Positions 1-64,000 of a stretch of DNA of 64,000 bases are shown in pieces (the first letter of the stretch is position 1; every line of letters begins with the position of its first letter). The DNA is from Pararhizobium capsulatum DSM 1112. Lineage in GTDB: Bacteria > Pseudomonadota > Alphaproteobacteria > Rhizobiales > Rhizobiaceae. The translations under genes were made by a program, and so were the position numbers. Location: assembly GCF_030814475.1 (NCBI RefSeq), contig NZ_JAUSVF010000001.1:3354001-3418000 (forward strand), written 5' to 3'. A model generated the notes under the pieces. The model searched no databases. It was not told the DNA's origin and worked only from the letters and a program-made list of their open reading frames with translations.

Positions 1-85
1 ACAGTTCCCCGAACAGGACGAAAACATCGCCTTTGCGGAAGACCGTATTCTCGGAAAGACGTTTCAGTGCAACCGGATTTTCCAT
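1..85 (-). CDS. Start of an unidentified gene, cut by the window edge
   Basis: Reading leftwards from an ATG at 85, an open frame of 28 codons runs off the window. It begins MENPVALKRLSENTVF and is free of stops. No strong Shine-Dalgarno is visible upstream, so the start is tentative. The fragment is too short for me to name a family. It would lie downstream of the accessory genes described next. Confidence 0.4.
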   Translation of the reverse strand, partial: MENPVALKRLSENTVFRKGDVFVLFGEL

Positions 86-581
86 GCTGTCAGCTCTTTG
101 ATTCGTGTGCCGTCGAGCAGTGGCTCATACGAACTTTCCCAAAGACATGACTGCACTGGCACAGAATGGGAACTCATTTTCGGTGACCATTCATTTCAAA
201 TCGTGAGGTCGGTCTCTGTTGTTCCTAGAATGCAGCGAAATGCCGAGGCCGTTGGAGATCGGCGCGCCGATACTGAAACGAGTTCGCTGGAAACGCTGGT
301 CTACGGATACTTGCGAGGCTATTGGCGCAGTCTGAGGCTCAATGTTGGCGCGTTCTATCATTGTCGAAGTCACCAATCGGCCGCGTTCCGGACGTGACCG
401 CGCGAACAGCAGACCGACAGCTTCCGGGTACGAATGCGAGTGGCGTGAACGACCGACATCAAGGAGCTTTCCAGCCGTTTCGCGCTACCTGCTGGAGATT
501 AAGTTAAAGCCGAAATATCCGGGATTAGGCAGCAATTGCCACCAAATTGGTAATCGTGGAGATTTCATGAAACAGGCAAAT
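86..581. other. 496 bp without a convincing gene
   Basis: Several short overlapping frames exist on both strands, but none has a good ribosome binding site, a recognisable motif or a length that stands out. I see no tRNA, clear terminator or repeat. It may be decayed accessory DNA beyond the end of the toxin gene. Confidence 0.5.
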
Positions 582-1085
582 TCAATCCCGATTTTTCGAC
601 ACGGATTTGTGAGCGCTGTTTAAGCGCTTTTCGGCCTTGTCGTCCGATGCCCCCTTCAATAGTTTCTCCCAGTCATCCGGAGGGTTGCCGCTATTCAGCA
701 TATCCTTAAACACTGCATATGCATCTGACTTCGATCCGTAAGTTCTCAAACTGTTTTCGTCATTCACCCATGCGAAAATGATCACCTTAGCTCGACTGCT
801 ATAGCGGAAGAAAAGGCGAAATCGCGCCGCGCCAAATTTCGCTCGAAACCAATGCCGTCGATTGGTTCCGAGTGTCTTGCCTTGAACATAGGATGTCGAA
901 GTCGGGTCTTGGGGAATCTTTTCAAACATCAATTCCAGAAGCGCGGCCAGCAGTTTGGCGTTGGCGCTGTCCTGGTAACCCTCAAGTTCCTTGAGCTTCA
1001 GCGCATCGACCGATGCAGTTAGTTTTTCCAACTGGTCGAGCAGAAGTGGGTGAGCATGTACAGTCCAGCCGTTGATGACAGGCAT
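582..1085 (-). CDS. yhaV: YhaV-family toxin (RelE-like ribonuclease)
   Basis: The 167-aa protein has the YhaV layout: an opening NGWTVHAHPLLLDQL, a central SxSYVQGKTLG then RRHWFRAKFGAARFRLFFRY, and FAWVNDENSLRTYGSKSDAYAVF. In E. coli, YhaV is an mRNA-cleaving toxin neutralised by PrlF. It starts 3 nt after the stop of the antitoxin gene, so the two form one operon. The C-terminal tail is lysine-rich. Family assignment is firm; activity is inferred from family. Confidence 0.9.
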   Translation of the reverse strand: MPVINGWTVHAHPLLLDQLEKLTASVDALKLKELEGYQDSANAKLLAALLELMFEKIPQDPTSTSYVQGKTLGTNRRHWFRAKFGAARFRLFFRYSSRAKVIIFAWVNDENSLRTYGSKSDAYAVFKDMLNSGNPPDDWEKLLKGASDDKAEKRLNSAHKSVSKNRD

Positions 1086-1088
1086 AGG

Positions 1089-1421
1089 TCAGATATTCAC
1101 ATCGCCCGCGATGGGGTCTTCCAGATTGAAATGCATCCCCTTGGTCAGTTCAACCATTCGGTCGACCAATGCCTTCGGAAACTCCTGGACACGTTCTGGA
1201 TGCTTCTCCATATCGTCAGCGAGGAAGCTCAAGAAGCTATCAATCACAGGGTCGTCATCAGCTTCGTCCAATTCCTTCTCGATGGAGACATGTCTGTTCT
1301 CATCGACATAGAACGCAACTCGTCCACCATAACCAAGGCCAAGTGCTTCGCGCACCGCCTTGGGAACGGTCACTTGGCCTTTCTCGGTGATCGTGCCTAT
1401 CTTTTTCAACAGGGCAGGCAT
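1089..1421 (-). CDS. prlF: PrlF-family antitoxin (AbrB-type DNA-binding)
   Basis: The 110-aa protein opens with a swapped-hairpin AbrB/SpoVT-type domain (TITEKGQVTVPKAVREALGLG, about residues 10-30) followed by an acidic helical segment and PIDSFLSFLADDM-like region that is conserved in PrlF (SohA). It is the first gene of the operon and would both bind YhaV and repress the promoter. The inverted repeat at 1456-1479 just upstream is the likely operator. Confidence 0.9.
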   Translation of the reverse strand: MPALLKKIGTITEKGQVTVPKAVREALGLGYGGRVAFYVDENRHVSIEKELDEADDDPVIDSFLSFLADDMEKHPERVQEFPKALVDRMVELTKGMHFNLEDPIAGDVNI

Positions 1422-1455
1422 TTTAGTCCCTTATGAGTCTCTTTAGCTGGCCCGA

Positions 1456-1484
1456 AAAGTAAGGATTTTTGCTTACTTTGTCAA
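1456..1484 (-). promoter_or_regulatory. Promoter/operator of the prlF-yhaV operon
   Basis: A perfect 8-bp inverted repeat (AAAGTAAG / CTTACTTT, 8-nt spacer) occupies 1456-1479, 35-58 nt before the prlF start. On the minus strand a TTGACA hexamer (1484-1479) abuts and overlaps its outer edge. This layout fits autorepression by an AbrB-type antitoxin. The -10 element is weak (TACTTT at 1461-1456). Confidence 0.6.
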
Positions 1485-1576
1485 TGCCCGAATAAATCTA
1501 TAGCGCGGCCGCTAGGCAGCGCAGTTGGTGGCAGTTGCTACCTAATTCCGGAAATATCTTCGCTGTCCTCGTACGG

Positions 1577-2065
1577 TCAATTCTCCCCACCAGACTTTGG
1601 GTCTGTCTCGGATGGCGTGGGCGCGATGTGAGGCACCGCTGCGAGAATGACCAACACGATCGCGGTTGATAAGACGGCAGTTACTTCCATTCCCAGGCCA
1701 GCCACTATGCCGATCGCGGCTGTCGCCCAGATACTGGCCGCTGTGGTGAGCCCCTCTACCTCGCGCTGCGCCGAGCGGATTATGATAGCACCCGCGCCGA
1801 GGAAGCCTATTCCTTGAACGACACCCTGCAGTACCCGTGACAGATCGCTGATCTGCATGCCGCTCTGCAGTGGACCTAAAACGAACAGTGCAGCACCCAC
1901 GGCAACCAACATATGTGTCCGCAAGCCAGCACTTCTGCCCTTGCTCTAGCGTTCGAACCCGAGAATCCCACCGAGAACCGCCGCGATCACAAGGCGCACA
2001 GTGATGCGAGTTATGGCCGCCGCGTCTGGCACATCAGAGAATTCTTTGACTAACGTCCCCCAAAC
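1577..2065 (-). pseudogene. MgtC/SapB-family membrane protein, interrupted by an amber codon
   Basis: Read continuously on the minus strand, the frame gives a typical MgtC core: KEFSDVPDAAAITRITVRL, GGILGFER, then a TAG codon (about 1948-1946), then SKGRSAGLRTHMLVAVGAALFVL, FLGAGAIIIRS and GLTTAASIWATAAIG. The amber replaces the acidic residue that normally follows the GxER motif; no base is gained or lost. Several hydrophobic helices are evident. The first codon is unclear; residues matching the family begin near 2065. Either a recent nonsense mutation or a sequencing error. Confidence 0.75.
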
Positions 2066-2642
2066 TTCGTCTCCCACGGTCGCATCCTTATGTCGTTCGC
2101 AAATTTGGCATGTAGACGAGGTGACATACAAACACCGCGCTGGCAACTTCACTGCCGCCATCGTCACCCGTGAGCGTAGCGTTTGTGCTGATAGGGGAAT
2201 AACAGCCATATCGGACGGTCAATTGCAGCGCGCCTTCCCCCAACCGTCTAGCGGAGCGATACTCGTGAGAGCGAAAGCAGCAAGCGCCGGGATGTAAAGC
2301 CGTGTCCGCATTTAGGGACGTGCAAACACGGTGTGAATGACGGGAATAAAGGCGCAAAGCTGCCTCTCAATCATGCAGCCATCGATGTCCGCTTCGGGCC
2401 GGCCGGAAGGCGTCATGGCACGGAAACGATATCGCGGCCGCTTCTCCATCGTCGGAGACATTAGCAGGCCCTGCCACGTCCAAAAGTCGATTTGAACAGC
2501 ATTGCTCCCGCCTGAGGCGAAGCGATATCTGCGGGGTACATGGGCCTGCTTCTTCGGGCCTTGGTCTTTGGTGTCGTCCGTCATGCCCGCTGATATGGAC
2601 GCAATAGGAAGCTTTTTAAAGATTTCGTGTTGCCATGGCGGC
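2066..2642. other. 577 bp with no firmly supported gene
   Basis: A 110-codon minus-strand frame at 2312-2644 (contains RYRFRAMTPSGRPEADIDG) might be real, since its start overlaps that of the divergent ligase gene, but it shows no family I know and no ribosome binding site. The plus-strand frame upstream of 2643 that is continuous with the ligase (from 2502) looks non-coding in composition and was not used for its start. Confidence 0.4.
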
Positions 2643-3710
2643 ATGACAAAGCCGCCTCACCCCCCTCGATCAAAGCCGTTGCTCCGCGACGACGGCGGGC
2701 CGTTGCAAAGTCGGACGATCAATAAGCGGAATCCAGCGCAACCACGATTGCCGTTCGATCCCTTGCCGTCGCGGATCGAACCTGCGCTTGCCTCCCTGAA
2801 ACAAACGCCGCCGGCGGCGGGCAATTGGGGCTGGGAAGTAAAATGGGACGGCTATCGTTTGGCAATCCACGTCAGCGCCGCGGGCGTCCAAATCCTAACG
2901 CGAGGCGGCTATAATTGGGTCGATAGATTTCCAGCAATAGAGAAAGCCGCCCGCGATCTCGGGCCAACATCGATGATCCTAGACGGCGAGGGTGTCGTTC
3001 TCGATGAACAAGGACGGTCGGATTTCAACGCCCTCCAGACCTCCCTCGGGGCCGTCGGCCGACGTAGCGGCAACAAGACGGCTGGCAACGCGATCTTCTA
3101 CGCGTTCGATCTTCTGTATCTCGATGGCCACGATCTGCGCGGCCTCGAATACAGCGAACGGCGGCATCTGCTTGATGATACCTTGCGAGGGTTCGACGGT
3201 GCCATTCGCATTTCGGAAGAAATCGAGGCTGATCCCGCCGCCCTCCTTGAACATGCCTGCCGCCTCGGGCTTGAGGGCATTGTCGGCAAGAACCGCGATA
3301 GCCGTTATAGAAGCGGCCGAACTGGCGATTGGGTAAAACTGAAATGCGTCCAATCGGAACCGTTCTTCATCGTCGGTTATGAACCGTCCAAGGCGGCACC
3401 TGGCGGCTTCGGTTCGCTTCTCCTAGCCGCCTATAAAGGCGACGATCTCGTCTATGTCGGGTCGGTCGGCACTGGTTTTAAAGAGCGTGTCGCCCTCGAT
3501 CTCCGTGCTATATTCGACAAGCTGGCATGGACGCGGAAAGCACCGCCTATGGCATACGACGGCAAGCGGGCGGTGGTATGGGTCCAACCAACGTTGATTG
3601 CAGAAATCGAGTTTCGGCAATGGACACCTGACAACAAACTTCGCCATTCCGCTTTCAAGGGACTGCGGGAACAGGAAGACAACGCCAGCGTTTACCGAAT
3701 GGAACATTGA
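2643..3710 (+). CDS. ATP-dependent DNA ligase (LigC/LigD ligase-domain type)
   Basis: The 355-aa protein carries the nucleotidyltransferase motif I EVKWDGYRL with adenylated Lys67, then motif III-like YAFDLLYLDG, motif IV LEGIVGKN and motif V DWVKLKC, followed by an OB-fold domain. It seals nicks through an AMP-lysine intermediate. It has only the ligase module of LigD, with no polymerase or phosphoesterase domain, and no ku gene is nearby, so it is a LigC-like stand-alone enzyme. The ATG at 2643 was chosen because the longer upstream extension has no family similarity. Confidence 0.85.
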   Translation: MTKPPHPPRSKPLLRDDGGPLQSRTINKRNPAQPRLPFDPLPSRIEPALASLKQTPPAAGNWGWEVKWDGYRLAIHVSAAGVQILTRGGYNWVDRFPAIEKAARDLGPTSMILDGEGVVLDEQGRSDFNALQTSLGAVGRRSGNKTAGNAIFYAFDLLYLDGHDLRGLEYSERRHLLDDTLRGFDGAIRISEEIEADPAALLEHACRLGLEGIVGKNRDSRYRSGRTGDWVKLKCVQSEPFFIVGYEPSKAAPGGFGSLLLAAYKGDDLVYVGSVGTGFKERVALDLRAIFDKLAWTRKAPPMAYDGKRAVVWVQPTLIAEIEFRQWTPDNKLRHSAFKGLREQEDNASVYRMEH

Positions 3711-4070
3711 GACGGCGGCTTTCACTCCGTTTTTCGGGAGGATCGAAAATCAAAGCGCCGACACGCTCGGCCGACGGTGAAGATTACACCCTCGATCTGG
3801 AAGACACCTTAGACCACCAAGTAGATGAAGTTCTATCTCACACGTTTATTTGACGAGCAGATAATCGTCGGCACCATCGAGACGAGGTTCTACACGATCG
3901 TCGGAATTCTCGAGGTCCCTACAGCGCAGATATTCGGCTTTTCGAGCTTCTCTTACGAGCGGAGTGGCTTCTTACATCATCTCTCACCTTCTTCCTCGCC
4001 GCCGGTGCGTTGAAAAATTATGGTCAGCAACAGCTTCTTCGGCCGATTTCGAACCTCTTGATTGAGCACT
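3711..4070. other. 360 bp without a convincing gene
   Basis: Short frames such as 3825-4013 on the plus strand have no ribosome binding site or motif. The stretch separates the ends of two convergent genes, the ligase and the metallophosphoesterase. I could not find a strong intrinsic terminator in it. Confidence 0.4.
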
Positions 4071-4832
4071 CTAAATTTCCACAACGAGCGCGGGCTCGAA
4101 GCCAGTATTTTCTCCGGGATATCCACGGGGATTGGATACGATACGCGTGTCGGCAATGGTGTAGTCGGCGCGATGATGCACATGACCATGCACCCAGAGC
4201 GTAGGCCCGGTCTGGCGAATGAGGTCTTCGAGATCAGAGGCATAGCAGGCCGAGAGCGGGTCATGGCGAAACATGGCCGCAATCGAACGCGGAGACGGCG
4301 TATGGTGAGTGACGACCACACTCTTCTGGCCACCGCGCTTGCGGAGTTCGGCAGCGATGAAGTCCCTCGTCTCGACGTGTTTTCTGTAGGCATGCAACGG
4401 CCTGAACTTGGAAAACGGGTCTTTGGACAACTTGATCTTTTTGAAGTCGTTCATTCCGCTTTGGGCATATGACATTGCGACCTGTGGATCGTGTCCGAAA
4501 AGCCGGAAATCGGACCACAGCGTGCCGCCCACAAAAAACACACCATCGATCTCCACGCCTTCATTTTCCAGGAAATGAAGATCGGGGTAGCTTGCCATCT
4601 TGGCGTCGCGCAGGCTTTCCTGCAACGACGCGCCATAGAACTCGTGGTTTCCCGCCACGAAGACGATCGGTATCTTGAGAGCCATTCTTTTGGTCAGCCA
4701 CGCCAGGCTTGGAAGTACACCTTTTATCAGCACGTCGCCGGCGCAGACCATAACGTCCGCGTCTGATGGCGGCTCAACGTTGAAAGGCTCACCAAATTCT
4801 AGGTGAAGGTCAGAAACGATCCAGATTTTCAT
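4071..4832 (-). CDS. Calcineurin-like metallophosphoesterase
   Basis: All metal-binding blocks of the family are present in 253 aa: SDLHLE (D8, H10), AGDV (D33), GNHEFYG (N62, H63), VVVTHHTPSP and HGHVHHRADY near residues 215-224. Such enzymes use two metals to hydrolyse phosphodiesters or phosphomonoesters; substrate is not predictable. It is the last gene of a minus-strand operon, 3 nt after the 330-aa gene. A truncated relative lies at 7801-8103 at the other end of the same cassette. Confidence 0.9.
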   Translation of the reverse strand: MKIWIVSDLHLEFGEPFNVEPPSDADVMVCAGDVLIKGVLPSLAWLTKRMALKIPIVFVAGNHEFYGASLQESLRDAKMASYPDLHFLENEGVEIDGVFFVGGTLWSDFRLFGHDPQVAMSYAQSGMNDFKKIKLSKDPFSKFRPLHAYRKHVETRDFIAAELRKRGGQKSVVVTHHTPSPRSIAAMFRHDPLSACYASDLEDLIRQTGPTLWVHGHVHHRADYTIADTRIVSNPRGYPGENTGFEPALVVEI

Positions 4833-4835
4833 AGG

Positions 4836-5828
4836 CTAAGCCATGCTCCATCGGGATAAAAACGGGAATTCTGGCAAATATCGGCTGGCAAACTTCATCC
4901 TCATATCGAGGGCGACCGGGTCAAACTGGAAATACAGAGTGCGCTTGGATTCCTCAAGGGAAAGCCACCCACCGTCCAACCGCCATCGCTTGCCAAATAG
5001 GCGATCAATGTCCATGCAGCTCAAAGACCGCAGTGATCGCAAGGCATCGTCCCGCGTTTTCGGAGTGGGCGCATGACGTTCGGCAACCTCCAGCCATTCT
5101 ACGATGTCCTGCTCGGGAATGCTGGCCAGCTTCCTGATCTCCGCGGCTATGTCCTTCGGCACATCGGCCACCGCTGCTTTGCACGCCTCAACGAAACGGG
5201 GGTCTTCCGTGTAATCAATCCTCCACTGCTCGGGGTAGACACGCCAGAGAATCGTCTCCGCCTGCTCTGTCCACCGACCGTCGAGGATTAGTCCAAGAGT
5301 CTGGAAAACCTGAAACGCCCGTGGTTCGAGGTAGGCCGGACCGCTGCCATGGGCCGCGAGGATGTTGGGCCCGGGAAGGCCTACTGGATTCCGTCCGCCG
5401 CGAGTTCCAGCGAAGTGCCGGTAGCCTAAAACACTCGATTTACTGGACAGCCAAACGACGGCCGTTGCGATATCATCCCAGCGCGGCAGGTTCGCGGGCA
5501 ATTTAGGTTGGGCTACAGGCTTCGCGCCTCCCGTTACTTCAACGGCGTGCCCGAGGGCAATCAAAGCCTGGCACGCCACCTCAAACGCGCCGATGGATAA
5601 ATGGCTCCAACCCCCATCCGGAGCGTTTGGAAGGCTTTGCGCTAAAGACTCGGCGACCGGGCCTACCCAATCTGGAAGCGGAATTGGTTTTGCGACCACT
5701 CCTTTGCCAACGACGATTCGATGAAACAAAGGTTCGAAGCCGATTTCGTCAAGCGCTTCCCCCAGGGAACCAGGCATCGGTTTCCCGCCCGTCTTGCGTC
5801 TGGATGATTGTGTGCGTTTCGCCATCAT
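4836..5828 (-). CDS. Unknown 330-aa protein of the protease cassette
   Basis: I do not recognise the family. The N-terminus is basic ([18 protein letters not shown]), the middle carries an alanine-rich helical block, and a conserved-looking [19 protein letters not shown] segment sits near residue 150. No signal peptide or membrane segment is visible. Its ATG overlaps the stop of the FtsH-like gene by 4 nt, so translation is probably coupled, and the metallophosphoesterase follows 3 nt later. The context suggests a partner or substrate adaptor of the protease, which is only inference. Confidence 0.7.
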
Positions 5829-7820
5829 GTACCCGTCCTCGGTTGCGTTTTCGCAAGACTGACGGCGGTCCGCCGATAACGGCGGATAGTTTCGACAACC
5901 TCCTCACCCGTCATCGTCTTGACTTCCACGAGGCGGTTTACAAGCTCCTCCAGCGCGCGTCGCTGAGCCTGAATTATAGACGTCGCTCTTCGTAGCTCCG
6001 CCTCCAGAACCGTATGGACCTCCCTGCGAAGCTCGGGATGGTATGTTCGCATGGCAGCCAACTCGGCCTCGGTGAGCCCTCCCACCATCAGCGTGTGCCC
6101 CATGCCCAGGGACCCTTCCACCGCCGTGGCAAGATCGGTCGCCCGGTTTAGGTCAGCACTACTTGATCCCGCCCGCCGTCTCCAAACGAACCAAAGACCT
6201 CGATTTCTGCGGCGATACCCCCCAAGCAGACCGCAATAGCGTTCTCGTAGTGCGTTCGCGTCTTTCGTTGCGCTCCTGCGTGCTCGTATTCAACGTAACC
6301 GAGCACGCGATTTTCGGCGTTGATTCGATAGCTCGAGATTTTCATGCCGGTGACGTTGCCGTGCCCTAGCTCGAAACCCACAATTGCGTGGCCCGCTTCG
6401 TGGACTGCCAAAGCGCGGATATATTCGTCCGGTAACGCAGACATGGGACGAAGCTTGCTGATTATGTGTCGACCGCTGACTTTTTCCGATTGACGCCGGG
6501 CAGAACGTTTCGCGTCCTTGACCAGTAGCTCGATATCGGCTCCGGACAAACCGTCCGTCGCGAGATCAAATTGCTCAACCTCACCGACATCGAGCGTGAT
6601 GCCGCTATGAAACGTCAGGATCGATTGACGAGCCTTGGCGTCTGGAAATCCGACCTCGATGTGTCGGTCAAGCCGCCCCGCCCTCCTGATCGCGCTATCC
6701 AGCTGGTTCGGAAAATTGCAAGCGCCGACCACCACAACACCTTGTCGGGGCTCAAATCCGCCCAGCAGTTCCAAAAGTGTTGCGATGATAAACCCGAAAT
6801 AAACGTCGTGCCGGTCCCTTCCACCCCGAGAGCCAATGGTGTCTATCTCGTCGATAAATAGTATGGCGGGCGCATTAATCTTCGCTTCGTTGAACGACGC
6901 TCGCGTCGCCTTGATGGCATCGTCGAGGTGGCCGGCCTCCAGCCACTTTGATACCGAACCGTACACAAGCGGTACGTCGCAGGTATTGGCGAGTGCACGC
7001 GCGAAAATGGTTTTTCCGACCCCGGGCGGCCCCGAAATCAAGACCCCGGCGTGGACATCGCTCCAAGGAACTAGTCCGGCTTTATAGTTCGCTAGGTCGT
7101 TCGCGAGTTCATGGCCCCACTCCATGAGCTCCCCATAACCGTGCAAGTCAGACAATGTCAGGCCGACGGGCTTGGGCTTAACGAGCCCTTCGGCAGTCGG
7201 CATTCGTTTCGGAAGACTTCGCAGCCGCTGAAAAGCCTGCAAAGGATCGCGTCGATCTTGGAAAGCCTTATAGAGGCGCGGCCACGGTTCGGTTAGCAGG
7301 AGCTCGACATTCTCACTGACTATCGGAAGTCCAGCCCGCCGAAGTGCGGCCTCGGCATGCCTTTCTGTTCGAGAGCCAAGTGGCACCACTGCATCGCAGA
7401 GGAGGCGGTCGTCGTCTTTGATTTCGTAGCCGACCGGCGCAAAGAATATCGCCCTCTCGTCGCGCAGGGCCTCGGCTTCGTTTCGAAAGGCTTCTCGCTC
7501 CATTCGAAGACATTGGATTGGAACACCGTGGTCTTCCAGATTTGCGAAGCGAAGTGGCGGGCAGCTTCCGCAAAAATGGGGAAATAGAAGTCTTCGTTCG
7601 CCACCAGCGTCAGAATGGCCTTCGTATCGATCCTGTTCCAGGATCGCAGAGCATCAGCGACTGCGCAGTAGGCCATGAAGGCCGGTAGCGTCAGAGCCTC
7701 GGCTTGACCGTTTCGGACCATACGCCATGGCACACGCGATTGTTTTCCAAACCGGTTCTTCGGCATGGACACCCCCAATTTATTGAACTCATCAATCCAG
7801 TTAGTAAAATCGACCGCCAT
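5825..7820 (-). pseudogene. FtsH-like AAA+ ATPase / M41 zinc protease with two frameshifts
   Basis: Three frames join into one protein of about 660 residues. The first (from ATG 7820, MAVDFTNWIDEF...) has a novel N-terminal domain. The second carries Walker A GPPGVGKT, Walker B ILFIDEID, the second region of homology AIRRAGRLDRHIEVGFPD and the zinc motif HEAGH. The third carries [14 protein letters not shown], including the expected third zinc ligand, and a helical tail. Frame breaks lie near 7540-7565 and in a C/G tract at 6168-6178. There are no membrane helices, unlike true FtsH. Broken gene, sequencing error, or (for the second break) programmed shifting are all possible. Confidence 0.75.
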
Positions 7821-8103
7821 AAAAGCGCACCCATAACCATCGGACCGCTTTCTGCGGCCGGAGATCGAACCTGTCAGCCCGCTCCAGCCGATGCCATCGA
7901 GAGAGAGTACGGGCGACACCTACCTCACACGAAGATAATAGGCATGTAGGGGGCACCGAACGAAGCCAGCCACAAAATACTCGCGCGATGCCGCCGTCCA
8001 GGATTTCGCCCGAGCAAAGGCACACGTCGGCATCTGGGATTTCGAGCAGCGTGAAGCCTGGGTCTGCCTCAAGATAGAGGCCGGAGAAAATCCAAGCTTT
8101 CAT
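7801..8103 (-). pseudogene. Truncated metallophosphoesterase remnant
   Basis: The first 45 codons (MKAWIFSGLYLEADPGF..IPDADVCLCSGEILDGGIARVF) align with the start of the intact metallophosphoesterase at 4071-4832, but the metal ligands have decayed (SGLYLE for SDLHLE, SGEI for AGDV) and the rest of the domain is missing. A later stretch, GVARTLSRWHRLERADRF, instead resembles the end of the DUF6634-like neighbour, which suggests a deletion or recombination between duplicated gene pairs. The ATG overlaps the upstream stop (ATGA) and the end overlaps the protease start by 20 nt. Confidence 0.65.
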
Positions 8104-8438
8104 TGCTGCCTCGGAGAACGCTGTTCCCAGTAGCTTGGATCGACTTGCTCGCCAAGTTCGTACCATCGAGAGAAAGAACGGGCGATCCGAAGCCCAGGGT
8201 CCAAAAAATAAAGCTCACTGGTAAGTAGCGGCTGACCGTCAGAAAACTTCGGGTGAGCGCTAGGCAAACCTATTAGACACGGAACGGTTCGACGGGCGAT
8301 TGTCCACTTGTCGATTTTTGTCATGCGCATAGTTGCGGCAATCTCTGGCTGTCTAAGATCGCAAGACAATTGCTGAAGATGCGCGGAGAGTTGCTCTCGC
8401 GTCATTCCAAACCAGGCAATCGAAGAAGATGCACTCAC
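8100..8438 (-). CDS. Small DUF6634-like rhizobial protein
   Basis: The 112-aa protein has the pattern I associate with DUF6634: KIDKWTIARRTVPCLIGLPSAHPKFSDGQPLLTS followed by LDPGLRIARSFSRWYELG. Function is unknown. It is the first gene of the minus-strand cassette with the metallophosphoesterases and the FtsH-like protease, and it faces the XRE regulator at 8628 across a 190-bp divergent promoter region. The family name is from memory and moderately sure. Confidence 0.65.
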   Translation of the reverse strand: MSASSSIAWFGMTREQLSAHLQQLSCDLRQPEIAATMRMTKIDKWTIARRTVPCLIGLPSAHPKFSDGQPLLTSELYFLDPGLRIARSFSRWYELGEQVDPSYWEQRSPRQQ

Positions 8439-8571
8439 TGTACCACCTCAAAACTTCGCGGCCCCACCCTGAAGGCTGGGTCGGTAATTGCAGTCTAACC
8501 GCCCGAATCAGATTCGAGGCCACCTGCCGAAGTCTTCAATTACAGCTTTATTAACTATTTTCAATTGATAA

Positions 8572-8590
8572 AAGACGTAATTTACGTCTT
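8572..8590. promoter_or_regulatory. 19-bp palindrome, likely XRE operator
   Basis: AAGACGTAA and TTACGTCTT flank a single central base, a perfect dyad. It sits in the AT-rich divergent intergenic region, about 38 bp before the regulator's chosen start, which suggests self-regulation and perhaps control of the opposing cassette. Confidence 0.55.
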
Positions 8591-8627
8591 ATTTGACGGA
8601 GCGCCGGAATGTCTGTTTCTGCAAAGA

Positions 8628-8909
8628 ATGGCTACTTTGTTGACTGGGGATTTGATACGCGCTGCAAGAGGCCTGATAGGGCTCAGCCAAAGCGCGTTGG
8701 CCAAAAAAGCTGGAATTACTCAAAAGGCGTTGAGTGAGTTTGAACTCGGGAGAAAGCCCATCACGGCGAAAGCCAGCGAAAAGCTGCGCCGCGTTTTCGA
8801 GGAAGAGCAGGTCCAGTTCATTGCGGCAAATATTGCGGAAAGCCACATCGCTGGAGCGGGCGTGCGATGGAAAATTGCTCATCCCTACACAGACATAAAA
8901 GTAATCTGA
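8628..8909 (+). CDS. XRE-type helix-turn-helix regulator
   Basis: The 93-aa protein is essentially a single lambda-repressor-like domain: LTGDLIRAARGLIGLSQSALAKKAGITQKALSEFELGRKP. The longer frame from 8565 is possible, but the ATG at 8628 puts the HTH at the usual distance from the N-terminus. It diverges from the DUF6634/protease cassette and is the obvious candidate regulator. A decayed gene of the same kind lies at 9192-9380. Confidence 0.8.
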   Translation: MATLLTGDLIRAARGLIGLSQSALAKKAGITQKALSEFELGRKPITAKASEKLRRVFEEEQVQFIAANIAESHIAGAGVRWKIAHPYTDIKVI

Positions 8910-9896
8910 TTTGTCGGCGGTCCGCTAATCCAAATTTGGATGCATGCAATACAGCCCGCCCTTCGCCTTACAGTTGTGGTACAGGTGCGAGCCGGCAAAG
9001 GCGGTGCGCCAGCTTGTATCTTTTAGGAGGGCATCGGCTGGCTGATCGCCCGCTGCCACGCATCGCCTTCACCACCAATGCCGAAAAAGGAATCCGCTGA
9101 CGCGGATGCTTTACTGCTCGCCCGTAGAGTGATCAGCGGCATGGCATATCAAAGGGCGTTCGGTGGCGTACGAAACCTCCTCGCATGGATATCAAAATAT
9201 TGAAGCTGCCCGCCGCCACCTCATCGCCAGTTTCGAAATTCGTGGCCTCGCAATTACGCCGCTGGCTTCAAGTTTTGTCCGCAAACCGCGGCTAATCTTT
9301 CGCCCGCAACAGTTTTCTCCCAGTTCAGGCTGGGCCCAACCGAGCAGGGCCCGAGCCGCCTGGATAAGATTGACCGTCAAATAAATTGAGGTCGCAGCCG
9401 TCGTCGGTCTCCGTGCAGCGTAGGGTGGTCGCTGACGACCGTGACGCAACAAAGGCGTCGTGTACGAGCGGTATTCAAAAATCCCGGCAACTGTGTCATT
9501 CTACGATAGATCCGCTAACTGCCCCCTCGCGGGCAACCTCGATCCCGGGGGCGAATCGGGAAATCCAGCAAAAGACCTTCGGAACATCAAAACTGACTGG
9601 TTTGTCGACCAATTCGTCGCCCAAAATCACTGGCATTTCGCGCAGAGGCTTGCCTCTTCAACAAATCGAGCGCGGCCGGTCGACGACTCGACCCATCGAC
9701 CTTTCGGTCCCAAGCCGATTCTGCACATTATCGCGAGAGCAGCCCACGCCCGATCCCAAAATCAGGGCCGGCAACCGGTTGAATTATCAAGATTTTATGT
9801 TATATTCACGGTCGACAGAGGTACAATGAAAGAATTGGCCCTGTCGCCCAGGAGCACCGGCAAAACGGGCGTGTCCGACACAAAATCCTGGAAAAA
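8910..9896. other. Decayed accessory DNA left of the integrative element
   Basis: No intact gene is supported here. A 41-codon plus-strand frame at 9078-9203 (MPKKESADADALLLARRVI) looks protein-like but is unproven. The XRE remnant is listed separately. From about 9400 to the element boundary at 9897 the frames have no motifs or ribosome binding sites. Confidence 0.45.
9192..9380 (-). pseudogene. Remnant of an XRE regulator
   Basis: From a TTG at 9380 the frame reads LTVNLIQAARALLGWAQPELGE, the standard opening of small rhizobial XRE regulators, but the recognition helix is then lost and the frame continues into KLEASGVIARP, where the family normally has ALEASGVEFI. One or more small indels are needed to restore it. 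Confidence 0.6.
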
Positions 9897-9912
9897 GTGG
9901 TGGGCCCGGAGG
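9897..9912. repeat. attL: 16-bp copy of the tRNA-Ile2 3' end
   Basis: GTGGTGGGCCCGGAGG here is identical to 22519-22534 and the sequences diverge immediately on the inner and outer sides. It corresponds to the CCA end, acceptor 3' strand and start of the T stem of the tRNA. Confidence 0.85.
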
Positions 9913-10010
9913 CGGCAGCATAATACAATAAATTCAGATACTTAACAGGCCCGCACCTTCAAAAAACGGGCTTTGAATTCATTTTGTAAACTGAACCGCA
10001 CCCCGCACCG

Positions 10011-10081
10011 CTCATCTTCAAGGATGAGTGTAAATGTACATATTAATTCCTGCAAAAACGGTCAACGTCAACACGTTGCCG
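10011..10081. repeat. Two small hairpins upstream of rep
   Basis: CTCATC/GATGAG (10011-10016 and 10023-10028, 6-nt loop) and a CAACGT/ACGTTG stem (10063-10068 and 10073-10078) extended by CGG/CCG lie in an AT-rich stretch 100-170 bp before rep. Hairpins of this type can form the double-strand origin of rolling-circle replicons, which is an inference from position. Confidence 0.4.
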
Positions 10082-10182
10082 GTGTTGCACAGATACTTCC
10101 TGACCGCCTTTGAAACGAGCTTCTCTGCGCAGGCAACCGCTGCACAGGCTCGTAGGGTCGTGTTCACAAAGGAGGCGGTCCG

Positions 10183-11511
10183 TTGACCCTACCGACAAAG
10201 TTCCCTGAGAATTATTGGAATCATAAAAAGCTATCACGGCGAGAACGGACAGCCTTACGTGATACGGCAGCATATATCCTTCAATCCGAAAACGGTCGCG
10301 GACGAGCAGTCTGCGCATGTGGACACTCGGGCAAAGGCACCAAAGTCGTCGCTCTGTTCCTGAAGAGTGATGGGACCGCCGGAACCAATGGAACACTTCG
10401 ATGCGGATCGCCATGGCTTTGCGCAGATTGTGCACCGTTGAAGGCAAACCAACGTCTGGAGCGGCTTCAAGACCTGGCGAATGCTCTAGTTACAGAAAAC
10501 GGGAAAATGGCATCGATCACAATTACTGTTGGTCACGATAGAGCCTCCCATTTGCAGGACATCAAGCAGGCAATCGAAACAGCGTCACGAAAGGCACGAC
10601 AGGGGGCTCCATGGGAACGGCAGAAGCTTCGGCACGACGTCATCGGGGTCTTATCCGCTCCAGAGGTGATATATTCACTAAGACACGGTTGGCATTTCCA
10701 CATTCACCATGCCTTTTTAACTGGGGAGACAGGGAACTCCGAAGAATTGGGTTGGTGGTTTGTTCGGCGATACCTCAAGTATCTGGCAAGCGCGGGCTTT
10801 ACCGCCAACATCCAAAGCCAGGAAGTTTCAATGGTACGCGACCCGAGACGATTTTTTACCTATTTGAGAAAGGGAGTCACACGGTTGGCGCAGGATGTGT
10901 GGGGGCTGCGTAAACCTGGAAAACTCAGAGATAAACATCTTTATCCATTCGATATTCTCCAGAAAGCGTCTGGATGTAAAATCATGAAATCCCTTTGGAA
11001 AGAATACGCGGATGTCATGCCCGGAACACGGTCATGCGTATTGACCCGGTCGATAGCGGTTCGTCTGAACATCAATCAGGACGACGATACTGCAGAAGTA
11101 GCGCACGAACATATAGTAGGTCAGCTACCTGCACCTACCTGGAAAGTGCTCGTAAACAGACGCAAAACAAATGTCATCTTGAGCCTTCTCGAAGATCGTG
11201 GTGCAGCAGCATGGCAGGAAATCTGTTCGCTGGCTCTAACTTTGGCGGCAGAAAAGTCCTCGATCAATGCCGTCCAGACCCAGGACAAAATTCCTACAAA
11301 GACATTCGAGCATCGGCCGAGTGCAGCGCAGGTTGCAAATTTGGCGCTTCATTATAAATGGCATCTCACCCGTAAGGAGCGAAACGGCGAAGCGATCAGG
11401 ATTGCATTAGATCGAGAACGTGGCCATGCGGTAGCCAATGGCCTTACCTTTTATCCGCCTAAAATCAGGGACGTTCTCGAAATATACGGCAATGAAGGCG
11501 TCTGCTCTTGA
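10183..11511 (+). CDS. Rolling-circle replication initiator (HUH Rep, Rep_1-like)
   Basis: The 442-aa protein has an N-terminal zinc-type cluster (C44, C46, then C74, C80, C83), the HUH metal motif WHFHIHHAFL (about 170-179) and a likely nicking tyrosine in FFTYLRKG (Y227, K230). Such proteins nick one strand at the origin and start rolling-circle replication. The TTG start at 10183 is supported by a perfect AAAGGAGG at 10168-10175, 7 nt upstream. Its presence on a tRNA-integrated element suggests the excised circle replicates. Confidence 0.85.
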   Translation: MTLPTKFPENYWNHKKLSRRERTALRDTAAYILQSENGRGRAVCACGHSGKGTKVVALFLKSDGTAGTNGTLRCGSPWLCADCAPLKANQRLERLQDLANALVTENGKMASITITVGHDRASHLQDIKQAIETASRKARQGAPWERQKLRHDVIGVLSAPEVIYSLRHGWHFHIHHAFLTGETGNSEELGWWFVRRYLKYLASAGFTANIQSQEVSMVRDPRRFFTYLRKGVTRLAQDVWGLRKPGKLRDKHLYPFDILQKASGCKIMKSLWKEYADVMPGTRSCVLTRSIAVRLNINQDDDTAEVAHEHIVGQLPAPTWKVLVNRRKTNVILSLLEDRGAAAWQEICSLALTLAAEKSSINAVQTQDKIPTKTFEHRPSAAQVANLALHYKWHLTRKERNGEAIRIALDRERGHAVANGLTFYPPKIRDVLEIYGNEGVCS

Positions 11512-11840
11512 TAGACGGGCACGGCCCAATGTCTGATAGCGGTCAAACCATCCAAAACGGCTTTACAGTTATTGCGACCAAGCATCGTTGCGCGGCCGCT
11601 TGGCATTTGACCGAACCAGTTGTTAGCCAAGCGCGAACTGGTATCGCAGGGTGCGTTTTCTGCCATTTCATCGAAACAGAGGTCCTGGTATGTTGAAGCC
11701 GCTGAGAAGACTTACCTACGCCTCGCAGATTTGCGCGAGACGTAGGCGCGCACTTTAAACGACAGCCAGATATTTCTGTTTCGGCTCAATTCGGGTAGAT
11801 TTTGACCTTAAAATCGAAAATCTCTTTCCCGCCTTAGCAG
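11512..11840. other. 329 bp between rep and the membrane-protein gene; imperfect hairpin
   Basis: No supported gene. A hairpin at 11715-11746 (CCTACG/CGTAGG plus CTCGC/GCGAG, one mismatch) may be a terminator for the two convergent genes or a replication-related structure. A 62-codon frame at 11508-11696 overlaps the end of rep and shows no motif. Confidence 0.4.
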
Positions 11841-12419
11841 TCAATTTCGCCGCCTTAGCAGCTTCGAAGCGGCCAGTATTAAAGGCACCCCGACTATGAA
11901 CTGGGCCGCGACTCCGCCAGAAATCCAACCGATAGCAGCCATCTTGATCGTGCCACCATCCATAGCCCCAACAAGCCAAAGCCCACCAAAAAACCACATA
12001 GCTGAAGCCGTGGACTGGATTATGCCTGCCCACCAGATATACCGCGCCACATCGACAGGGCCACGGAGCCGCCAGTCGCTACGATAAACCCGATAAATTA
12101 GATATGGGAACAAGACGCCAAAAAGATTGCAAAAATTCAGTACCAAGGCAAAGGCGGAAAATCGCCCGGTAACTGCGGCTGCGGCGAGTAATCCAACATA
12201 AATCGCCGGAAATGCTGCACGGCCGCCCGCAAGCGCTGCAAGTGTAATTATCGGCGCACCGACGTAGAATCCTGACACCCCAAACACCGCCCAAGGAAAC
12301 TGGACCACTCCAACTAGATCAGCTGCAAATGTGATCGTGGTGATTAGCACCCCATTTACAATTGTGCTCGTCCATCCCTCCGCTGATTGCAACTCAGAAG
12401 TTTCGATTAGATTTCGCAT
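11841..12419 (-). CDS. Polytopic membrane protein, MASE1-like or ECF-S-like
   Basis: The 192-aa protein has about five to six hydrophobic helices; the order GGRAAFPAIYVGLLAAAA ... FALVLNFCNLFGVLFPYLIYR ... WISGGVAAQFIVGVPLIL is reminiscent of the MASE1 sensory membrane domain, where a glycine-rich loop precedes a last VGPLL-type helix. An ECF-transporter S component is an alternative. There is no attached signalling domain. It starts 12 nt after the AsnRS-like gene, so both are in one operon. The resemblance is from pattern only. Confidence 0.6.
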   Translation of the reverse strand: MRNLIETSELQSAEGWTSTIVNGVLITTITFAADLVGVVQFPWAVFGVSGFYVGAPIITLAALAGGRAAFPAIYVGLLAAAAVTGRFSAFALVLNFCNLFGVLFPYLIYRVYRSDWRLRGPVDVARYIWWAGIIQSTASAMWFFGGLWLVGAMDGGTIKMAAIGWISGGVAAQFIVGVPLILAASKLLRRRN

Positions 12420-12431
12420 TAATGAATCCCC

Positions 12432-13346
12432 CTACGGCATTGATTTCGAAAAAGGGTACAGACCGCCAATTTTACTGCTCTGCAAATTAAGCGGATAGGG
12501 CACGGCATCAACAATGTTTTCTAGGCCAAGGAAACTCTGCAAAAGACGCTCGTAGCTAAAACCGATCAATGCAGAGGGAGAAGAAATTTTCTTCAAGCTA
12601 AAATCCAGGTTGCGGATAATTTCTTCAACACCAGGGTCAGATGCGAATGCCGATGACTTATAAGAGCTGATTAAGCGTTCTTGATCGAGTTCCAATCTAC
12701 TCCCGGTCCCTACTTCTCCCGAGAAAGGAAGGATCACTTCGAAGAGCGACGATGAGGTCTCGTCACTGACAAACTCGTAGCGAAACGGCTCTGTTGACTT
12801 GGGCTTATTGGTCAGGATCACAGCCCTGTTTCCGTTCGCTTCAACCAGGCGTAGCTGGTCAGCACTACTGAGATCACGATCAGCGGGAATTTCGCTTGCT
12901 TCGCACGCTGTCGCAAAATCGAAATGTGCAAAATCGAGAACTTTACCTATACCAGCAGAAGCCTCCCAATTTCGCCATACGAAGGAAATCAAGTCCTGAA
13001 AAAGCTTCTTCGCTCGATGTTCATCCCCCGGAAATACAAGGGATACGTAAGTAAATTCAAGAAGCCTATTTCGTCCCTCTTCCGGCCTAAAAACGCGCAT
13101 TGTACTATATACTTTTCCGACCAAAGCGGACGAGGCTATTAGACAATCCAAGTTACCTTGAGAAAGCTTAAGTTTAGTTCCGGACAATTCCGCATTTATG
13201 GAAGCTCTATCACCGTCATTTTCTCCAGACCTTTCCAGTGTTGGGGGGTGTACTTCTATTGCCCCGAAGTGGTCCATCCACGATCTAGTAGCCGCGAGCC
13301 CCGAAGAATAAAGCTTGATCAAATTACCTCTATCAATAAGGCTCAT
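12432..13346 (-). CDS. Asparaginyl-tRNA-synthetase-like catalytic core paralog
   Basis: The 304-aa protein is a class II aminoacyl-tRNA synthetase core of the AsnRS/AspRS type without an anticodon-binding domain. Motif 1-like FGAIEVHPPTLER (27-39), motif 2-like VFRPEEGRNRLLEF (85-98; R87), the ILTNKPKSTEPF and SGEVGTGSRLE blocks (177-188, 209-219) and motif 3-like GFSYERLLQ (262-270; R267) are all present, with GLENIVDAVPYP after. Adenylate chemistry is plausible since the two key arginines remain. Comparable stand-alone cores include the archaeal AsnRS-related asparagine synthetase. Substrate and role here are unknown; the neighbours are a membrane protein and a divergent nucleotidyltransferase. 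Confidence 0.8.
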   Translation of the reverse strand: MSLIDRGNLIKLYSSGLAATRSWMDHFGAIEVHPPTLERSGENDGDRASINAELSGTKLKLSQGNLDCLIASSALVGKVYSTMRVFRPEEGRNRLLEFTYVSLVFPGDEHRAKKLFQDLISFVWRNWEASAGIGKVLDFAHFDFATACEASEIPADRDLSSADQLRLVEANGNRAVILTNKPKSTEPFRYEFVSDETSSSLFEVILPFSGEVGTGSRLELDQERLISSYKSSAFASDPGVEEIIRNLDFSLKKISSPSALIGFSYERLLQSFLGLENIVDAVPYPLNLQSSKIGGLYPFSKSMP

Positions 13347-13417
13347 TTCCTATCCCTCCACCAATTATTGCATCAAATTACTTTTTGTATAAAAATGCAA
13401 CTAGAGGGAATCTAAGA

Positions 13418-14206
13418 ATGCTAAAAAAACTTATCCGCGTCGCCATCGGCGACATTATACCGAACCTGGCAGATGGAGGCCGCATCGACGAAGAAGTTCT
13501 GGAAATTTGCATCCGGTGTAAAGAACATCTATTCCTCCAGCTTGGAATTGATGTCCAGACACTTTATGTCCGTGGCTCTGTCGCCATAGGTTCAGATGTC
13601 CCAATGTATTCCGACTTAGATTTGGTCGGTTTTTGCAACTCTACAAGCTACGACAAAGCAGAAGCAGATGTGATTGTTCGTCGAATCGGCGAAAGTTACA
13701 GTCGATTTTCGTTGATCGACCTTCAAATCGTGTGCGCCCCACACGGTGTCGCACTCTCGAAGAACTTACAGTTATTCTATAACTTAAGTTTGCAGCGTAT
13801 TTTGGCGGTTGGTCCGGACATTATGGCGACGATACCTAGAATAACAAGCACAACATATCTACACAGAACAATTTACAGTGAATATTGGCTGGAGTCGAAT
13901 AAAATAAAGGAGTATATATTAAAAGGAGTACCTTTCAGCTACGCTGGGGAACCGAGAGGCCCTGATTTTTTGGCACGATGGTATGCCCGCCTTTTCCTTA
14001 GATTGTCAGTGATGCAAATGTACAAAAATACAGGCTATTTAGTGAGCGATCTTGAAACCTGTGCTACGATATGTGCAGCTTACCGACCAGAGCATGCTCA
14101 AGTCTTCGAGGAATTTTTCGTTGCAGAAAGATTTCCACCGAAAGACCCTCGGCAAGTTTTAACTTTGATTGCCGCTGGATTATCTTTGTCGCGCGAGCAT
14201 TGGTAA
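13418..14206 (+). CDS. Pol-beta-superfamily nucleotidyltransferase
   Basis: The 262-aa protein has the family signature: RGSVAIGSDVPMYSDLDLV, with G53-S54 and metal aspartates D66 and D68, and a third acidic residue in LIDLQIV (D101). A helical C-terminal domain follows, as in aminoglycoside adenylyltransferases and related enzymes. It would transfer a nucleotide to a small molecule, protein or RNA. The ATG at 13418 follows AGAGGGA at a good distance; an upstream TTG at 13385 is less likely. It diverges from the AsnRS-like gene with only about 70 bp between starts, suggesting shared control. Confidence 0.8.
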   Translation: MLKKLIRVAIGDIIPNLADGGRIDEEVLEICIRCKEHLFLQLGIDVQTLYVRGSVAIGSDVPMYSDLDLVGFCNSTSYDKAEADVIVRRIGESYSRFSLIDLQIVCAPHGVALSKNLQLFYNLSLQRILAVGPDIMATIPRITSTTYLHRTIYSEYWLESNKIKEYILKGVPFSYAGEPRGPDFLARWYARLFLRLSVMQMYKNTGYLVSDLETCATICAAYRPEHAQVFEEFFVAERFPPKDPRQVLTLIAAGLSLSREHW

Positions 14207-14383
14207 TTCACTGTTCGTCATGTTTTTCCCCAATCATATTTCGGCCAGCTCTTTCGAAAAGCTTAAGTAAGTTATCGTGTCATTCGGCGATTGCCAGTAA
14301 ACCTTCTGACCTGCTTGTCTGCGTTCATAAGTTAGCTCTGCTCATTTTCTGGTCCTGCACCTGGACCGGGCTACACACTCGCA

Positions 14384-14569
14384 ATGGGGAGAGCCTTTGA
14401 GGCTCGTACGCGGGCGGCCATAGTCACTTCTCCACACTTAGATAATCTGCCTCGCATGGCAGTAGCTGGTGAAGAGGTGCTCGTTTTGGCGATCAAAATG
14501 GCAGACAAGGAACGCACTCATGCGGCTGCATAGGACCTTGCGTTCTTTCTACAGAGGATAGAAGACGTT
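14384..14569 (+). pseudogene. Small broken frame left of the serine recombinase
   Basis: From ATG 14384 the frame reads MGRAFEARTRAAIVTSPHL ... MADKERTHAAA, meets TAG at 14531 and continues in frame as [18 protein letters not shown] into the recombinase end. Composition looks like protein on both sides of the stop. I do not know the family. The remaining sequence from 14207 to 14383 shows nothing. Confidence 0.35.
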
Positions 14570-15298
14570 CTAGGAATCTACGGTGGTGCGCGGGGCCGTA
14601 TCGGCAGCGTTTTCCGCATAAACGACAGCGTTTGGGCGATCTAAGGCACGCTTTACTGTCATAGCAGCCCATCCCCCACCACGAGCAGTTTTTATGCCGC
14701 GCTGGTTGAGAACTTCGGCCAAGGCGCGGAACGTTACCACGCCCTGATCCTGCAACTGCTTTACCACCGGCAGGATATTGGCGGCGAATGCGTCGGCAAT
14801 CATTGCGTTCCGCGCCGCGCCAAACAACTGGGCTTGCGTAAGATTAGTTCGATTGCCGAGAGCAGCACCGGCTTTCTTTTTTGCCTGGAGCGCTTCCCGG
14901 GTACGCTTTGAGATGAGCGCTCGTTCCTTTTCAGCCAGCGCAGCATAGAGATGCAGCATAAAGGGATCGGCGTCTGCACCTAGTTCGGTCACGATGAACG
15001 GAACGCGTTGCGCCATGAGCCCGGCGATAAAAGCTACGTCGCGTGAAAGCCTGTCGAGCTTGGCTACAATAACAGGGACCTTTGTCTTCCGGGCGATCCG
15101 AAGGGCTTCGGAGAGGACTGGACGACGGTCAAGTGCATCAAACCCCTTGCCCGTCTCCACTTCCTGGAACCAGTCTGTGACGACAAGACCTTCCGCTTCT
15201 GCAAACCGCTCAATGTTGGCACGCTGGGCTTCAAGACCCAGTCCACTTTTGCCTTGGGCCTGGGTAGAAACGCGGACGTATGCGATGGCTGACTTCAT
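14570..15298 (-). CDS. Serine recombinase (resolvase/invertase family)
   Basis: The 242-aa protein begins [22 protein letters not shown] with catalytic Ser11, followed by [22 protein letters not shown] and [18 protein letters not shown], and ends in a helix-turn-helix region ([26 protein letters not shown] is the recombinase-type linker). Length fits a small resolvase. It could resolve multimers of the excised circle or be a later passenger. It is on the minus strand with 156 bp before the next gene. Confidence 0.85.
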
Positions 15299-15454
15299 GA
15301 AAGTGATTTCTGTAACATTTCTATATGCTCATTTAGCCATGTTACAGCCCTTAAATCAACAATGCGCGGCGTATTAGCCTTATGGACAGAACAGGCCTGG
15401 TGCATAGCGACAAAATCGCTGGGGTTCTATTGGTGGGTAGCAAGCTAGAAAAGA

Positions 15455-16357
15455 TCAGGCTTTGGAAATCTGCCATTTTGCGAAATCAACAAACACATAG
15501 GAAAACCAATAAAGTAAGATTGGAACCAAAAGTGCAAATAATGGCTCTGACCCACCGATTCGAGACAGATTGAAGTTTGCGCGTGCCCCCAGATTGTGGA
15601 ACGTTCGGTTCCGTACAGTAACAACGAATGAGCCGACATCCTTGAATGGAACCGAAAAAATTCCGTTCTCCTCGTCGATCACCAAGGTTTTTATCTCCGG
15701 TAGGATTATTGTCTTGAATTCATCAATGAGTGCCGTTGCAAGATCGTCTCCCAGCTCTGCCAAAGAAAAATCTAAAGTCGCTCTCGCGAAGCCCTCATTC
15801 AACCCAGTGTAGTGCTGTAGAAATTTTTGTAACATGCCAAGCTCACCTGGAGCTTTTTTCTCATCATAAATACTTGAAAGAAAGCTATGTGCGTGCCTGA
15901 AGTCCTTGTCATTAGAGACGTAGATGAGAGGACATGCGGCCGAAATTCTTTCAAGTATTCTATATGTGTAAAGGAAGCTCTCAGTGAATTTTTGCTCTCC
16001 GAGAGACTTAAGTAGAAATCCAAGCTCCGCAAGAATCTCAATATAAAAGCCTTTATTGAGAATTCTAGCTCTGCGAAAAAGTGAGGCAATCTCATCTTCG
16101 TCTGGGCGTTCTTCAAAAATATAGTCTAGAATCCGGTCAATCTCATCTAAAGCAATGTCATCGCCAGGATTTATAAAGTTTTGATTTGCCTCGTAGAGGA
16201 CTTCATCCGTTCCGTCATCGCGAAGGTGCGCTGTCCCAGACAAAAGGCGCAATATTTTTATGATCTCCGGCGGCTCACTCGCGAGAAGCAACGAAGGGCT
16301 GCAGGAACCCACTGGGACTTCGAATTTTTCGACCATTCTTAATTTTATGACGGACAT
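15455..16357 (-). CDS. Helical protein with HEPN-like R-x4-H motif, partner of the DUF262/DGQHR-like protein
   Basis: The 300-aa protein is mainly helical with a middle stretch ESFLYTYRILERISAACPLIYV and, near the C-terminus, TVRNRTFHNLG, an R249-x4-H254 arrangement that matches the catalytic motif of many HEPN ribonucleases. A hydrophobic helix (about 275-290) follows. No family name is certain. Its ATG shares one base with the upstream stop (TAATG), so it is translationally coupled to the DGQHR-like gene. A toxin or RNase role is an inference from the motif and the pairing. Confidence 0.65.
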   Translation of the reverse strand: MSVIKLRMVEKFEVPVGSCSPSLLLASEPPEIIKILRLLSGTAHLRDDGTDEVLYEANQNFINPGDDIALDEIDRILDYIFEERPDEDEIASLFRRARILNKGFYIEILAELGFLLKSLGEQKFTESFLYTYRILERISAACPLIYVSNDKDFRHAHSFLSSIYDEKKAPGELGMLQKFLQHYTGLNEGFARATLDFSLAELGDDLATALIDEFKTIILPEIKTLVIDEENGIFSVPFKDVGSFVVTVRNRTFHNLGARANFNLSRIGGSEPLFALLVPILLYWFSYVFVDFAKWQISKA

Positions 16358-17394
16358 TAGTTAGCCGTCAGTTCGAAAAATACTTCTGTCAGTTGTTCCT
16401 CGCGCGCGTCCTTCAAGTCATCGATATTTTCGATGAAATGCAAAGATAACTCTCTCCTGTATTTACCGACATTTACCTTCGACGGGTTGATGGCTTGAAA
16501 TGCCGCTTCGAAAGCAACTATACATGAGGCGAAATGATCGGCGGTGAGTTGGCTCAGTTCGGGATTTGACTTCTTAGCACCCAGAGTGAAGCCAATCAGA
16601 TTATTTTCATTCCGTAGCCAATCCTTCGCAATATTGTTTGCCGACACTCGGTCAACCTGTGTCAGGACATCCGTAAAGCTTGTCTGCTCGGATGTAAGGC
16701 CTGATTCCATCACTTTTCCGACAAGGATTTCATCGAGTTTTTCTTCAATGAAGCGTGAATTCTGATTGTTCGGCCCCCCGGTAAGGAAAGCCAAGTAGGC
16801 AGACGCTACGTCCACCATGCGAAAACTACCTTTAGGCGAGTTCTGCTCAGTTTCCTTTTCTTTCAGGATAGTGATGTTTTGCAATGCACCATCACCCACC
16901 ATCTTGCCTATGAGATTGCCAGTCAGCATCTCCACCTGGTGGCGAACAGTCATCGGCTTTTGACCGTTGTTAAGGGTGATCATGCGATACAGGAGGAGAT
17001 CATACTTTTGTGCGATTATGACATTCACGAAAATAGGCCGGGCCGGATCAAAGCCATCCTCTTGGCTTGCAGCCTCTAGCGTGTTCAGCCGCTGCATTCC
17101 ATCGAGTACATATCCTTCACTGATATTGTCTCGAATGAAATCAGATATAGCGTCGATATCGACCTCCGCAGACATCGCCTCATTGACAAAGGCGAGCGTT
17201 ATGGAAGGCATTATGCAACCCGCAAGAATGTCTTTTTTCAACCTGTCGTAAAAACGCGGGCGTTGAAGTTTGCGCTGCTCCTCGAATCTATCAATAAGGG
17301 GGTAGAACCGCTCAAGCGCATCCTCATATGTAGTGCGCCCGCTAATCACCGCGCTCTTGATTACTTCGTCTCGCCTGACGTCAAAAAGGTCCAT
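16357..17394 (-). CDS. ParB/DUF262/DGQHR-superfamily protein
   Basis: The 345-aa protein contains YVLDGMQRLNTLEAA (D98, R102), close to the DGQQRLTTL signature of DUF262 (N-terminal half of GmrSD-type enzymes) and to DGQHR proteins such as DndB, plus ITLNNGQKPMTVRHQVEML, the second conserved block of the group. In known systems these domains bind or hydrolyse nucleotides and often regulate a DNA-acting partner. Here the partner is the HEPN-like protein. The 248-bp region between this gene and 17643 is the probable divergent promoter. Confidence 0.75.
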   Translation of the reverse strand: MDLFDVRRDEVIKSAVISGRTTYEDALERFYPLIDRFEEQRKLQRPRFYDRLKKDILAGCIMPSITLAFVNEAMSAEVDIDAISDFIRDNISEGYVLDGMQRLNTLEAASQEDGFDPARPIFVNVIIAQKYDLLLYRMITLNNGQKPMTVRHQVEMLTGNLIGKMVGDGALQNITILKEKETEQNSPKGSFRMVDVASAYLAFLTGGPNNQNSRFIEEKLDEILVGKVMESGLTSEQTSFTDVLTQVDRVSANNIAKDWLRNENNLIGFTLGAKKSNPELSQLTADHFASCIVAFEAAFQAINPSKVNVGKYRRELSLHFIENIDDLKDAREEQLTEVFFELTAN

Positions 17395-17642
17395 GATTCG
17401 CCCCGGAATTTACAATGCCTCCGTTTAGCTACACCATCGGTTGTTAATCGTCTCTAACGCCCTCCCCGAAATGTGGTGGAATGAGGCCGAAACTTGAAGT
17501 GCCAAGTTACGATTTCTACTCCGCATAGGATGTTTGTCCTTCTCCCGACCACTGGTGCCAGACTTACGCACTTATTTAAGGATGGCGCTTGAGATTATTT
17601 GGCTTGGCGATAATCTCCTTCAACCACAGATGGAGGGGTTGA

Positions 17643-17951
17643 ATGACACTGACAAATCGGGATGCATCGCTGGTTTTGGGAATGTCGATGAGAGGCGACA
17701 AGAAGCACGACATCGCCGCTTGGTTCGGCGAGAACCAGGCACGGATCGCGGAAGTTGAGCAAGGACAATTTGGAAGCGTCTCCGCCGCGCCAGCGAACGA
17801 GCTTCCTCCTAAGGGTGCGCCTGGTCCAAAGGGGCGTCGTCTTCGGGGCAAGGTAACAAAAGCTGTGGAAGCCTTGGAGAAGAATGACGTCGCGACAGCG
17901 ATGCAGTTGCTTAAAGATGGACTCGCCGACTTCGCCAAAAATGAAGCTTAG
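17643..17951 (+). CDS. Small conserved rhizobial HTH-like protein
   Basis: The 102-aa protein has a helix-turn-helix-like part, VLGMSMRGDKKHDIAAWFGENQARIAEVEQG (read as residues 11-41), then a proline/glycine linker and a helical tail. Similar small proteins occur widely on rhizobial plasmids and islands; their function is not established to my knowledge. It overlaps the end of the convergent methyltransferase gene by 4 nt. Confidence 0.7.
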   Translation: MTLTNRDASLVLGMSMRGDKKHDIAAWFGENQARIAEVEQGQFGSVSAAPANELPPKGAPGPKGRRLRGKVTKAVEALEKNDVATAMQLLKDGLADFAKNEA

Positions 17952-18565
17952 AGATAGTCTCTAGGGCGCTCCAGCAGTTTTCGACAAGGCGGTATCCAGG
18001 CAAGCCGAGGACCAGTCCGGTCTTCGGCTTTGCTCCAGACGAACCATGCGTATCCGGTTGCAGTGGAAGCTTTTTGATCTACGCGGCCCTTTACCATTGG
18101 AACGCGCTCCGAAAATTGGGCGAAAACAGATGGCGGCTTATGCCGAAAGATCGTTTCATATCTCCCAATACTTTCGAGAAAGACCGTCCTTGCTAGAATC
18201 GCTACTCCGACCCTCGCTACATCCAATGCCTGGTGAACGAATTCCTCTGCCAAACGAAACGGCGGGTTTGTGATGACCCAGTCATAGCTACTGCGCCGAC
18301 AGGGCGAGGTCAAAAAGTCTCGGATCGGGCCGAAGCCATAATGGTACGCGTCGGCAGAATCCACCGATGAAAAATACTCTGCCAACGGACGGCTCATGTA
18401 ACCCCTGCCACATGCCGGTTCCAAACAGGACATGGCTTTGACACCCTCAACGCCGACAACGTGCTCAATGAGCGCCCTGGTGGCCCATGGAGGGGTTGGA
18501 AAGTCGTCTGGACTGTCAGCGGCTTCATACCGTTGTGCCATCACAGCGTGGGATGTGTTTTGCAT
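17948..18565 (-). CDS. N6-adenine-type DNA methyltransferase-like protein
   Basis: The 205-aa protein has motif I LEPACGRGYM (48-57) and catalytic motif IV NPPF (100-103), preceded by DDFPTPPWATRALIEH, an opening I associate with phage and plasmid methyltransferases of rhizobia. There is no cognate restriction gene beside it. ATG 18565 follows ACAGGAATCAGTA and is preferred to 18637. A role in protecting the mobile element from restriction is plausible but unproven. Confidence 0.75.
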   Translation of the reverse strand: MQNTSHAVMAQRYEAADSPDDFPTPPWATRALIEHVVGVEGVKAMSCLEPACGRGYMSRPLAEYFSSVDSADAYHYGFGPIRDFLTSPCRRSSYDWVITNPPFRLAEEFVHQALDVARVGVAILARTVFLESIGRYETIFRHKPPSVFAQFSERVPMVKGRVDQKASTATGYAWFVWSKAEDRTGPRLAWIPPCRKLLERPRDYL

Positions 18566-18740
18566 TACTGATTCCTGTGAGACTTGACCACCGGCAGCGG
18601 TGGCATGCCCATACCCGCCTTTCGTACAAATTAACATCGCTACTTTGTTTGAAGCTGATCACGTCGGCTATTGTAGCCGATGAATTTCCGGACAATCCTT
18701 GGTGTAGGCACAAACTTACCAGGGGCCTGCGGCTGCCAGC

Positions 18741-18797
18741 CATGCCTTCGTGAACACGAAGCCAGCAGGCCAGGGGGCGCTGCCCCCGTGGACCCCC
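18741..18797 (+). other. Candidate oriT / mob leader with two perfect hairpins
   Basis: CTTCGTG/CACGAAG (18746-18752 and 18755-18761) and GGGGGC/GCCCCC (18773-18778 and 18782-18787, loop GCT), followed by GTGGACCCCC, lie directly before mobC. The GC-palindrome followed by GGACCCC recurs upstream of mobilization genes in many plasmids. The nic site itself is not identified. Confidence 0.5.
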
Positions 18798-18811
18798 AAA
18801 AGAAGTTAACA

Positions 18812-19099
18812 TTGACCAAGAGCGCAATTGTAAAAATTCGAATTTCAAATGCTGACAAAGTGCGCCTGGAGCGTTTTGCGGATGAAGCCGGGAAATCCGT
18901 CTCCGAGATCGTCCGTTCTGCCATTAACGAAACCACACGAGGACAGGTTGCCGGTCAACAGCGGCGCGAAAATATCGCTAAACTGCGCCGTTCAACGAAC
19001 CTCATGCTTGAAGCCTTCGCTGGGAAGCCCATCGATATCCCGAAGCTCAGGGATATCGCGGCGCAGGTGCGTAAAGATGCCATCAGGGCTCTAGCATGA
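18812..19099 (+). CDS. MobC-like relaxosome accessory protein
   Basis: From a TTG at 18812, with AGAAG upstream, the protein is 95 aa: a ribbon-helix-helix N-terminus (VKIRISNADKVRLERFADEAGKSVSEIVRSAI) and a helical tail ending in the MobC-like AAQVRKDAIRALA. Such proteins bind oriT and help the relaxase open the DNA. An upstream ATG at 18680 would read through the hairpin region and was rejected. The stop overlaps the relaxase start (ATGA). Confidence 0.75.
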   Translation: MTKSAIVKIRISNADKVRLERFADEAGKSVSEIVRSAINETTRGQVAGQQRRENIAKLRRSTNLMLEAFAGKPIDIPKLRDIAAQVRKDAIRALA

Positions 19100-20826
19100 T
19101 TTGCGACATGATAATCAAAGCTCTCCGTTTTCTGACGAAGTCGAACGTGAACAGGCTGATAAGCCACCTCCGGAACGGCAACGACAACGATGCCGTTGAG
19201 TTCGTCAGCGGGACGCCAGCGGATATCACCGACATGCGTATTGACGCGTTGGCGAAGCGCTCAACATATTCGATCCGGCACTGGGTCGTGGCCCCGCACG
19301 AAGCCACAACAAGGGCGCAGATGCGGGAGGTCGTTTCCATGATTGCCGGAGAATTCGACTTCGACCCAGGGCGAGCGGTGATCATCGAGCACAGGAAGTC
19401 GCGTGTGACCTCAGACGCACATTCCACCCATTGGCATGTACTGGTCGGTGAAATTGATCCTGCTTCAGGTAAGGTGCTTAGATGCTCTTTTGATCGCGTT
19501 ATTCACGAACTGGTCGCTCGGTGGTCCGAATACAAATTTGGGCACAAGTTTGTGCAGGGAAATCATACAAAATCGGTGATCGGTGGACTGCGAAAACGCG
19601 GTGCTGTCGATGCCGCGTCAAGCGTCGAGGCTCAACTTGGCGGAGCGTTGCCTCCATCGGGAGAAGCTTTTACGCATGCCGAGCATCAGGCAAGGAAAAG
19701 AGCCGGAACCGATCTCCCCGTTGTCAGGCAGGCGGTGAAGCACGCTATGTCGATAGCGACCACAAGAGCTGAACTGGAATCTATTCTGTCCAGTTCATCT
19801 TTGCTCGTCATGCCTGGCGACAAACCAGACACATGGATCGTAACCGACGGAGGCGGCGAGTTCATCGGCTCTCTTGCGCGCCTAGCCGGAAGCAGAAAAT
19901 CAGAAATCACAAAAGTCATGGGAGCAGCCGGTGATGAGCCAGCCAGTAGAAAGACAGACAATCCAACAAGCAATTTTGACCGAAGCGCGAGTCATCCGCA
20001 GCCTGCTGGAGCCACAAAGCGACCAACAAACGCCCGGCCCCCAAGTCCTTATCGAGATACAGTTCAAAATCCTGGAAGCTCTCGAAAAGGTGTCGAGCGA
20101 GATCGAGAGCATCAATCAGAAACTGGATTACCCCAAAAAGGCAACCGGGACGCCTTAAGTTGGTTAGCAAAACTTGATGGATACAGTGATCAGCTCTCTT
20201 TGCTTCTCGGCAAGGCGAACATGCTCTCTATGCCCCAGGAAGAACGTATTATTGCGTCTCTCTGGGAGATTGAGGAGCAAGCGCGTGCCGATCTCAGTAG
20301 GCATATTCCTGTCCTTGATTATTCTGAAAAGACCCAGCGCCTGCGGGTCGAAGCCGCAGACCTGGAAGAAAGCTCAGCCAAGAAATGGGATCAACTCTTC
20401 TGTGCCGAGGAGCGACTCCGCAAGGCCAAACGGCCGAGATGGTGGCATTACCTATTAGGAATTGCTTTTGTTTTCGAGCGTCAGCATCGGCACCTGGCGT
20501 TAGTGACTCAGCAAGCCTCTGACGAACTGGAGGCTTGCAAGCACTGCCTGGAGGCAGTGAAATCGAAGCTGCTTCAGCAAGAAGTTCACGACAAACAGCG
20601 GCATGCCGATCTTGTTCGATACATAGCTCAGCGAAAGAAGGCTGCTGGCCCAACTCTTGCGCAGGTTGATGCTGCGAATGAAATCATTCGCCTTCATCCA
20701 GCACTCGCATTCTGTGGTCTCAATTTCGTTCTCGCCCGGGCGACCGCCCAGGTCGATGAAGAAAAGCGAACCGAGGCGAAAGTGGCCAGAAACCTCGATG
20801 ATGATGGGTTCGGCTATAAGCGGTGA
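19096..20826 (+). CDS. Relaxase (MOBP/VirD2-like)
   Basis: The 576-aa protein has an N-terminal relaxase domain with RHWVVAPHEA (61-70), IEHRKSRV (97-104) and the histidine motif STHWHVLVGEID (H112, H114), followed by a positively charged linker and a long helical C-terminal region with a hydrophobic RPRWWHYLLGIAFVF segment near residue 450. It would cleave oriT and pilot the strand into a recipient through a helper type IV system. Translation is coupled to mobC. Confidence 0.8.
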   Translation: MICDMIIKALRFLTKSNVNRLISHLRNGNDNDAVEFVSGTPADITDMRIDALAKRSTYSIRHWVVAPHEATTRAQMREVVSMIAGEFDFDPGRAVIIEHRKSRVTSDAHSTHWHVLVGEIDPASGKVLRCSFDRVIHELVARWSEYKFGHKFVQGNHTKSVIGGLRKRGAVDAASSVEAQLGGALPPSGEAFTHAEHQARKRAGTDLPVVRQAVKHAMSIATTRAELESILSSSSLLVMPGDKPDTWIVTDGGGEFIGSLARLAGSRKSEITKVMGAAGDEPASRKTDNPTSNFDRSASHPQPAGATKRPTNARPPSPYRDTVQNPGSSRKGVERDREHQSETGLPQKGNRDALSWLAKLDGYSDQLSLLLGKANMLSMPQEERIIASLWEIEEQARADLSRHIPVLDYSEKTQRLRVEAADLEESSAKKWDQLFCAEERLRKAKRPRWWHYLLGIAFVFERQHRHLALVTQQASDELEACKHCLEAVKSKLLQQEVHDKQRHADLVRYIAQRKKAAGPTLAQVDAANEIIRLHPALAFCGLNFVLARATAQVDEEKRTEAKVARNLDDDGFGYKR

Positions 20827-21237
20827 CCACCAAATCGACCTTTGGGGCGGTACGCGAGTAGCCAAATATCCAGCGTCGAGATGCTTTTTCGTCGGGGCTA
20901 TTTGAATGGCGAGGGCCTGGAGACAAAACGCCGGTCTGCATCTACAGCTGTATTCGCTTCTTCATGTCGTGCCGCATCCGAACCTGTCGATCAATGGCGG
21001 CTATCAAGTCCGCGCTGGGCCGAGCCCTGAACCGTGTCGTGATATCCCCTAACTTTCAAACGAAGTCCACTACATCACGTCACTAGGTCTTAGTGAAGTT
21101 CGATAGGAAACTCCGTTTGAAAGTTAGGGGATTGAATCTATTTTCATTTTTCCTTCTTTTTTTGTTGCCACACACAATTTTATGCAGCAGCATTTTGTCA
21201 TCGACAACAGCGCAGCCCAGAAGCGCCCGATCCAAAA
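20827..21237. other. 411 bp with a 19-bp perfect inverted repeat
   Basis: ATCCCCTAACTTTCAAACG at 21044-21062 is repeated inverted at 21114-21132, with 51 bp between, and a smaller CACTA/TAGTG pair lies inside. No gene is supported. A T-rich tract follows the second arm. The structure could be a transcription terminator, a recombination-directionality or Rep binding site, or a single-strand origin for rolling-circle replication. Confidence 0.6.
21044..21132. repeat. 19-bp inverted repeat upstream of the integrase operon
   Basis: Arms at 21044-21062 and 21114-21132 are perfectly complementary; spacer 51 bp. The repeat lies about 105 bp before the small integrase-linked gene. Confidence 0.8.
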
Positions 21238-21417
21238 ATGAAGAACTCAAAGGTGATTACCAAGGCCGAAATCGCTCGTGCCGCAGACGTAGCCAGGACT
21301 GAAAATGTGACAATTGAAATTGAATGCGTTGACCGGATCATTCGTGTAAGCCCAGCGGCTCCGCTTTCATGGACAATGAAGTCGGCTTCCTCCAGTAGTC
21401 GCGGGGTGGTACTCTGA
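21238..21417 (+). CDS. 59-aa integrase-coupled small protein (excisionase-like position)
   Basis: The frame MKNSKVITKAEIARAADVARTENVTIEIECVDRIIRV ends in TGA whose last base is the first base of the integrase ATG, so the genes are translationally coupled. Small proteins of similar size and pattern (ITKAEIARA..., then a beta-like VTIEIE...) often precede rhizobial tyrosine integrases. It could act as a directionality factor, but no such function is shown. No strong Shine-Dalgarno precedes it. Confidence 0.65.
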   Translation: MKNSKVITKAEIARAADVARTENVTIEIECVDRIIRVSPAAPLSWTMKSASSSSRGVVL

Positions 21418-22511
21418 TGCCTCGCACGCTCCCCCTCTATGTCACTAAAGAAAAATCGCGGCACGGCAAAATCGTCTTCTATTTCAGAATTGGAAAAGGA
21501 GAGCGAATCCGTTTGCCTGGTTCTCCGGGTTCGAAAGAGTTCAAGGTAGCTTATCAAGCTGCGTTGACCGGTAAACATCTTGTGCAGCCTCATTACCAGG
21601 AATATGCCCGTTCACTACGCTGGTTGGTCCGCAGATACATGGAAAGCTCCGCCTGGGCTTCCCTTAGCGTTGCCACCCGGAAGCAGCGGGGGAATTTCTA
21701 CAGCCAGGTCATCGAAGCCAGCGGCGACGTCGATTGCCGAATAGTAAGAGACAAAGACATCAGGCAAGCCCTGGAACGGCGGCGAAATACACCGTCATCC
21801 GCAAACAACTTCTTGAAGGCTATGTCGGCGCTGTTCAAATGGGCGCTCATTCAGGACTATGTTGAAACTGACCCTACGGTCGGCGTGAAACGCCTGAAGG
21901 TGAAAGATTCTGACGGCTTTCCAATTTGGACCATCGATGAAGTCCACGCATATATGCGACATTGGCCTGTAGGCACCCGCGAACGATTGGCCTTCGAACT
22001 ACTCATAGCATCGGGCCTGCGCAGATCAGACATGGTTTTGGCAGGGCGTCAGCACCTGAAAGATGACGTCTTCTCAATCAGGACAGCAAAAACGCGAACG
22101 CCGGTCACACTGGAATTCTCCGCGAGAGTTTTGGAAATGATCGAGAAAACAGAAACAGGTGATTTCGCGTTTATTGTCGGTAGAAAAGGTCGACCTTTAA
22201 CGAAGGAATCTTTTGGAAATTGGTTCCGTGAAGCGTGCCGTGCCGCCAATATTCCCAAAAGTGCGCACGGCCTCCGAAAATTTTCTGCAACACTCGCGGC
22301 AGAAGCCGGAGCGACGACTCATCAGCTGATGGCGCAATTTGGCTGGGTGACGGTTCAACAGGCTGAGCTGTACACGAAAAGCGCTGATAGAGCGCGACTG
22401 GGCAAAGACACATCGCGCATTGTGGCAGAACAAATCGAGACTATCCTTGCCCCGCACCTTGAGCAGGGTGCGGGAGAAAATTCAATTAAACAAACGAAAA
22501 CAAAAGGATAG
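21417..22511 (+). CDS. Tyrosine-type site-specific integrase
   Basis: The 364-aa protein has all catalytic residues of the family: R202 (ASGLRRSDM), K226 (RTAKTRTP), H284-x-x-R287 (SAHGLRKFSATLAAEAG), W310 (AQFGW) and nucleophile Y319 (QAELYTKSA). The central SAM-like core-binding domain is at about 60-160. It lies 8 bp from the attachment core in the tRNA gene and would catalyse integration and excision of the element. Confidence 0.92.
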   Translation: MPRTLPLYVTKEKSRHGKIVFYFRIGKGERIRLPGSPGSKEFKVAYQAALTGKHLVQPHYQEYARSLRWLVRRYMESSAWASLSVATRKQRGNFYSQVIEASGDVDCRIVRDKDIRQALERRRNTPSSANNFLKAMSALFKWALIQDYVETDPTVGVKRLKVKDSDGFPIWTIDEVHAYMRHWPVGTRERLAFELLIASGLRRSDMVLAGRQHLKDDVFSIRTAKTRTPVTLEFSARVLEMIEKTETGDFAFIVGRKGRPLTKESFGNWFREACRAANIPKSAHGLRKFSATLAAEAGATTHQLMAQFGWVTVQQAELYTKSADRARLGKDTSRIVAEQIETILAPHLEQGAGENSIKQTKTKG

Positions 22512-22518
22512 AATTTGA

Positions 22519-22534
22519 GTGGTGGGCCCGGAGG
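22519..22534. repeat. attR: 16-bp core in the tRNA-Ile2 3' end
   Basis: Identical to 9897-9912. The tRNA remains complete at this end of the element, so insertion did not destroy it. Confidence 0.85.
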
Positions 22535-22595
22535 GACTCGAACCCCCAACCAAGCGGTTATGAGCCGCCGGCTCTAACCATTGAGCTACAGGCCC
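22520..22595 (-). tRNA. tRNA-Ile2 with CAU anticodon (decodes AUA after lysidine modification)
   Basis: The minus strand folds into a standard cloverleaf: acceptor GGGCCTG/CGGGCCC, D arm GCTC...GAGC, anticodon loop CTCATAA, T loop TTCGAGT, discriminator A and encoded CCA. The sequence around the anticodon (GGCGGCTCATAACCGCTTGG) matches the Ile2 type rather than tRNA-Met. It is the insertion target of the mobile element. Confidence 0.92.
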
Positions 22596-22751
22596 TTTTC
22601 CCGGCAGGCGGGGCAGCCGCGGATCAATGGTATTCAGCGGTGCATTTTGGCTCTAGCTTAGATTCTCTTCTGCCACAAGGCTTTGCCGCAATGCCTACAC
22701 AATCCACCTCCAAGAAGGCCGCAGGGACAGATCAATTGGAGAGAACCATTC

Positions 22752-23495
22752 ATGACGATCAGGAATTTTTCGCGACCGGCTTTCGGCATATTGACGGCTG
22801 CAGCAATCGCTCTTGCCGCAGCGACCGCTGCACGCGCCGATGAAGCCACGCCGCGCGAAGCCGTTATTTCTGTTTCCGGCGAAGGCCGGTCGGCAGCGAC
22901 ACCGGACATGGCCGTTCTGTCCTTCAGCGTCCTCAGCGACGCAAAGACGGCTCGCGAAGCGCTCGACGCCAACAACAAGACCATGGCCGACGTATTGAAC
23001 GCGCTGAAGACGGGCGGCATCGCCGCTCGCGATCTTCAGACGTCCGGTTTTGCCGTCAATCCACAGTACCAGTATCCCGACAACAGCGATGGCGCAAACA
23101 AGCCGCCGGTGCTGATCGGCTATCAGGTGGCCAATTCGCTGACAATCCGGGTGCGCGATCTCGCCAAGCTCGGTGGCATCATTGATCAGGCCGTGACGCT
23201 CGGTGTCAACCAGGGCGGCAGCATTCAGTTTACCAATGACAAGCCGGAAGCCACCATCATCGAGGCCCGCAAGGCAGCCGTTGCCGATGCCGTGGAAAAG
23301 GCGAAGGTGCTTTCAGAAGCCGCCGGCGTCTCGCTCGGCCGGATCGTCGAGATTTCGGAGAACTCGCAGCGTCCTGAGCCGATGCCGATGATGCGCGCCA
23401 TGGCAAAGGAATCGGCAGCAGACGGAGTGCCGCTCGCAACCGGCGAAAACGCCTACAGTGTGAACGTCAACGTCACCTTTGCGATCAAGCAGTAA
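22752..23495 (+). CDS. Periplasmic SIMPL-domain (DUF541) protein
   Basis: The 247-aa protein has a signal peptide (MTIRNFSRPAFGILTAAAIALAAATAARA) and the SIMPL/DUF541 fold with ISVSGEGRSAATPDMAVLSFSV, GYQVANSLTIRVRDL and AVADAVEKAKVLSEAAGVSLGRI. Family members such as E. coli YggE are linked to oxidative stress. ATG 22752 follows GGAGAG and starts the signal peptide exactly, so it is preferred to the upstream ATG. A strong terminator follows. Confidence 0.9.
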   Translation: MTIRNFSRPAFGILTAAAIALAAATAARADEATPREAVISVSGEGRSAATPDMAVLSFSVLSDAKTAREALDANNKTMADVLNALKTGGIAARDLQTSGFAVNPQYQYPDNSDGANKPPVLIGYQVANSLTIRVRDLAKLGGIIDQAVTLGVNQGGSIQFTNDKPEATIIEARKAAVADAVEKAKVLSEAAGVSLGRIVEISENSQRPEPMPMMRAMAKESAADGVPLATGENAYSVNVNVTFAIKQ

Positions 23496-23560
23496 AAAAC
23501 GCCCTGCACCGCTGCCCGGCCGTTCCGGGTGGCGGACGCAGCAGGCTTAAAGGCCTCGAC

Positions 23561-23594
23561 AAAAAGCCTCCCGCAGCACTGCGGGAGGCTTTTT
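23561..23594. terminator. Strong bidirectional terminator
   Basis: A perfect 16-bp stem (AAAAAGCCTCCCGCAG and its complement) with a 2-nt loop, A-run on one side and T-run on the other; it can stop the SIMPL gene and the convergent gene. Confidence 0.9.
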
Positions 23595-23682
23595 GTCCTG
23601 AACCGTCGATCATCGTCAGCCGGGATGGAGACGTTGCGGGTGCGCCTCCTCCTGCGGTCGTCCGTGACTGCGTGTACAATGT

Positions 23683-24060
23683 TTACCGGCCGAGCGTCGG
23701 GCAGCCGCGAACATTGGCGAAGACGATACTACGGTAGTTGCCATGACGATGGCCTTCCACGACGACGCGGCGCGGGCTTACATGCACGACCTGTGCGCGG
23801 CGCAGGCCGTAGGCGCGAGCCTTGTCGGTCGCAAGCCAGGGCTCGCAACGACCGCGACGATCTGGCCCCCAGCCCGGACGACGATCATGGCCCCAGTCGG
23901 GGCGGCGGTCGGGATAACCGCCATACTGGACATCGACGATACCATCAGAGCGAATGCCGAAAGACAGGGTCTCGGCGGAAGCTGCCGTCGCACCAAGCCC
24001 AGTCACAGCGGAAAGACCGATCAGGCCGGCCACCATCAGTTTTGCAAAAAGCTGTTTCAT
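23683..24060 (-). CDS. Small exported protein, function unknown
   Basis: A 125-aa protein with a clear signal peptide (MKQLFAKLMVAGLIGLSAV...ASA), a glycine/aspartate/arginine-rich region with repeated RRP.WG.DRR units, and a C-terminal domain with two cysteines (RCEPWLATDKARAYGLRRAQVV and VRGCPTLGR) that could form a disulphide. Similar secreted proteins are common in rhizobia; no function is known to me. Confidence 0.75.
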   Translation of the reverse strand: MKQLFAKLMVAGLIGLSAVTGLGATAASAETLSFGIRSDGIVDVQYGGYPDRRPDWGHDRRPGWGPDRRGRCEPWLATDKARAYGLRRAQVVHVSPRRVVVEGHRHGNYRSIVFANVRGCPTLGR

Positions 24061-24236
24061 CTTCTTTCTCCCTTGGACTTCGTTTGACCTGCCCTTTGCG
24101 GCTCCGCTGCGCGGAAACCATGTCTTCGGGCTATGAAACGGAGATTAAAGGGGATCACCTGAACGCCGGACGAACCGCCCATTCATGCGCGGTTCAGGCA
24201 TATCGGCAGCCATTTGGCGAAGCAAAAAGCGAGGGA

Positions 24237-24641
24237 TCAGCGCGCCAGAGCCTGTTCGAAAACGCGGATGTTGCGATAATGCGTCAGCCGGATGACGAGC
24301 CCGCCGTCGATCTCGAAGACGAAGACGCTGGGAATGGAATAGGATTGGCCGCTCGCTTCCGGCAGGCCGGGCGCCCGTTCGCGGTAGCGGCCGCGCGCCG
24401 TGGTATCGACGGCGACCCGCTGCCCGAAGGCATCGTGCATCACCACGATATCGCTGAAATTTTCGTCGAAATGGCGGAAATAGCTCATGATCGCCGTGCG
24501 CAGCGGTTCGGCGCCGATTGTCCTTTGCCCAAGCATGGTATCGAGCGCCACATCCTCATCAAGGAAGCTGCCGATAGTCTGGAAATCACGCTCGTTGAGC
24601 GCTTCGATGAAACGGCTGGCGATGGTTTGCGCGTCGGTCAA
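24237..24641 (-). CDS. SnoaL-like / NTF2-fold protein
   Basis: The 134-aa protein reads TIASRFIEALNERDFQTIGSFLDEDVALDTMLGQ, with later SVFVFEIDGGLVIRLTHYRNI, the usual NTF2-fold signature. Members are polyketide cyclases, hydrolases or binding proteins, so substrate is open. TTG 24641 follows AGGAGACAGATCA at ideal distance and is preferred to the ATG at 24674. Confidence 0.75.
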   Translation of the reverse strand: MTDAQTIASRFIEALNERDFQTIGSFLDEDVALDTMLGQRTIGAEPLRTAIMSYFRHFDENFSDIVVMHDAFGQRVAVDTTARGRYRERAPGLPEASGQSYSIPSVFVFEIDGGLVIRLTHYRNIRVFEQALAR

Positions 24642-24814
24642 TGATCTGTCTCCTGAAGCAGCCTGGACTAACACTCCCCCGGAGCGGTCCTGCCGATCTC
24701 AGGGAAACACCAAACCACTGATTTCGTTCCATGAATTATACGAGAATCGACTGCAATGCAGATCCGAGCCTGCTCTTCGGAAAACGCCGTGTCCAGAAAA
24801 AATACTGCCCGCTT

Positions 24815-25237
24815 TCAAGGCCCCAGATGCAGGACGATGTCCCGCCTGTGGGGCCGGCTGCGGTGCTCGAAGAGATAGATGCCCTGCCAGGTACCGAGCA
24901 TCAATCGCCCTGCGAAAACGGGAACGCAAATCGACACCTGCGTCAACGCTGCCTTGATATGGGCCGGCATATCGTCGGGGCCTTCCATCGTATGGTGGAG
25001 CCATCCCATGGAGGGATCATCCGCCGGGGGAACGAGGCGATGGAAGAACAACTGGAGGTCGCGTTGGACGTCCGGATCGGCGTTCTCCTGGATCGTCAGG
25101 GAACAGGATGTGTGGCGCACGAAGAGCGTCAGCAGCCCCTCGCCCCTGCCCGCTTTCTCCACGAAGGCAGCGGCCTCCTCGGTGAACTCGTAAAGCCCGG
25201 CGCCGCGGGTGGAAACGGAAATGATCTGTTGCGGCAT
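24815..25237 (-). CDS. YjbQ family protein (UPF0047)
   Basis: The 140-aa protein has the family's conserved TLFVRHTSCSLTIQENADPDVQRDL, HTMEGPDDMPAHIKAAL and LGTWQGIYLFEHR blocks. YjbQ proteins have weak thiamine-phosphate synthase activity, but their main role is unclear. Full length for the family. Confidence 0.92.
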   Translation of the reverse strand: MPQQIISVSTRGAGLYEFTEEAAAFVEKAGRGEGLLTLFVRHTSCSLTIQENADPDVQRDLQLFFHRLVPPADDPSMGWLHHTMEGPDDMPAHIKAALTQVSICVPVFAGRLMLGTWQGIYLFEHRSRPHRRDIVLHLGP

Positions 25238-25264
25238 GGTGGCCTCGGCAATTGCAGGGAGACC

Positions 25265-25618
25265 TTACAATTCCAGAATGCTCTTGAAACCGCCATAGAT
25301 CATGCGCTTGCCGTCGAAGGGCATGTCCCATTTATCCGGCGCGAGACGTGGATCCGCCATGACCTTGGCGTTGATTGCATCCCGCTGTTCGCGTGAGGGA
25401 TAGGTGATGAAAGAGAAGATCACGACCTCGTCGTCGGTTGCCATCACCGCACGCGGGAAGGACGTCAGTTCGCCATAAGGCACATCGTCGGCCACGCATT
25501 CGACGTAGGAGAGCGCGCCGTACTCCTTCCAGACGCTGCCGGCGACAGTGGCCATCGTCAGATAGGCATCCAGATTGGCCTTCGGCACGGCAAGAATAAA
25601 ACCATCGACATAGGTCAT
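25265..25618 (-). CDS. DUF1428 family protein
   Basis: The 117-aa protein begins MTYVDGFILAVPKANLDAYLTMA and continues SVWKEYGALSYVECVADDVPYG and WDMPFDGKRMIYGGFKSI, the hallmark sequence of DUF1428 (ferredoxin-like fold). ATG 25618 sits behind an AGGAGGAGG tract. Function unknown. Confidence 0.9.
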   Translation of the reverse strand: MTYVDGFILAVPKANLDAYLTMATVAGSVWKEYGALSYVECVADDVPYGELTSFPRAVMATDDEVVIFSFITYPSREQRDAINAKVMADPRLAPDKWDMPFDGKRMIYGGFKSILEL

Positions 25619-25941
25619 GACATCCTCCTCCTCCTGAAAGGCTTCAGAGACGATAGCACGGTTCCGGCGTTGCGGAAAAATCGCCTCGCTTCTCGGTTCG
25701 ATCATTTTAATTGAACAATTTATGAGCAAAATTATGCTCACAAAAAAGGCGATATGCGTTATTTTCTTGCGCGTGCGGTGCGGGAGCCATAGCTAAAAGT
25801 CGCAACGGCGGAGATTTCGGTCATATTCGACAAGCAACCCGCCGCCGCACGACTTAGATCCTGCCTGAACGCGAGCGGCCAACGCCAGCACAGGGGATCG
25901 GGCCGATCGTCGGACTCTTGAAGTCCACCAAGGAGAGAGAC

Positions 25942-27048
25942 ATGAACCTGAAGACATTGACGGGCGCCACGCTGGCTGCCTCCCTGCTGTTTGCCTCGAC
26001 TGCCTATGCCGATATCACCATCGGCCTCGTCGCCCCGCTTACCGGTCCGGTTGCCGCCTATGGCGCCCAGGTCAAAAACGGAGCAGAAGCGGCCGTTGCC
26101 GAGATCAACAAGAATGGCGGCATTCTCGGTGAACAGGTCGTCCTGAAGCTGGCCGACGATGCCGGCGAACCGAAACAGGGCGTTTCCGCCGCAAACCAAC
26201 TTGTGGGCGAAGGCATCCATTTCGTCGTCGGGCCGGTTACATCCGGTGTCGCGATCCCCGCGTCCGACGTTTTTGCCGAAAACGGCGTCCTCATGGTGAC
26301 CCCGACCGCAACGGCGCCAGATCTCACTGCCCGCGGCCTGACCAACGTGCTGCGCACCTGCGGCCGCGACGACCAACAGGCGGAAGTTGCTGCCGCTTAC
26401 GTCCTGAAGACTTTCAAGGACAAGAAAGTCGCTGTTATCCATGACAAGGGAGCCTATGGCAAAGGCCTGGCCGATGCCTTCAAGGGGGCTATCAATGCCG
26501 GTGGCATCACGGAAGTGCTTTATGATTCCGTCACTCCCGGCGACAAGGATTTCAGCGCCCTCATCACTCGCCTGAAGGCGGAGGGTGTCGAGGCCATCTA
26601 TTTCGGTGGCTACCATCCGGAAGGCGGTCTGCTGGCACGTCAGCTTCATGACCTGCAGGTCAACGCCACCATCATCGGCGGCGAGGGCCTCTCCAACACC
26701 GAATTCTGGGCAATCGGCAACGAATCGGCAGCCGGAACCATCTTCACCAACGCATCGGATGCGCTGAAGAACCCGGACTCCGCCGCCGCGGTCAAGGTTC
26801 TCGAAGCAGCCGGCATCCCGCCGGAAGCCTTCACGCTCAACGCCTATGCTGCTGTCGAAGTGCTGAAGGCCGGCATCGAAAAGGCTGGTAGCGCCGAAGA
26901 TGCCGCAGCCGTCACGACCGTACTAAAGACCGGCGAACCGATCGCAACCGCCATCGGCAAGCTGACCTACGGCGAAACCGGCGATCTCACCTCACCGAGC
27001 TTCTCGCTGTTCAAGTGGGAAAATGGCAAGATCGTCGCTGCGGAATAA
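25942..27048 (+). CDS. Branched-chain amino acid ABC transporter, periplasmic binding protein (LivJ/LivK-like)
   Basis: The 368-aa protein has a signal peptide ([23 protein letters not shown]) and a type I periplasmic binding fold: [63 protein letters not shown]. It would capture leucine, isoleucine, valine or related compounds for a Liv-type permease encoded elsewhere. ATG 25942 follows AAGGAGAG. It is a single-gene unit ended by the terminator at 27072. Confidence 0.92.
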
Positions 27049-27071
27049 GCCCGCAACGATCCGAAATGATA

Positions 27072-27100
27072 AACGCCGGAAGGAAACTTCCGGCGTTTTT
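27072..27100 (+). terminator. Intrinsic terminator after the binding-protein gene
   Basis: An 11-bp stem (AACGCCGGAAG and complement) with a GAAA loop followed by a run of T. Confidence 0.9.
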
Positions 27101-27137
27101 TATTGGAATTCTCTTCTCCCCGGCGAGAGAAAGGGCA

Positions 27138-28163
27138 TCAAGAAGATGGAAAGCCCCTGCTCCGCCACTGGCTTTTCGGAACTTCGGCACCGACATCGAA
27201 CCCAAAAGAGTAAATACGGGTCCCTTCCGCATCCACTTCGCAGCGGAAGGAGAGATCGTACCAGCGGTTCCTGGCGCGAAATGCGGCGCGCTGCACCTTG
27301 AGAATATTTCCCTTCGGCAGATCGTAGGAAGGAACAAGCTCAGCCTTGTAGGCTGGCGAACCGTTCTGCAACTGGGCATAAAGCTCACTGCTGCAGAGAC
27401 GGGCGATGCGCTCGCTGCGCGACAGGTTGCCCATGGCAGTGCGCGCAATCGGGTCGTCGCTGACGTCCTTCGAAAACAGCTTTTTGACTTCCGGAATCTC
27501 CTTGTCGATTTCCTCCGGCTTTTCCGCTTCGGCCGGAGCCTTCGAATCCGCCTCGACAACACCGGGCAGAGGGTAGGCCTTTTCGGAAGGCACCGCATCC
27601 GCCATGGCTGTCAGCGCTTCGATTTCGGGCTTCTTTTCAGCCTCTGCCGCCTTTTCGGGCTCGGGGGACTTTGCCTCCTCCTGTGCTGTCTTTTCAGGCT
27701 CGGGGGGCTTTACCTCCTCTTGTGCCGTCTTTTCAGGCTCCGGTGGTTTCGCTTCCTCCTCTACCGTCTTCTCCGGCTGCGGCAGGGGTTGGTCTTCGGA
27801 CGAGTTGCCTTCATCCGCGCGCTTGGCGCCGGTGTCTTTGTCCGCGAATTCATAGACCGGGCGCAGCACGGGGATCGGAACTTCCGCCGGGGGCTGCTCG
27901 GCGGCAGGCTGCTCCTGTGCCTGCTGCTCCTGAGGTGGCGGAGGCGGTTGTTCTTCGGCCTTTTTCTCCTCCGGTGTCGGCTCTGCGGCCTTTTCCGGTG
28001 GTGGCGGCACAATCTCGACGCTGATGGTCTCTTCCGCCGGCGGCGTGAAGTCGGGCATCGGCAGCTGGAAGAGCAGCACGAGACCGACGGCAATATGAAG
28101 CGCGACCGAGACAATCGTGCCCCAGCCAATCTCTTTCCAACGCCGTTTTATTTGCTGCTGCAT
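27138..28163 (-). CDS. TonB-like inner-membrane protein with DUF930 domain
   Basis: The 341-aa protein has one N-terminal transmembrane helix (IVSVALHIAVGLVLLFQL), a long Pro/Glu-rich periplasmic stretch with near-identical repeats (PPEPEKTAQEE units around residues 130-170), and a C-terminal DUF930 domain (ARLCSSELYAQLQNG...VQRAAFRARNRWYDLSFRCEVD). The topology resembles TonB, but the C-terminal domain is different. ATG 28163 has GAAGG at 6 nt. Function unknown. Confidence 0.85.
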   Translation of the reverse strand: MQQQIKRRWKEIGWGTIVSVALHIAVGLVLLFQLPMPDFTPPAEETISVEIVPPPPEKAAEPTPEEKKAEEQPPPPPQEQQAQEQPAAEQPPAEVPIPVLRPVYEFADKDTGAKRADEGNSSEDQPLPQPEKTVEEEAKPPEPEKTAQEEVKPPEPEKTAQEEAKSPEPEKAAEAEKKPEIEALTAMADAVPSEKAYPLPGVVEADSKAPAEAEKPEEIDKEIPEVKKLFSKDVSDDPIARTAMGNLSRSERIARLCSSELYAQLQNGSPAYKAELVPSYDLPKGNILKVQRAAFRARNRWYDLSFRCEVDAEGTRIYSFGFDVGAEVPKSQWRSRGFPSS

Positions 28164-28305
28164 CAATACCTTCACACCCGCCGTGCAAAAAATCGGCGGG
28201 TCAAAACGAAAACCATCCCCATCAGTTTGGCCGGCAGGTCCGAAATATCAATAGCACTACGCGCTTTTGAAGAACTGAGGTGCTGCAATCTAACCCGGAA
28301 AGGCT

Positions 28306-29052
28306 CTAAAGCGTGAGGACATCCCCATCGGCGGGAATCCGCAACTGAGATGCGTCGATACCGTTGGCATCTGCCACCTTTCGCAGATCCTCTCGAGCAA
28401 CCGTGGCATGGTCCAGCGCTTCCATATGGACGGCGACAACCGTTGCAGCTTCAGCAAGTTTGCAAACGCTCACCGTCTCGGCCGCATCCATGACGATCAG
28501 GTCGCCATCCCACTTGGCACCACAGGAATGGGTGACGATCACGTCAGGGGCGGTCTCGCGGATCGTCTTCTCCACGGGGGGATAGAGAACGGTGTCACCG
28601 GCCCAATAGACTGTCGGTTCGCCCTGCCCCTCCAGGGTAAAGCCCATGACGGATCCCATCAGCTCGACCACCGGGCCAAGTCCGTGGCTGCCGTCCCTAC
28701 GCGTCAGGGTCAGCCCCTTCCAGGTAGCGCGCTCCGTCAACCGTGTGACATCGGTGAAACCCGAACTGCGGATCGCTTCCTCGTCACCGGGCTGGCAGAA
28801 AATCGGCAGATCCTTGGGCAAGCGCTCCTTGGCCACATCGTCGAAGTGATCCGTGTGGAGATGGGAAATGACGACCAGCTCCACGCCATCCAGAATATCT
28901 TCGATCGCGACGGGAAGTTCGGTCATCGGATTGGGCGAGCGCCCTGTGAAGGACGGCAGTGAATGTTTTGACGCGAAATAGGGATCAATCAGCACGACAT
29001 GGCCGGCATAGTCGAGCTTCAGGGTGGCGTTTCGGATGAGCTGTAGCTTCAC
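28306..29052 (-). CDS. MBL-fold metal-dependent hydrolase
   Basis: The 248-aa protein has the metallo-beta-lactamase core HLHTDHFDD plus early IDPYFASKHSLPSF and the WAGDT metal block, and a late VAVHMEALDH. It resembles the UPF0173/UlaG-like group of soluble hydrolases. GTG 29052 follows AGAGGA and begins KLQLIRNATLKL, the natural start; the longer upstream frame is not used. Substrate unknown. Confidence 0.85.
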   Translation of the reverse strand: MKLQLIRNATLKLDYAGHVVLIDPYFASKHSLPSFTGRSPNPMTELPVAIEDILDGVELVVISHLHTDHFDDVAKERLPKDLPIFCQPGDEEAIRSSGFTDVTRLTERATWKGLTLTRRDGSHGLGPVVELMGSVMGFTLEGQGEPTVYWAGDTVLYPPVEKTIRETAPDVIVTHSCGAKWDGDLIVMDAAETVSVCKLAEAATVVAVHMEALDHATVAREDLRKVADANGIDASQLRIPADGDVLTL

Positions 29053-29238
29053 GCGGTATATCCTCTGGCAGTAGAAAGCCTGTGCGCAAAATGATTGAGC
29101 ACAGGCCTTAAAACAAGGGCGAAATCTCGTGCCGGAGCGACACCGCCTGGCTGCGCACCGGCTAAAACATGCCGCGTAAAAGTATGCGGCCGTTTTGCGA
29201 TAGTCGCGACACTCGTCGCGACACACGAAAAGGCAAGA

Positions 29239-30636
29239 TCACATTGTCCACTCCGCATCCAGTGAGTAGGCGCGAACATAGTCGACCTTCATCTGCGCAC
29301 CATCATCAAAGTCGCTGGAAGGTGTTCCCGCCGTACCGCCCACGGCCAGGTTGAGGACCATATACATAGGACCGTGCATGTCGGAGGGTGTCCTCTCCCG
29401 GGCGATCTCCACGTCATCGAAATACCAGACCAGTTCGTCTTCGGTCCATAGCAGGCCGTAGTTGTGAAACCCGTCCGTAGTCGGCACCTGAGTGGCGGTT
29501 TCCTTCGTTGTGCGGGACCCCGTTTCCATCGAATGGACGGTCGTATGGATCGTCTGCGGCTCCTGTCCGCGCATTTCGACAACATCGAGTTCGGGCGGCC
29601 ATTTGCCGTCTTCCGGCAGGAGCCAGAACGCCGGCCACGCGCCGCGATCATTTGGCATGTCTGCCCTTATCTCGAAGTAGCCATAGGTTTGCGCGAATGA
29701 GGAATGGGTCGTCAGCATGCCGGAGGTATAGGTGCGCCCCCCGACTTCCTGCTCCATACCCTGCGGGGTCCGTTCAGCGCTGATCGTCAGGATTCCGTTC
29801 TGCACGGAAAACGGATTGAGCGATCGGGTCGGCTCATAGGCGGGATTGACGTACCATTGCAATTCGCCGTTGGTATGAAGCGTGCCGCCACTCTCCGGTG
29901 CCCAGGGAAATTTCGCGTCCCAAATACCAGTCTTGCCGCTGTGGAGCCAGAGCGTCGAGAAATTATCGAAGAAACTCCGCGTCATCTCGGATTTATCGAT
30001 CGAGAGATCGAACTGTTCCGCCTTCAAATCTTGCGCCTGGACGCCTGCCAGAACGAGCTTTTCGCCATTGCCGAGATCGAGGCTCAGATCATTTCCCTTC
30101 TGTGTCAGCCGGGCGAGCACGTCCTTGAAGGAGGTCAGACCGTAACCTTTCAGGCGCAAGGTATCCTCAGCCCCGAAATCACCGATCCGGTCGCTTCCCG
30201 ATCCACGCTCCATCAGAAAAATGTCCGCGCCGGCGCCCCCGAACAGCACGTCATTGCCACGTCCACCATAGAGTGTCTGCGCACCCGAGCCGCCGGAAAT
30301 TATATTGTCGGCGGCGTTGCCGAAGGCGTGTCGCCCGTCGCCGGACACCTGCAGGTTCTCGAAATTGGTGGGGAGCGTATAGCTCATCCAGGTCGAGATC
30401 GTATCGATGCCCTGGCCCACCGCCTCATCCGCGGCGTTTTTCGCGGAATAAAGGTAGTAAATGTCGTCGCCCGTCCCACCGCTCATCGTCACCTGGACAT
30501 TGGCGCTGCCCCACATCGAGTCGTTTCCAATCGATCCATTCAGGATTGGGCCCGAGCCGACTGCGGAAAACCAGGCCGTGGAATCCGCACTGTAGTAGAG
30601 GACTTTGCCTATGGCATTGATAACGCTTTTACTCAT
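29239..30636 (-). CDS. exsH: Secreted GH16 endo-beta-glycanase with RTX repeats (ExsH-like)
   Basis: The 465-aa protein has N-terminal calcium-binding RTX repeats (GGSGAQTLYGGRGNDVLFGGAGADIF) and a C-terminal GH16 domain with catalytic ELDVVE (E349, D351, E354). There is no N-terminal signal peptide, as expected for type I (PrsDE-like) export. Size and order match Sinorhizobium ExsH, which shortens succinoglycan chains. ATG 30636 with GGAGC upstream. The exact polysaccharide is inferred from family. Confidence 0.85.
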   Translation of the reverse strand: MSKSVINAIGKVLYYSADSTAWFSAVGSGPILNGSIGNDSMWGSANVQVTMSGGTGDDIYYLYSAKNAADEAVGQGIDTISTWMSYTLPTNFENLQVSGDGRHAFGNAADNIISGGSGAQTLYGGRGNDVLFGGAGADIFLMERGSGSDRIGDFGAEDTLRLKGYGLTSFKDVLARLTQKGNDLSLDLGNGEKLVLAGVQAQDLKAEQFDLSIDKSEMTRSFFDNFSTLWLHSGKTGIWDAKFPWAPESGGTLHTNGELQWYVNPAYEPTRSLNPFSVQNGILTISAERTPQGMEQEVGGRTYTSGMLTTHSSFAQTYGYFEIRADMPNDRGAWPAFWLLPEDGKWPPELDVVEMRGQEPQTIHTTVHSMETGSRTTKETATQVPTTDGFHNYGLLWTEDELVWYFDDVEIARERTPSDMHGPMYMVLNLAVGGTAGTPSSDFDDGAQMKVDYVRAYSLDAEWTM

Positions 30637-30816
30637 CGGGCTGCTCCATTGCACGCAAAAGGCCCCAGCACCGACAAGGTTATCATCGAGAAGTTGCAGA
30701 ACCAAGTGCTGCAGTGCAACAAACATGGACTAACAAGTTTTTATTTCGAGATGGAGCAGAGCCTAGCTGTTCCTTCAGGGAGGCTGCCGCTTTTGGAAAG
30801 CAAAGGCCCTCGCAGC

Positions 30817-30846
30817 AAAAAGGCCGGACAACAGGCCCGGCCTTTC
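30817..30846 (-). terminator. Terminator of rpoD
   Basis: AAAGGCCGG (30819-30827) and CCGGCCTTT (30837-30845) form a stem; on the minus strand it ends in a T-run, 25 bp after the rpoD stop. Confidence 0.85.
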
Positions 30847-30870
30847 AAAAGGTTCTGGTATCGACCCAGA

Positions 30871-32919
<2,049 letters not shown>

Positions 32920-33463
32920 TCTTCGTCGCTTTCCCTGGACAAGCATTCGTGTATGCGGTGTGAACCCTTCCGGTTCGGGGGCTGCACCAGCTCCCGCCGC
33001 GAATCATTACCCCTGACGTAACGGGATGATGTTTAATTCCTGATTAACCACGACAGTCACCGTGGATGGTGTGGCCGGCTGCGACAGCAAGCCCATTGAA
33101 AGACCACTTGCATGATTGTCGTATCCGCCGTACCCATTTTCACCTTCTGCGCCAGAATGGTGATTCCCAGAAAATTCCGCTCCGTCAAGCGATTCCGGTA
33201 AAAAAACCGTTCAATTCGGTAAAAAACGCTGAATAGAGCCCTAAAGACCGCATTCCGGCTTCCTGTGGCAGATGTAGGCATGCGCGCCTAAAAGACAAGG
33301 GGTGCAGCGCAGCAGAAAGCATCGTTTAGCTCAACTTTCGATTCGGTCTGTTACGGTCCACAACCCGCCGAGAATCAGTTTTCGCTGAAAAAAGCGTGGA
33401 ATCAACACAGCCGATCGCCAAGATACCGGGTACAATCTGCAGGTCCAGCGCAGCCTATGCGGC
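32920..33463. other. 544 bp rpoD upstream region, no gene seen
   Basis: Short frames such as 33057-33281 lack motifs and binding sites. The stretch presumably contains rpoD promoters and the end of the tdh transcription unit. I could not place promoter elements with confidence. Confidence 0.5.
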
Positions 33464-34504
33464 CTAAACGCCCCAGTCCATGACGACCTTGCCGGAATTG
33501 CCCGAGCGCATCGCCTCGAACCCTTCACGGAAATCATCAATGCCGATACGGTGGGTAATGACCGGTGTGAGATCGAGCCCGCCCTGCACGAAGGCGATCA
33601 TCTTGTACCAGGTCTCGAACATCTCACGACCATAGATGCCCTTGAGGTTCAGCATCTTGAAGATGACCTTGTTCCAGTCGATCTCGAAGCCGGTGGGAGC
33701 GATGCCGAGAATGGCGATCTTGCCGCCATTGTTCATCTTGTCGATCATGTCGCGGAAGGCAGGTGCCGCTCCCGACATCTCAAGCCCCACATCGAACCCC
33801 TCCGTCATGCCAATGCTCTTCATGACATCGGCAAGGTTCTCCTTGGAGGCATCGACGACATAGTCGATACCGACCTTGCAGGCGAGATCCAGCCGGATCG
33901 GATTGATGTCGGTAATCACGACCTTGCGGGCGCCGGAGCGCTTGGCAACCATGGCGCCCATGATACCGATCGGTCCGGCGCCGGTGACGAGCACATCCTC
34001 GCCTACCAGATCGAAGGAAAGCGCCGTGTGTACGGCATTGCCGAAGGGATCGAAGATCGCAGCGATCTCGTCCGGCACGTCGTCGGGGATCGGAACGACA
34101 TTGTATTCTGGAATGCAGACGAACTCGCCGAAGGAGCCGGGCCGGTGTACGCCGACGCCAAGCGTGTTACGGCAGAGGTGGCCCCGGCCCGCCCGGCAGT
34201 TGCGACATTTGCCGCAGACGATATGCCCCTCGCCCGAAACTCTCTCGCCGACATGATACTTCGTAACAGAAGAACCGATCTGCGCGATCTCACCACAGAA
34301 TTCATGGCCGACGACCATCGGCACGGGAATGGTCTTCTGCGCCCATTGATCCCAGTTCCAGATGTGCACGTCGGTGCCACAGATCGCCGATTTGCGGACT
34401 CGGATCAGGACATCGTTCGGGCCTGGCTCAGGAACGGGCACATGCTCCATCCAGAGGCCTACCTCCGCCTTTGCCTTCACAAGAGCCTTCATCATGTTGG
34501 TCAT
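33464..34504 (-). CDS. tdh: L-threonine 3-dehydrogenase
   Basis: The 346-aa zinc alcohol-dehydrogenase family protein closely follows E. coli Tdh: [46 protein letters not shown] (structural zinc cysteines), [32 protein letters not shown] and [14 protein letters not shown]. It oxidises threonine to 2-amino-3-ketobutyrate with NAD. ATG 34504 follows GAGGAGCG. The kbl gene for the next step lies 1.3 kb upstream on the same strand. Confidence 0.96.
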
Positions 34505-34694
34505 CGCGCGCTCCTCATAAAGCAGATTCCTGCCTCGGCTCGCCAACCTAGCAACTTCCCGAGGGCTTTCACAATGGCTGCATCCGCCGTCTCATGACGC
34601 TGGAAAGCTGGGGTCAAGCAGCGTGGGGCGAATTAAAACGGAACGAAACTTCAACCCGCACGTTTTCCGGCCATCGAATCTAAAGGAGAACGTG

Positions 34695-35084
34695 ATGAAA
34701 AAGACCCTCATTGCCGCTGCTGCCTTTGCAGCCCTTGCAACCACTGCCGTCGCGCAGGAAGCCACGGTCACTGGCATGGTCGGCGGCGCCGCAACCGGCG
34801 CTATCGTCGGCGGCCCGATTGGCGCCGGCGTCGGCGGTGTTATTGGGGCGGTCGCAGCCGCCACGATCGATCCGCCTCCGGCCAGGGTGATAACCTATGT
34901 CCAGCAGCAGCCGGTCCAGCAGTCCATCGTCGTGCAACAGCCTGTCGTGATCGGCAAGCCCATTCCGCGCGACGTCGTGCTCGTTCCCGTGCCGGAAGAC
35001 CAGCGCTACGCCTATGCGGTTGTCAACAACCAGCGCGTCATCGTCGATCCGAACACCCACACGGTCGTTCAGGTCCTCAACTGA
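34695..35084 (+). CDS. Small exported DUF1236-like protein
   Basis: The 129-aa protein has a signal peptide (MKKTLIAAAAFAALATTAVA), a glycine-rich block (VGGAATGAIVGGPIGAGVGGVIGAV) and a C-terminal part YAYAVVNNQRVIVDPNTHTVVQVLN that fits DUF1236. AAAGGAGAACGTG precedes the ATG. Function unknown. It is read against tdh and kbl. Confidence 0.85.
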   Translation: MKKTLIAAAAFAALATTAVAQEATVTGMVGGAATGAIVGGPIGAGVGGVIGAVAAATIDPPPARVITYVQQQPVQQSIVVQQPVVIGKPIPRDVVLVPVPEDQRYAYAVVNNQRVIVDPNTHTVVQVLN

Positions 35085-35100
35085 CGGTATCGCCCAGATC

Positions 35101-35129
35101 AGTCCGCTGCAGCGTCGTTGCAGCGGACT
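35101..35129 (+). terminator. Hairpin after the DUF1236-like gene
   Basis: AGTCCGCTGCA and its perfect complement with a 7-nt loop; only a short T-run follows, so termination may be partial. Confidence 0.65.
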
Positions 35130-35366
35130 TTGCATGCGCACGATGAAAAACGGAACATTATTGGGCGCGTTTGGCGTGTCTTTGGTCCCCCAACAAGTAT
35201 AAAACAAACTAACATATTGAAAAATATAATATTTTTTCTATTAATCCTGTTTCATTTCCGACTATTTGAGACAGCCCGCATTCATCGGCCATTCATCCGA
35301 TCCCTGCATAAAAAACCTGCGAATTTCAAAGGACTAGGCCTTATTCGAGGGTTAAGGGAAGACGAT

Positions 35367-35696
35367 ATGAACAAGTTCAAATTTGCCACGTTTGCCGCCG
35401 CTGCATTTCTCGCAGCCTCTGTATCTCATGCGGAAGACCTGGTCTTCACGCTGAAGAACGGCACCGGTTCCGTTCTCAACAATTTCTACGCTTCGCCGGT
35501 CGGCGTCGAGCAGTGGGAAGACGATATCTTCGGCCGCCAGGCTCTCGGCCCAGACGAAAGCATGGAAATTACCATCGCCGATGGCCGCGACGTCTGCAAA
35601 TATGACATGCGTTTCGAATTCCAGGGCGACGAGCTGACGACCACGACCGACACGCAGGACCTTTGCGAATTGGGCGAATACACCATCACCGAATAA
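35367..35696 (+). CDS. Small exported protein, function unknown
   Basis: The 109-aa protein has a signal peptide (MNKFKFATFAAAAFLAASVSHA) and a mature part with KNGTGSVLNNFYASPVG, DVCKYDMRFEFQGDELTTTT and a second cysteine in QDLCELG, compatible with one disulphide. AAGGGAAGACGAT lies before ATG 35367. The 237 bp upstream is notably AT-rich and should hold its promoter. The protein is acidic. No firm family. Confidence 0.8.
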   Translation: MNKFKFATFAAAAFLAASVSHAEDLVFTLKNGTGSVLNNFYASPVGVEQWEDDIFGRQALGPDESMEITIADGRDVCKYDMRFEFQGDELTTTTDTQDLCELGEYTITE

Positions 35697-35720
35697 GCCC
35701 TCAAGCTATTCGGCCAGACG

Positions 35721-35750
35721 AGCGGCTCTGCCAGAGATGGCAGAGCCGCT
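35721..35750. terminator. Terminator between the exported-protein gene and kbl
   Basis: A perfect 12-bp stem (AGCGGCTCTGCC and complement), 6-nt loop, followed by TTCATTTC; 21 bp before the kbl stop, so it can serve both convergent genes. Confidence 0.8.
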
Positions 35751-35770
35751 TTCATTTCATGCCAGGGATT

Positions 35771-36961
35771 TCATCGGATCACGCCCAGCGAACGTCCGAC
35801 ATCCTCGAAGACGGCAATTGCCTGCCGGACATCCGCCTTGCTATGTGCGGCCGACATCTGCGTGCGGATACGGGCCTGCCCCTTGGGCACGACGGGGAAA
35901 GAGAAGCCGATCACATAGACGCCCTTTTCCAGCATGCGCGCCGCCATTTCCTGGGCGAGTGCGGCATCCCCCAGCATGACCGGGATGATCGGATGCCCCT
36001 CGCCCGCCAGCGTAAAGCCGAGCTTCGACATCTCGCTGCGAAAAAGAACGGAGTTCGCCTCAAGTCGTGCCCGCAAAGCACCACCATTGTCGATAAGATC
36101 AAACACCTTGAGGGAAGCCGCCGCGATGACCGGCGCCAGCGTGTTGGAGAAGAGATAAGGACGCGAACGCTGGCGCAGCCACTCGACCACCTCACCCTTA
36201 CCGGATGTATAGCCTCCGGATGCGCCACCCAACGCCTTGCCGAGTGTTCCGGTAATGATGTCCACGCGGCCCTCGACGCCACAATATTCCGCCGAGCCAC
36301 GACCGTTCTGACCGACGAAGCCCACGGCGTGACTATCATCGACCATGACCATCGCGCCGTATTTCTCAGCGAGATCGCAGACGCCGCCGAGATTGGCGAT
36401 AATGCCATCCATGGAAAACACGCCGTCGGTCGCAATCAGCTTGAACCGGCTGCCTTCGGCCTTCTTCAGCTCCTCTTCCAGAGCGGTCATGTCGTTGTTG
36501 GCATAACGGAAGCGCTTTGCCTTGGAGAGACGCACGCCGTCAATGATCGAGGCATGGTTGAGGGCGTCGGAAATGATCGCATCCTCTTCTCCGAGCAGCG
36601 TCTCAAAGAGCCCGCCATTGGCATCGAAGCAGGAGGAATAGAGGATCGTGTCTTCCATGCCGAGGAAGGAAGAGATGCGGGCTTCGAGCTGCTTGTGCTC
36701 TTCCTGGGTTCCGCAGATGAAACGCACGGAGGCCATGCCATAGCCGTACCGATCAAGCGCCTGCTTGGCGGCGTCTGCCAGCTCGGCGTTGTCGGCGAGA
36801 CCGAGGTAGTTGTTGGCGCAGAAATTCAGCACTTTCTGGCCAGATGCGACTTCGATCTCACCGCTCTGCTTGGACGTGATGACACGCTCGGACTTGTAAA
36901 GCCCAGCCGATTTAAGTTCGTCGATTTCGCGGATGAGGTGGTCGATAAAGGCTGATGTCAT
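35771..36961 (-). CDS. kbl: 2-amino-3-ketobutyrate CoA ligase (glycine C-acetyltransferase)
   Basis: The 396-aa PLP enzyme has [56 protein letters not shown] and the PLP lysine in [14 protein letters not shown]. It cleaves 2-amino-3-ketobutyrate with CoA to glycine and acetyl-CoA, the second step after Tdh. ATG 36961 gives the usual length and the [13 protein letters not shown] start. Confidence 0.96.
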
Positions 36962-37078
36962 GATTGCGATCCGGGGTTCCAATACTGTATTCGACGATGA
37001 CAGACATAACACAGCCAACCTCGCCTCGCATCGGCGCAAACGTCAGATCATGGCGCCGCGGCGGCCAGAAGGAAGACG

Positions 37079-37849
37079 ATGAACATCTTCGAGAGATTTT
37101 CCCTGAAGGGTCAGGTGGCGCTTGTCACCGGCGGCGGACGGGGCCTCGGTTTCGAGATCGCGCGGGCACTTGCCGAGGCCGGCGCACATGTCGTGATCAC
37201 CGGTCGAACGATAGAGACACTCGACACCGCCGTCATGACCATCGCAAATGCTGGCGGCAGTGCGCGAGCCGCCGCATTCGATATCGCAGACAGCGACGCC
37301 CAGCGGACTACCCTCGCAGATATCGAAAAAAAACACGGCCGGCTGGACATCCTCGTCAACAATGTCGGCGCCCGGGACAGGCGACCACTTGCCGATTTCG
37401 AGGATGACGCCGTGCTCGACCTGATCCGCACAGATCTGGTTGCCGCGATCACCTTGTCACGGGATGCGGCGACCTTGATGAAGAAGAGGCAATACGGGCG
37501 ACTGATCTCGATTACCTCGATCAACGGCCAGGTGGCGATGCCGGGCGACGGCATCTATCCCGTCGCCAAACAGGGACTGACCGGTCTGATGCGTTCCATG
37601 GCGATCGAATTCGGCCCCTTCGGCATCACCAGCAATGCCATTGCGCCGGGCTGGTTCGCGACCGAGACCAATGCTGTCATGGCGGAAAACGAGGAGCTGA
37701 TGCCGTTCGTTCGCCAGCGCATCCCCGTTCAGCGATGGGCGCGGCCGGACGAAATCGCCGGTGCGGCGCTGTTTCTCGCCAGCCCCTCGGCCTCCTTCGT
37801 CAACGGCCATGTGCTGACCGTCGACGGTGGAATGACCGTCAGGATGTAA
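37079..37849 (+). CDS. SDR-family oxidoreductase (gluconate 5-dehydrogenase-like)
   Basis: The 256-aa protein has [20 protein letters not shown] (cofactor site), [12 protein letters not shown], catalytic Tyr and Lys in [12 protein letters not shown] and [13 protein letters not shown]. The pattern is closest to gluconate 5-dehydrogenase/3-ketoacyl reductase-like SDRs. Substrate cannot be fixed from sequence. It diverges from kbl. Confidence 0.85.
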
Positions 37850-37851
37850 GC

Positions 37852-38484
37852 TCAGCTTTTCTGCAAAGCGAGATGGGCGCCAAGGCCGACGAGTACGGCG
37901 CCACCGGCGCGTTGCAGCAGACGTTGCGCTGTGCTCGACTGCTGTAGTCTCTTCATGATAGCGCCTGCCAACATGACGCAGATGATATCGGCGGACGAGA
38001 ACACGCAGTTGACGATCGTGCCGAGCACCAGAAACTGCAGCCAAACCGGCTGGGCAGCGGCTGCATCGACGAACTGCGGCAGAAAGGCGAGGAAGAAGAG
38101 CGCAGTCTTCGGATTGAGCACCTCGACCGTGACGCTTTCCAGAAAGGCGCGACGTGCGGATTTGGGGATAAACCCGACCGGACCGGTTCCCCCGCTCGCC
38201 TTGGCACGCATCAGCGAAAGGCCGAGCCAGACCAGATAGGCGGCGCCCATCAGCTTGACGGCCATATAGAGTGCCGGCACTGCATGAAACAGAATGGAAA
38301 GACCGGCCGCAGCGGCAATCACATGCACATAGCAGCCGATATGGATACCGAGCGTTGCCATCAAGCCGGCCCAGCGGCCCCGCGCCATCGTCTGCGCGGC
38401 GGCGTAGAGCATGGAGGGGCCGGGAATATAGGCAAAGATCGCGGTCGTGATCAGGAAAGTGACGAATAGTTCGAACGACGACAT
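37852..38484 (-). CDS. LysE/RhtB-family amino acid exporter
   Basis: The 210-aa membrane protein has about six helices and the family's IPGPSMLYAAAQTMARGRWAGLMATLGIHIG (read as one block, residues 20-50), VKLMGAAYLVWLGLSLMR and VEVLNPKTALFFLAFLPQF. It would export an amino acid or derivative. It ends 2 bp from the convergent SDR stop. Confidence 0.9.
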   Translation of the reverse strand: MSSFELFVTFLITTAIFAYIPGPSMLYAAAQTMARGRWAGLMATLGIHIGCYVHVIAAAAGLSILFHAVPALYMAVKLMGAAYLVWLGLSLMRAKASGGTGPVGFIPKSARRAFLESVTVEVLNPKTALFFLAFLPQFVDAAAAQPVWLQFLVLGTIVNCVFSSADIICVMLAGAIMKRLQQSSTAQRLLQRAGGAVLVGLGAHLALQKS

Positions 38485-38584
38485 GTAAGCCTCTGGTTTT
38501 GGAAGACCGCCCAGCCGTTATGTAACCGGCGCAATACTCATTGATAGCCGAAAAAGGAATCCTGCCCAAGAACGCGCGGCCGTT

Positions 38585-40450
38585 TCAGCCACGCTCGTGG
38601 TCGCGGATCGCCTTCAGGAAGATATCGCCGTAACGTTCGCGCTTGGACTGGCCGATGCCCGAGATGTCGAGAAGCGCGTTGGCATCCGAAGGCCGCTCCT
38701 TGGAAAGGGCAACCAGCGTCGTATCCGGAAAGATCACATAGGGCGGCACGTTCAGCTCCTTGGCAAGCGTCGCGCGCACGGCCCTCAGCGCCTGGAAAAG
38801 TTCGCCGTCGCGGTCCGACAGTTCGCTTCGGGCCGCAGCCGCCGCTCCCGATTTGCCGTTGCGCTGGGATTTCCCCGATGTCGGCCGGTCCTTGCGGAAG
38901 CGCACCTCCCGTTCACGCTTGAATACCGCGCGGCTTTCGGGCTCCAGCTTGATGGCGCCGAAGGCGGAATGATCGACGCTGACGAGACCGCCGGCGAGAA
39001 GCTGGCGGAACACCGATTGCCAGGTCTTGGCCGCTATATCCTTGCCGGCGCCGAAGACAGGCATATCGACATGGCCGAAGCGCTCGGTCTTTTCGTTGCT
39101 AACGCCCATCAACACGTCGATCACATGACCGGTACCGAAGCGTTCGCCCGTGCGGTAGACGGCGGCAAGCGCCTTGATCGCCGCATCCGTGCCATCCCAG
39201 GTCTCGACCGGCTTCAGGCAGGTATCGCAGCTCTCGCAGCGCCCCGGATGCGCTTCTCCGAAATGTCCCAGGATTGCCTGTCTGCGGCAGGAAGCAGTCT
39301 CGCAGATCGCAAGCAACGCATTGAGCTTGGCGCGCTCGACGCGCTTGATTTCATCTGCCGCAGAACCTTCGTCGATCATCCGGCGGCGCTGGATGACGTC
39401 GGCCATGCCATAGGCCATCCAGACGTCGGACGGTTGGCCGTCACGACCGGCGCGGCCGGTTTCCTGATAGTAGGCTTCCACCGAGCCCGGCAGATCGAGA
39501 TGGGCGACATAGCGCACGTCCGGCTTGTCGATGCCCATGCCGAAAGCGACGGTCGCGACAAGGCACAGGTTTTCCTCCTTGAGGAACGCATCCTGATTGG
39601 CGTCACGCACAGCGCGGTCCATGCCGGCGTGGTACGGAAGGGCTCGGATGCCCTGCGTGTTCAGCCATTCCGCCGTGTCCTCGACCTTGGCGCGCGAAAG
39701 GCAATAGACGATGCCGCTCGAACCCTCGTGGCGAGATAGAAAGCGCAGAAGCTGCTGGCGCGGCTGGTCCCGCTCGACGATTTCATAGGCGATATTCGGC
39801 CGATCGAAGCTGGTCGAGAAAACCTCTGCTCGCTGCAGGCCGAGCCGCTCGATGATATCTTCGCGCGTATGCGGATCGGCCGTCGCCGTCAGCGCAATGC
39901 GCGGCACGCCCGGAAAATGCTCGCCGAGCTGGCCGAGTTCGCGATATTCCGGCCGGAAATCATGGCCCCATTGCGAGACACAGTGAGCCTCATCGATCGC
40001 GAACAGCGCGATCTTCGCCCCGTTGATCAGGTCGCGGAAGGATGGCGTCAGGATACGTTCGGGCGTGACATAAAGGAGATCGAGCTTGCCGGCACGCAAG
40101 GCATCACGAACAGCAAAGGCCTCGTCGCGCGTGAGCGAAGAATTCAGTGCCGCCGCGCTGACGCCAACCTGCTTCAACGCCTCCACCTGATCGCGCATCA
40201 AGGCGATCAGCGGCGAGACGACAATGCCGACGCCGTTGCGGCACAAAGCCGGGATCTGGAAACACAGCGACTTGCCGGCCCCCGTGGGAAACAGCACGAC
40301 CGCATCGCCACCTGCCGTCACATGCTCGACCACGCCGGCCTGCTTGCCGCGAAAGGCCGAGTAGCCATAGACGGTCTTCAAGACATCGAGCGGGTTTCGG
40401 GCACCTTCACGGTCAAACAGGGGATCGATACGGTCTTTTGTCTGCGGCAT
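38585..40450 (-). CDS. recQ: ATP-dependent DNA helicase RecQ
   Basis: The 621-aa protein has Walker A FPTGAGKS (54-61), the DEAH box with [18 protein letters not shown], RecQ signature TGRAGRDG, a zinc-binding RQC region with C-x(n)-CESCDTC and a C-terminal HRDC domain ([20 protein letters not shown]). It unwinds DNA in recombination repair. The length is typical. Confidence 0.96.
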
Positions 40451-40537
40451 GGAATCGCTTTCTTGGAGAGCGGACTATGGCACGGATCATGACACGACAG
40501 CCATCGCCTGCGACCCCAATGCACGATTGGTCCCCTT

Positions 40538-42556
40538 CTACTTGCCCGCCGGCCCTTTCACGCGGCCCGACAACACGCCGAAACCGTCAATGATCGCTTC
40601 CTGGTTTTCAAGACGCGTCACTTCGAGCTGAACCTCCTGCAACGTCCGTAGGATCTGGCTGACACTCTCGTCGTCCCCCTCCTCCGTCGCGTGGGCAAGC
40701 TCGTTTTCCAGTTCATGCCGCTGCCACAGCAACGCCTTGGTGCGCTTGTGCAAAGAGAGCGCCTGGAGATAACCCTCCCGTGCATCCTCGGGTGCCGCCT
40801 GAATGGTCGCGGTCCAAAGCCGCGTGTAGCGGATCTGCTGATCAAGCCCCTTCAGAAGTGCGCCAAAACCTTCCGCTTCCAGCTGTTCCATCAAACCTTC
40901 GCGAGACAGGCGCGGTCCCTTGGCGGCGGCGGCATTGAGCACAGACGACCAGAAGCGCTGGAGATCGCGATTGTCGTATTCGATCGCGGAAATCTCGTCA
41001 TATTCCTCGAACAGAAGCTGCGGGTGATTGACAATCGTCAAGGCCAGCACACTTTCGCGCAACGGCGGGAGGCTCTGGCTGCCGCTCACCAGTGAAGAGC
41101 GGGCCAGGCGTTCAGAAACACCGCCGGTCCCTCGCTGGGCCGAAGGCCCGCCACGCCCCTGCGGGCCGTTGCGTGCTCCGTCTCTTCCCTGATTGCGGTC
41201 GAAATTGCGCTGAAAACCCTGTTGCCGATTGCTGCCCTGGAAGAAGGCATTCAGCCGGTCGCGAACATCCTGTCCGTAGTGGCGACGCACGTTCTCGTCG
41301 GCGATGACCGCAACCACCTGCTTCAATGTCGCTTCCAGTTCAGCGCGCTTTTCCGGCGTATCGAAGCCTCCAGACTGCACTTCGCGGATCCACACCATCT
41401 CGGACAGTGACCGCGCCGACGCCATCACCTTGTCGAAGGGACCGCGCCCTTCGTTGCGGACGATATCGTCGGGGTCCTTGCCATCAGGCAGAAGCGCAAA
41501 GCGCACGGACCGGCCGGGCTTCAGATGCGGCAGGGCGAGGTCCACGGCGCGGTTTGCTGCGCGAATGCCGGCGCCGTCGCCGTCGAAGCAGAGCACCGGC
41601 TGCTGCGTCAGCTTCCACAGAAGTTCGAGCTGGTTCTCGGTCAGCGCTGTTCCCAGCGGCGCGACGGCGTTCTCGATGCCGACCTGATGGAGCGCGATAA
41701 CGTCCATATAGCCTTCGACGGCAATGATCGTGCCAGCGCCATTTTCGTTTTGCGCGGCGTTGCCGTCGCGGCCAGCCCCAGACATGGCTTTTCTGGCACG
41801 AGCAAAATTGTAAAGCACGCTTCCCTTATGGAAGAGTTCGGTCTCGTTGGAATTGAGGTATTTCGCCGGCGCATCCGGTGACATGGCGCGTCCACCGAAG
41901 GCAATGACCTTTTCGCGGGATGACAGGATCGGGAACATGATGCGGTCGCGGAAGCGGTCGTAGGAAACCGGAATGTCCGGCCCGTGAACGACAAGACCGC
42001 AGGCCTCGATCTGCTCCTTGGCAATACCCTTGGTCGCCAGATGCTCCTTCAGCGCATTGCGGCTCTCGGACGCATAACCAAGTCGGAACGTCTCGATCGT
42101 GCGCCCCGTCAGCCCGCGATCGCGCAGATACGCACGCGCCTTGGCGCCGTTGGCCGTCTGCAGCTGATCCTGGAAAAACTGCGTCGCCATTTCCATGACG
42201 TCCTGCAGGCTCGCCCGCTGGCGGTCACGCTTCTCGGCCTCGACATCCGGCTGCGGCATCGCCACGCCGGCAAGATCGGCGATCTGCTGCACGGCCTCAG
42301 GAAAGTTCATGCCGTCGAGATCAGTCAGGAAACGGAAATGATCTCCCGATACACCGCAGCCGAAGCAGTGATACCTCCCCTTGCGATCCTCGCAATGGAA
42401 GCTCGGTGACTTCTCCCCGTGGAAGGGGCAGCACGCCCAGAAATCGCCGCGCGACGCATTGGTCTTCTTGCGATCCCAGGTCACGCGTTTGCCGATCACG
42501 TCCGAAATCGGAACGCGGTCACGAATCTCATCGAGAAAGGCGTTGGAAAAGCGCAT
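40538..42556 (-). CDS. dnaG: DNA primase
   Basis: The 672-aa protein has the CHC2 zinc ribbon (ACCPFHGEKSPSFHC...YHCFGCG, residues 41-68), the TOPRIM core (IIAVEGYMDVIALHQVG and LCFDGDGAGIRAANRA) and a helical DnaB-binding C-terminus. It makes RNA primers for replication. ATG 42556 gives the MRFSNAFLDEIRDRV start. In relatives dnaG is often close to rpoD; here they are about 8 kb apart on the same strand. Confidence 0.97.
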   Translation of the reverse strand: MRFSNAFLDEIRDRVPISDVIGKRVTWDRKKTNASRGDFWACCPFHGEKSPSFHCEDRKGRYHCFGCGVSGDHFRFLTDLDGMNFPEAVQQIADLAGVAMPQPDVEAEKRDRQRASLQDVMEMATQFFQDQLQTANGAKARAYLRDRGLTGRTIETFRLGYASESRNALKEHLATKGIAKEQIEACGLVVHGPDIPVSYDRFRDRIMFPILSSREKVIAFGGRAMSPDAPAKYLNSNETELFHKGSVLYNFARARKAMSGAGRDGNAAQNENGAGTIIAVEGYMDVIALHQVGIENAVAPLGTALTENQLELLWKLTQQPVLCFDGDGAGIRAANRAVDLALPHLKPGRSVRFALLPDGKDPDDIVRNEGRGPFDKVMASARSLSEMVWIREVQSGGFDTPEKRAELEATLKQVVAVIADENVRRHYGQDVRDRLNAFFQGSNRQQGFQRNFDRNQGRDGARNGPQGRGGPSAQRGTGGVSERLARSSLVSGSQSLPPLRESVLALTIVNHPQLLFEEYDEISAIEYDNRDLQRFWSSVLNAAAAKGPRLSREGLMEQLEAEGFGALLKGLDQQIRYTRLWTATIQAAPEDAREGYLQALSLHKRTKALLWQRHELENELAHATEEGDDESVSQILRTLQEVQLEVTRLENQEAIIDGFGVLSGRVKGPAGK

Positions 42557-42738
42557 GAAAACCTCTGATCTGGCCTTCATATAGGCGTCAAAATCCCGCC
42601 ACGCCACCGCCGATATCAGGCATGCCCGCAATTCACAGGCAGTCGTGACGGAGCATTCACCTTAAACGGTACAGAAACAACAAAGCGTTTGACATTGCTG
42701 CGTTGCAACAGCGATGAAGTCATCCATATTCCGGAAAC

Positions 42739-43632
42739 ATGATCATGGCTCTCACCGCACAAAGCCTGGCCGAAAGCGAAGATTTCTTCGCCGCTATGCG
42801 TGCGAGCGCCCGCGCGCTGACAGCGATGTTCGCAGAGTTTCCGCGCCTGAGCTCGATCTTCGCGTCTCAACAGCGCTGGCTGCTGGCGCAGGCGGGATTT
42901 GCAATTTATTTCGGCTGCCCGGCACTCGGACGGGAAGCAGGCCTCTATTCCGGCCGCTTCGTTGCAACCGCGGTCGAATACGATATCGCCAGCCGAAACA
43001 CGGCAGCAGCCTTCCTGCAGGAAATGCTCGCCTACCGTTTCGTCAAATATATCGACAACCCGCCCGATAATCGCACGCGTCCGCTGGAGCCGACGGAGAC
43101 CGCCCTTCATCCCGTCCGGCAATGGATGCATGTGCATCTTGCCATCCTCGACGGCCTGGACGGCGGTCGCCGAGCAGATATGCTTGCCAAAGACCCGGCA
43201 ATGTTCCCCGGCCTGGAAGCAAGGACCGCCTACAGCATCCTTGAAAACCAGCGGCTTCGCCAACCGGGCGAAGCCTTCAATCTTTTCACATGGGCCAATG
43301 CCGGCGGCGGGGTGATGGACTACTTCATCGGTCGTATCGAAAGCTGGGATCGGAATGATCAACAGGTGGCGGTAGGGCCGATCGTGGCGGCAGAACTCTG
43401 CCGCACCTTCATGATTTCGAAAACCCACTTCAAGCGCCTGATGAAACGCGCGTCGGAAATGGGAAGCCTTGGCTTCCAGAGTACCGGCCCAAGCGCCGGC
43501 CTCTGGCTCTCCCAAGGCTTTGTGACCGAATATCGCAATTATCAAGCCGAGAAATTTGCGATTATCGACGCTGCATTCGAAGCTGAAGCAGGTAAGGCTC
43601 CCGCTTTCAGAGAGCTGAAAGCAGTTCTTTGA
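42739..43632 (+). CDS. Unknown 297-aa protein
   Basis: I do not recognise the family. It is soluble and mostly helical, with FPRLSSIFASQQRWLLAQAGFAIYFG near the start, a SRNTAAAFLQEMLAYRFVKYI block and, at the C-terminal third, ELCRTFMISKTHFKRLMKRASEMGSLGF, which resembles a winged-helix or HTH recognition segment. The first ATG (42739) and a second at 42745 are both possible. It overlaps the convergent GatB/YqeY gene by 26 bp. Confidence 0.7.
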   Translation: MIMALTAQSLAESEDFFAAMRASARALTAMFAEFPRLSSIFASQQRWLLAQAGFAIYFGCPALGREAGLYSGRFVATAVEYDIASRNTAAAFLQEMLAYRFVKYIDNPPDNRTRPLEPTETALHPVRQWMHVHLAILDGLDGGRRADMLAKDPAMFPGLEARTAYSILENQRLRQPGEAFNLFTWANAGGGVMDYFIGRIESWDRNDQQVAVGPIVAAELCRTFMISKTHFKRLMKRASEMGSLGFQSTGPSAGLWLSQGFVTEYRNYQAEKFAIIDAAFEAEAGKAPAFRELKAVL

Positions 43633-44062
43633 GGATGCCGGAGGCCTTGGCGAAATCCATCTGGCCTGCATAACGTTCCTTGAGGATCGCCATGCACTTG
43701 CCCATGTCGCGGATGCCCGCAGCACCGACTTCCGCGATCACTTCGGCTGTTACCGCACGCACCTTATCGTCGGAAAACTGTTCCGGCTGGAAGTCGGCGA
43801 TGATGGCGATTTCCTCGCGCTCATGTTCCGCAAGCTCCGGGCGGCCGGCATCGTCGTAGATCTTGGCCGATTCTTCGCGCTGCTTGACCATCTTGGCGAG
43901 GATCTGCAGGAGGTCGTCGTCGGAGGCCGCGTCCTTGCCGATGCCGCGATTAGCGATGTCGCGCTCCTTAATCGCCGCCTGCACGAGGCGCAGCGTCGAA
44001 ACGCGGCGCGTGTCCTTAGCCTTCATTGCGGTCTTCAGCGCTTCGCTGATCGTGTCGCGCAT
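43607..44062 (-). CDS. GatB/YqeY domain protein
   Basis: The 151-aa protein has the whole YqeY pattern: LKTAMKAKDTRRVSTLRLVQAAIKERDI, MVKQREESAKIYDDAGRPELAEHEREEI, and GAAGIRDMGKCMAILKERYAGQMDFAKAS. The domain equals the tRNA-binding tail of GatB; the stand-alone protein's role is unclear. It diverges from carA, a neighbourhood common in Rhizobiales. Confidence 0.93.
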   Translation of the reverse strand: MRDTISEALKTAMKAKDTRRVSTLRLVQAAIKERDIANRGIGKDAASDDDLLQILAKMVKQREESAKIYDDAGRPELAEHEREEIAIIADFQPEQFSDDKVRAVTAEVIAEVGAAGIRDMGKCMAILKERYAGQMDFAKASGILKELLSAL

Positions 44063-44390
44063 ATCGTTTTCTCCCGCCGGTAGCGAAGGCCGGCCGCTTG
44101 AAATGCGCCGTGCCCAGGGTTGTGATTTTGCGCAGTCTTAGACCAGCAAGGGCAAAACAATCAAACCGAATAGTCAAATAATTGATTTTATTATTCTTTT
44201 ATTTCAAAACAATTCACAGGGAGGTGTTGACCGCAAGGGCGGTCGGGACTATTTTCCGGCACCTGCACCGAAATTGGCATGACACAGAGCGACCGCGGGG
44301 TTTCCGCGCGCCCATGCCTGAGCACGAGATTTGGCACACGGCCGCGGGAGGCGTCTCCCCGCTTCCCGTCACACGAACGGGATAGAAACG
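44063..44390. other. 328 bp divergent region before carA
   Basis: No gene. An AT-rich core at about 44155-44215 probably carries promoters for the yqeY-like gene and carA. No classical attenuator could be drawn with confidence. Confidence 0.5.
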
Positions 44391-45596
44391 ATGACCGCGA
44401 CTGCTCCTTGGACCACCGAAAAACCCACCGCCCTGCTCGTTCTGGCCGATGGCACCGTCATCGAGGGCAAGGGGATCGGCGCCACTGGCCACGTCCAGGC
44501 CGAAGTCTGCTTCAACACGGCGCTGACCGGCTACGAGGAAATCCTGACGGACCCTTCCTATCTCGGCCAGATCGTTACCTTCACGTTTCCGCATATCGGC
44601 AATATCGGCACCAATGACGAAGACATCGAAGACCTGACGCCGGCTGCACGCCACGGCGCGGTCGGCGTCATATTCAAGGCCGAGATCACCGAACCGTCCA
44701 GCTACCGCGCGTCCCAGGACCTCGACGAATGGCTGAAGGCCCGCGGCATCATCGGCCTCAGCGGCATCGACACGCGCGCACTGACCGCCTGGATACGCGA
44801 AAACGGCGCCCCGAACGCCGTCATCGCCCATGATGCGAACGGCGTCTTCGATATCGAAGCCCTGAAAGCAGAAGCTGCCGCCTGGAGCGGCCTTGAAGGC
44901 CTCGACCTCGCCAAGGCCGCCTCCTCCGGCCAGTCGTCGCGCTGGACGCAGACCCCCTGGGTCTGGAACGAAGGCTACGGCGAACTCGACGAGGCGAAGG
45001 CTCGCCACCACATCGTCGCCCTCGACTTCGGCGTGAAGCGCAACATCCTGCGCCTGTTCGCCGGCCTCGACTGCAAGGTCACCGTCATGCCCGCAACCAC
45101 CAGCGCGGAAGAAGTTCTGGCCCAGAAGCCGGATGGGATCTTCCTGTCGAACGGCCCCGGTGACCCGGCCGCAACGGGCGAATACGCCGTGCCAGTTATC
45201 AAGCAGCTGATCACCACGGATATCCCGGTCTTCGGCATCTGCCTCGGCCATCAGATGCTCGGGCTCGCGCTCGGTGCCAAGACCGAGAAGATGCACCAGG
45301 GCCACCACGGCGCCAACCATCCGGTGAAGGACCACACCACCGGCAAGGTCGAGATCGTCTCGATGAACCACGGCTTTGCGGTCGACTCGAAGTCGCTGCC
45401 GGACGGCGTCGAGGAAACGCATATCTCGCTGTTCGACGGCAGCAATTGCGGCCTGCGCATGAACGGCAAGAACGTCTTCTCCGTCCAGCATCACCCGGAA
45501 GCTTCCCCCGGCCCGCAGGACAGCCACTATCTCTTCCGCCGCTTCATCAACATGATCAACGAGAAGAAGGGCGAACCGGCTTTGGCCGAACGCTGA
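44391..45596 (+). CDS. carA: Carbamoyl-phosphate synthase small subunit
   Basis: The 401-aa glutaminase subunit shows GYEEILTDPSYLGQIVTFTFPHIGNIG (read in parts), ALDFGVKRNILR, LSNGPGDPAA and the catalytic triad: Cys in FGICLGHQMLG, His and Glu in QHHPEASPGP. It delivers ammonia from glutamine to CarB for pyrimidine and arginine synthesis. ATG 44391 gives the normal MTATAPWTTEKPTALL start. Confidence 0.97.
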   Translation: MTATAPWTTEKPTALLVLADGTVIEGKGIGATGHVQAEVCFNTALTGYEEILTDPSYLGQIVTFTFPHIGNIGTNDEDIEDLTPAARHGAVGVIFKAEITEPSSYRASQDLDEWLKARGIIGLSGIDTRALTAWIRENGAPNAVIAHDANGVFDIEALKAEAAAWSGLEGLDLAKAASSGQSSRWTQTPWVWNEGYGELDEAKARHHIVALDFGVKRNILRLFAGLDCKVTVMPATTSAEEVLAQKPDGIFLSNGPGDPAATGEYAVPVIKQLITTDIPVFGICLGHQMLGLALGAKTEKMHQGHHGANHPVKDHTTGKVEIVSMNHGFAVDSKSLPDGVEETHISLFDGSNCGLRMNGKNVFSVQHHPEASPGPQDSHYLFRRFINMINEKKGEPALAER

Positions 45597-45622
45597 GAGT
45601 CAGGAAGACCGGAGTGGAATGG

Positions 45623-45649
45623 AAAAGGCCCGCGCGTTGCGGGCCTTTT
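45623..45649. terminator. Terminator after carA
   Basis: AAAAGGCCCGC and its complement with a 5-nt loop, flanked by A and T runs, so it can act for carA and for the convergent MATE gene. Confidence 0.9.
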
Positions 45650-45675
45650 GGTGTCTGCGGAACCTGCGAGCCGGC

Positions 45676-47082
45676 TCAGGCTGCTCGCTGCAAAGCCTTT
45701 CTCTCCCGCGACAGGAAGCGGAAGAAGCGCCAGGTCAGCGAGATGCTGGCAGCCGTCAATCCGATGACGAAGCCGTACCAGATTCCGACGCCGCCGAAGC
45801 CCAGCGGGAACGCCAGCACATAGGCCGCAACAAAACCGATCGCCCAATAGGAGATCAGCGCGAAGATCATCGGCACCGTCGTATCTTTCAGGCCGCGCAG
45901 CATGCCGGCTGCAAGGGCCTGCACGCCATCAACGAGCTGGAAGGCACCGGCAATCACGATCAGCGGCCCGGCATAGGCAACGACGTCCATCGCATCCGGG
46001 CGGCGGATATCCAGATAGAGCATGGCAAGCTCGTGCGAAAACAGCGCGAAGACAAGGCTGCCGATGACGGCAAAGCCGCAGCCAAGCACCAGAACGGAGA
46101 TTGCGGCACGCTTGATGCCTTCCGCATCCCCTCGCCCATGTGCCAGGCCAATGCGCACGGTCGCGACCTGCGCCAGGCCGAGCGGGATCATGAAGGCGAC
46201 CGACGCAAATTGCAGCGCGATGCCATGGGCGGCAAGCTCGACAGTACCGATCATGCCCATCAGCAAAGATGCGACCGTAAAGAGGCTCACCTCGGCAAGA
46301 ATCGTCACGGCAATCGGCAGGCCGAGCTTGACGACTTCCTTCAGCACCGGCCAGTCGGGGCGCCAGAACCGGACGAAAATCTCGTAATCGTGTGTCTGTG
46401 GCGTCCGCTGGATATAGATGTAGAGCAGAACGAAGCTCATCGTATTGACGACCAGCGCGGAAATGGCTGCACCGACAATGCCCAGCACGGGGGCACCGAG
46501 ATGGCCGAAAATCAGGATATAGGCGAGCACGGCATTGGTCGCGAGGATGGTGATCGTCACATAGAGGATGACGCCAGCCCGCTGCAGCGAGCTCAAGAAG
46601 CCGCGCAGCACCATGAAAAGGAGCGCCGGGAAGATGCCCCATTGCGCCACCCGAAGATAATGGCCGGCAAGCTCCGCCACGGCCGGCTGCTGCCCCATAG
46701 ACCGCAAGACCGTCTCTGCGTTCCAGAGCAGCGGCGCAGTGATGACGCCATAGCCCAACACGGCCCACATGCCCATGCGCACGGCGCGGCGCACGGCGAC
46801 ACGATCGCCACGACCTTCGGCCTGCGCCACGATCGGCACGACGGCATTGGCGAAACCGGACCCGAAAATGAAGACGGTGAAGAACATCTGCGCAGCCAGA
46901 ACCATCGCCGCAAGCTCGGTGGTACCGAGACGGCCAACCATCAGCACGTCGGTTGCATGGATCGCAAACTGTGCGATCTGCGCCCCGATGAAGGGGATTC
47001 CGAGCGTGATGCTGGCGCGGTAATGCGCAGACCACGAATTGTTCGCGCCAACTTCCGCTGGGTTATCGATCCTCGTCAACAT
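45676..47082 (-). CDS. MATE-family multidrug/Na+ efflux transporter (NorM-like)
   Basis: The 468-aa protein has 12 hydrophobic helices and family blocks such as GIPFIGAQIAQFAIHATDVLMVGRLGTTELAA and LGLPIAVTILAEVSLFTVASLLMG, with internal twofold repetition. It would export cationic compounds in exchange for Na+ or H+. ATG 47082 starts MLTRIDNP; the longer frame is not membrane-like. Confidence 0.92.
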   Translation of the reverse strand: MLTRIDNPAEVGANNSWSAHYRASITLGIPFIGAQIAQFAIHATDVLMVGRLGTTELAAMVLAAQMFFTVFIFGSGFANAVVPIVAQAEGRGDRVAVRRAVRMGMWAVLGYGVITAPLLWNAETVLRSMGQQPAVAELAGHYLRVAQWGIFPALLFMVLRGFLSSLQRAGVILYVTITILATNAVLAYILIFGHLGAPVLGIVGAAISALVVNTMSFVLLYIYIQRTPQTHDYEIFVRFWRPDWPVLKEVVKLGLPIAVTILAEVSLFTVASLLMGMIGTVELAAHGIALQFASVAFMIPLGLAQVATVRIGLAHGRGDAEGIKRAAISVLVLGCGFAVIGSLVFALFSHELAMLYLDIRRPDAMDVVAYAGPLIVIAGAFQLVDGVQALAAGMLRGLKDTTVPMIFALISYWAIGFVAAYVLAFPLGFGGVGIWYGFVIGLTAASISLTWRFFRFLSRERKALQRAA

Positions 47083-47281
47083 GATGGGGTTAGGCCTTTG
47101 ACTTCGTCGCAGCCGGACAATGGCCGCACGATGGGAAGCCGGGAAATACCGCAATATGCGACAAATGGCCAGAGATCGGATCAAAATCGCTTATTTTTTC
47201 ATCAAAACATCACAGAAACTGATGGATTTTGAGAAAAGAAGTCTGGGCTCTTTAAATCCGAGGCCATTTGAAAAGCGCCGC

Positions 47282-48532
47282 CTACGACGCGACGCTCTCC
47301 AGGGCGGCACCCACTGGCATTGGCCGCAGCTTTGCGAGATAGACGGCGAGTGCCAAGACGATGAAAAATCCCGACAGAACATACGGCGCACCAGCAAAGT
47401 GAACGGTCGCTCCGGGTGCGGTAAAACTACTGAAGATCTGCGTGAACATCAGCGGACCGATGATGGTGGTGAAGCTGGAGATGCTGGACAACGCACCCTG
47501 CAACTCGCCTTGCGCAGAAGGTGGAACCCGGGCTGCCGCGATGCTGCGCAGCGGTGGATCGGCGAGAGCTTCGATGCAGGTCAAGAGGATCACCGCATAG
47601 ACCATCCAGCCCTGGAAGGCCAAGGCATAGCCGAACAGCCCGAGCCCGGTGAAGGCCAGCCCCACCGCACCGGATTTCCATTCGCCGAGCCGTGGCACGA
47701 CACGCGGCAGCACGAAGCCCATGACCAAGGCCCCGCAAATACCGAAGATGCCGAGCGACAGACCGATCTGCCCTTCGCTCCAACCATAGCGCTCGGACGT
47801 TACGAAGGACCAGACGGCAGGATAAACCGCATGGGCCTGCCAGTAGAGGAAAAACACCAGCAGGATCCAGCCGATGCCCGGATAGTTGCGCATCTGCTTC
47901 ACCGCACCCAGCGGATTGGCCCGCTTCCACTCGAACCTGCGGCGATGCTCCTTGCCCAGCGTTTCCGGCAGCAGGAAAAAGGCGACGACGAAATTGATGA
48001 AGGAAAGGGCTGCGGCGCCGTAAAAGGGAATGCGCGGCCCGAATTCACCAAGGATGCCGCCAAGCACAGGCCCGAGCGCAAATCCCGTGCCGAAGGCGAT
48101 GCCGATCAGTCCGAAATTCTTGGCCCGGTTGCTGTCGTCGCTGACATCGGCAATGTAAGCGGAGGCCGTGGAAAAGCTTGCGCCGCTGATGCCGGCGAGC
48201 ACGCGCCCGACAAACAGCATCCAGTAGGTCGTAGCCAGCGCACAGATCAGATTGTCGAGCGCGAAGGTTAGCACGGATGCAAGCAGCACCGGGCGCCGAC
48301 CGAAGCGATCGGAAAGATTGCCAATCAGTGGCGCGAAAAGTAACTGCATACCGGAATAAACAAGCAGCAGCCAGCCACCCTCGACCGCCGCCTCGCTGAT
48401 CGTGGCGCCCGTCAGCTCCTCCAGATAGGCAGGCAGCACCGGCGTGATGATGGCGATGCCCATGATATCGAGAAACAGGATGACGAAGACGAGGAACAGG
48501 CCGCGCCGTGCCGATTTCGGATCGATCATCAT
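47282..48532 (-). CDS. MFS drug transporter of the TetA type
   Basis: The 416-aa protein has 12 hydrophobic segments and the MFS motif A in NLSDRFGRRPVLLAS, with DIMGIAIITPVLPAYLEEL at helix 1 and GRVLAGISGASFSTASAYIADV, which is typical of Tet(A)-like proton antiporters. Substrate is not known; tetracycline transport should not be assumed. ATG 48532 is the first of two tandem ATGs. The LysR gene follows upstream on the same strand. Confidence 0.9.
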   Translation of the reverse strand: MMIDPKSARRGLFLVFVILFLDIMGIAIITPVLPAYLEELTGATISEAAVEGGWLLLVYSGMQLLFAPLIGNLSDRFGRRPVLLASVLTFALDNLICALATTYWMLFVGRVLAGISGASFSTASAYIADVSDDSNRAKNFGLIGIAFGTGFALGPVLGGILGEFGPRIPFYGAAALSFINFVVAFFLLPETLGKEHRRRFEWKRANPLGAVKQMRNYPGIGWILLVFFLYWQAHAVYPAVWSFVTSERYGWSEGQIGLSLGIFGICGALVMGFVLPRVVPRLGEWKSGAVGLAFTGLGLFGYALAFQGWMVYAVILLTCIEALADPPLRSIAAARVPPSAQGELQGALSSISSFTTIIGPLMFTQIFSSFTAPGATVHFAGAPYVLSGFFIVLALAVYLAKLRPMPVGAALESVAS

Positions 48533-48689
48533 TCCCTCCACCGGCCAGAAACTCGATACGGAACGGGAACAAACCGATCCATTTCCTGCGTAACGCAAAA
48601 AATCAGGCGAAACAATCCATGAACATTTCAATGTTCGTGATGCAGAGATAGCCGGAATTGATGACACGCCGATTGTTCGTCATCGATTG

Positions 48690-49583
48690 TCAGCGGTTCT
48701 GTTTGATGAAGTCAACAAAGGCGCGCAGCGGCGCGGGCATATGACGGCGGCTGGCGTAATAGAGAAACGGCCCCGGAAAAAACGAAACCCAATCTTCCAG
48801 GATCGGCACGAGTTTGCCCTCGGCAAGCGCCGGCACCAGAAAGTCCTCGAATGTCCGGATGATGCCGAAGCCATCGATAGCCGCCCGTATCTCCAGTTCG
48901 ACTGTATTGGCAATCAGCCTCGCTGGCGGCGTGATGCGCAAGACTTCGTCTCCCCGCTCGAATTCCCATGGCGACATCGCGCCGCTCAGGAAGCGGTGAC
49001 GGATGCAGGTGTGGTCGAGAATATCGTTGGGATGGAGAGGCTCGCCCTGATCGGCAAGATAGGACGGTGCAGCGGCGGTGACATAACGTTGCTCGCCAGG
49101 ACCAATCGGGACGGCGATCATGTCGCGCTCCAATCGCTCGTCATAACGAATACCGGCATCGAAGCCTGCGGCAAGCACGTCGATGAAGCTATCCTCTCCC
49201 CGCACTTCCAGCGTGATGTCCGGATACTTTTTCAGGAAAGCACCGATAAGCGGCGGGAGAAAGGTCATCGCCACAACGGTCGGCACGTTGAGCCGCAGGG
49301 TGCCAGCGGGGCTTTCGCGAAAACTGTTGATCTGGTCGAGCGCCAACGCCACGTCACCGAGCGCCGGGGTCAACCGTTCCAGCAGGCGTTCCCCCGCCTC
49401 CGTAACGGTAACGCTGCGGGTGGTGCGGTTGAGGAGGCGAACCCCGAGCCGCTGCTCCAACCGCCGCAGGGCCTCGCTCAGTGCAGAAGCAGATACGCCC
49501 CTTTTGAGTGCCGCAGCGCGAAAACTCCGCTCTTGGGCAACCGCAGTAAACGCATCGAGGTCAGCAAGGGGAAGGTCGCTCAT
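48690..49583 (-). CDS. LysR-family transcriptional regulator
   Basis: The 297-aa protein has an N-terminal winged HTH (LDAFTAVAQERSFRAAALKRGVSASALSEALRRLEQRLGVRLLNRTTR, read in parts) and a substrate-binding domain typical of the AaeR/DsdC-like group. It may regulate the neighbouring MFS gene, which is on the same strand. ATG 49583 places the HTH correctly. Confidence 0.92.
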   Translation of the reverse strand: MSDLPLADLDAFTAVAQERSFRAAALKRGVSASALSEALRRLEQRLGVRLLNRTTRSVTVTEAGERLLERLTPALGDVALALDQINSFRESPAGTLRLNVPTVVAMTFLPPLIGAFLKKYPDITLEVRGEDSFIDVLAAGFDAGIRYDERLERDMIAVPIGPGEQRYVTAAAPSYLADQGEPLHPNDILDHTCIRHRFLSGAMSPWEFERGDEVLRITPPARLIANTVELEIRAAIDGFGIIRTFEDFLVPALAEGKLVPILEDWVSFFPGPFLYYASRRHMPAPLRAFVDFIKQNR

Positions 49584-49974
49584 TGTTTTAAATTCCGCAC
49601 AAGCTGAAGAACCGAAGGCGGAATATCGCACAAGACGCATTTCTACGAAACAGACGTCATGGCGGGAAAATTGCAAGAAGCGTCCGGTAGAAACGCAGAA
49701 CACGATTCAAATGCGCAGTCTTCAACAACAAAAAAGGCCGGGCGAAATTCGCACCGACCTTCCTCACTCCATCTCTACGACACTGCCAGTACATCCGTGG
49801 TCAGGCGGAGATGAATCTCTTGTTGAAGCGAATATGGTGGACATATGTGTCCGTTTCAAGACAGCCGTGTAAAATATTTAAAACAAAGGAAAATCCGACT
49901 TCACTTCATCCAGTCTGGAAAGGCTCTTTCAGCCGTATTCCTTTTGTCGCGGTCATCGAAAGCTGAGCCCGTAG
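49584..49974. other. 391 bp upstream of the LysR gene, no gene seen
   Basis: Short frames in the region carry no motifs. The stretch is less GC-rich than the surrounding genes and may hold the LysR promoter. Confidence 0.45.
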
Positions 49975-50403
49975 TTAGAACGTGATCTTCACCGAGGGTG
50001 CACTTCGATTGGCAGCACCGTGGAACACGGCCTCGATATTGTTGCCATCCGGATCGAACAGGAAGGCGGCATAGTAACCGGGGTGATAGGGCCGCTCGCC
50101 CGGCCCGCCATTATCCGTGCCGCCATGGGCAAGTCCGGCCTCGTAAAAGGCCCGCACGGTCGCCTCGTCCGCCGCCTGAAAGGCGAGATGATGGCGGCCG
50201 GTCAGTGCACCGGTGGAGGCTTCGCTGTCGAGCGAGGAGATGAAGAGTTCGTCAACCCAGAAAAAGCCGTTTCCTTCTCCACCGATCGGGATACCCAAAA
50301 CCTCGAGAACGGCGCCGTAGAAGCTGCGGCTTGCCGATAGGTCCCGCACGACCAGCTGGATATGGTCTATCAGGCGCCCGCGATGCAGTTCGTTGGTTTC
50401 CAT
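49975..50403 (-). CDS. VOC-family (glyoxalase-like) protein
   Basis: The 142-aa protein has LIDHIQLVVRDLSASRSFYGAVLEVLG and later GYYAAFLFDPDGNNIEAVFH, with His and Glu metal ligands of the vicinal-oxygen-chelate fold. Small VOC proteins cover lyases, dioxygenases and resistance proteins; substrate is open. ATG 50403 begins METNELHRGRL. Confidence 0.85.
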   Translation of the reverse strand: METNELHRGRLIDHIQLVVRDLSASRSFYGAVLEVLGIPIGGEGNGFFWVDELFISSLDSEASTGALTGRHHLAFQAADEATVRAFYEAGLAHGGTDNGGPGERPYHPGYYAAFLFDPDGNNIEAVFHGAANRSAPSVKITF

Positions 50404-50469
50404 ATTCCATCTCCTCTGGCTTGAGACAGGACATCTAGGCGGCGACGCCGGGCTTTCAATGCCTCTCAC

Positions 50470-50910
50470 TCAGTCGTCGGGAAACGCGTCATAGGCCGGC
50501 AGGCAATTCGTGATCTCGTGCCAGATGGCCTTCGATCCCGCGAAGATATGGGCTGACGGACGGATGGAGGGCGCATCAACGAGCGTCCCCATCGTCACGT
50601 GCACATACTGCCCCTCGCGCACAACGGAATAAAGAAGAGAGCCACAAGTGGCGCAATGGACATCATGCGCCGCCTGTTCATCGCCGTAGATGAGAATGCC
50701 ATCGGCGCCGCACACGAGTTTCAGCTTGTCCCGCCCGATCCCTGCAAAGGGCTTGAAGGCGGAACCAGTGGCCCGACGGCAATTGGAGCAATGGCAGTTC
50801 ATGGCGTATTCGAACGCATCCGCCACTTCATATTCGACAGCACCGCACAGGCATTTGCCCCGCAAGCGCCGTGCTGCCGGATCGACCATCTCTCCTACCA
50901 CCGCAGCCAT
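50470..50910 (-). CDS. Gfa-family (DUF636) zinc protein
   Basis: The 146-aa protein has the glutathione-dependent formaldehyde-activating enzyme fold: GKCLCGAVEYEVA, NCHCSNCRRATGSAFKPF and HCATCGSLLYS, giving two zinc sites. Most members are not formaldehyde enzymes and have unknown substrates. ATG 50910 lies 8 bp after the stop of the metallopeptidase gene; an in-frame ATG at 50889 is an alternative start. Confidence 0.88.
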   Translation of the reverse strand: MAAVVGEMVDPAARRLRGKCLCGAVEYEVADAFEYAMNCHCSNCRRATGSAFKPFAGIGRDKLKLVCGADGILIYGDEQAAHDVHCATCGSLLYSVVREGQYVHVTMGTLVDAPSIRPSAHIFAGSKAIWHEITNCLPAYDAFPDD

Positions 50911-50918
50911 CCGTCAGC

Positions 50919-51854
50919 TCAGATATTGCCCTTGAACGTATCGCAAGCCGAAAGCTTGCCGCTGTCGAAGCCGCGCTTGAACCAGGCTGCGCGCTGCTCC
51001 GACGTGCCATGATTGAAGCTTTCCGGAACCACATAGCCCTGGGTTCGCTTCTGCAGCGTGTCGTCGCCGATCTGCGTCGCGGCATTCAGCGCTTCTTCAA
51101 GGTCGCCCTGTTCAAGCAAGCCCTTCTGCTCGGTGTATTTGCCCCAGATGCCCGCAAAGCAATCGGCCTGAAGCTCGACACGCACGGACATCTGGTTCGA
51201 ATCCGCCTCGCTCATGCTCTGACGCTGGGCATTGACCTTGGGCAGGATGCCGAGAAGATTCTGGACGTGGTGGCCGACTTCATGCGCAACGACATAGGCT
51301 TCGGCAAAATCGCCGGCCGCATCGAAACGCTGGGCGAGCTCGTCAAAGAACGCCATATCGAGATAGACCTTGTGATCGCCGGGGCAATAGAACGGCCCGG
51401 TCGCCGCCGATGCCATGCCGCAGGCCGAGTTGATGCTATCGCGGAAGAGAACCAGCTTGGGCTCCTCATAGGTTTCGCCACCGGCCTTGAAGATGCCGTT
51501 CCAGGTGTCTTCCGTCTCGGCGAGCACGGTGGAGACGAAGGCCTTGCGCTCCTCTTCTTCAGCGGAGCCTTGCGTGGTGCCCTGGCTCTGCTCGTAGCCG
51601 GAGGGGCTGGGGCTCGTCTGCCCGCCATCCATGACCTGTAACAGGTCAATGCCCATCATCTTCAGAATGAAATAGATCACGACGAGAAAGATGATCGTGC
51701 CGATGCTCATGCCGCCGCCGCGACCACCGCCACCGGTTGGAATACGAAAGCCGCCGCCGCGGCCGAAGGGGTTGCCGCCCATTCCGCCGCGCACCGGCCC
51801 GGAACCGCGCGCATCCTCGACATTGCCCGACTGGCGACGGCCTTTCCATTCCAT
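50919..51854 (-). CDS. Neutral zinc metallopeptidase (YpfJ family)
   Basis: The 311-aa protein has a Gly-rich N-terminus (RGGGFRIPTGGGGRGGGMS), one transmembrane helix (GTIIFLVVIYFILKMMG, 52-68), the CGMASAATGPFYCP block and the HEVGHHVQNLLG zinc motif (H191, E192, H195). The catalytic domain should be periplasmic. Its Gfa neighbour follows closely on the same strand. Confidence 0.93.
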   Translation of the reverse strand: MEWKGRRQSGNVEDARGSGPVRGGMGGNPFGRGGGFRIPTGGGGRGGGMSIGTIIFLVVIYFILKMMGIDLLQVMDGGQTSPSPSGYEQSQGTTQGSAEEEERKAFVSTVLAETEDTWNGIFKAGGETYEEPKLVLFRDSINSACGMASAATGPFYCPGDHKVYLDMAFFDELAQRFDAAGDFAEAYVVAHEVGHHVQNLLGILPKVNAQRQSMSEADSNQMSVRVELQADCFAGIWGKYTEQKGLLEQGDLEEALNAATQIGDDTLQKRTQGYVVPESFNHGTSEQRAAWFKRGFDSGKLSACDTFKGNI

Positions 51855-52044
51855 GATGCAACTCCCGTCTGCATATCTTTCTATAGCGGCTGCGAAAACG
51901 AAGCCTTAACCCGCATATAACGCGCCAGAACGAAATTTGTGCAAGGTCAAATCAATAAACTTCATCACGCATGACGGCAGCTTCCCGCTGGCACACAATG
52001 AGCGAACATGCCAGCATGGGCGCTTGCTTTGGGAGGAGCGCATC

Positions 52045-53070
52045 ATGAAAGCCATGCGTCTGGAGGCGATCGGAAAACTGTTCGTGCGCGAGGTCGAAAA
52101 GCCAGTGCCTGGATCGGAAGATTTGTTGGTGAGAGTAGAGGCCTGCGGTATCTGCGGCACCGACCGGCATCTTCTGCACGGCGAGTTTCCGTCCACGCCT
52201 CCCGTGACGCTCGGCCACGAATTCTGCGGCATCGTCGAGGTAGTGGGTGAAGCGGTCAAGGGTTTCAAGCCCGGCATGCGCATCACCGGCGACCCCAATA
52301 TTTCCTGCGGCCTCTGCCCGCAGTGCCAGGCGGGCCGCGTCAATCTCTGCGCCAACCTCAAGGCGATCGGTATCAGCCGCGACGGCGGTTTTGCCGATTA
52401 TGTCATCGTGCCACAGAAGCAAGCTTTCGATATCCCGCTGACATTGCCGCCCGAACACGGCGCCTTCTGCGAGCCGCTTGCATGTTGCCTTCACTGTATC
52501 GATATGGCTCGGATCAAGGCCGGATCATCCGTCATCGTGCTCGGTGGTGGTGTGATCGGGCTCTTGACGGTGCAGCTTGCGCGGTTGGCAGGCGCGACGA
52601 CTGTTATCCTGTCGACACGACAGGAATCGAAGCGTCGGCTTGCGGAAGAACTCGGCGCGACCGCCAGCTTTGATCCTTCCGAGGACGATCCGATCGGCGG
52701 GCTTGCGGGTCTAAAGGGATTGCTGCCGGGAGGCGCGGATGTCGTCATCGAATGCGCCGGTGTCCGCGAGACGGTAATGCAGGCGCCGAAACTGGCGAAA
52801 TCCGGTGGCACCGTCGTCATCCTCGGCGTGCTTGCTCAAGGCGAGAAGGTTGAGATCGAACCTTTCGACATTCTCTTTCGCGAATTGCGCCTCATCGGTT
52901 CTTTCATCAATCCGCATACCCACCGCCGCGCGGCCGATCTCGTCGCTTCCGGCAAGATCAATGTCGAAAAGCTGATCTCGCGTAAGATCACGCTTGATGA
53001 GGCACCAGAGACGATCCGCAATCCCGCCCGGGCGGGCGAGATCAAGGTTCTGGTGATGGCAGGGACGTAG
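52045..53070 (+). CDS. Zinc-dependent sugar/polyol alcohol dehydrogenase
   Basis: The 341-aa medium-chain dehydrogenase has catalytic and structural zinc sites (ACGICGTDRHLLHGEFPS, GHEFCG, CGLCPQCQAGRVNLC) and a Rossmann motif VIVLGGGVIGLL. It is close to sorbitol/threonine-type dehydrogenases, substrate unknown. GGGAGGAGC precedes ATG 52045. Confidence 0.9.
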   Translation: MKAMRLEAIGKLFVREVEKPVPGSEDLLVRVEACGICGTDRHLLHGEFPSTPPVTLGHEFCGIVEVVGEAVKGFKPGMRITGDPNISCGLCPQCQAGRVNLCANLKAIGISRDGGFADYVIVPQKQAFDIPLTLPPEHGAFCEPLACCLHCIDMARIKAGSSVIVLGGGVIGLLTVQLARLAGATTVILSTRQESKRRLAEELGATASFDPSEDDPIGGLAGLKGLLPGGADVVIECAGVRETVMQAPKLAKSGGTVVILGVLAQGEKVEIEPFDILFRELRLIGSFINPHTHRRAADLVASGKINVEKLISRKITLDEAPETIRNPARAGEIKVLVMAGT

Positions 53071-53076
53071 CCCGTG

Positions 53077-54072
53077 CTACCGATCGATCATCGCCAAGGT
53101 AGCGGGCGCATACCGCGCACCGGAAATCCGATCCGATGCAAGGGCCGCATCGAGTTCTGACATCTCGTCGCCGCTCAGGACGATATCCGCCGCGGCTACG
53201 TTTTCCTCCAGATACCGGCGGCGCTTGGTGCCAGGGATCGGCACGATGTCCTCTCCCTTGCCAAGGATCCAGGCGAGTGCGATCTGGCCGGGCTTGGCAT
53301 TACGGCGGGCGGCAATATCCTTGACGATCCCGGCCGCCTTGACATTCGCGTCGTAATTTTCACCCTGATAGCGCGGATCATTCTTGCGGAAATCACCTTC
53401 CGGATACTCCTCCGCCCGCTTGACCTCGCCCGCCAGGAAACCGCGACCAAGCGGCGAGAACGGCACGAGACCGATGCCCAGTTCGCGCAAGAGCGGAATG
53501 ATGTCGGCTTCCAGATTGCGCTCCCAGAGCGAACACTCGCTCTGCACGGCGGAAACCGGATAGACAGCATGCGCCTTGCGGATATTCGCAACACCCGCTT
53601 CGGAGAGGCCGAAGAAGCGTACCTTTCCTTCCTGAACGAGCTCGCTCACCGTGCCGGCGACATCTTCCATCGGCACGGCCGGATCGACCCGGTGCTGATA
53701 GATGAGATCGATATGATCGGTGCGCAGGCGCTTGAGCGATCCCTCAACCGCACGCCGGATATTTGCGGGCGAGCTGTCCAGATCCCGTCCCTGCTGCTTG
53801 CCTTCATTGATGACAAAACCGAATTTCGTCGCGAGCGTCACCTCGTTGCGCTGTCCTTCGAGCGCGCGGCCGAGAAGCTCCTCGTTCCTTAGCGGACCGT
53901 AGACCTCCGCCGTATCGAGAAAGGTGCAGCCGAGTTCGATGGCGCGGTGAAGGGTGGCGATCGATTCTGTTTCGTCCGCCGGCCCGTAGGACTGGCTCAT
54001 GCCCATGCAGCCGAGGCCAATGGCGGAGACCTCAAGCCTTTGCGAGCCGAGTTTTCGTTTCTGAAGTGTCAT
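53077..54072 (-). CDS. Aldo/keto reductase
   Basis: The 331-aa TIM-barrel protein has GLGCMGMSQSYGPADETES, FLDTAEVYGP (catalytic Asp and Tyr), LATKFGF (Lys) and IDLIYQHRVDP (His), plus the NADPH site IPIPGTKRRRYLEEN-like VPIPGTKRRRYLEEN. It belongs to the YhdN/AKR13-like group that reduces aldehydes. It ends 6 bp from the convergent dehydrogenase gene. Confidence 0.92.
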   Translation of the reverse strand: MTLQKRKLGSQRLEVSAIGLGCMGMSQSYGPADETESIATLHRAIELGCTFLDTAEVYGPLRNEELLGRALEGQRNEVTLATKFGFVINEGKQQGRDLDSSPANIRRAVEGSLKRLRTDHIDLIYQHRVDPAVPMEDVAGTVSELVQEGKVRFFGLSEAGVANIRKAHAVYPVSAVQSECSLWERNLEADIIPLLRELGIGLVPFSPLGRGFLAGEVKRAEEYPEGDFRKNDPRYQGENYDANVKAAGIVKDIAARRNAKPGQIALAWILGKGEDIVPIPGTKRRRYLEENVAAADIVLSGDEMSELDAALASDRISGARYAPATLAMIDR

Positions 54073-54354
54073 GGATCAAGTCCTTCCGAAACCTGGAATT
54101 GCATGAAGAGACATAGGTTTGCCGGTGACCGATTGAAGGCTCCAGGCAGAAATATCGTCGTTACGATCAAGGATTCACAGTGAACCGCAAAGGATTCGGA
54201 TTTTCTGTCGATTCCTTGATTTTCGGGGTTCCGCTCAAAGGCACATTTGCCTATAAGCCGCTTCTAGCCTTTTAAGACTGACAGCATGCGCCCCGGCCGG
54301 TGACGTTCTCACCCTGGCCGGTTTTTCGCGCACGCGCAAGAACGGATAGAGCCC

Positions 54355-57300
54355 ATGCCCAAGCGCCAAGATTTGAAATCGATCCTCATCATCGGCGCGG
54401 GTCCGATCGTCATCGGCCAGGCTTGCGAGTTCGATTATTCCGGCACCCAGGCCTGCAAGGCGCTGAAGGAAGAGGGTTACCGGGTCATCCTGGTCAACTC
54501 CAACCCGGCGACTATCATGACCGACCCCGGCCTTGCCGATGCGACCTATGTCGAGCCGATCACCCCGGAAGTCGTCGCTAAGATCATCGCCAAGGAGCGC
54601 CCGGACGCACTCTTGCCAACCATGGGCGGCCAGACGGCGCTCAACACCGCGCTCTCCCTGAAGCGCATGGGCGTGCTCGACCGCTACAATGTCGAGATGA
54701 TCGGCGCCAAGCCCGAGGCTATCGACATGGCCGAAGACCGGGCCCTGTTCCGCGAAGCGATGTCGCGCATCGGCCTCGAAACCCCGAAGTCGCTGCTGGC
54801 CAACGCCACCGAAATCAAGGATATCGACCGCAAGCTGCATGTTGCCGAGCGCGACAAGCTGAAGGCGCAGCTTTCCGGCGCGGAACTCGACAAGGCGCTG
54901 GACGCCCTGGAAAACACCTGGAACCTCGGCGAAACCGACCGCAAGCAGCGCTACATGAGCCACGCCATGGCGATCGGCGCGCAGGCGTTGGACACCATCG
55001 GCCTGCCGGCGATCATTCGTCCGTCCTTCACCATGGGCGGCACCGGCGGCGGTATTGCCTACAACCGCTCGGAATTCTTCGAGATCGTCAATTCCGGTCT
55101 CGACGCCTCTCCTACCACCGAAGTCCTGATCGAAGAATCTGTTCTCGGCTGGAAGGAATACGAGATGGAAGTTGTCCGCGACACCGCGGACAACTGCATC
55201 ATCATCTGCTCGATCGAAAACATCGATCCGATGGGCGTTCACACCGGCGATAGTATCACGGTTGCCCCTGCCCTGACGCTGACCGACAAAGAATACCAGA
55301 TCATGCGCAACGCATCGATCGCGGTGCTGCGCGAGATCGGCGTCGAAACCGGTGGCTCGAACGTACAGTTCGCCGTCAACCCCGCAAACGGCCGTCTGGT
55401 CGTCATCGAAATGAATCCGCGCGTCTCGCGCTCGTCTGCGCTTGCCTCGAAGGCGACCGGCTTCCCGATCGCCAAGATCGCCGCAAAGCTTGCTGTCGGC
55501 TACACGCTCGACGAACTGGACAACGACATCACCGGCGGCGCGACGCCTGCTTCGTTCGAACCGTCGATCGACTACGTCGTCACCAAGATCCCGCGCTTCG
55601 CCTTCGAGAAGTTCCCCGGCGCCGGCACCACGCTGACGACGGCGATGAAGTCGGTCGGTGAAGTCATGGCCATCGGCCGCACCTTCTCCGAATCGCTGCA
55701 GAAGGCGCTTCGCGGCCTTGAAACCGGCCTCACCGGCCTCGACGAGATCGAGATCCCTGGCCTCGAAGGCACCGGCGACAACCGCAACGCCATCCGCGCC
55801 GCCATCAGCACGCCGACGCCCGATCGTCTGCGCATGGTCGGCCAGGCGCTGCGCATGGGCATGAGCGAAGCCGATGTCCATGACGGCTCCAAGATCGATC
55901 CGTGGTTCATCGCCCAGCTCAAGGCAATCGTCGACATGGAGGCCCGTATCCGCGAACACGGCCTGCCGGGCGATGCCGAAAACCTGCGCAAGCTGAAGGC
56001 CATAGGATTCTCCGATGCTCGGCTTGCCACCCTCTCCGGCAAGCGTCCGAAAGAAGTGGCCGAGATACGCAACGGGCTGAATGTTCGCCCGGTCTTCAAG
56101 CGCATCGACACCTGCGCTGCCGAATTCGCCTCGCCGACCGCCTATATGTACTCGACCTACGAAACGCCCTTCAACGGCGCTGCGCGCTCGGAAGCCCTCA
56201 TCTCCGACCGCAAGAAAGTCGTGATCCTCGGCGGCGGTCCCAACCGGATCGGCCAGGGCATCGAGTTCGACTATTGCTGCTGCCACGCCGCCTTCGCCCT
56301 GAAGGATGCCGGCTATGAAGCGATCATGATCAACTGCAACCCGGAAACCGTCTCGACTGATTACGACACCTCCGATCGCCTCTATTTCGAGCCATTGACG
56401 GCCGAAGACGTGATCGAGATTCTCAAGGCCGAGCAGGAAAACGGCGAACTGGTTGGCGTCATCGTCCAGTTCGGCGGCCAGACCCCGCTGAAGCTTGCCG
56501 AAGCGCTGGAGCGGAACGGCATCCCGATCCTCGGCACCGCGCCCGACATGATCGATCTTGCCGAAGACCGCGACCGTTTCCAGAAGCTCCTGATGAAGCT
56601 GGACCTCAACCAGCCGAACAACGGCATCGCCTACTCCGTCGAGCAGGCCCGCATCGTCGCGTCGGAAATCGGCTTCCCGCTGGTTGTTCGCCCGTCCTAC
56701 GTTCTCGGCGGCCGCGCCATGCAGATCATCCATTCGGAATCGATGCTGCAGACATACCTGCTCGACACCGTGCCGGAACTGGTGCCGGAAGACATCAAGC
56801 AGCGCTATCCGAACGACAAGACCGGTCAGATCAATACCTTGCTCGGCAAGAACCCGCTGCTGTTCGACAGCTATCTCAGCAACGCCATCGAAGTCGATGT
56901 CGATTGCCTGTCCGATGGCACCAACGCCTATGTGGCCGGCATCATGGAGCATATCGAAGAGGCCGGCATTCACTCCGGAGACTCGGCGTGCTCACTTCCG
57001 CCGCGCACGCTGTCGAACGGGATGCTCGACGAGCTCGAGCGCCAGGCGAAAGCCATGGCCAAGGCGCTGAACGTCGTCGGCCTGATGAACGTGCAGTTCG
57101 CCATCAAGGACGGCACCGTTTACGTTCTTGAAGTCAACCCGCGCGCTTCGCGTACCGTGCCCTTCGTCGCCAAGACCATCGGCGCGCCGATCGCCAAGAT
57201 CGCCGCCCGCGTCATGGCTGGCGAGAAGCTCGATGCGAGTTTCGCGGCCTATGGCGAAAAGCCCGATCCGCGCAAGCTGAAGCACATCGCGGTCAAGGAA

Positions 57301-57840
57301 GCCGTCTTCCCGTTTGCCCGCTTCCCCGGCGTCGACATCCTGCTCGGACCGGAAATGCGCTCGACTGGCGAAGTCATCGGCCTCGACACCGATTTTGCTC
57401 TCGCATTCGCCAAGGCCCAGCTCGGTGCCGGCGTTGATCTGCCGCGCGATGGCGCCGTGTTCGTCTCGGTGCGCGACGAGGACAAGGAGCGCGTGCTCCC
57501 GGCGATCCGCATCCTCACCGACATCGGCTTCAAGGTTATCGCCACCGGCGGCACCCAACGCTTCCTCGCCGAAAAGGGCATCGCTGCAACCAAGGTCAAC
57601 AAGGTGCAGGAAGGCCGTCCGCACATCGAGGATGCGATCCGCAACCGCCAGGTCCAGCTCGTCATCAACACGACGGATAGTAACAAGGCGATCTCGGACT
57701 CCAAGTCCCTGCGCCGCGCGACCCTCATGCAGAAGGTGCCGTACTACACGACAATGTCCGGTGCCGAAGCAGCCGCCAACGCCATCAAGGCACTGAAGGC
57801 CGGAAGCCTCGAAGTCCGGCCGCTGCAGAGCTATTTCTGA
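54355..57840 (+). CDS. carB: Carbamoyl-phosphate synthase large subunit
   Basis: The 1161-aa protein has two homologous ATP-grasp halves, each starting with an [23 protein letters not shown] signature (second: [18 protein letters not shown]), and a C-terminal MGS-like allosteric domain ([18 protein letters not shown]). It makes carbamoyl phosphate with CarA. It is longer than the E. coli enzyme (1073 aa), as usual for rhizobia, mostly through insertions such as the [20 protein letters not shown] region. Confidence 0.97.
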
Positions 57841-57860
57841 GGTTATCGAAATTTAGGCAT

Positions 57861-57887
57861 GAGAGGTGAGAAATCTCCTCACCTCTC
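57861..57887 (+). terminator. Hairpin after carB
   Basis: GAGAGGTGAG and its complement CTCACCTCTC with a 7-nt loop, 21 bp after the stop; no strong T-run follows. Confidence 0.6.
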
Positions 57888-58287
57888 ACAATCATCATTC
57901 ATAAGCATCATCTAAATTTCCTATTGCGCCTACCTTAGGTTTTTGCTCTTATGCAAAAATACTACCGGAGGACGCGCAACGCCCGCTGATAATGCTTCCT
58001 GGCTTGCTCAGAATTATCAATTTCTGCTGGGCCTTATTCCCGTAGCTGCCGGTACGCTAATTATTCTGAGTGTTTGTATTGCAGTAATTCGCAATCAGAC
58101 ATCCGTCGCGGCGCTTGGGGTTTTAGCGTTTGGGGCTGCTTTATGTGGATCTGCCGTTTTCGCAAGCATCTCATGGGGCACGAAGGAGGGAAAAATTCAA
58201 ACCATTGCAGGTGCTCTGGCTGAAGCGGCAGCAGCCGCTGACCGGACCAATTCCGCAATAGAAAGTCTGAAGGGGGCTTTGGTCGCC

Positions 58288-58291
58288 CTAA
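58288..58291. repeat. Target-site duplication CTAA (left)
   Basis: CTAA directly before the left end of the IS, repeated at 59633-59636. Confidence 0.85.
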
Positions 58292-59632
58292 CAGGATGCG
58301 GAAAAAGGCGCTTGCTGCGAGCGGACTGCCGTGATTCCATGCCCGAGTGATTGGCCGGCAGGAGCAGGACATGCGGGGCAGTGATATCCAGACGGCGGGT
58401 CTGTTTTCTTATGTGAGCTGCGAAGCACGCGTTCCGGCAAGCCATCCGCTGCGGGCAATCCGCGTGATTGTCGACGAGGCACTGGAAGTTCTGTCGCCTG
58501 ATTTCGAGGCGATGTATTCAGCGATCGGCCGCCCGTCGATCCCGCCGGAGAAGCTTCTGCGCGCCCTGTTGTTGCAGGCTTTCTACACGATCCGCTCGGA
58601 GCGCCAGCTCATGGAGCAGATGGACTACAATCTGTTGTTCCGATGGTTCGTCGGCTTGTCGATGGACGCGCCGATCTGGGACGTCACCGTGTTCACCAAG
58701 AACCGTGAGCGGCTCCTGGCTGGCGACATCGCCGCCAAGTTCCTGGCCGCATTGCTGAGCCAGCCGCGAGTTAAGGCTCTCTTGTCAGACGAGCACTTCT
58801 CGGTGGACGGCACCTTGATCGAAGCCTGGGCCAGCATGAAGAGCTTCAAGCCCAAGGACGAGACTGATGGTGACGGTGATGACAACAACGGCTCCGGCGC
58901 TGACGCGAACAAGCCCGCAAAGGCTACGGCACGCAACCCTGAGCGGGATTTCCACGGCGAGAAGCGCAGCAACGCAACTCACGCGTCGACCACCGACCCG
59001 GATGCCAGGCTTTACAAGAAGGCCCGTGGGCAGGCGGCCAAGCTTTGCCACATGGGCCACGTCACCCTGGAAAACCGCAACGGGCTGGTTGTCGACGCCA
59101 CGCTGACCCATGCGACAGGAACCGCAGAGCGCGAGGCTGCACTGGATATGGTGGGCCGCATGGATGGTCGTCATCGCATCACATTGGCTGCAGACAAAGC
59201 CTACGATACGGCAGACTTCGTTGCCGCCTTGCGGGATATCAAGGTGACGCCACACGTTGCTCAGAACACGGCGAACCGACGCTCAGCCATCGATGGTCGT
59301 ACCACCCATCACCCCGGCTACGCTGTCAGTCAGCGCATCCGAAAACGTATCGAAGAGGTATTCGGCTGGGCCAAGACCAGCGGCGGAATGCGCAAGACCC
59401 GCCATCGCGGAAAGGATCGCGTCGGTTGGATGTTCACCCTGACAGCGACGGCTTATAATCTGGTGAGGCTGCCAAAGCTGCTGACGACGGCATAATCGCG
59501 CCCGCAATCCGCCGAGACAGGGCGGATGACGACAAAAGGACCGAAAAGGCCGCTGAAAAAGCCTCATCCCCGCTCGTCTTCGAACCGTCTAGCGAGGATC
59601 GGTAGAAAAATTAGCGCTATTTCCGCAACCTG
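58292..59632. mobile_element. IS5-family insertion sequence, 1341 bp
   Basis: The ends are imperfect inverted repeats: CAGGATGCGGAAAAAGGCGCT at the left (read as two parts) matches the complement of AGCGCTATTTCCGCAACCTG at the right, with only a few mismatches. The flanking CTAA duplication fits IS5-group target preference (YTAR). One intact transposase gene fills the element. Confidence 0.88.
58371..59495 (+). CDS. IS5-family DDE transposase
   Basis: The 374-aa protein has an N-terminal DUF772-type domain (SHPLRAIRVIVDEALEVL, FYTIRSERQLMEQMDYNLLFRWFVGL, read in parts), the first Asp in HFSVDGTLIEAWAS, the second in TLAADKAYDTADF and the Glu region RKRIEEVFGWAKTSGG. An Asp/Gly-rich insert lies at about 165-185. 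ATG 58371 follows AGGAGCAGGAC; the upstream GTG at 58347 is less likely. It looks intact. Confidence 0.92.
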   Translation: MRGSDIQTAGLFSYVSCEARVPASHPLRAIRVIVDEALEVLSPDFEAMYSAIGRPSIPPEKLLRALLLQAFYTIRSERQLMEQMDYNLLFRWFVGLSMDAPIWDVTVFTKNRERLLAGDIAAKFLAALLSQPRVKALLSDEHFSVDGTLIEAWASMKSFKPKDETDGDGDDNNGSGADANKPAKATARNPERDFHGEKRSNATHASTTDPDARLYKKARGQAAKLCHMGHVTLENRNGLVVDATLTHATGTAEREAALDMVGRMDGRHRITLAADKAYDTADFVAALRDIKVTPHVAQNTANRRSAIDGRTTHHPGYAVSQRIRKRIEEVFGWAKTSGGMRKTRHRGKDRVGWMFTLTATAYNLVRLPKLLTTA

Positions 59633-59636
59633 CTAA
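59633..59636. repeat. Target-site duplication CTAA (right)
   Basis: Second copy of the 4-bp duplication made by the IS insertion. Confidence 0.85.
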
Positions 59637-59938
59637 ATGAGAGAGTCGACAGAATAGTCCCTACTCCGAAAACTATCGATTCAAATGGAAAACCAACCTT
59701 CAAGACGGATAACACATTCTTTTTATGCGCTACAAATCCAGAACCGTGCAAAGAAAGTAAATTTGAATATAATACTGAATTCGATTGGAAATCGATACTA
59801 GCAGACTCAAAAACATTTCAAGGAAATATAGCTGAAATCGACAAATCCGTACGTGCCAATCAAGATTCTCTTGGCAGTATTCAGGATGCCTTGAAAGATA
59901 TCAGGCCAAACACTTAACCCTCACGATTCTGAGGAGGC

Positions 59939-60937
59939 TCAATATCCGCCAATGATCGGCAATATCTCGCCGGTGATATAGCTTGAGCACTGCGGCGAGG
60001 CGAGGAACACATAGGCCGGTGCGATTTCCTCAGGCTGAGCGGGGCGCTTCATCGGTGTATCCTCCCCGAAATGCGCCACATCCTCCGCCTCTTTGTCAGA
60101 AGGGTTGAGCGGGGTCCAGACAGGCCCGGGTGCCACCGCGTTGACGCGAATGCCCTTGGGTGTCAGCTGGCTGGCAAGAGAGCGCGTAAAGGCATGGATA
60201 CCGCCTTTGGTCATCGAATAGTCGAGGAGAGCCTTGCTACCCTCCAGCCCGGTCACCGAGCCCGTGTTGACGATTGCGCTGCCCTCCTTCATATGCGGGA
60301 CAGCGGCCTGCACCATGAAGAAATAGCCATAGAGATTGGTCCTCAGCGTCTCATCGAAATGTTCTTCCGTCAGATCCAGTACGTCGGCCGTATGGACCTG
60401 AAAGGCTGCGTTATTGACCAGCACATCCAGCGTTCCGAAGACCTCGACCACGGCCGCAACCGCCTTTTGACAAAACGCTTTGTCCTTAACATCTCCCGGG
60501 ATCGCCATTGCCTTGCGTCCTTCAGCCTCGATTGCATTCACGGTATCGTCGGCATCGCGTCCCTCCGCCAGATGCAGGATAGCGACATCAGCGCCCTCCC
60601 GCGCGAAGAGAACAGCAACGGCACGGCCGATACCACTATCACCGCCCGTGATCAGCGCAACTTTGCCCTCCAGCTTGCCGGATCCCTTGTAGAAGGGCGC
60701 CTCGTAAAGTGGAGCGGGATCGAGCTTGAACTCGGCACCGGGCTTTGGCAGATGTTGCTTGGGAAACGGGGGAACGGGATAGGCTCTCGCGCCGGCCTGC
60801 ATCGCCTTTGGACGGGACGATTTCGCCCGCCGGTCCTTGGCATCGGCCTTGGCGACCTGCTCTTGTATATCCCGCTGCTGCTCCGCCGTGCGCTTGGCCG
60901 GGCTCATCGTGTTCGAAGGGTTTGCCTTGGCGACCAT
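59939..60937 (-). CDS. SDR-family oxidoreductase of the YghA/YdaD type
   Basis: The 332-aa protein has a helical/charged N-terminal extension (MVAKANPSNTMSPAKRTAEQ...), then PFPKQHLPKPG, the cofactor motif ITGGDSGIGRAVAVLFAREGA (read in parts), LVNNAAFQ and YSMTKGGIHAFTRSLA (catalytic Tyr, Lys). Homologs are general-stress glucose/ribitol dehydrogenase-like proteins. AGGAGAGGTGAC precedes ATG 60937. It is the last gene of a stress-type operon. Confidence 0.88.
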   Translation of the reverse strand: MVAKANPSNTMSPAKRTAEQQRDIQEQVAKADAKDRRAKSSRPKAMQAGARAYPVPPFPKQHLPKPGAEFKLDPAPLYEAPFYKGSGKLEGKVALITGGDSGIGRAVAVLFAREGADVAILHLAEGRDADDTVNAIEAEGRKAMAIPGDVKDKAFCQKAVAAVVEVFGTLDVLVNNAAFQVHTADVLDLTEEHFDETLRTNLYGYFFMVQAAVPHMKEGSAIVNTGSVTGLEGSKALLDYSMTKGGIHAFTRSLASQLTPKGIRVNAVAPGPVWTPLNPSDKEAEDVAHFGEDTPMKRPAQPEEIAPAYVFLASPQCSSYITGEILPIIGGY

Positions 60938-60962
60938 GTCACCTCTCCTTACGTGTTTACCC

Positions 60963-61307
60963 TCAGGAAACCTGGGTAGGCTTGATCGTCCCAACTGACA
61001 CCGTGCCTTCAACGACGCCTCGCGGCTCGTCGCGTCGGGCAGCCTGCGAAGACTGTTCTTCGCGAACGGCATAAAGTCGCTCGTTGCGAAAGGCGCTCGC
61101 ATCGCGCGTCGAGTTACCTTCAGCGGGCATCGCATCGATTTCCATGAAGTCAAGTTCGGCCTGGGCCGCGACCACGCGTGCATCAGCAGGTGAAAACGCC
61201 CTGACGACCACCTCGCCCATATTCTCCGCGACATCCCAATTGGGATCGGTGGGCTGAGCCACGGGTACAAGTCTGAACAGTTTAAGAGTTTTGGTTGCCT
61301 GAAGCAT
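60963..61307 (-). CDS. Small unknown protein upstream of the SDR gene
   Basis: The 114-aa protein has AENMGEVVVRAFSPADARVVAAQAELDFMEIDA and a variable tail ending EGTVSVGTIKPTQVS. AGGATGATCCG precedes ATG 61307. The longer frame from 61562 overlaps the next gene and was not used. It is probably co-transcribed with the SDR gene (25 bp apart). Function unknown. Confidence 0.75.
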   Translation of the reverse strand: MLQATKTLKLFRLVPVAQPTDPNWDVAENMGEVVVRAFSPADARVVAAQAELDFMEIDAMPAEGNSTRDASAFRNERLYAVREEQSSQAARRDEPRGVVEGTVSVGTIKPTQVS

Positions 61308-61311
61308 CGGA

Positions 61312-61629
61312 TCATCCTCCATCCTTGAACGCCGCCGCCACACGACCTGCACCCTTGCTGGCAAAACCTTCCACAGCATCGGCGCGAGAGAGTGCCGCAC
61401 GAACGATCGACTGAATTTCCTCATCGCCGATCTGTTGTCCGGCAAAACCTTCGTCTGGCTCGATGCCGGGATCTTCCTCATGATCGCTGACGATCTCGGT
61501 GTCGCGCACGAGTTCCTCGAGAAATTCACGACCCTTGGCATCTCGCGCGATATAGGCGACAAGCGCGACGAAAAGGCGCCTGTGGGCGTTCAGCCGTCCG
61601 TCAATCTGCTCGAAAGTCAGTGTCTGCAT
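61312..61629 (-). CDS. Small acidic unknown protein
   Basis: The 105-aa protein MQTLTFEQIDGRLNAHRRLFVALVAYIARD ... LVRDTEIVSDHEEDPGIEPDEGFAGQQIGDEEIQ is acidic in its second half and helical. It is the first gene of the three-gene operon with the SDR; the next gene starts 4 bp after its stop. No known family. Confidence 0.72.
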   Translation of the reverse strand: MQTLTFEQIDGRLNAHRRLFVALVAYIARDAKGREFLEELVRDTEIVSDHEEDPGIEPDEGFAGQQIGDEEIQSIVRAALSRADAVEGFASKGAGRVAAAFKDGG

Positions 61630-61889
61630 GCCTGGTCCCTTTCAAAGGAACAATGAACCGACCGGACATTTGTTCCGCCTGCCTGCCGCCTTCGCGCACA
61701 ACATGGAATTCCATGACGCGGGCGCGACGTTTCGAACCATGCGAATAATCTGGCTTTTGCGATGCACTTTCTGCTATAAGCGTCGTTCAAATGTTTCGGA
61801 CGGTTCCGGGGTTCGCGCTCCGGAAGCCGTTTTCTTTTGCGTCGGGCCCGCCATGCGTGGGCCCAGCGCGCATTATGAAGGACAGTGCA

Positions 61890-62366
61890 ATGGTCGAAAA
61901 AGTGCCGATGACTCAGAGCGGATTCGTCAAGCTGCAGGATGAACTGCGCTGGCGTCAGCAGGAAGAGCGCCCGCGGATCATCGAAGCGATTGCCGAAGCT
62001 CGCGCCCATGGCGACCTTTCGGAAAACGCAGAATATCACGCCGCCAAGGAAGCGCAGAGCCACAACGAGGGCCGTATCGGCGAACTCGAGGACTATGTTG
62101 CGCGCGCTGAGGTGATCGACCTGTCGAAGATGTCCGGTACCACCATCAAATTTGGCGCGACCGTCAAGCTGATCGACGAAGACACGGAAGAAAACAAGAC
62201 CTACCAGATCGTCGGTGACCAGGAAGCAGACGTGAAGCAGGGCCGCATCTCCATCTCCTCGCCGATCGCCCGTGCGCTCATTGGCAAGGAAGTCGGCGAT
62301 TCTATTGAAGTGGTCGCCCCCGGCGGCTCCAAGGCCTACGAAATCCTCGCGATCAACTGGGGCTGA
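61890..62366 (+). CDS. greA: Transcription elongation factor GreA
   Basis: The 158-aa protein has the N-terminal coiled coil with [28 protein letters not shown] and [16 protein letters not shown] at the tip, then the FKBP-like domain ending [33 protein letters not shown] (read in parts). It rescues backtracked RNA polymerase. ATG 61890 follows GAAGGACAG. A GGGCCC...GGGCCC hairpin lies in the leader at about 61846-61866. Confidence 0.96.
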
Positions 62367-62390
62367 TCCACAGGCAGGCTTTTCACTGAA

Positions 62391-62419
62391 GGCCCGGTGG
62401 CTTTTGCCCCGGGCTTTTT
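62391..62419 (+). terminator. Terminator after greA
   Basis: GCCCGG (62392-62397) pairs with CCGGGC (62409-62414), extended by flanking G-U and A-T pairs, with TTTTT after. Confidence 0.8.
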
Positions 62420-62440
62420 GCATGCAGAAGGATACGATAC

Positions 62441-63475
62441 TTGACCGATATCCGTAACGTCGAGATCATCGCGCCAAACTTCAAGAAGCGCCTTTCCGGG
62501 GTGACATCGACCATCGTGCAACTCGTGCCCGTGCAGCACAGGCAGGGTCAGAAGATCGCCACGTTAGGCCCCGGCCTTCCCGAGAATATGCCACGCATCC
62601 GGTTTTCTGACCTCCTTTCCCTATGGACGCCGCCCAAGGGACGGAAGGATCGTGTGTGGCATGCGCGTCGCAACATAGAGATGCTGCCGGGCATCTTGAT
62701 GCGCGATGTCCTGCGCATGCCACTCAAGCTGCTCTTCACGTCGGCAGCTCAGCGAAAACATTCGGCATGGACCCGCTTTCTCATCCGGCGCATGGACGCG
62801 GTGGTCGCCACGTCCTCACGCTCCGGCTCGTTTCTCGACGTGCCTCATACGGTGATAAATCACGGTATCGACCTTCAACTCTTTCACCCCGATATGACCG
62901 AACTTTGCGGGAATGCCACCGGCACACGTCTGGTCGGCTGCTTTGGTAGGGTGCGTCACCAAAAGGGCACAGACCTCTTCGTGCGGGCCATGGTCGATCT
63001 GCTGCCGCGCTACCCGCAATGGAGCGCGATCGTTTGCGGACGTGTTACGCCCGAACACCAGGCATTCGCAAACGATCTCAAGCGGCTTGTCGAGAAAAAT
63101 GGTTTAACCGATCGCATCAAGTTCATGGGAGAGGTAGACGACATCAAGCCTTGGTATCGGCGCTTGTCCCTTTATGTCGCACCCTCGCGCAACGAGGGGT
63201 TCGGATTGACGCCTCTTGAAGCAATGGCGTCCCAGACAGCCGTCGTTGCTTCCGATGCAGGCGCCTATGCTGAACTCGTCAACCCCGGCAAAACAGGGTT
63301 GATCGTACCGGCGGGTGACTATGAGGCGCTACGTGACGCAATTGAAATTTACCTGAAAGATAGTCGCAAAACGGAGGAAGATGGAAAGGCAGCGCTGGAG
63401 TGGACGCGCGCATTTTTCGACATCTCCCGCGAAGCCTCCGCCCTGGCTGATGTTTATGAACGCCTTCTGACCTAG
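62441..63475 (+). CDS. lpcC: LPS core mannosyltransferase, GT4 (LpcC/LpsB family)
   Basis: The 344-aa GT-B glycosyltransferase has IAPNFKKRLSGVTSTIVQLVPVQ at the start, GCFGRVRHQKGTDLFVRAM and the donor-site PSRNEGFGLTPLEAMASQTAVVASDAG (read in parts, with E-x7-E). The sequence fits rhizobial LpcC and Sinorhizobium LpsB, which add mannose to inner-core Kdo. It starts with TTG 62441. Its position beside greA agrees with rhizobial LPS clusters. The symbol is by similarity. Confidence 0.82.
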   Translation: MTDIRNVEIIAPNFKKRLSGVTSTIVQLVPVQHRQGQKIATLGPGLPENMPRIRFSDLLSLWTPPKGRKDRVWHARRNIEMLPGILMRDVLRMPLKLLFTSAAQRKHSAWTRFLIRRMDAVVATSSRSGSFLDVPHTVINHGIDLQLFHPDMTELCGNATGTRLVGCFGRVRHQKGTDLFVRAMVDLLPRYPQWSAIVCGRVTPEHQAFANDLKRLVEKNGLTDRIKFMGEVDDIKPWYRRLSLYVAPSRNEGFGLTPLEAMASQTAVVASDAGAYAELVNPGKTGLIVPAGDYEALRDAIEIYLKDSRKTEEDGKAALEWTRAFFDISREASALADVYERLLT

Positions 63476-63536
63476 AGTTTGTCAGAGACAAAATGGAAAC
63501 CGGCTTTCCCGAAAAGACAAACGAAAACAAACGAAT

Positions 63537-63577
63537 CTAGAGGATGTCCGGTTTAATCTGAACCGGACATCCTCTAG
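63537..63577. terminator. Long perfect hairpin between convergent genes
   Basis: CTAGAGGATGTCCGGTT (63537-63553) and its exact complement (63561-63577) with a 7-nt loop. A T-run follows shortly on the plus strand (63582-63587), so it can terminate lpcC; its length also fits a dispersed palindromic repeat. Confidence 0.75.
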
Positions 63578-64000
63578 TCAGCTTTTTTCCAATCGGTCGC
63601 TGAAGGGAATTCCACATTTTCCCAATGCCGAAATTCGGGAAAAATTCGTGAAAGCTATACCGCTTCCCCCCGCAATCTCGCTGGCGAAATCAAGGTGTTT
63701 GAGGATACGCTCTTCTGCGCGCGCAATTCCTGAAAACGCTGCGTTTTCCTTACCCTCATAGAAACGGGGCATATCAGCGTTGGAAATATCCACGCCGACA
63801 AATCCAATCATTTCAGGACGACAGGCAACAGCGAATTGCACCGCCGATACCGCGACGGATCCTCCTTGAAACACGCCCTTTTCCGGAGCGACAGAAAAGC
63901 CGGCGCTATGATCGCCGTTGAAACAAACGAACGGCAGCGTCTCCAACTCGTCAATGCTTCGGGCATCACGCCCGTAAGGCTTAGCGATGCTATCAATGAG
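63578..64000 (-). CDS. 3' part of an unidentified gene, cut by the window edge
   Basis: The frame is open from the window edge to a stop at 63578 (141 codons). It reads LIDSIAKPYGRDARSIDELE..., FVCFNGDHSAGFSVAPEKGVF, and MIGFVGVDISNADMPRFYEGKENAAFSG. The stretch is protein-like throughout. The block VGVDISNADMPRFYEG reminds me of LPS-modifying glycosyltransferases of sialyltransferase-like type, in agreement with the neighbouring lpcC, but this is unproven. Its start lies outside the window. Confidence 0.65.
   Translation of the reverse strand, partial: LIDSIAKPYGRDARSIDELETLPFVCFNGDHSAGFSVAPEKGVFQGGSVAVSAVQFAVACRPEMIGFVGVDISNADMPRFYEGKENAAFSGIARAEERILKHLDFASEIAGGSGIAFTNFSRISALGKCGIPFSDRLEKS

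Follow-up and report, generated by a model that had tools for sequence, protein, structure and literature searches.

Free-standing synthetase cores that have been repurposed for a new chemistry are already known as a kind (PMC9437257), with AS-A and HisZ described there and AsnA, HisZ and GenX/PoxA in a second account (PMC3532385). Class II enzymes are reported to bind ATP by an arginine pair (PMC7387524), and in human AsnRS the motif 2 Arg R322 is assigned to the phosphate, the Glu E324 to the adenylate and the loop Glu E279 to asparagine (PMC10831071). A pairing of a synthetase-like core with a nucleotidyltransferase is not described among the matches listed in a literature search that covered titles and the beginnings of abstracts and few subscription journals. 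Here, we analysed a window of 64,000 nucleotides from Pararhizobium capsulatum DSM 1112, in which genes for two such enzymes lie divergently on a mobile element (Table 1).

Table 1. Positions in the window of the enzyme pair, its surroundings and the carrying element
Feature	Positions	Strand	Remarks
attL, 17-bp repeat of tRNA-Met 3' end	9896-9912	+	
phrog_11698-like protein (PHROGs: function unknown), beside attL	10183-11511	+	2e-28; "rep-like" is a guess
Hydrophobic membrane-type protein, 192 aa	11841-12419	-	hydropathy peaks
Class II synthetase-like catalytic core (P0001)	12432-13346	-	304 aa, PF00152
Divergent intergenic region between both enzyme genes	13347-13417	.	71 bp
KNT-like nucleotidyltransferase (P0004)	13418-14206	+	262 aa, start ATG 13418
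Serine recombinase (resolvase), adjoins enzyme pair	14570-15298	-	PF00239 6e-25
DzbA-like protein (Dazbog anti-phage system), separate cargo	16357-17394	-	PADLOC DzbA 3.4e-49
MobA/VirD2-type relaxase-like protein	19096-20826	+	PF03432 1.5e-4, 22.5 bits, below curated cut-off 24.6
Tyrosine integrase	21417-22511	+	PF00589 1.4e-14
attR, 17-bp repeat at 3' end of tRNA-Met (22520-22595 -)	22518-22534	+	

The synthetase-like protein P0001 matched PF00152 over residues 8-286 (5.8e-16, 58.9 bits against a cut-off of 25 bits); Pfam matched no anticodon-binding (N-terminal) domain, the only other row being a noise-level zinc knuckle. We aligned 12 sequences, namely P0001, its relatives P0002 and P0003, AspRS, LysRS and EpmA of the host and six asnS-length relatives. 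Motif 1 (P35), motif 2 (R87, E89, E97-F98) and motif 3 (E266-R267) of P0001 line up with the reference Asp/Asn/LysRS, which together with the Pfam score bears out an earlier note on this DNA that had described a 304-aa frame with class II motifs 1-3 and no anticodon domain. Common to all 12 sequences are the motif 2 Arg (R87), E97-F98, the acid at position 203, E211 and the motif 3 Arg (R267), and the flipping-loop acid is present in 11 of them, with Gly in LysRS. The residue equivalent to human E324 is Glu in P0001 and P0003 and Ser in P0002, position 102 is Ser in P0001 and P0002 and acidic in P0003 and all nine references, and in motif 3 the second Gly is replaced by Ser in P0001 and by Ser or Cys across the synthetase-like group. 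Of the residues that mark membership in asnS, P0001 possesses both tweezer arginines, R87 of motif 2 and R267 of motif 3, but it carries Leu218 in place of the side-chain Arg. This position, which we take to be the Arg of the GGSxR element contacting the Asx side chain in Asp/AsnRS, is L, I and L in P0001, P0002 and P0003, Arg in seven of seven Asp/AsnRS references and Glu in LysRS and EpmA. Because of this change, asparagine is probably not the substrate of P0001, and from its residues we infer a working adenylating centre with a substrate other than Asp or Asn.

The profile comparison with the AsnRS and AS-A families that the earlier note had proposed placed P0001 in neither, as both scores are far under their cut-offs: the curated asnS model TIGR00457, its best NCBIfam match, gave 36.6 bits (cut-off 342.6) and the archaeal-type asparagine synthetase A model NF005052 gave 17.0 bits (cut-off 368). 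Among the solved structures listed, P0001 shows the class II core fold and fits AsnRS structures more closely than AS-A. The label "AsnRS-type" is thus appropriate for the fold, but not for the site where Asp/AsnRS carry their side-chain Arg. The view of a core outside translation is supported, as the architecture of P0001 is not of the translation type and the protein does not resemble a relic of a host asnS.

The nucleotidyltransferase P0004 probably starts at ATG 13418 instead of TTG 13385 of the 273-aa frame, since AGGGA lies upstream and the related protein has 263 aa. Its GS motif (G53, S54) and the acids D66, D68 and D101 (262-aa numbering) are identical in its closest relative P0005; these are hallmarks of the Pol-beta nucleotidyltransferase superfamily, and the divergent nucleotidyltransferase with three acidic residues that had been proposed is confirmed with a probably shifted start. 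No Pfam family was matched by P0004, and P0005 reaches the 21-bit cut-off of NTP_transf_2. On either side of the spacer between the enzyme genes we found a ribosome-binding-like site, and inside it a pair of promoter-like matches that overlap each other on the minus strand, although over 11500-14600 such matches numbered 6 against 3.6 in shuffles (sd 2.0) and were not clearly above chance. By eye, the spacer also contains an inverted repeat, TTGCAT...ATGCAA (13368-13400), which could be an operator or chance.

The membrane-type ORF begins 12 nt past the end of the synthetase-like gene. This spacing is as the earlier note had given it, and the polytopic nature claimed there is probable, the protein being hydrophobic and probably multi-span by its hydropathy. 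A search of ~5.8 billion proteins returned no relative except itself, and a PDB search gave nothing useful; as it is an orphan, its place as the third member of a module is not supported.

Both enzymes are very rare. The same protein search, which finds relatives sharing 5-residue words and leaves more distant ones possible, returned for P0001, besides itself, only P0002 (44% identity, 99% covered) and P0003 (28%, from a Solirubrobacteraceae bacterium), and for P0004 only P0005 (37% identity, 91% covered). Since P0002 and P0005 resemble the enzymes to this extent, neither ORF is a chance frame. P0002 and P0005 each come with 3 contigs, the longest of 137,599 bases for both, from ena in the case of P0002 and from lgn and ena in that of P0005. 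Because these figures are identical for the nearest relatives of two very rare proteins, the two genes are very likely co-located in one other genome, and as the nearest relatives appear to occur together there, the two enzymes probably work as a pair. Of the three genes for which recurrence had been considered, the enzyme genes probably recur together, and for the orphan membrane gene recurrence is not supported. In a survey of neighbourhoods, six of six nucleotidyltransferase relatives checked had no synthetase-like neighbour.

The gene for P0001 occurred in one of 101 related genomes, namely its own, and in none of the other 100. Using an alignment of P0001 and P0002 (A3), we obtained matches in 8 of 385 genomes of the class, 2 of 397 of the order and 58 of 398 of the phylum, the own genome included each time. 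The order match (G802) lies in a frame of 391 aa. In the phylum, the matched frames nearly all measure 467-524 aa, an asnS-like size, with exceptions of 335, 754, 754 and 1269 aa. From the seven other class matches, L010-L014 were taken as asnS references, L009 was dropped as its match crosses a stop, and L008 looks like an asnS cut by the contig end. The nucleotidyltransferase alignment A4 matched 4 of 385 genomes of the class, own included, and the three others, whose immediate neighbouring genes were inspected by eye, are not among the class matches of A3. A blastp comparison of ~18-19 kb around these three loci with the element proteins returned nothing, a weak result since it also missed the nucleotidyltransferases themselves. 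No relatives appeared in genome_contigs (single protein; alignment A1) or in viral_contigs (A3, A2, P0003 and A1). In phages, tblastn found nothing with the nucleotidyltransferase and three records with the synthetase-like protein, two of them from Listeria at E 0.01; the strongest match, in MT835501.1, turned out to be an ordinary full-length asnS-like frame. Among plasmids, P0001 matched 27 records (14 of the 20 listed being annotated asnS), P0002 and P0003 none, P0004 one and P0005 two, the last three all at annotated nucleotidyltransferase genes.

The carrying element spans 12.6 kb between its att repeats, and the 17-bp repeat is found exactly twice in the whole genome. All 26 genomes of the genus, this one among them, gave a match to the tRNA-Met flank. 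Of nine relatives compared, one (G004, L042) has an empty site, the left flank running directly into the tRNA and the right flank (window 22518 onwards); this left flank resembles window 9843-9912 (80%, about 53 bases past the core), and the other eight relatives showed no left-flank match. With an integrase, a relaxase-like gene, the att repeat and an empty site in one relative, the idea of mobile-element cargo is supported, and the element is integrative and probably mobilizable. A protein similar to the rep-like one occurs in 6 of 151 genomes, own included; at the blastp sensitivity used, three longer loci have only this protein in common with the element and therefore do not show a cargo slot.

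Further cargo includes the DzbA-like gene; Dazbog acts against phages and has a DUF262 protein among its components (PMC10952713). The DzbA-like gene overlaps by one base with a 300-aa gene (15455-16357, minus strand), whose best PADLOC match is Cas11b (5.8e-5) with no convincing family and which may be an unrecognised DzbB-type partner. A methyltransferase-like protein (17948-18637, minus strand) matches 184-393 of 458 in the phrog_799 DNA methyltransferase (3.8e-53) and is possibly truncated N-terminally. Immediately left of the element lies an AAA ATPase gene resembling IetA (6148-7503, minus strand; PADLOC 5.4e-21), followed by two more genes, at 5825-6121 and at 4836-5828, and by one at 4071-4832 that is phosphoesterase-like; an NHEJ-type ATP-dependent DNA ligase (2502-3710, plus strand; TIGR02779 1.3e-95) is also encoded left of attL.

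We tentatively favour the reading that the synthetase-like and nucleotidyltransferase genes form a divergent two-enzyme small-molecule cargo module of this element. The basis for this is the intact set of adenylate-forming residues in the alignment, the altered side-chain position, the lack of a matched anticodon domain, the acids of the nucleotidyltransferase and the identical contig data. The synthetase-like enzyme would use ATP to activate a carboxylic acid or an amino acid, though neither Asp nor Asn, and hand it to a non-tRNA acceptor, and the nucleotidyltransferase would attach a nucleotide to this small molecule or to one related to it. A toxic small molecule might in this way be modified or neutralised, or a signalling one tailored, to the gain of host or element. 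The more remote P0003 may differ in function from P0001, since in addition to its distance it reaches 38.1 bits with an archaeal-type AspRS model, more than the 22.9 bits with asnS.

A rather unlikely alternative is a translation-directed toxin-antitoxin or anti-phage module, in which the nucleotidyltransferase would extend the tRNA 3' end in a MenT-like manner or make a nucleotide signal, with the synthetase-like core guarding or sensing the same target. MenT nucleotidyltransferase toxins are reported to extend tRNA acceptor stems (PMC10435456), the pair is compact, divergent and on a mobile element with the DzbA-like gene ~2 kb from the nucleotidyltransferase, P0001 has kept the tRNA-synthetase fold, and relatives of the nucleotidyltransferase gave weak PADLOC oligonucleotide-cyclase matches (P0006 1.1e-4, P0005 0.034). 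However, neither the two enzymes of the window nor the membrane protein matched any PADLOC model at E values up to 1, the NCBIfam MntA antitoxin matches of the relatives do not rise above noise (0.05 and 0.07), and the closest solved nucleotidyltransferases, among the structures listed, modify antibiotics. The defence or immunity role suggested in the earlier note has its sole point of contact in the neighbouring DzbA-like gene; because this gene is part of the same element, such a role of the enzyme pair is possible.

It is likewise unlikely that the enzyme genes lie side by side by accident, as islands gather unrelated genes. The six nucleotidyltransferase relatives without a synthetase-like neighbour and the orphan membrane gene would fit such independent cargo, but the identical contig number and longest contig of the closest relatives of two very rare proteins speak against it, as does the short divergent spacer. 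Distinctly less likely is a more far-reaching proposal, namely that the locus is the founding example of a new kind of mobile module for immunity or signalling: a remodelled class II core would make an acyl-adenylate or an acylated tRNA end, the partner nucleotidyltransferase would convert or control the product and the membrane protein would possibly be the effector. An asparagine or amide synthetase of the archaeal AS-A kind, activating aspartate and transferring it to ammonia, is improbable in view of the Leu/Ile at the presumed Asp/Asn side-chain Arg position, the AS-A score far below its cut-off and the better fit to AsnRS structures.

PF00152 matches across the host genome comprise four proteins, P0001, AspRS, LysRS and EpmA; an AsnRS was not found among them. 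In a FastTree of the 12 aligned sequences P0001 and P0002 group together (0.999) and then with P0003 (0.999), apart from the six asnS-length references. A broken host asnS as the source of P0001 is consequently very unlikely within the limits of this small tree, for although asnS tops its NCBIfam matches, the reading frame is uninterrupted and its product shares 44% identity with P0002, and the clustering with degraded host asnS copies that had been named beforehand as counter-evidence was not seen.

Compared with known systems, our favoured two-enzyme module shares with the MNT/HEPN and MenT systems a Pol-beta-type nucleotidyltransferase on mobile DNA next to a partner gene, but here the partner is a synthetase-like enzyme and not HEPN or a known antitoxin, and there is no family-level match. 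To kanamycin nucleotidyltransferase/ANT(4'), P0004 has very low sequence similarity (13.1 bits against a cut-off of 350 with NF033061). P0001 differs from the class IIb AsnRS in that no anticodon domain was matched, the side-chain Arg is replaced by Leu/Ile and the second Gly of motif 3 by Ser/Cys. Like EpmA/GenX, the EF-P lysine ligase, it is a free-standing class IIb core in bacteria, but position 218 is Glu in the host EpmA, which the host owns separately. Very rare, mobile, changed at the substrate position and seemingly travelling with a nucleotidyltransferase, P0001 resembles archaeal asparagine synthetase A/AsnRS-related (3p8t, 3rex) in being a free-standing class II core of ~300 aa, and its substrate, if found, would show the Asx-synthetase fold in a new role outside translation and perhaps also reveal a new resistance or immunity chemistry.
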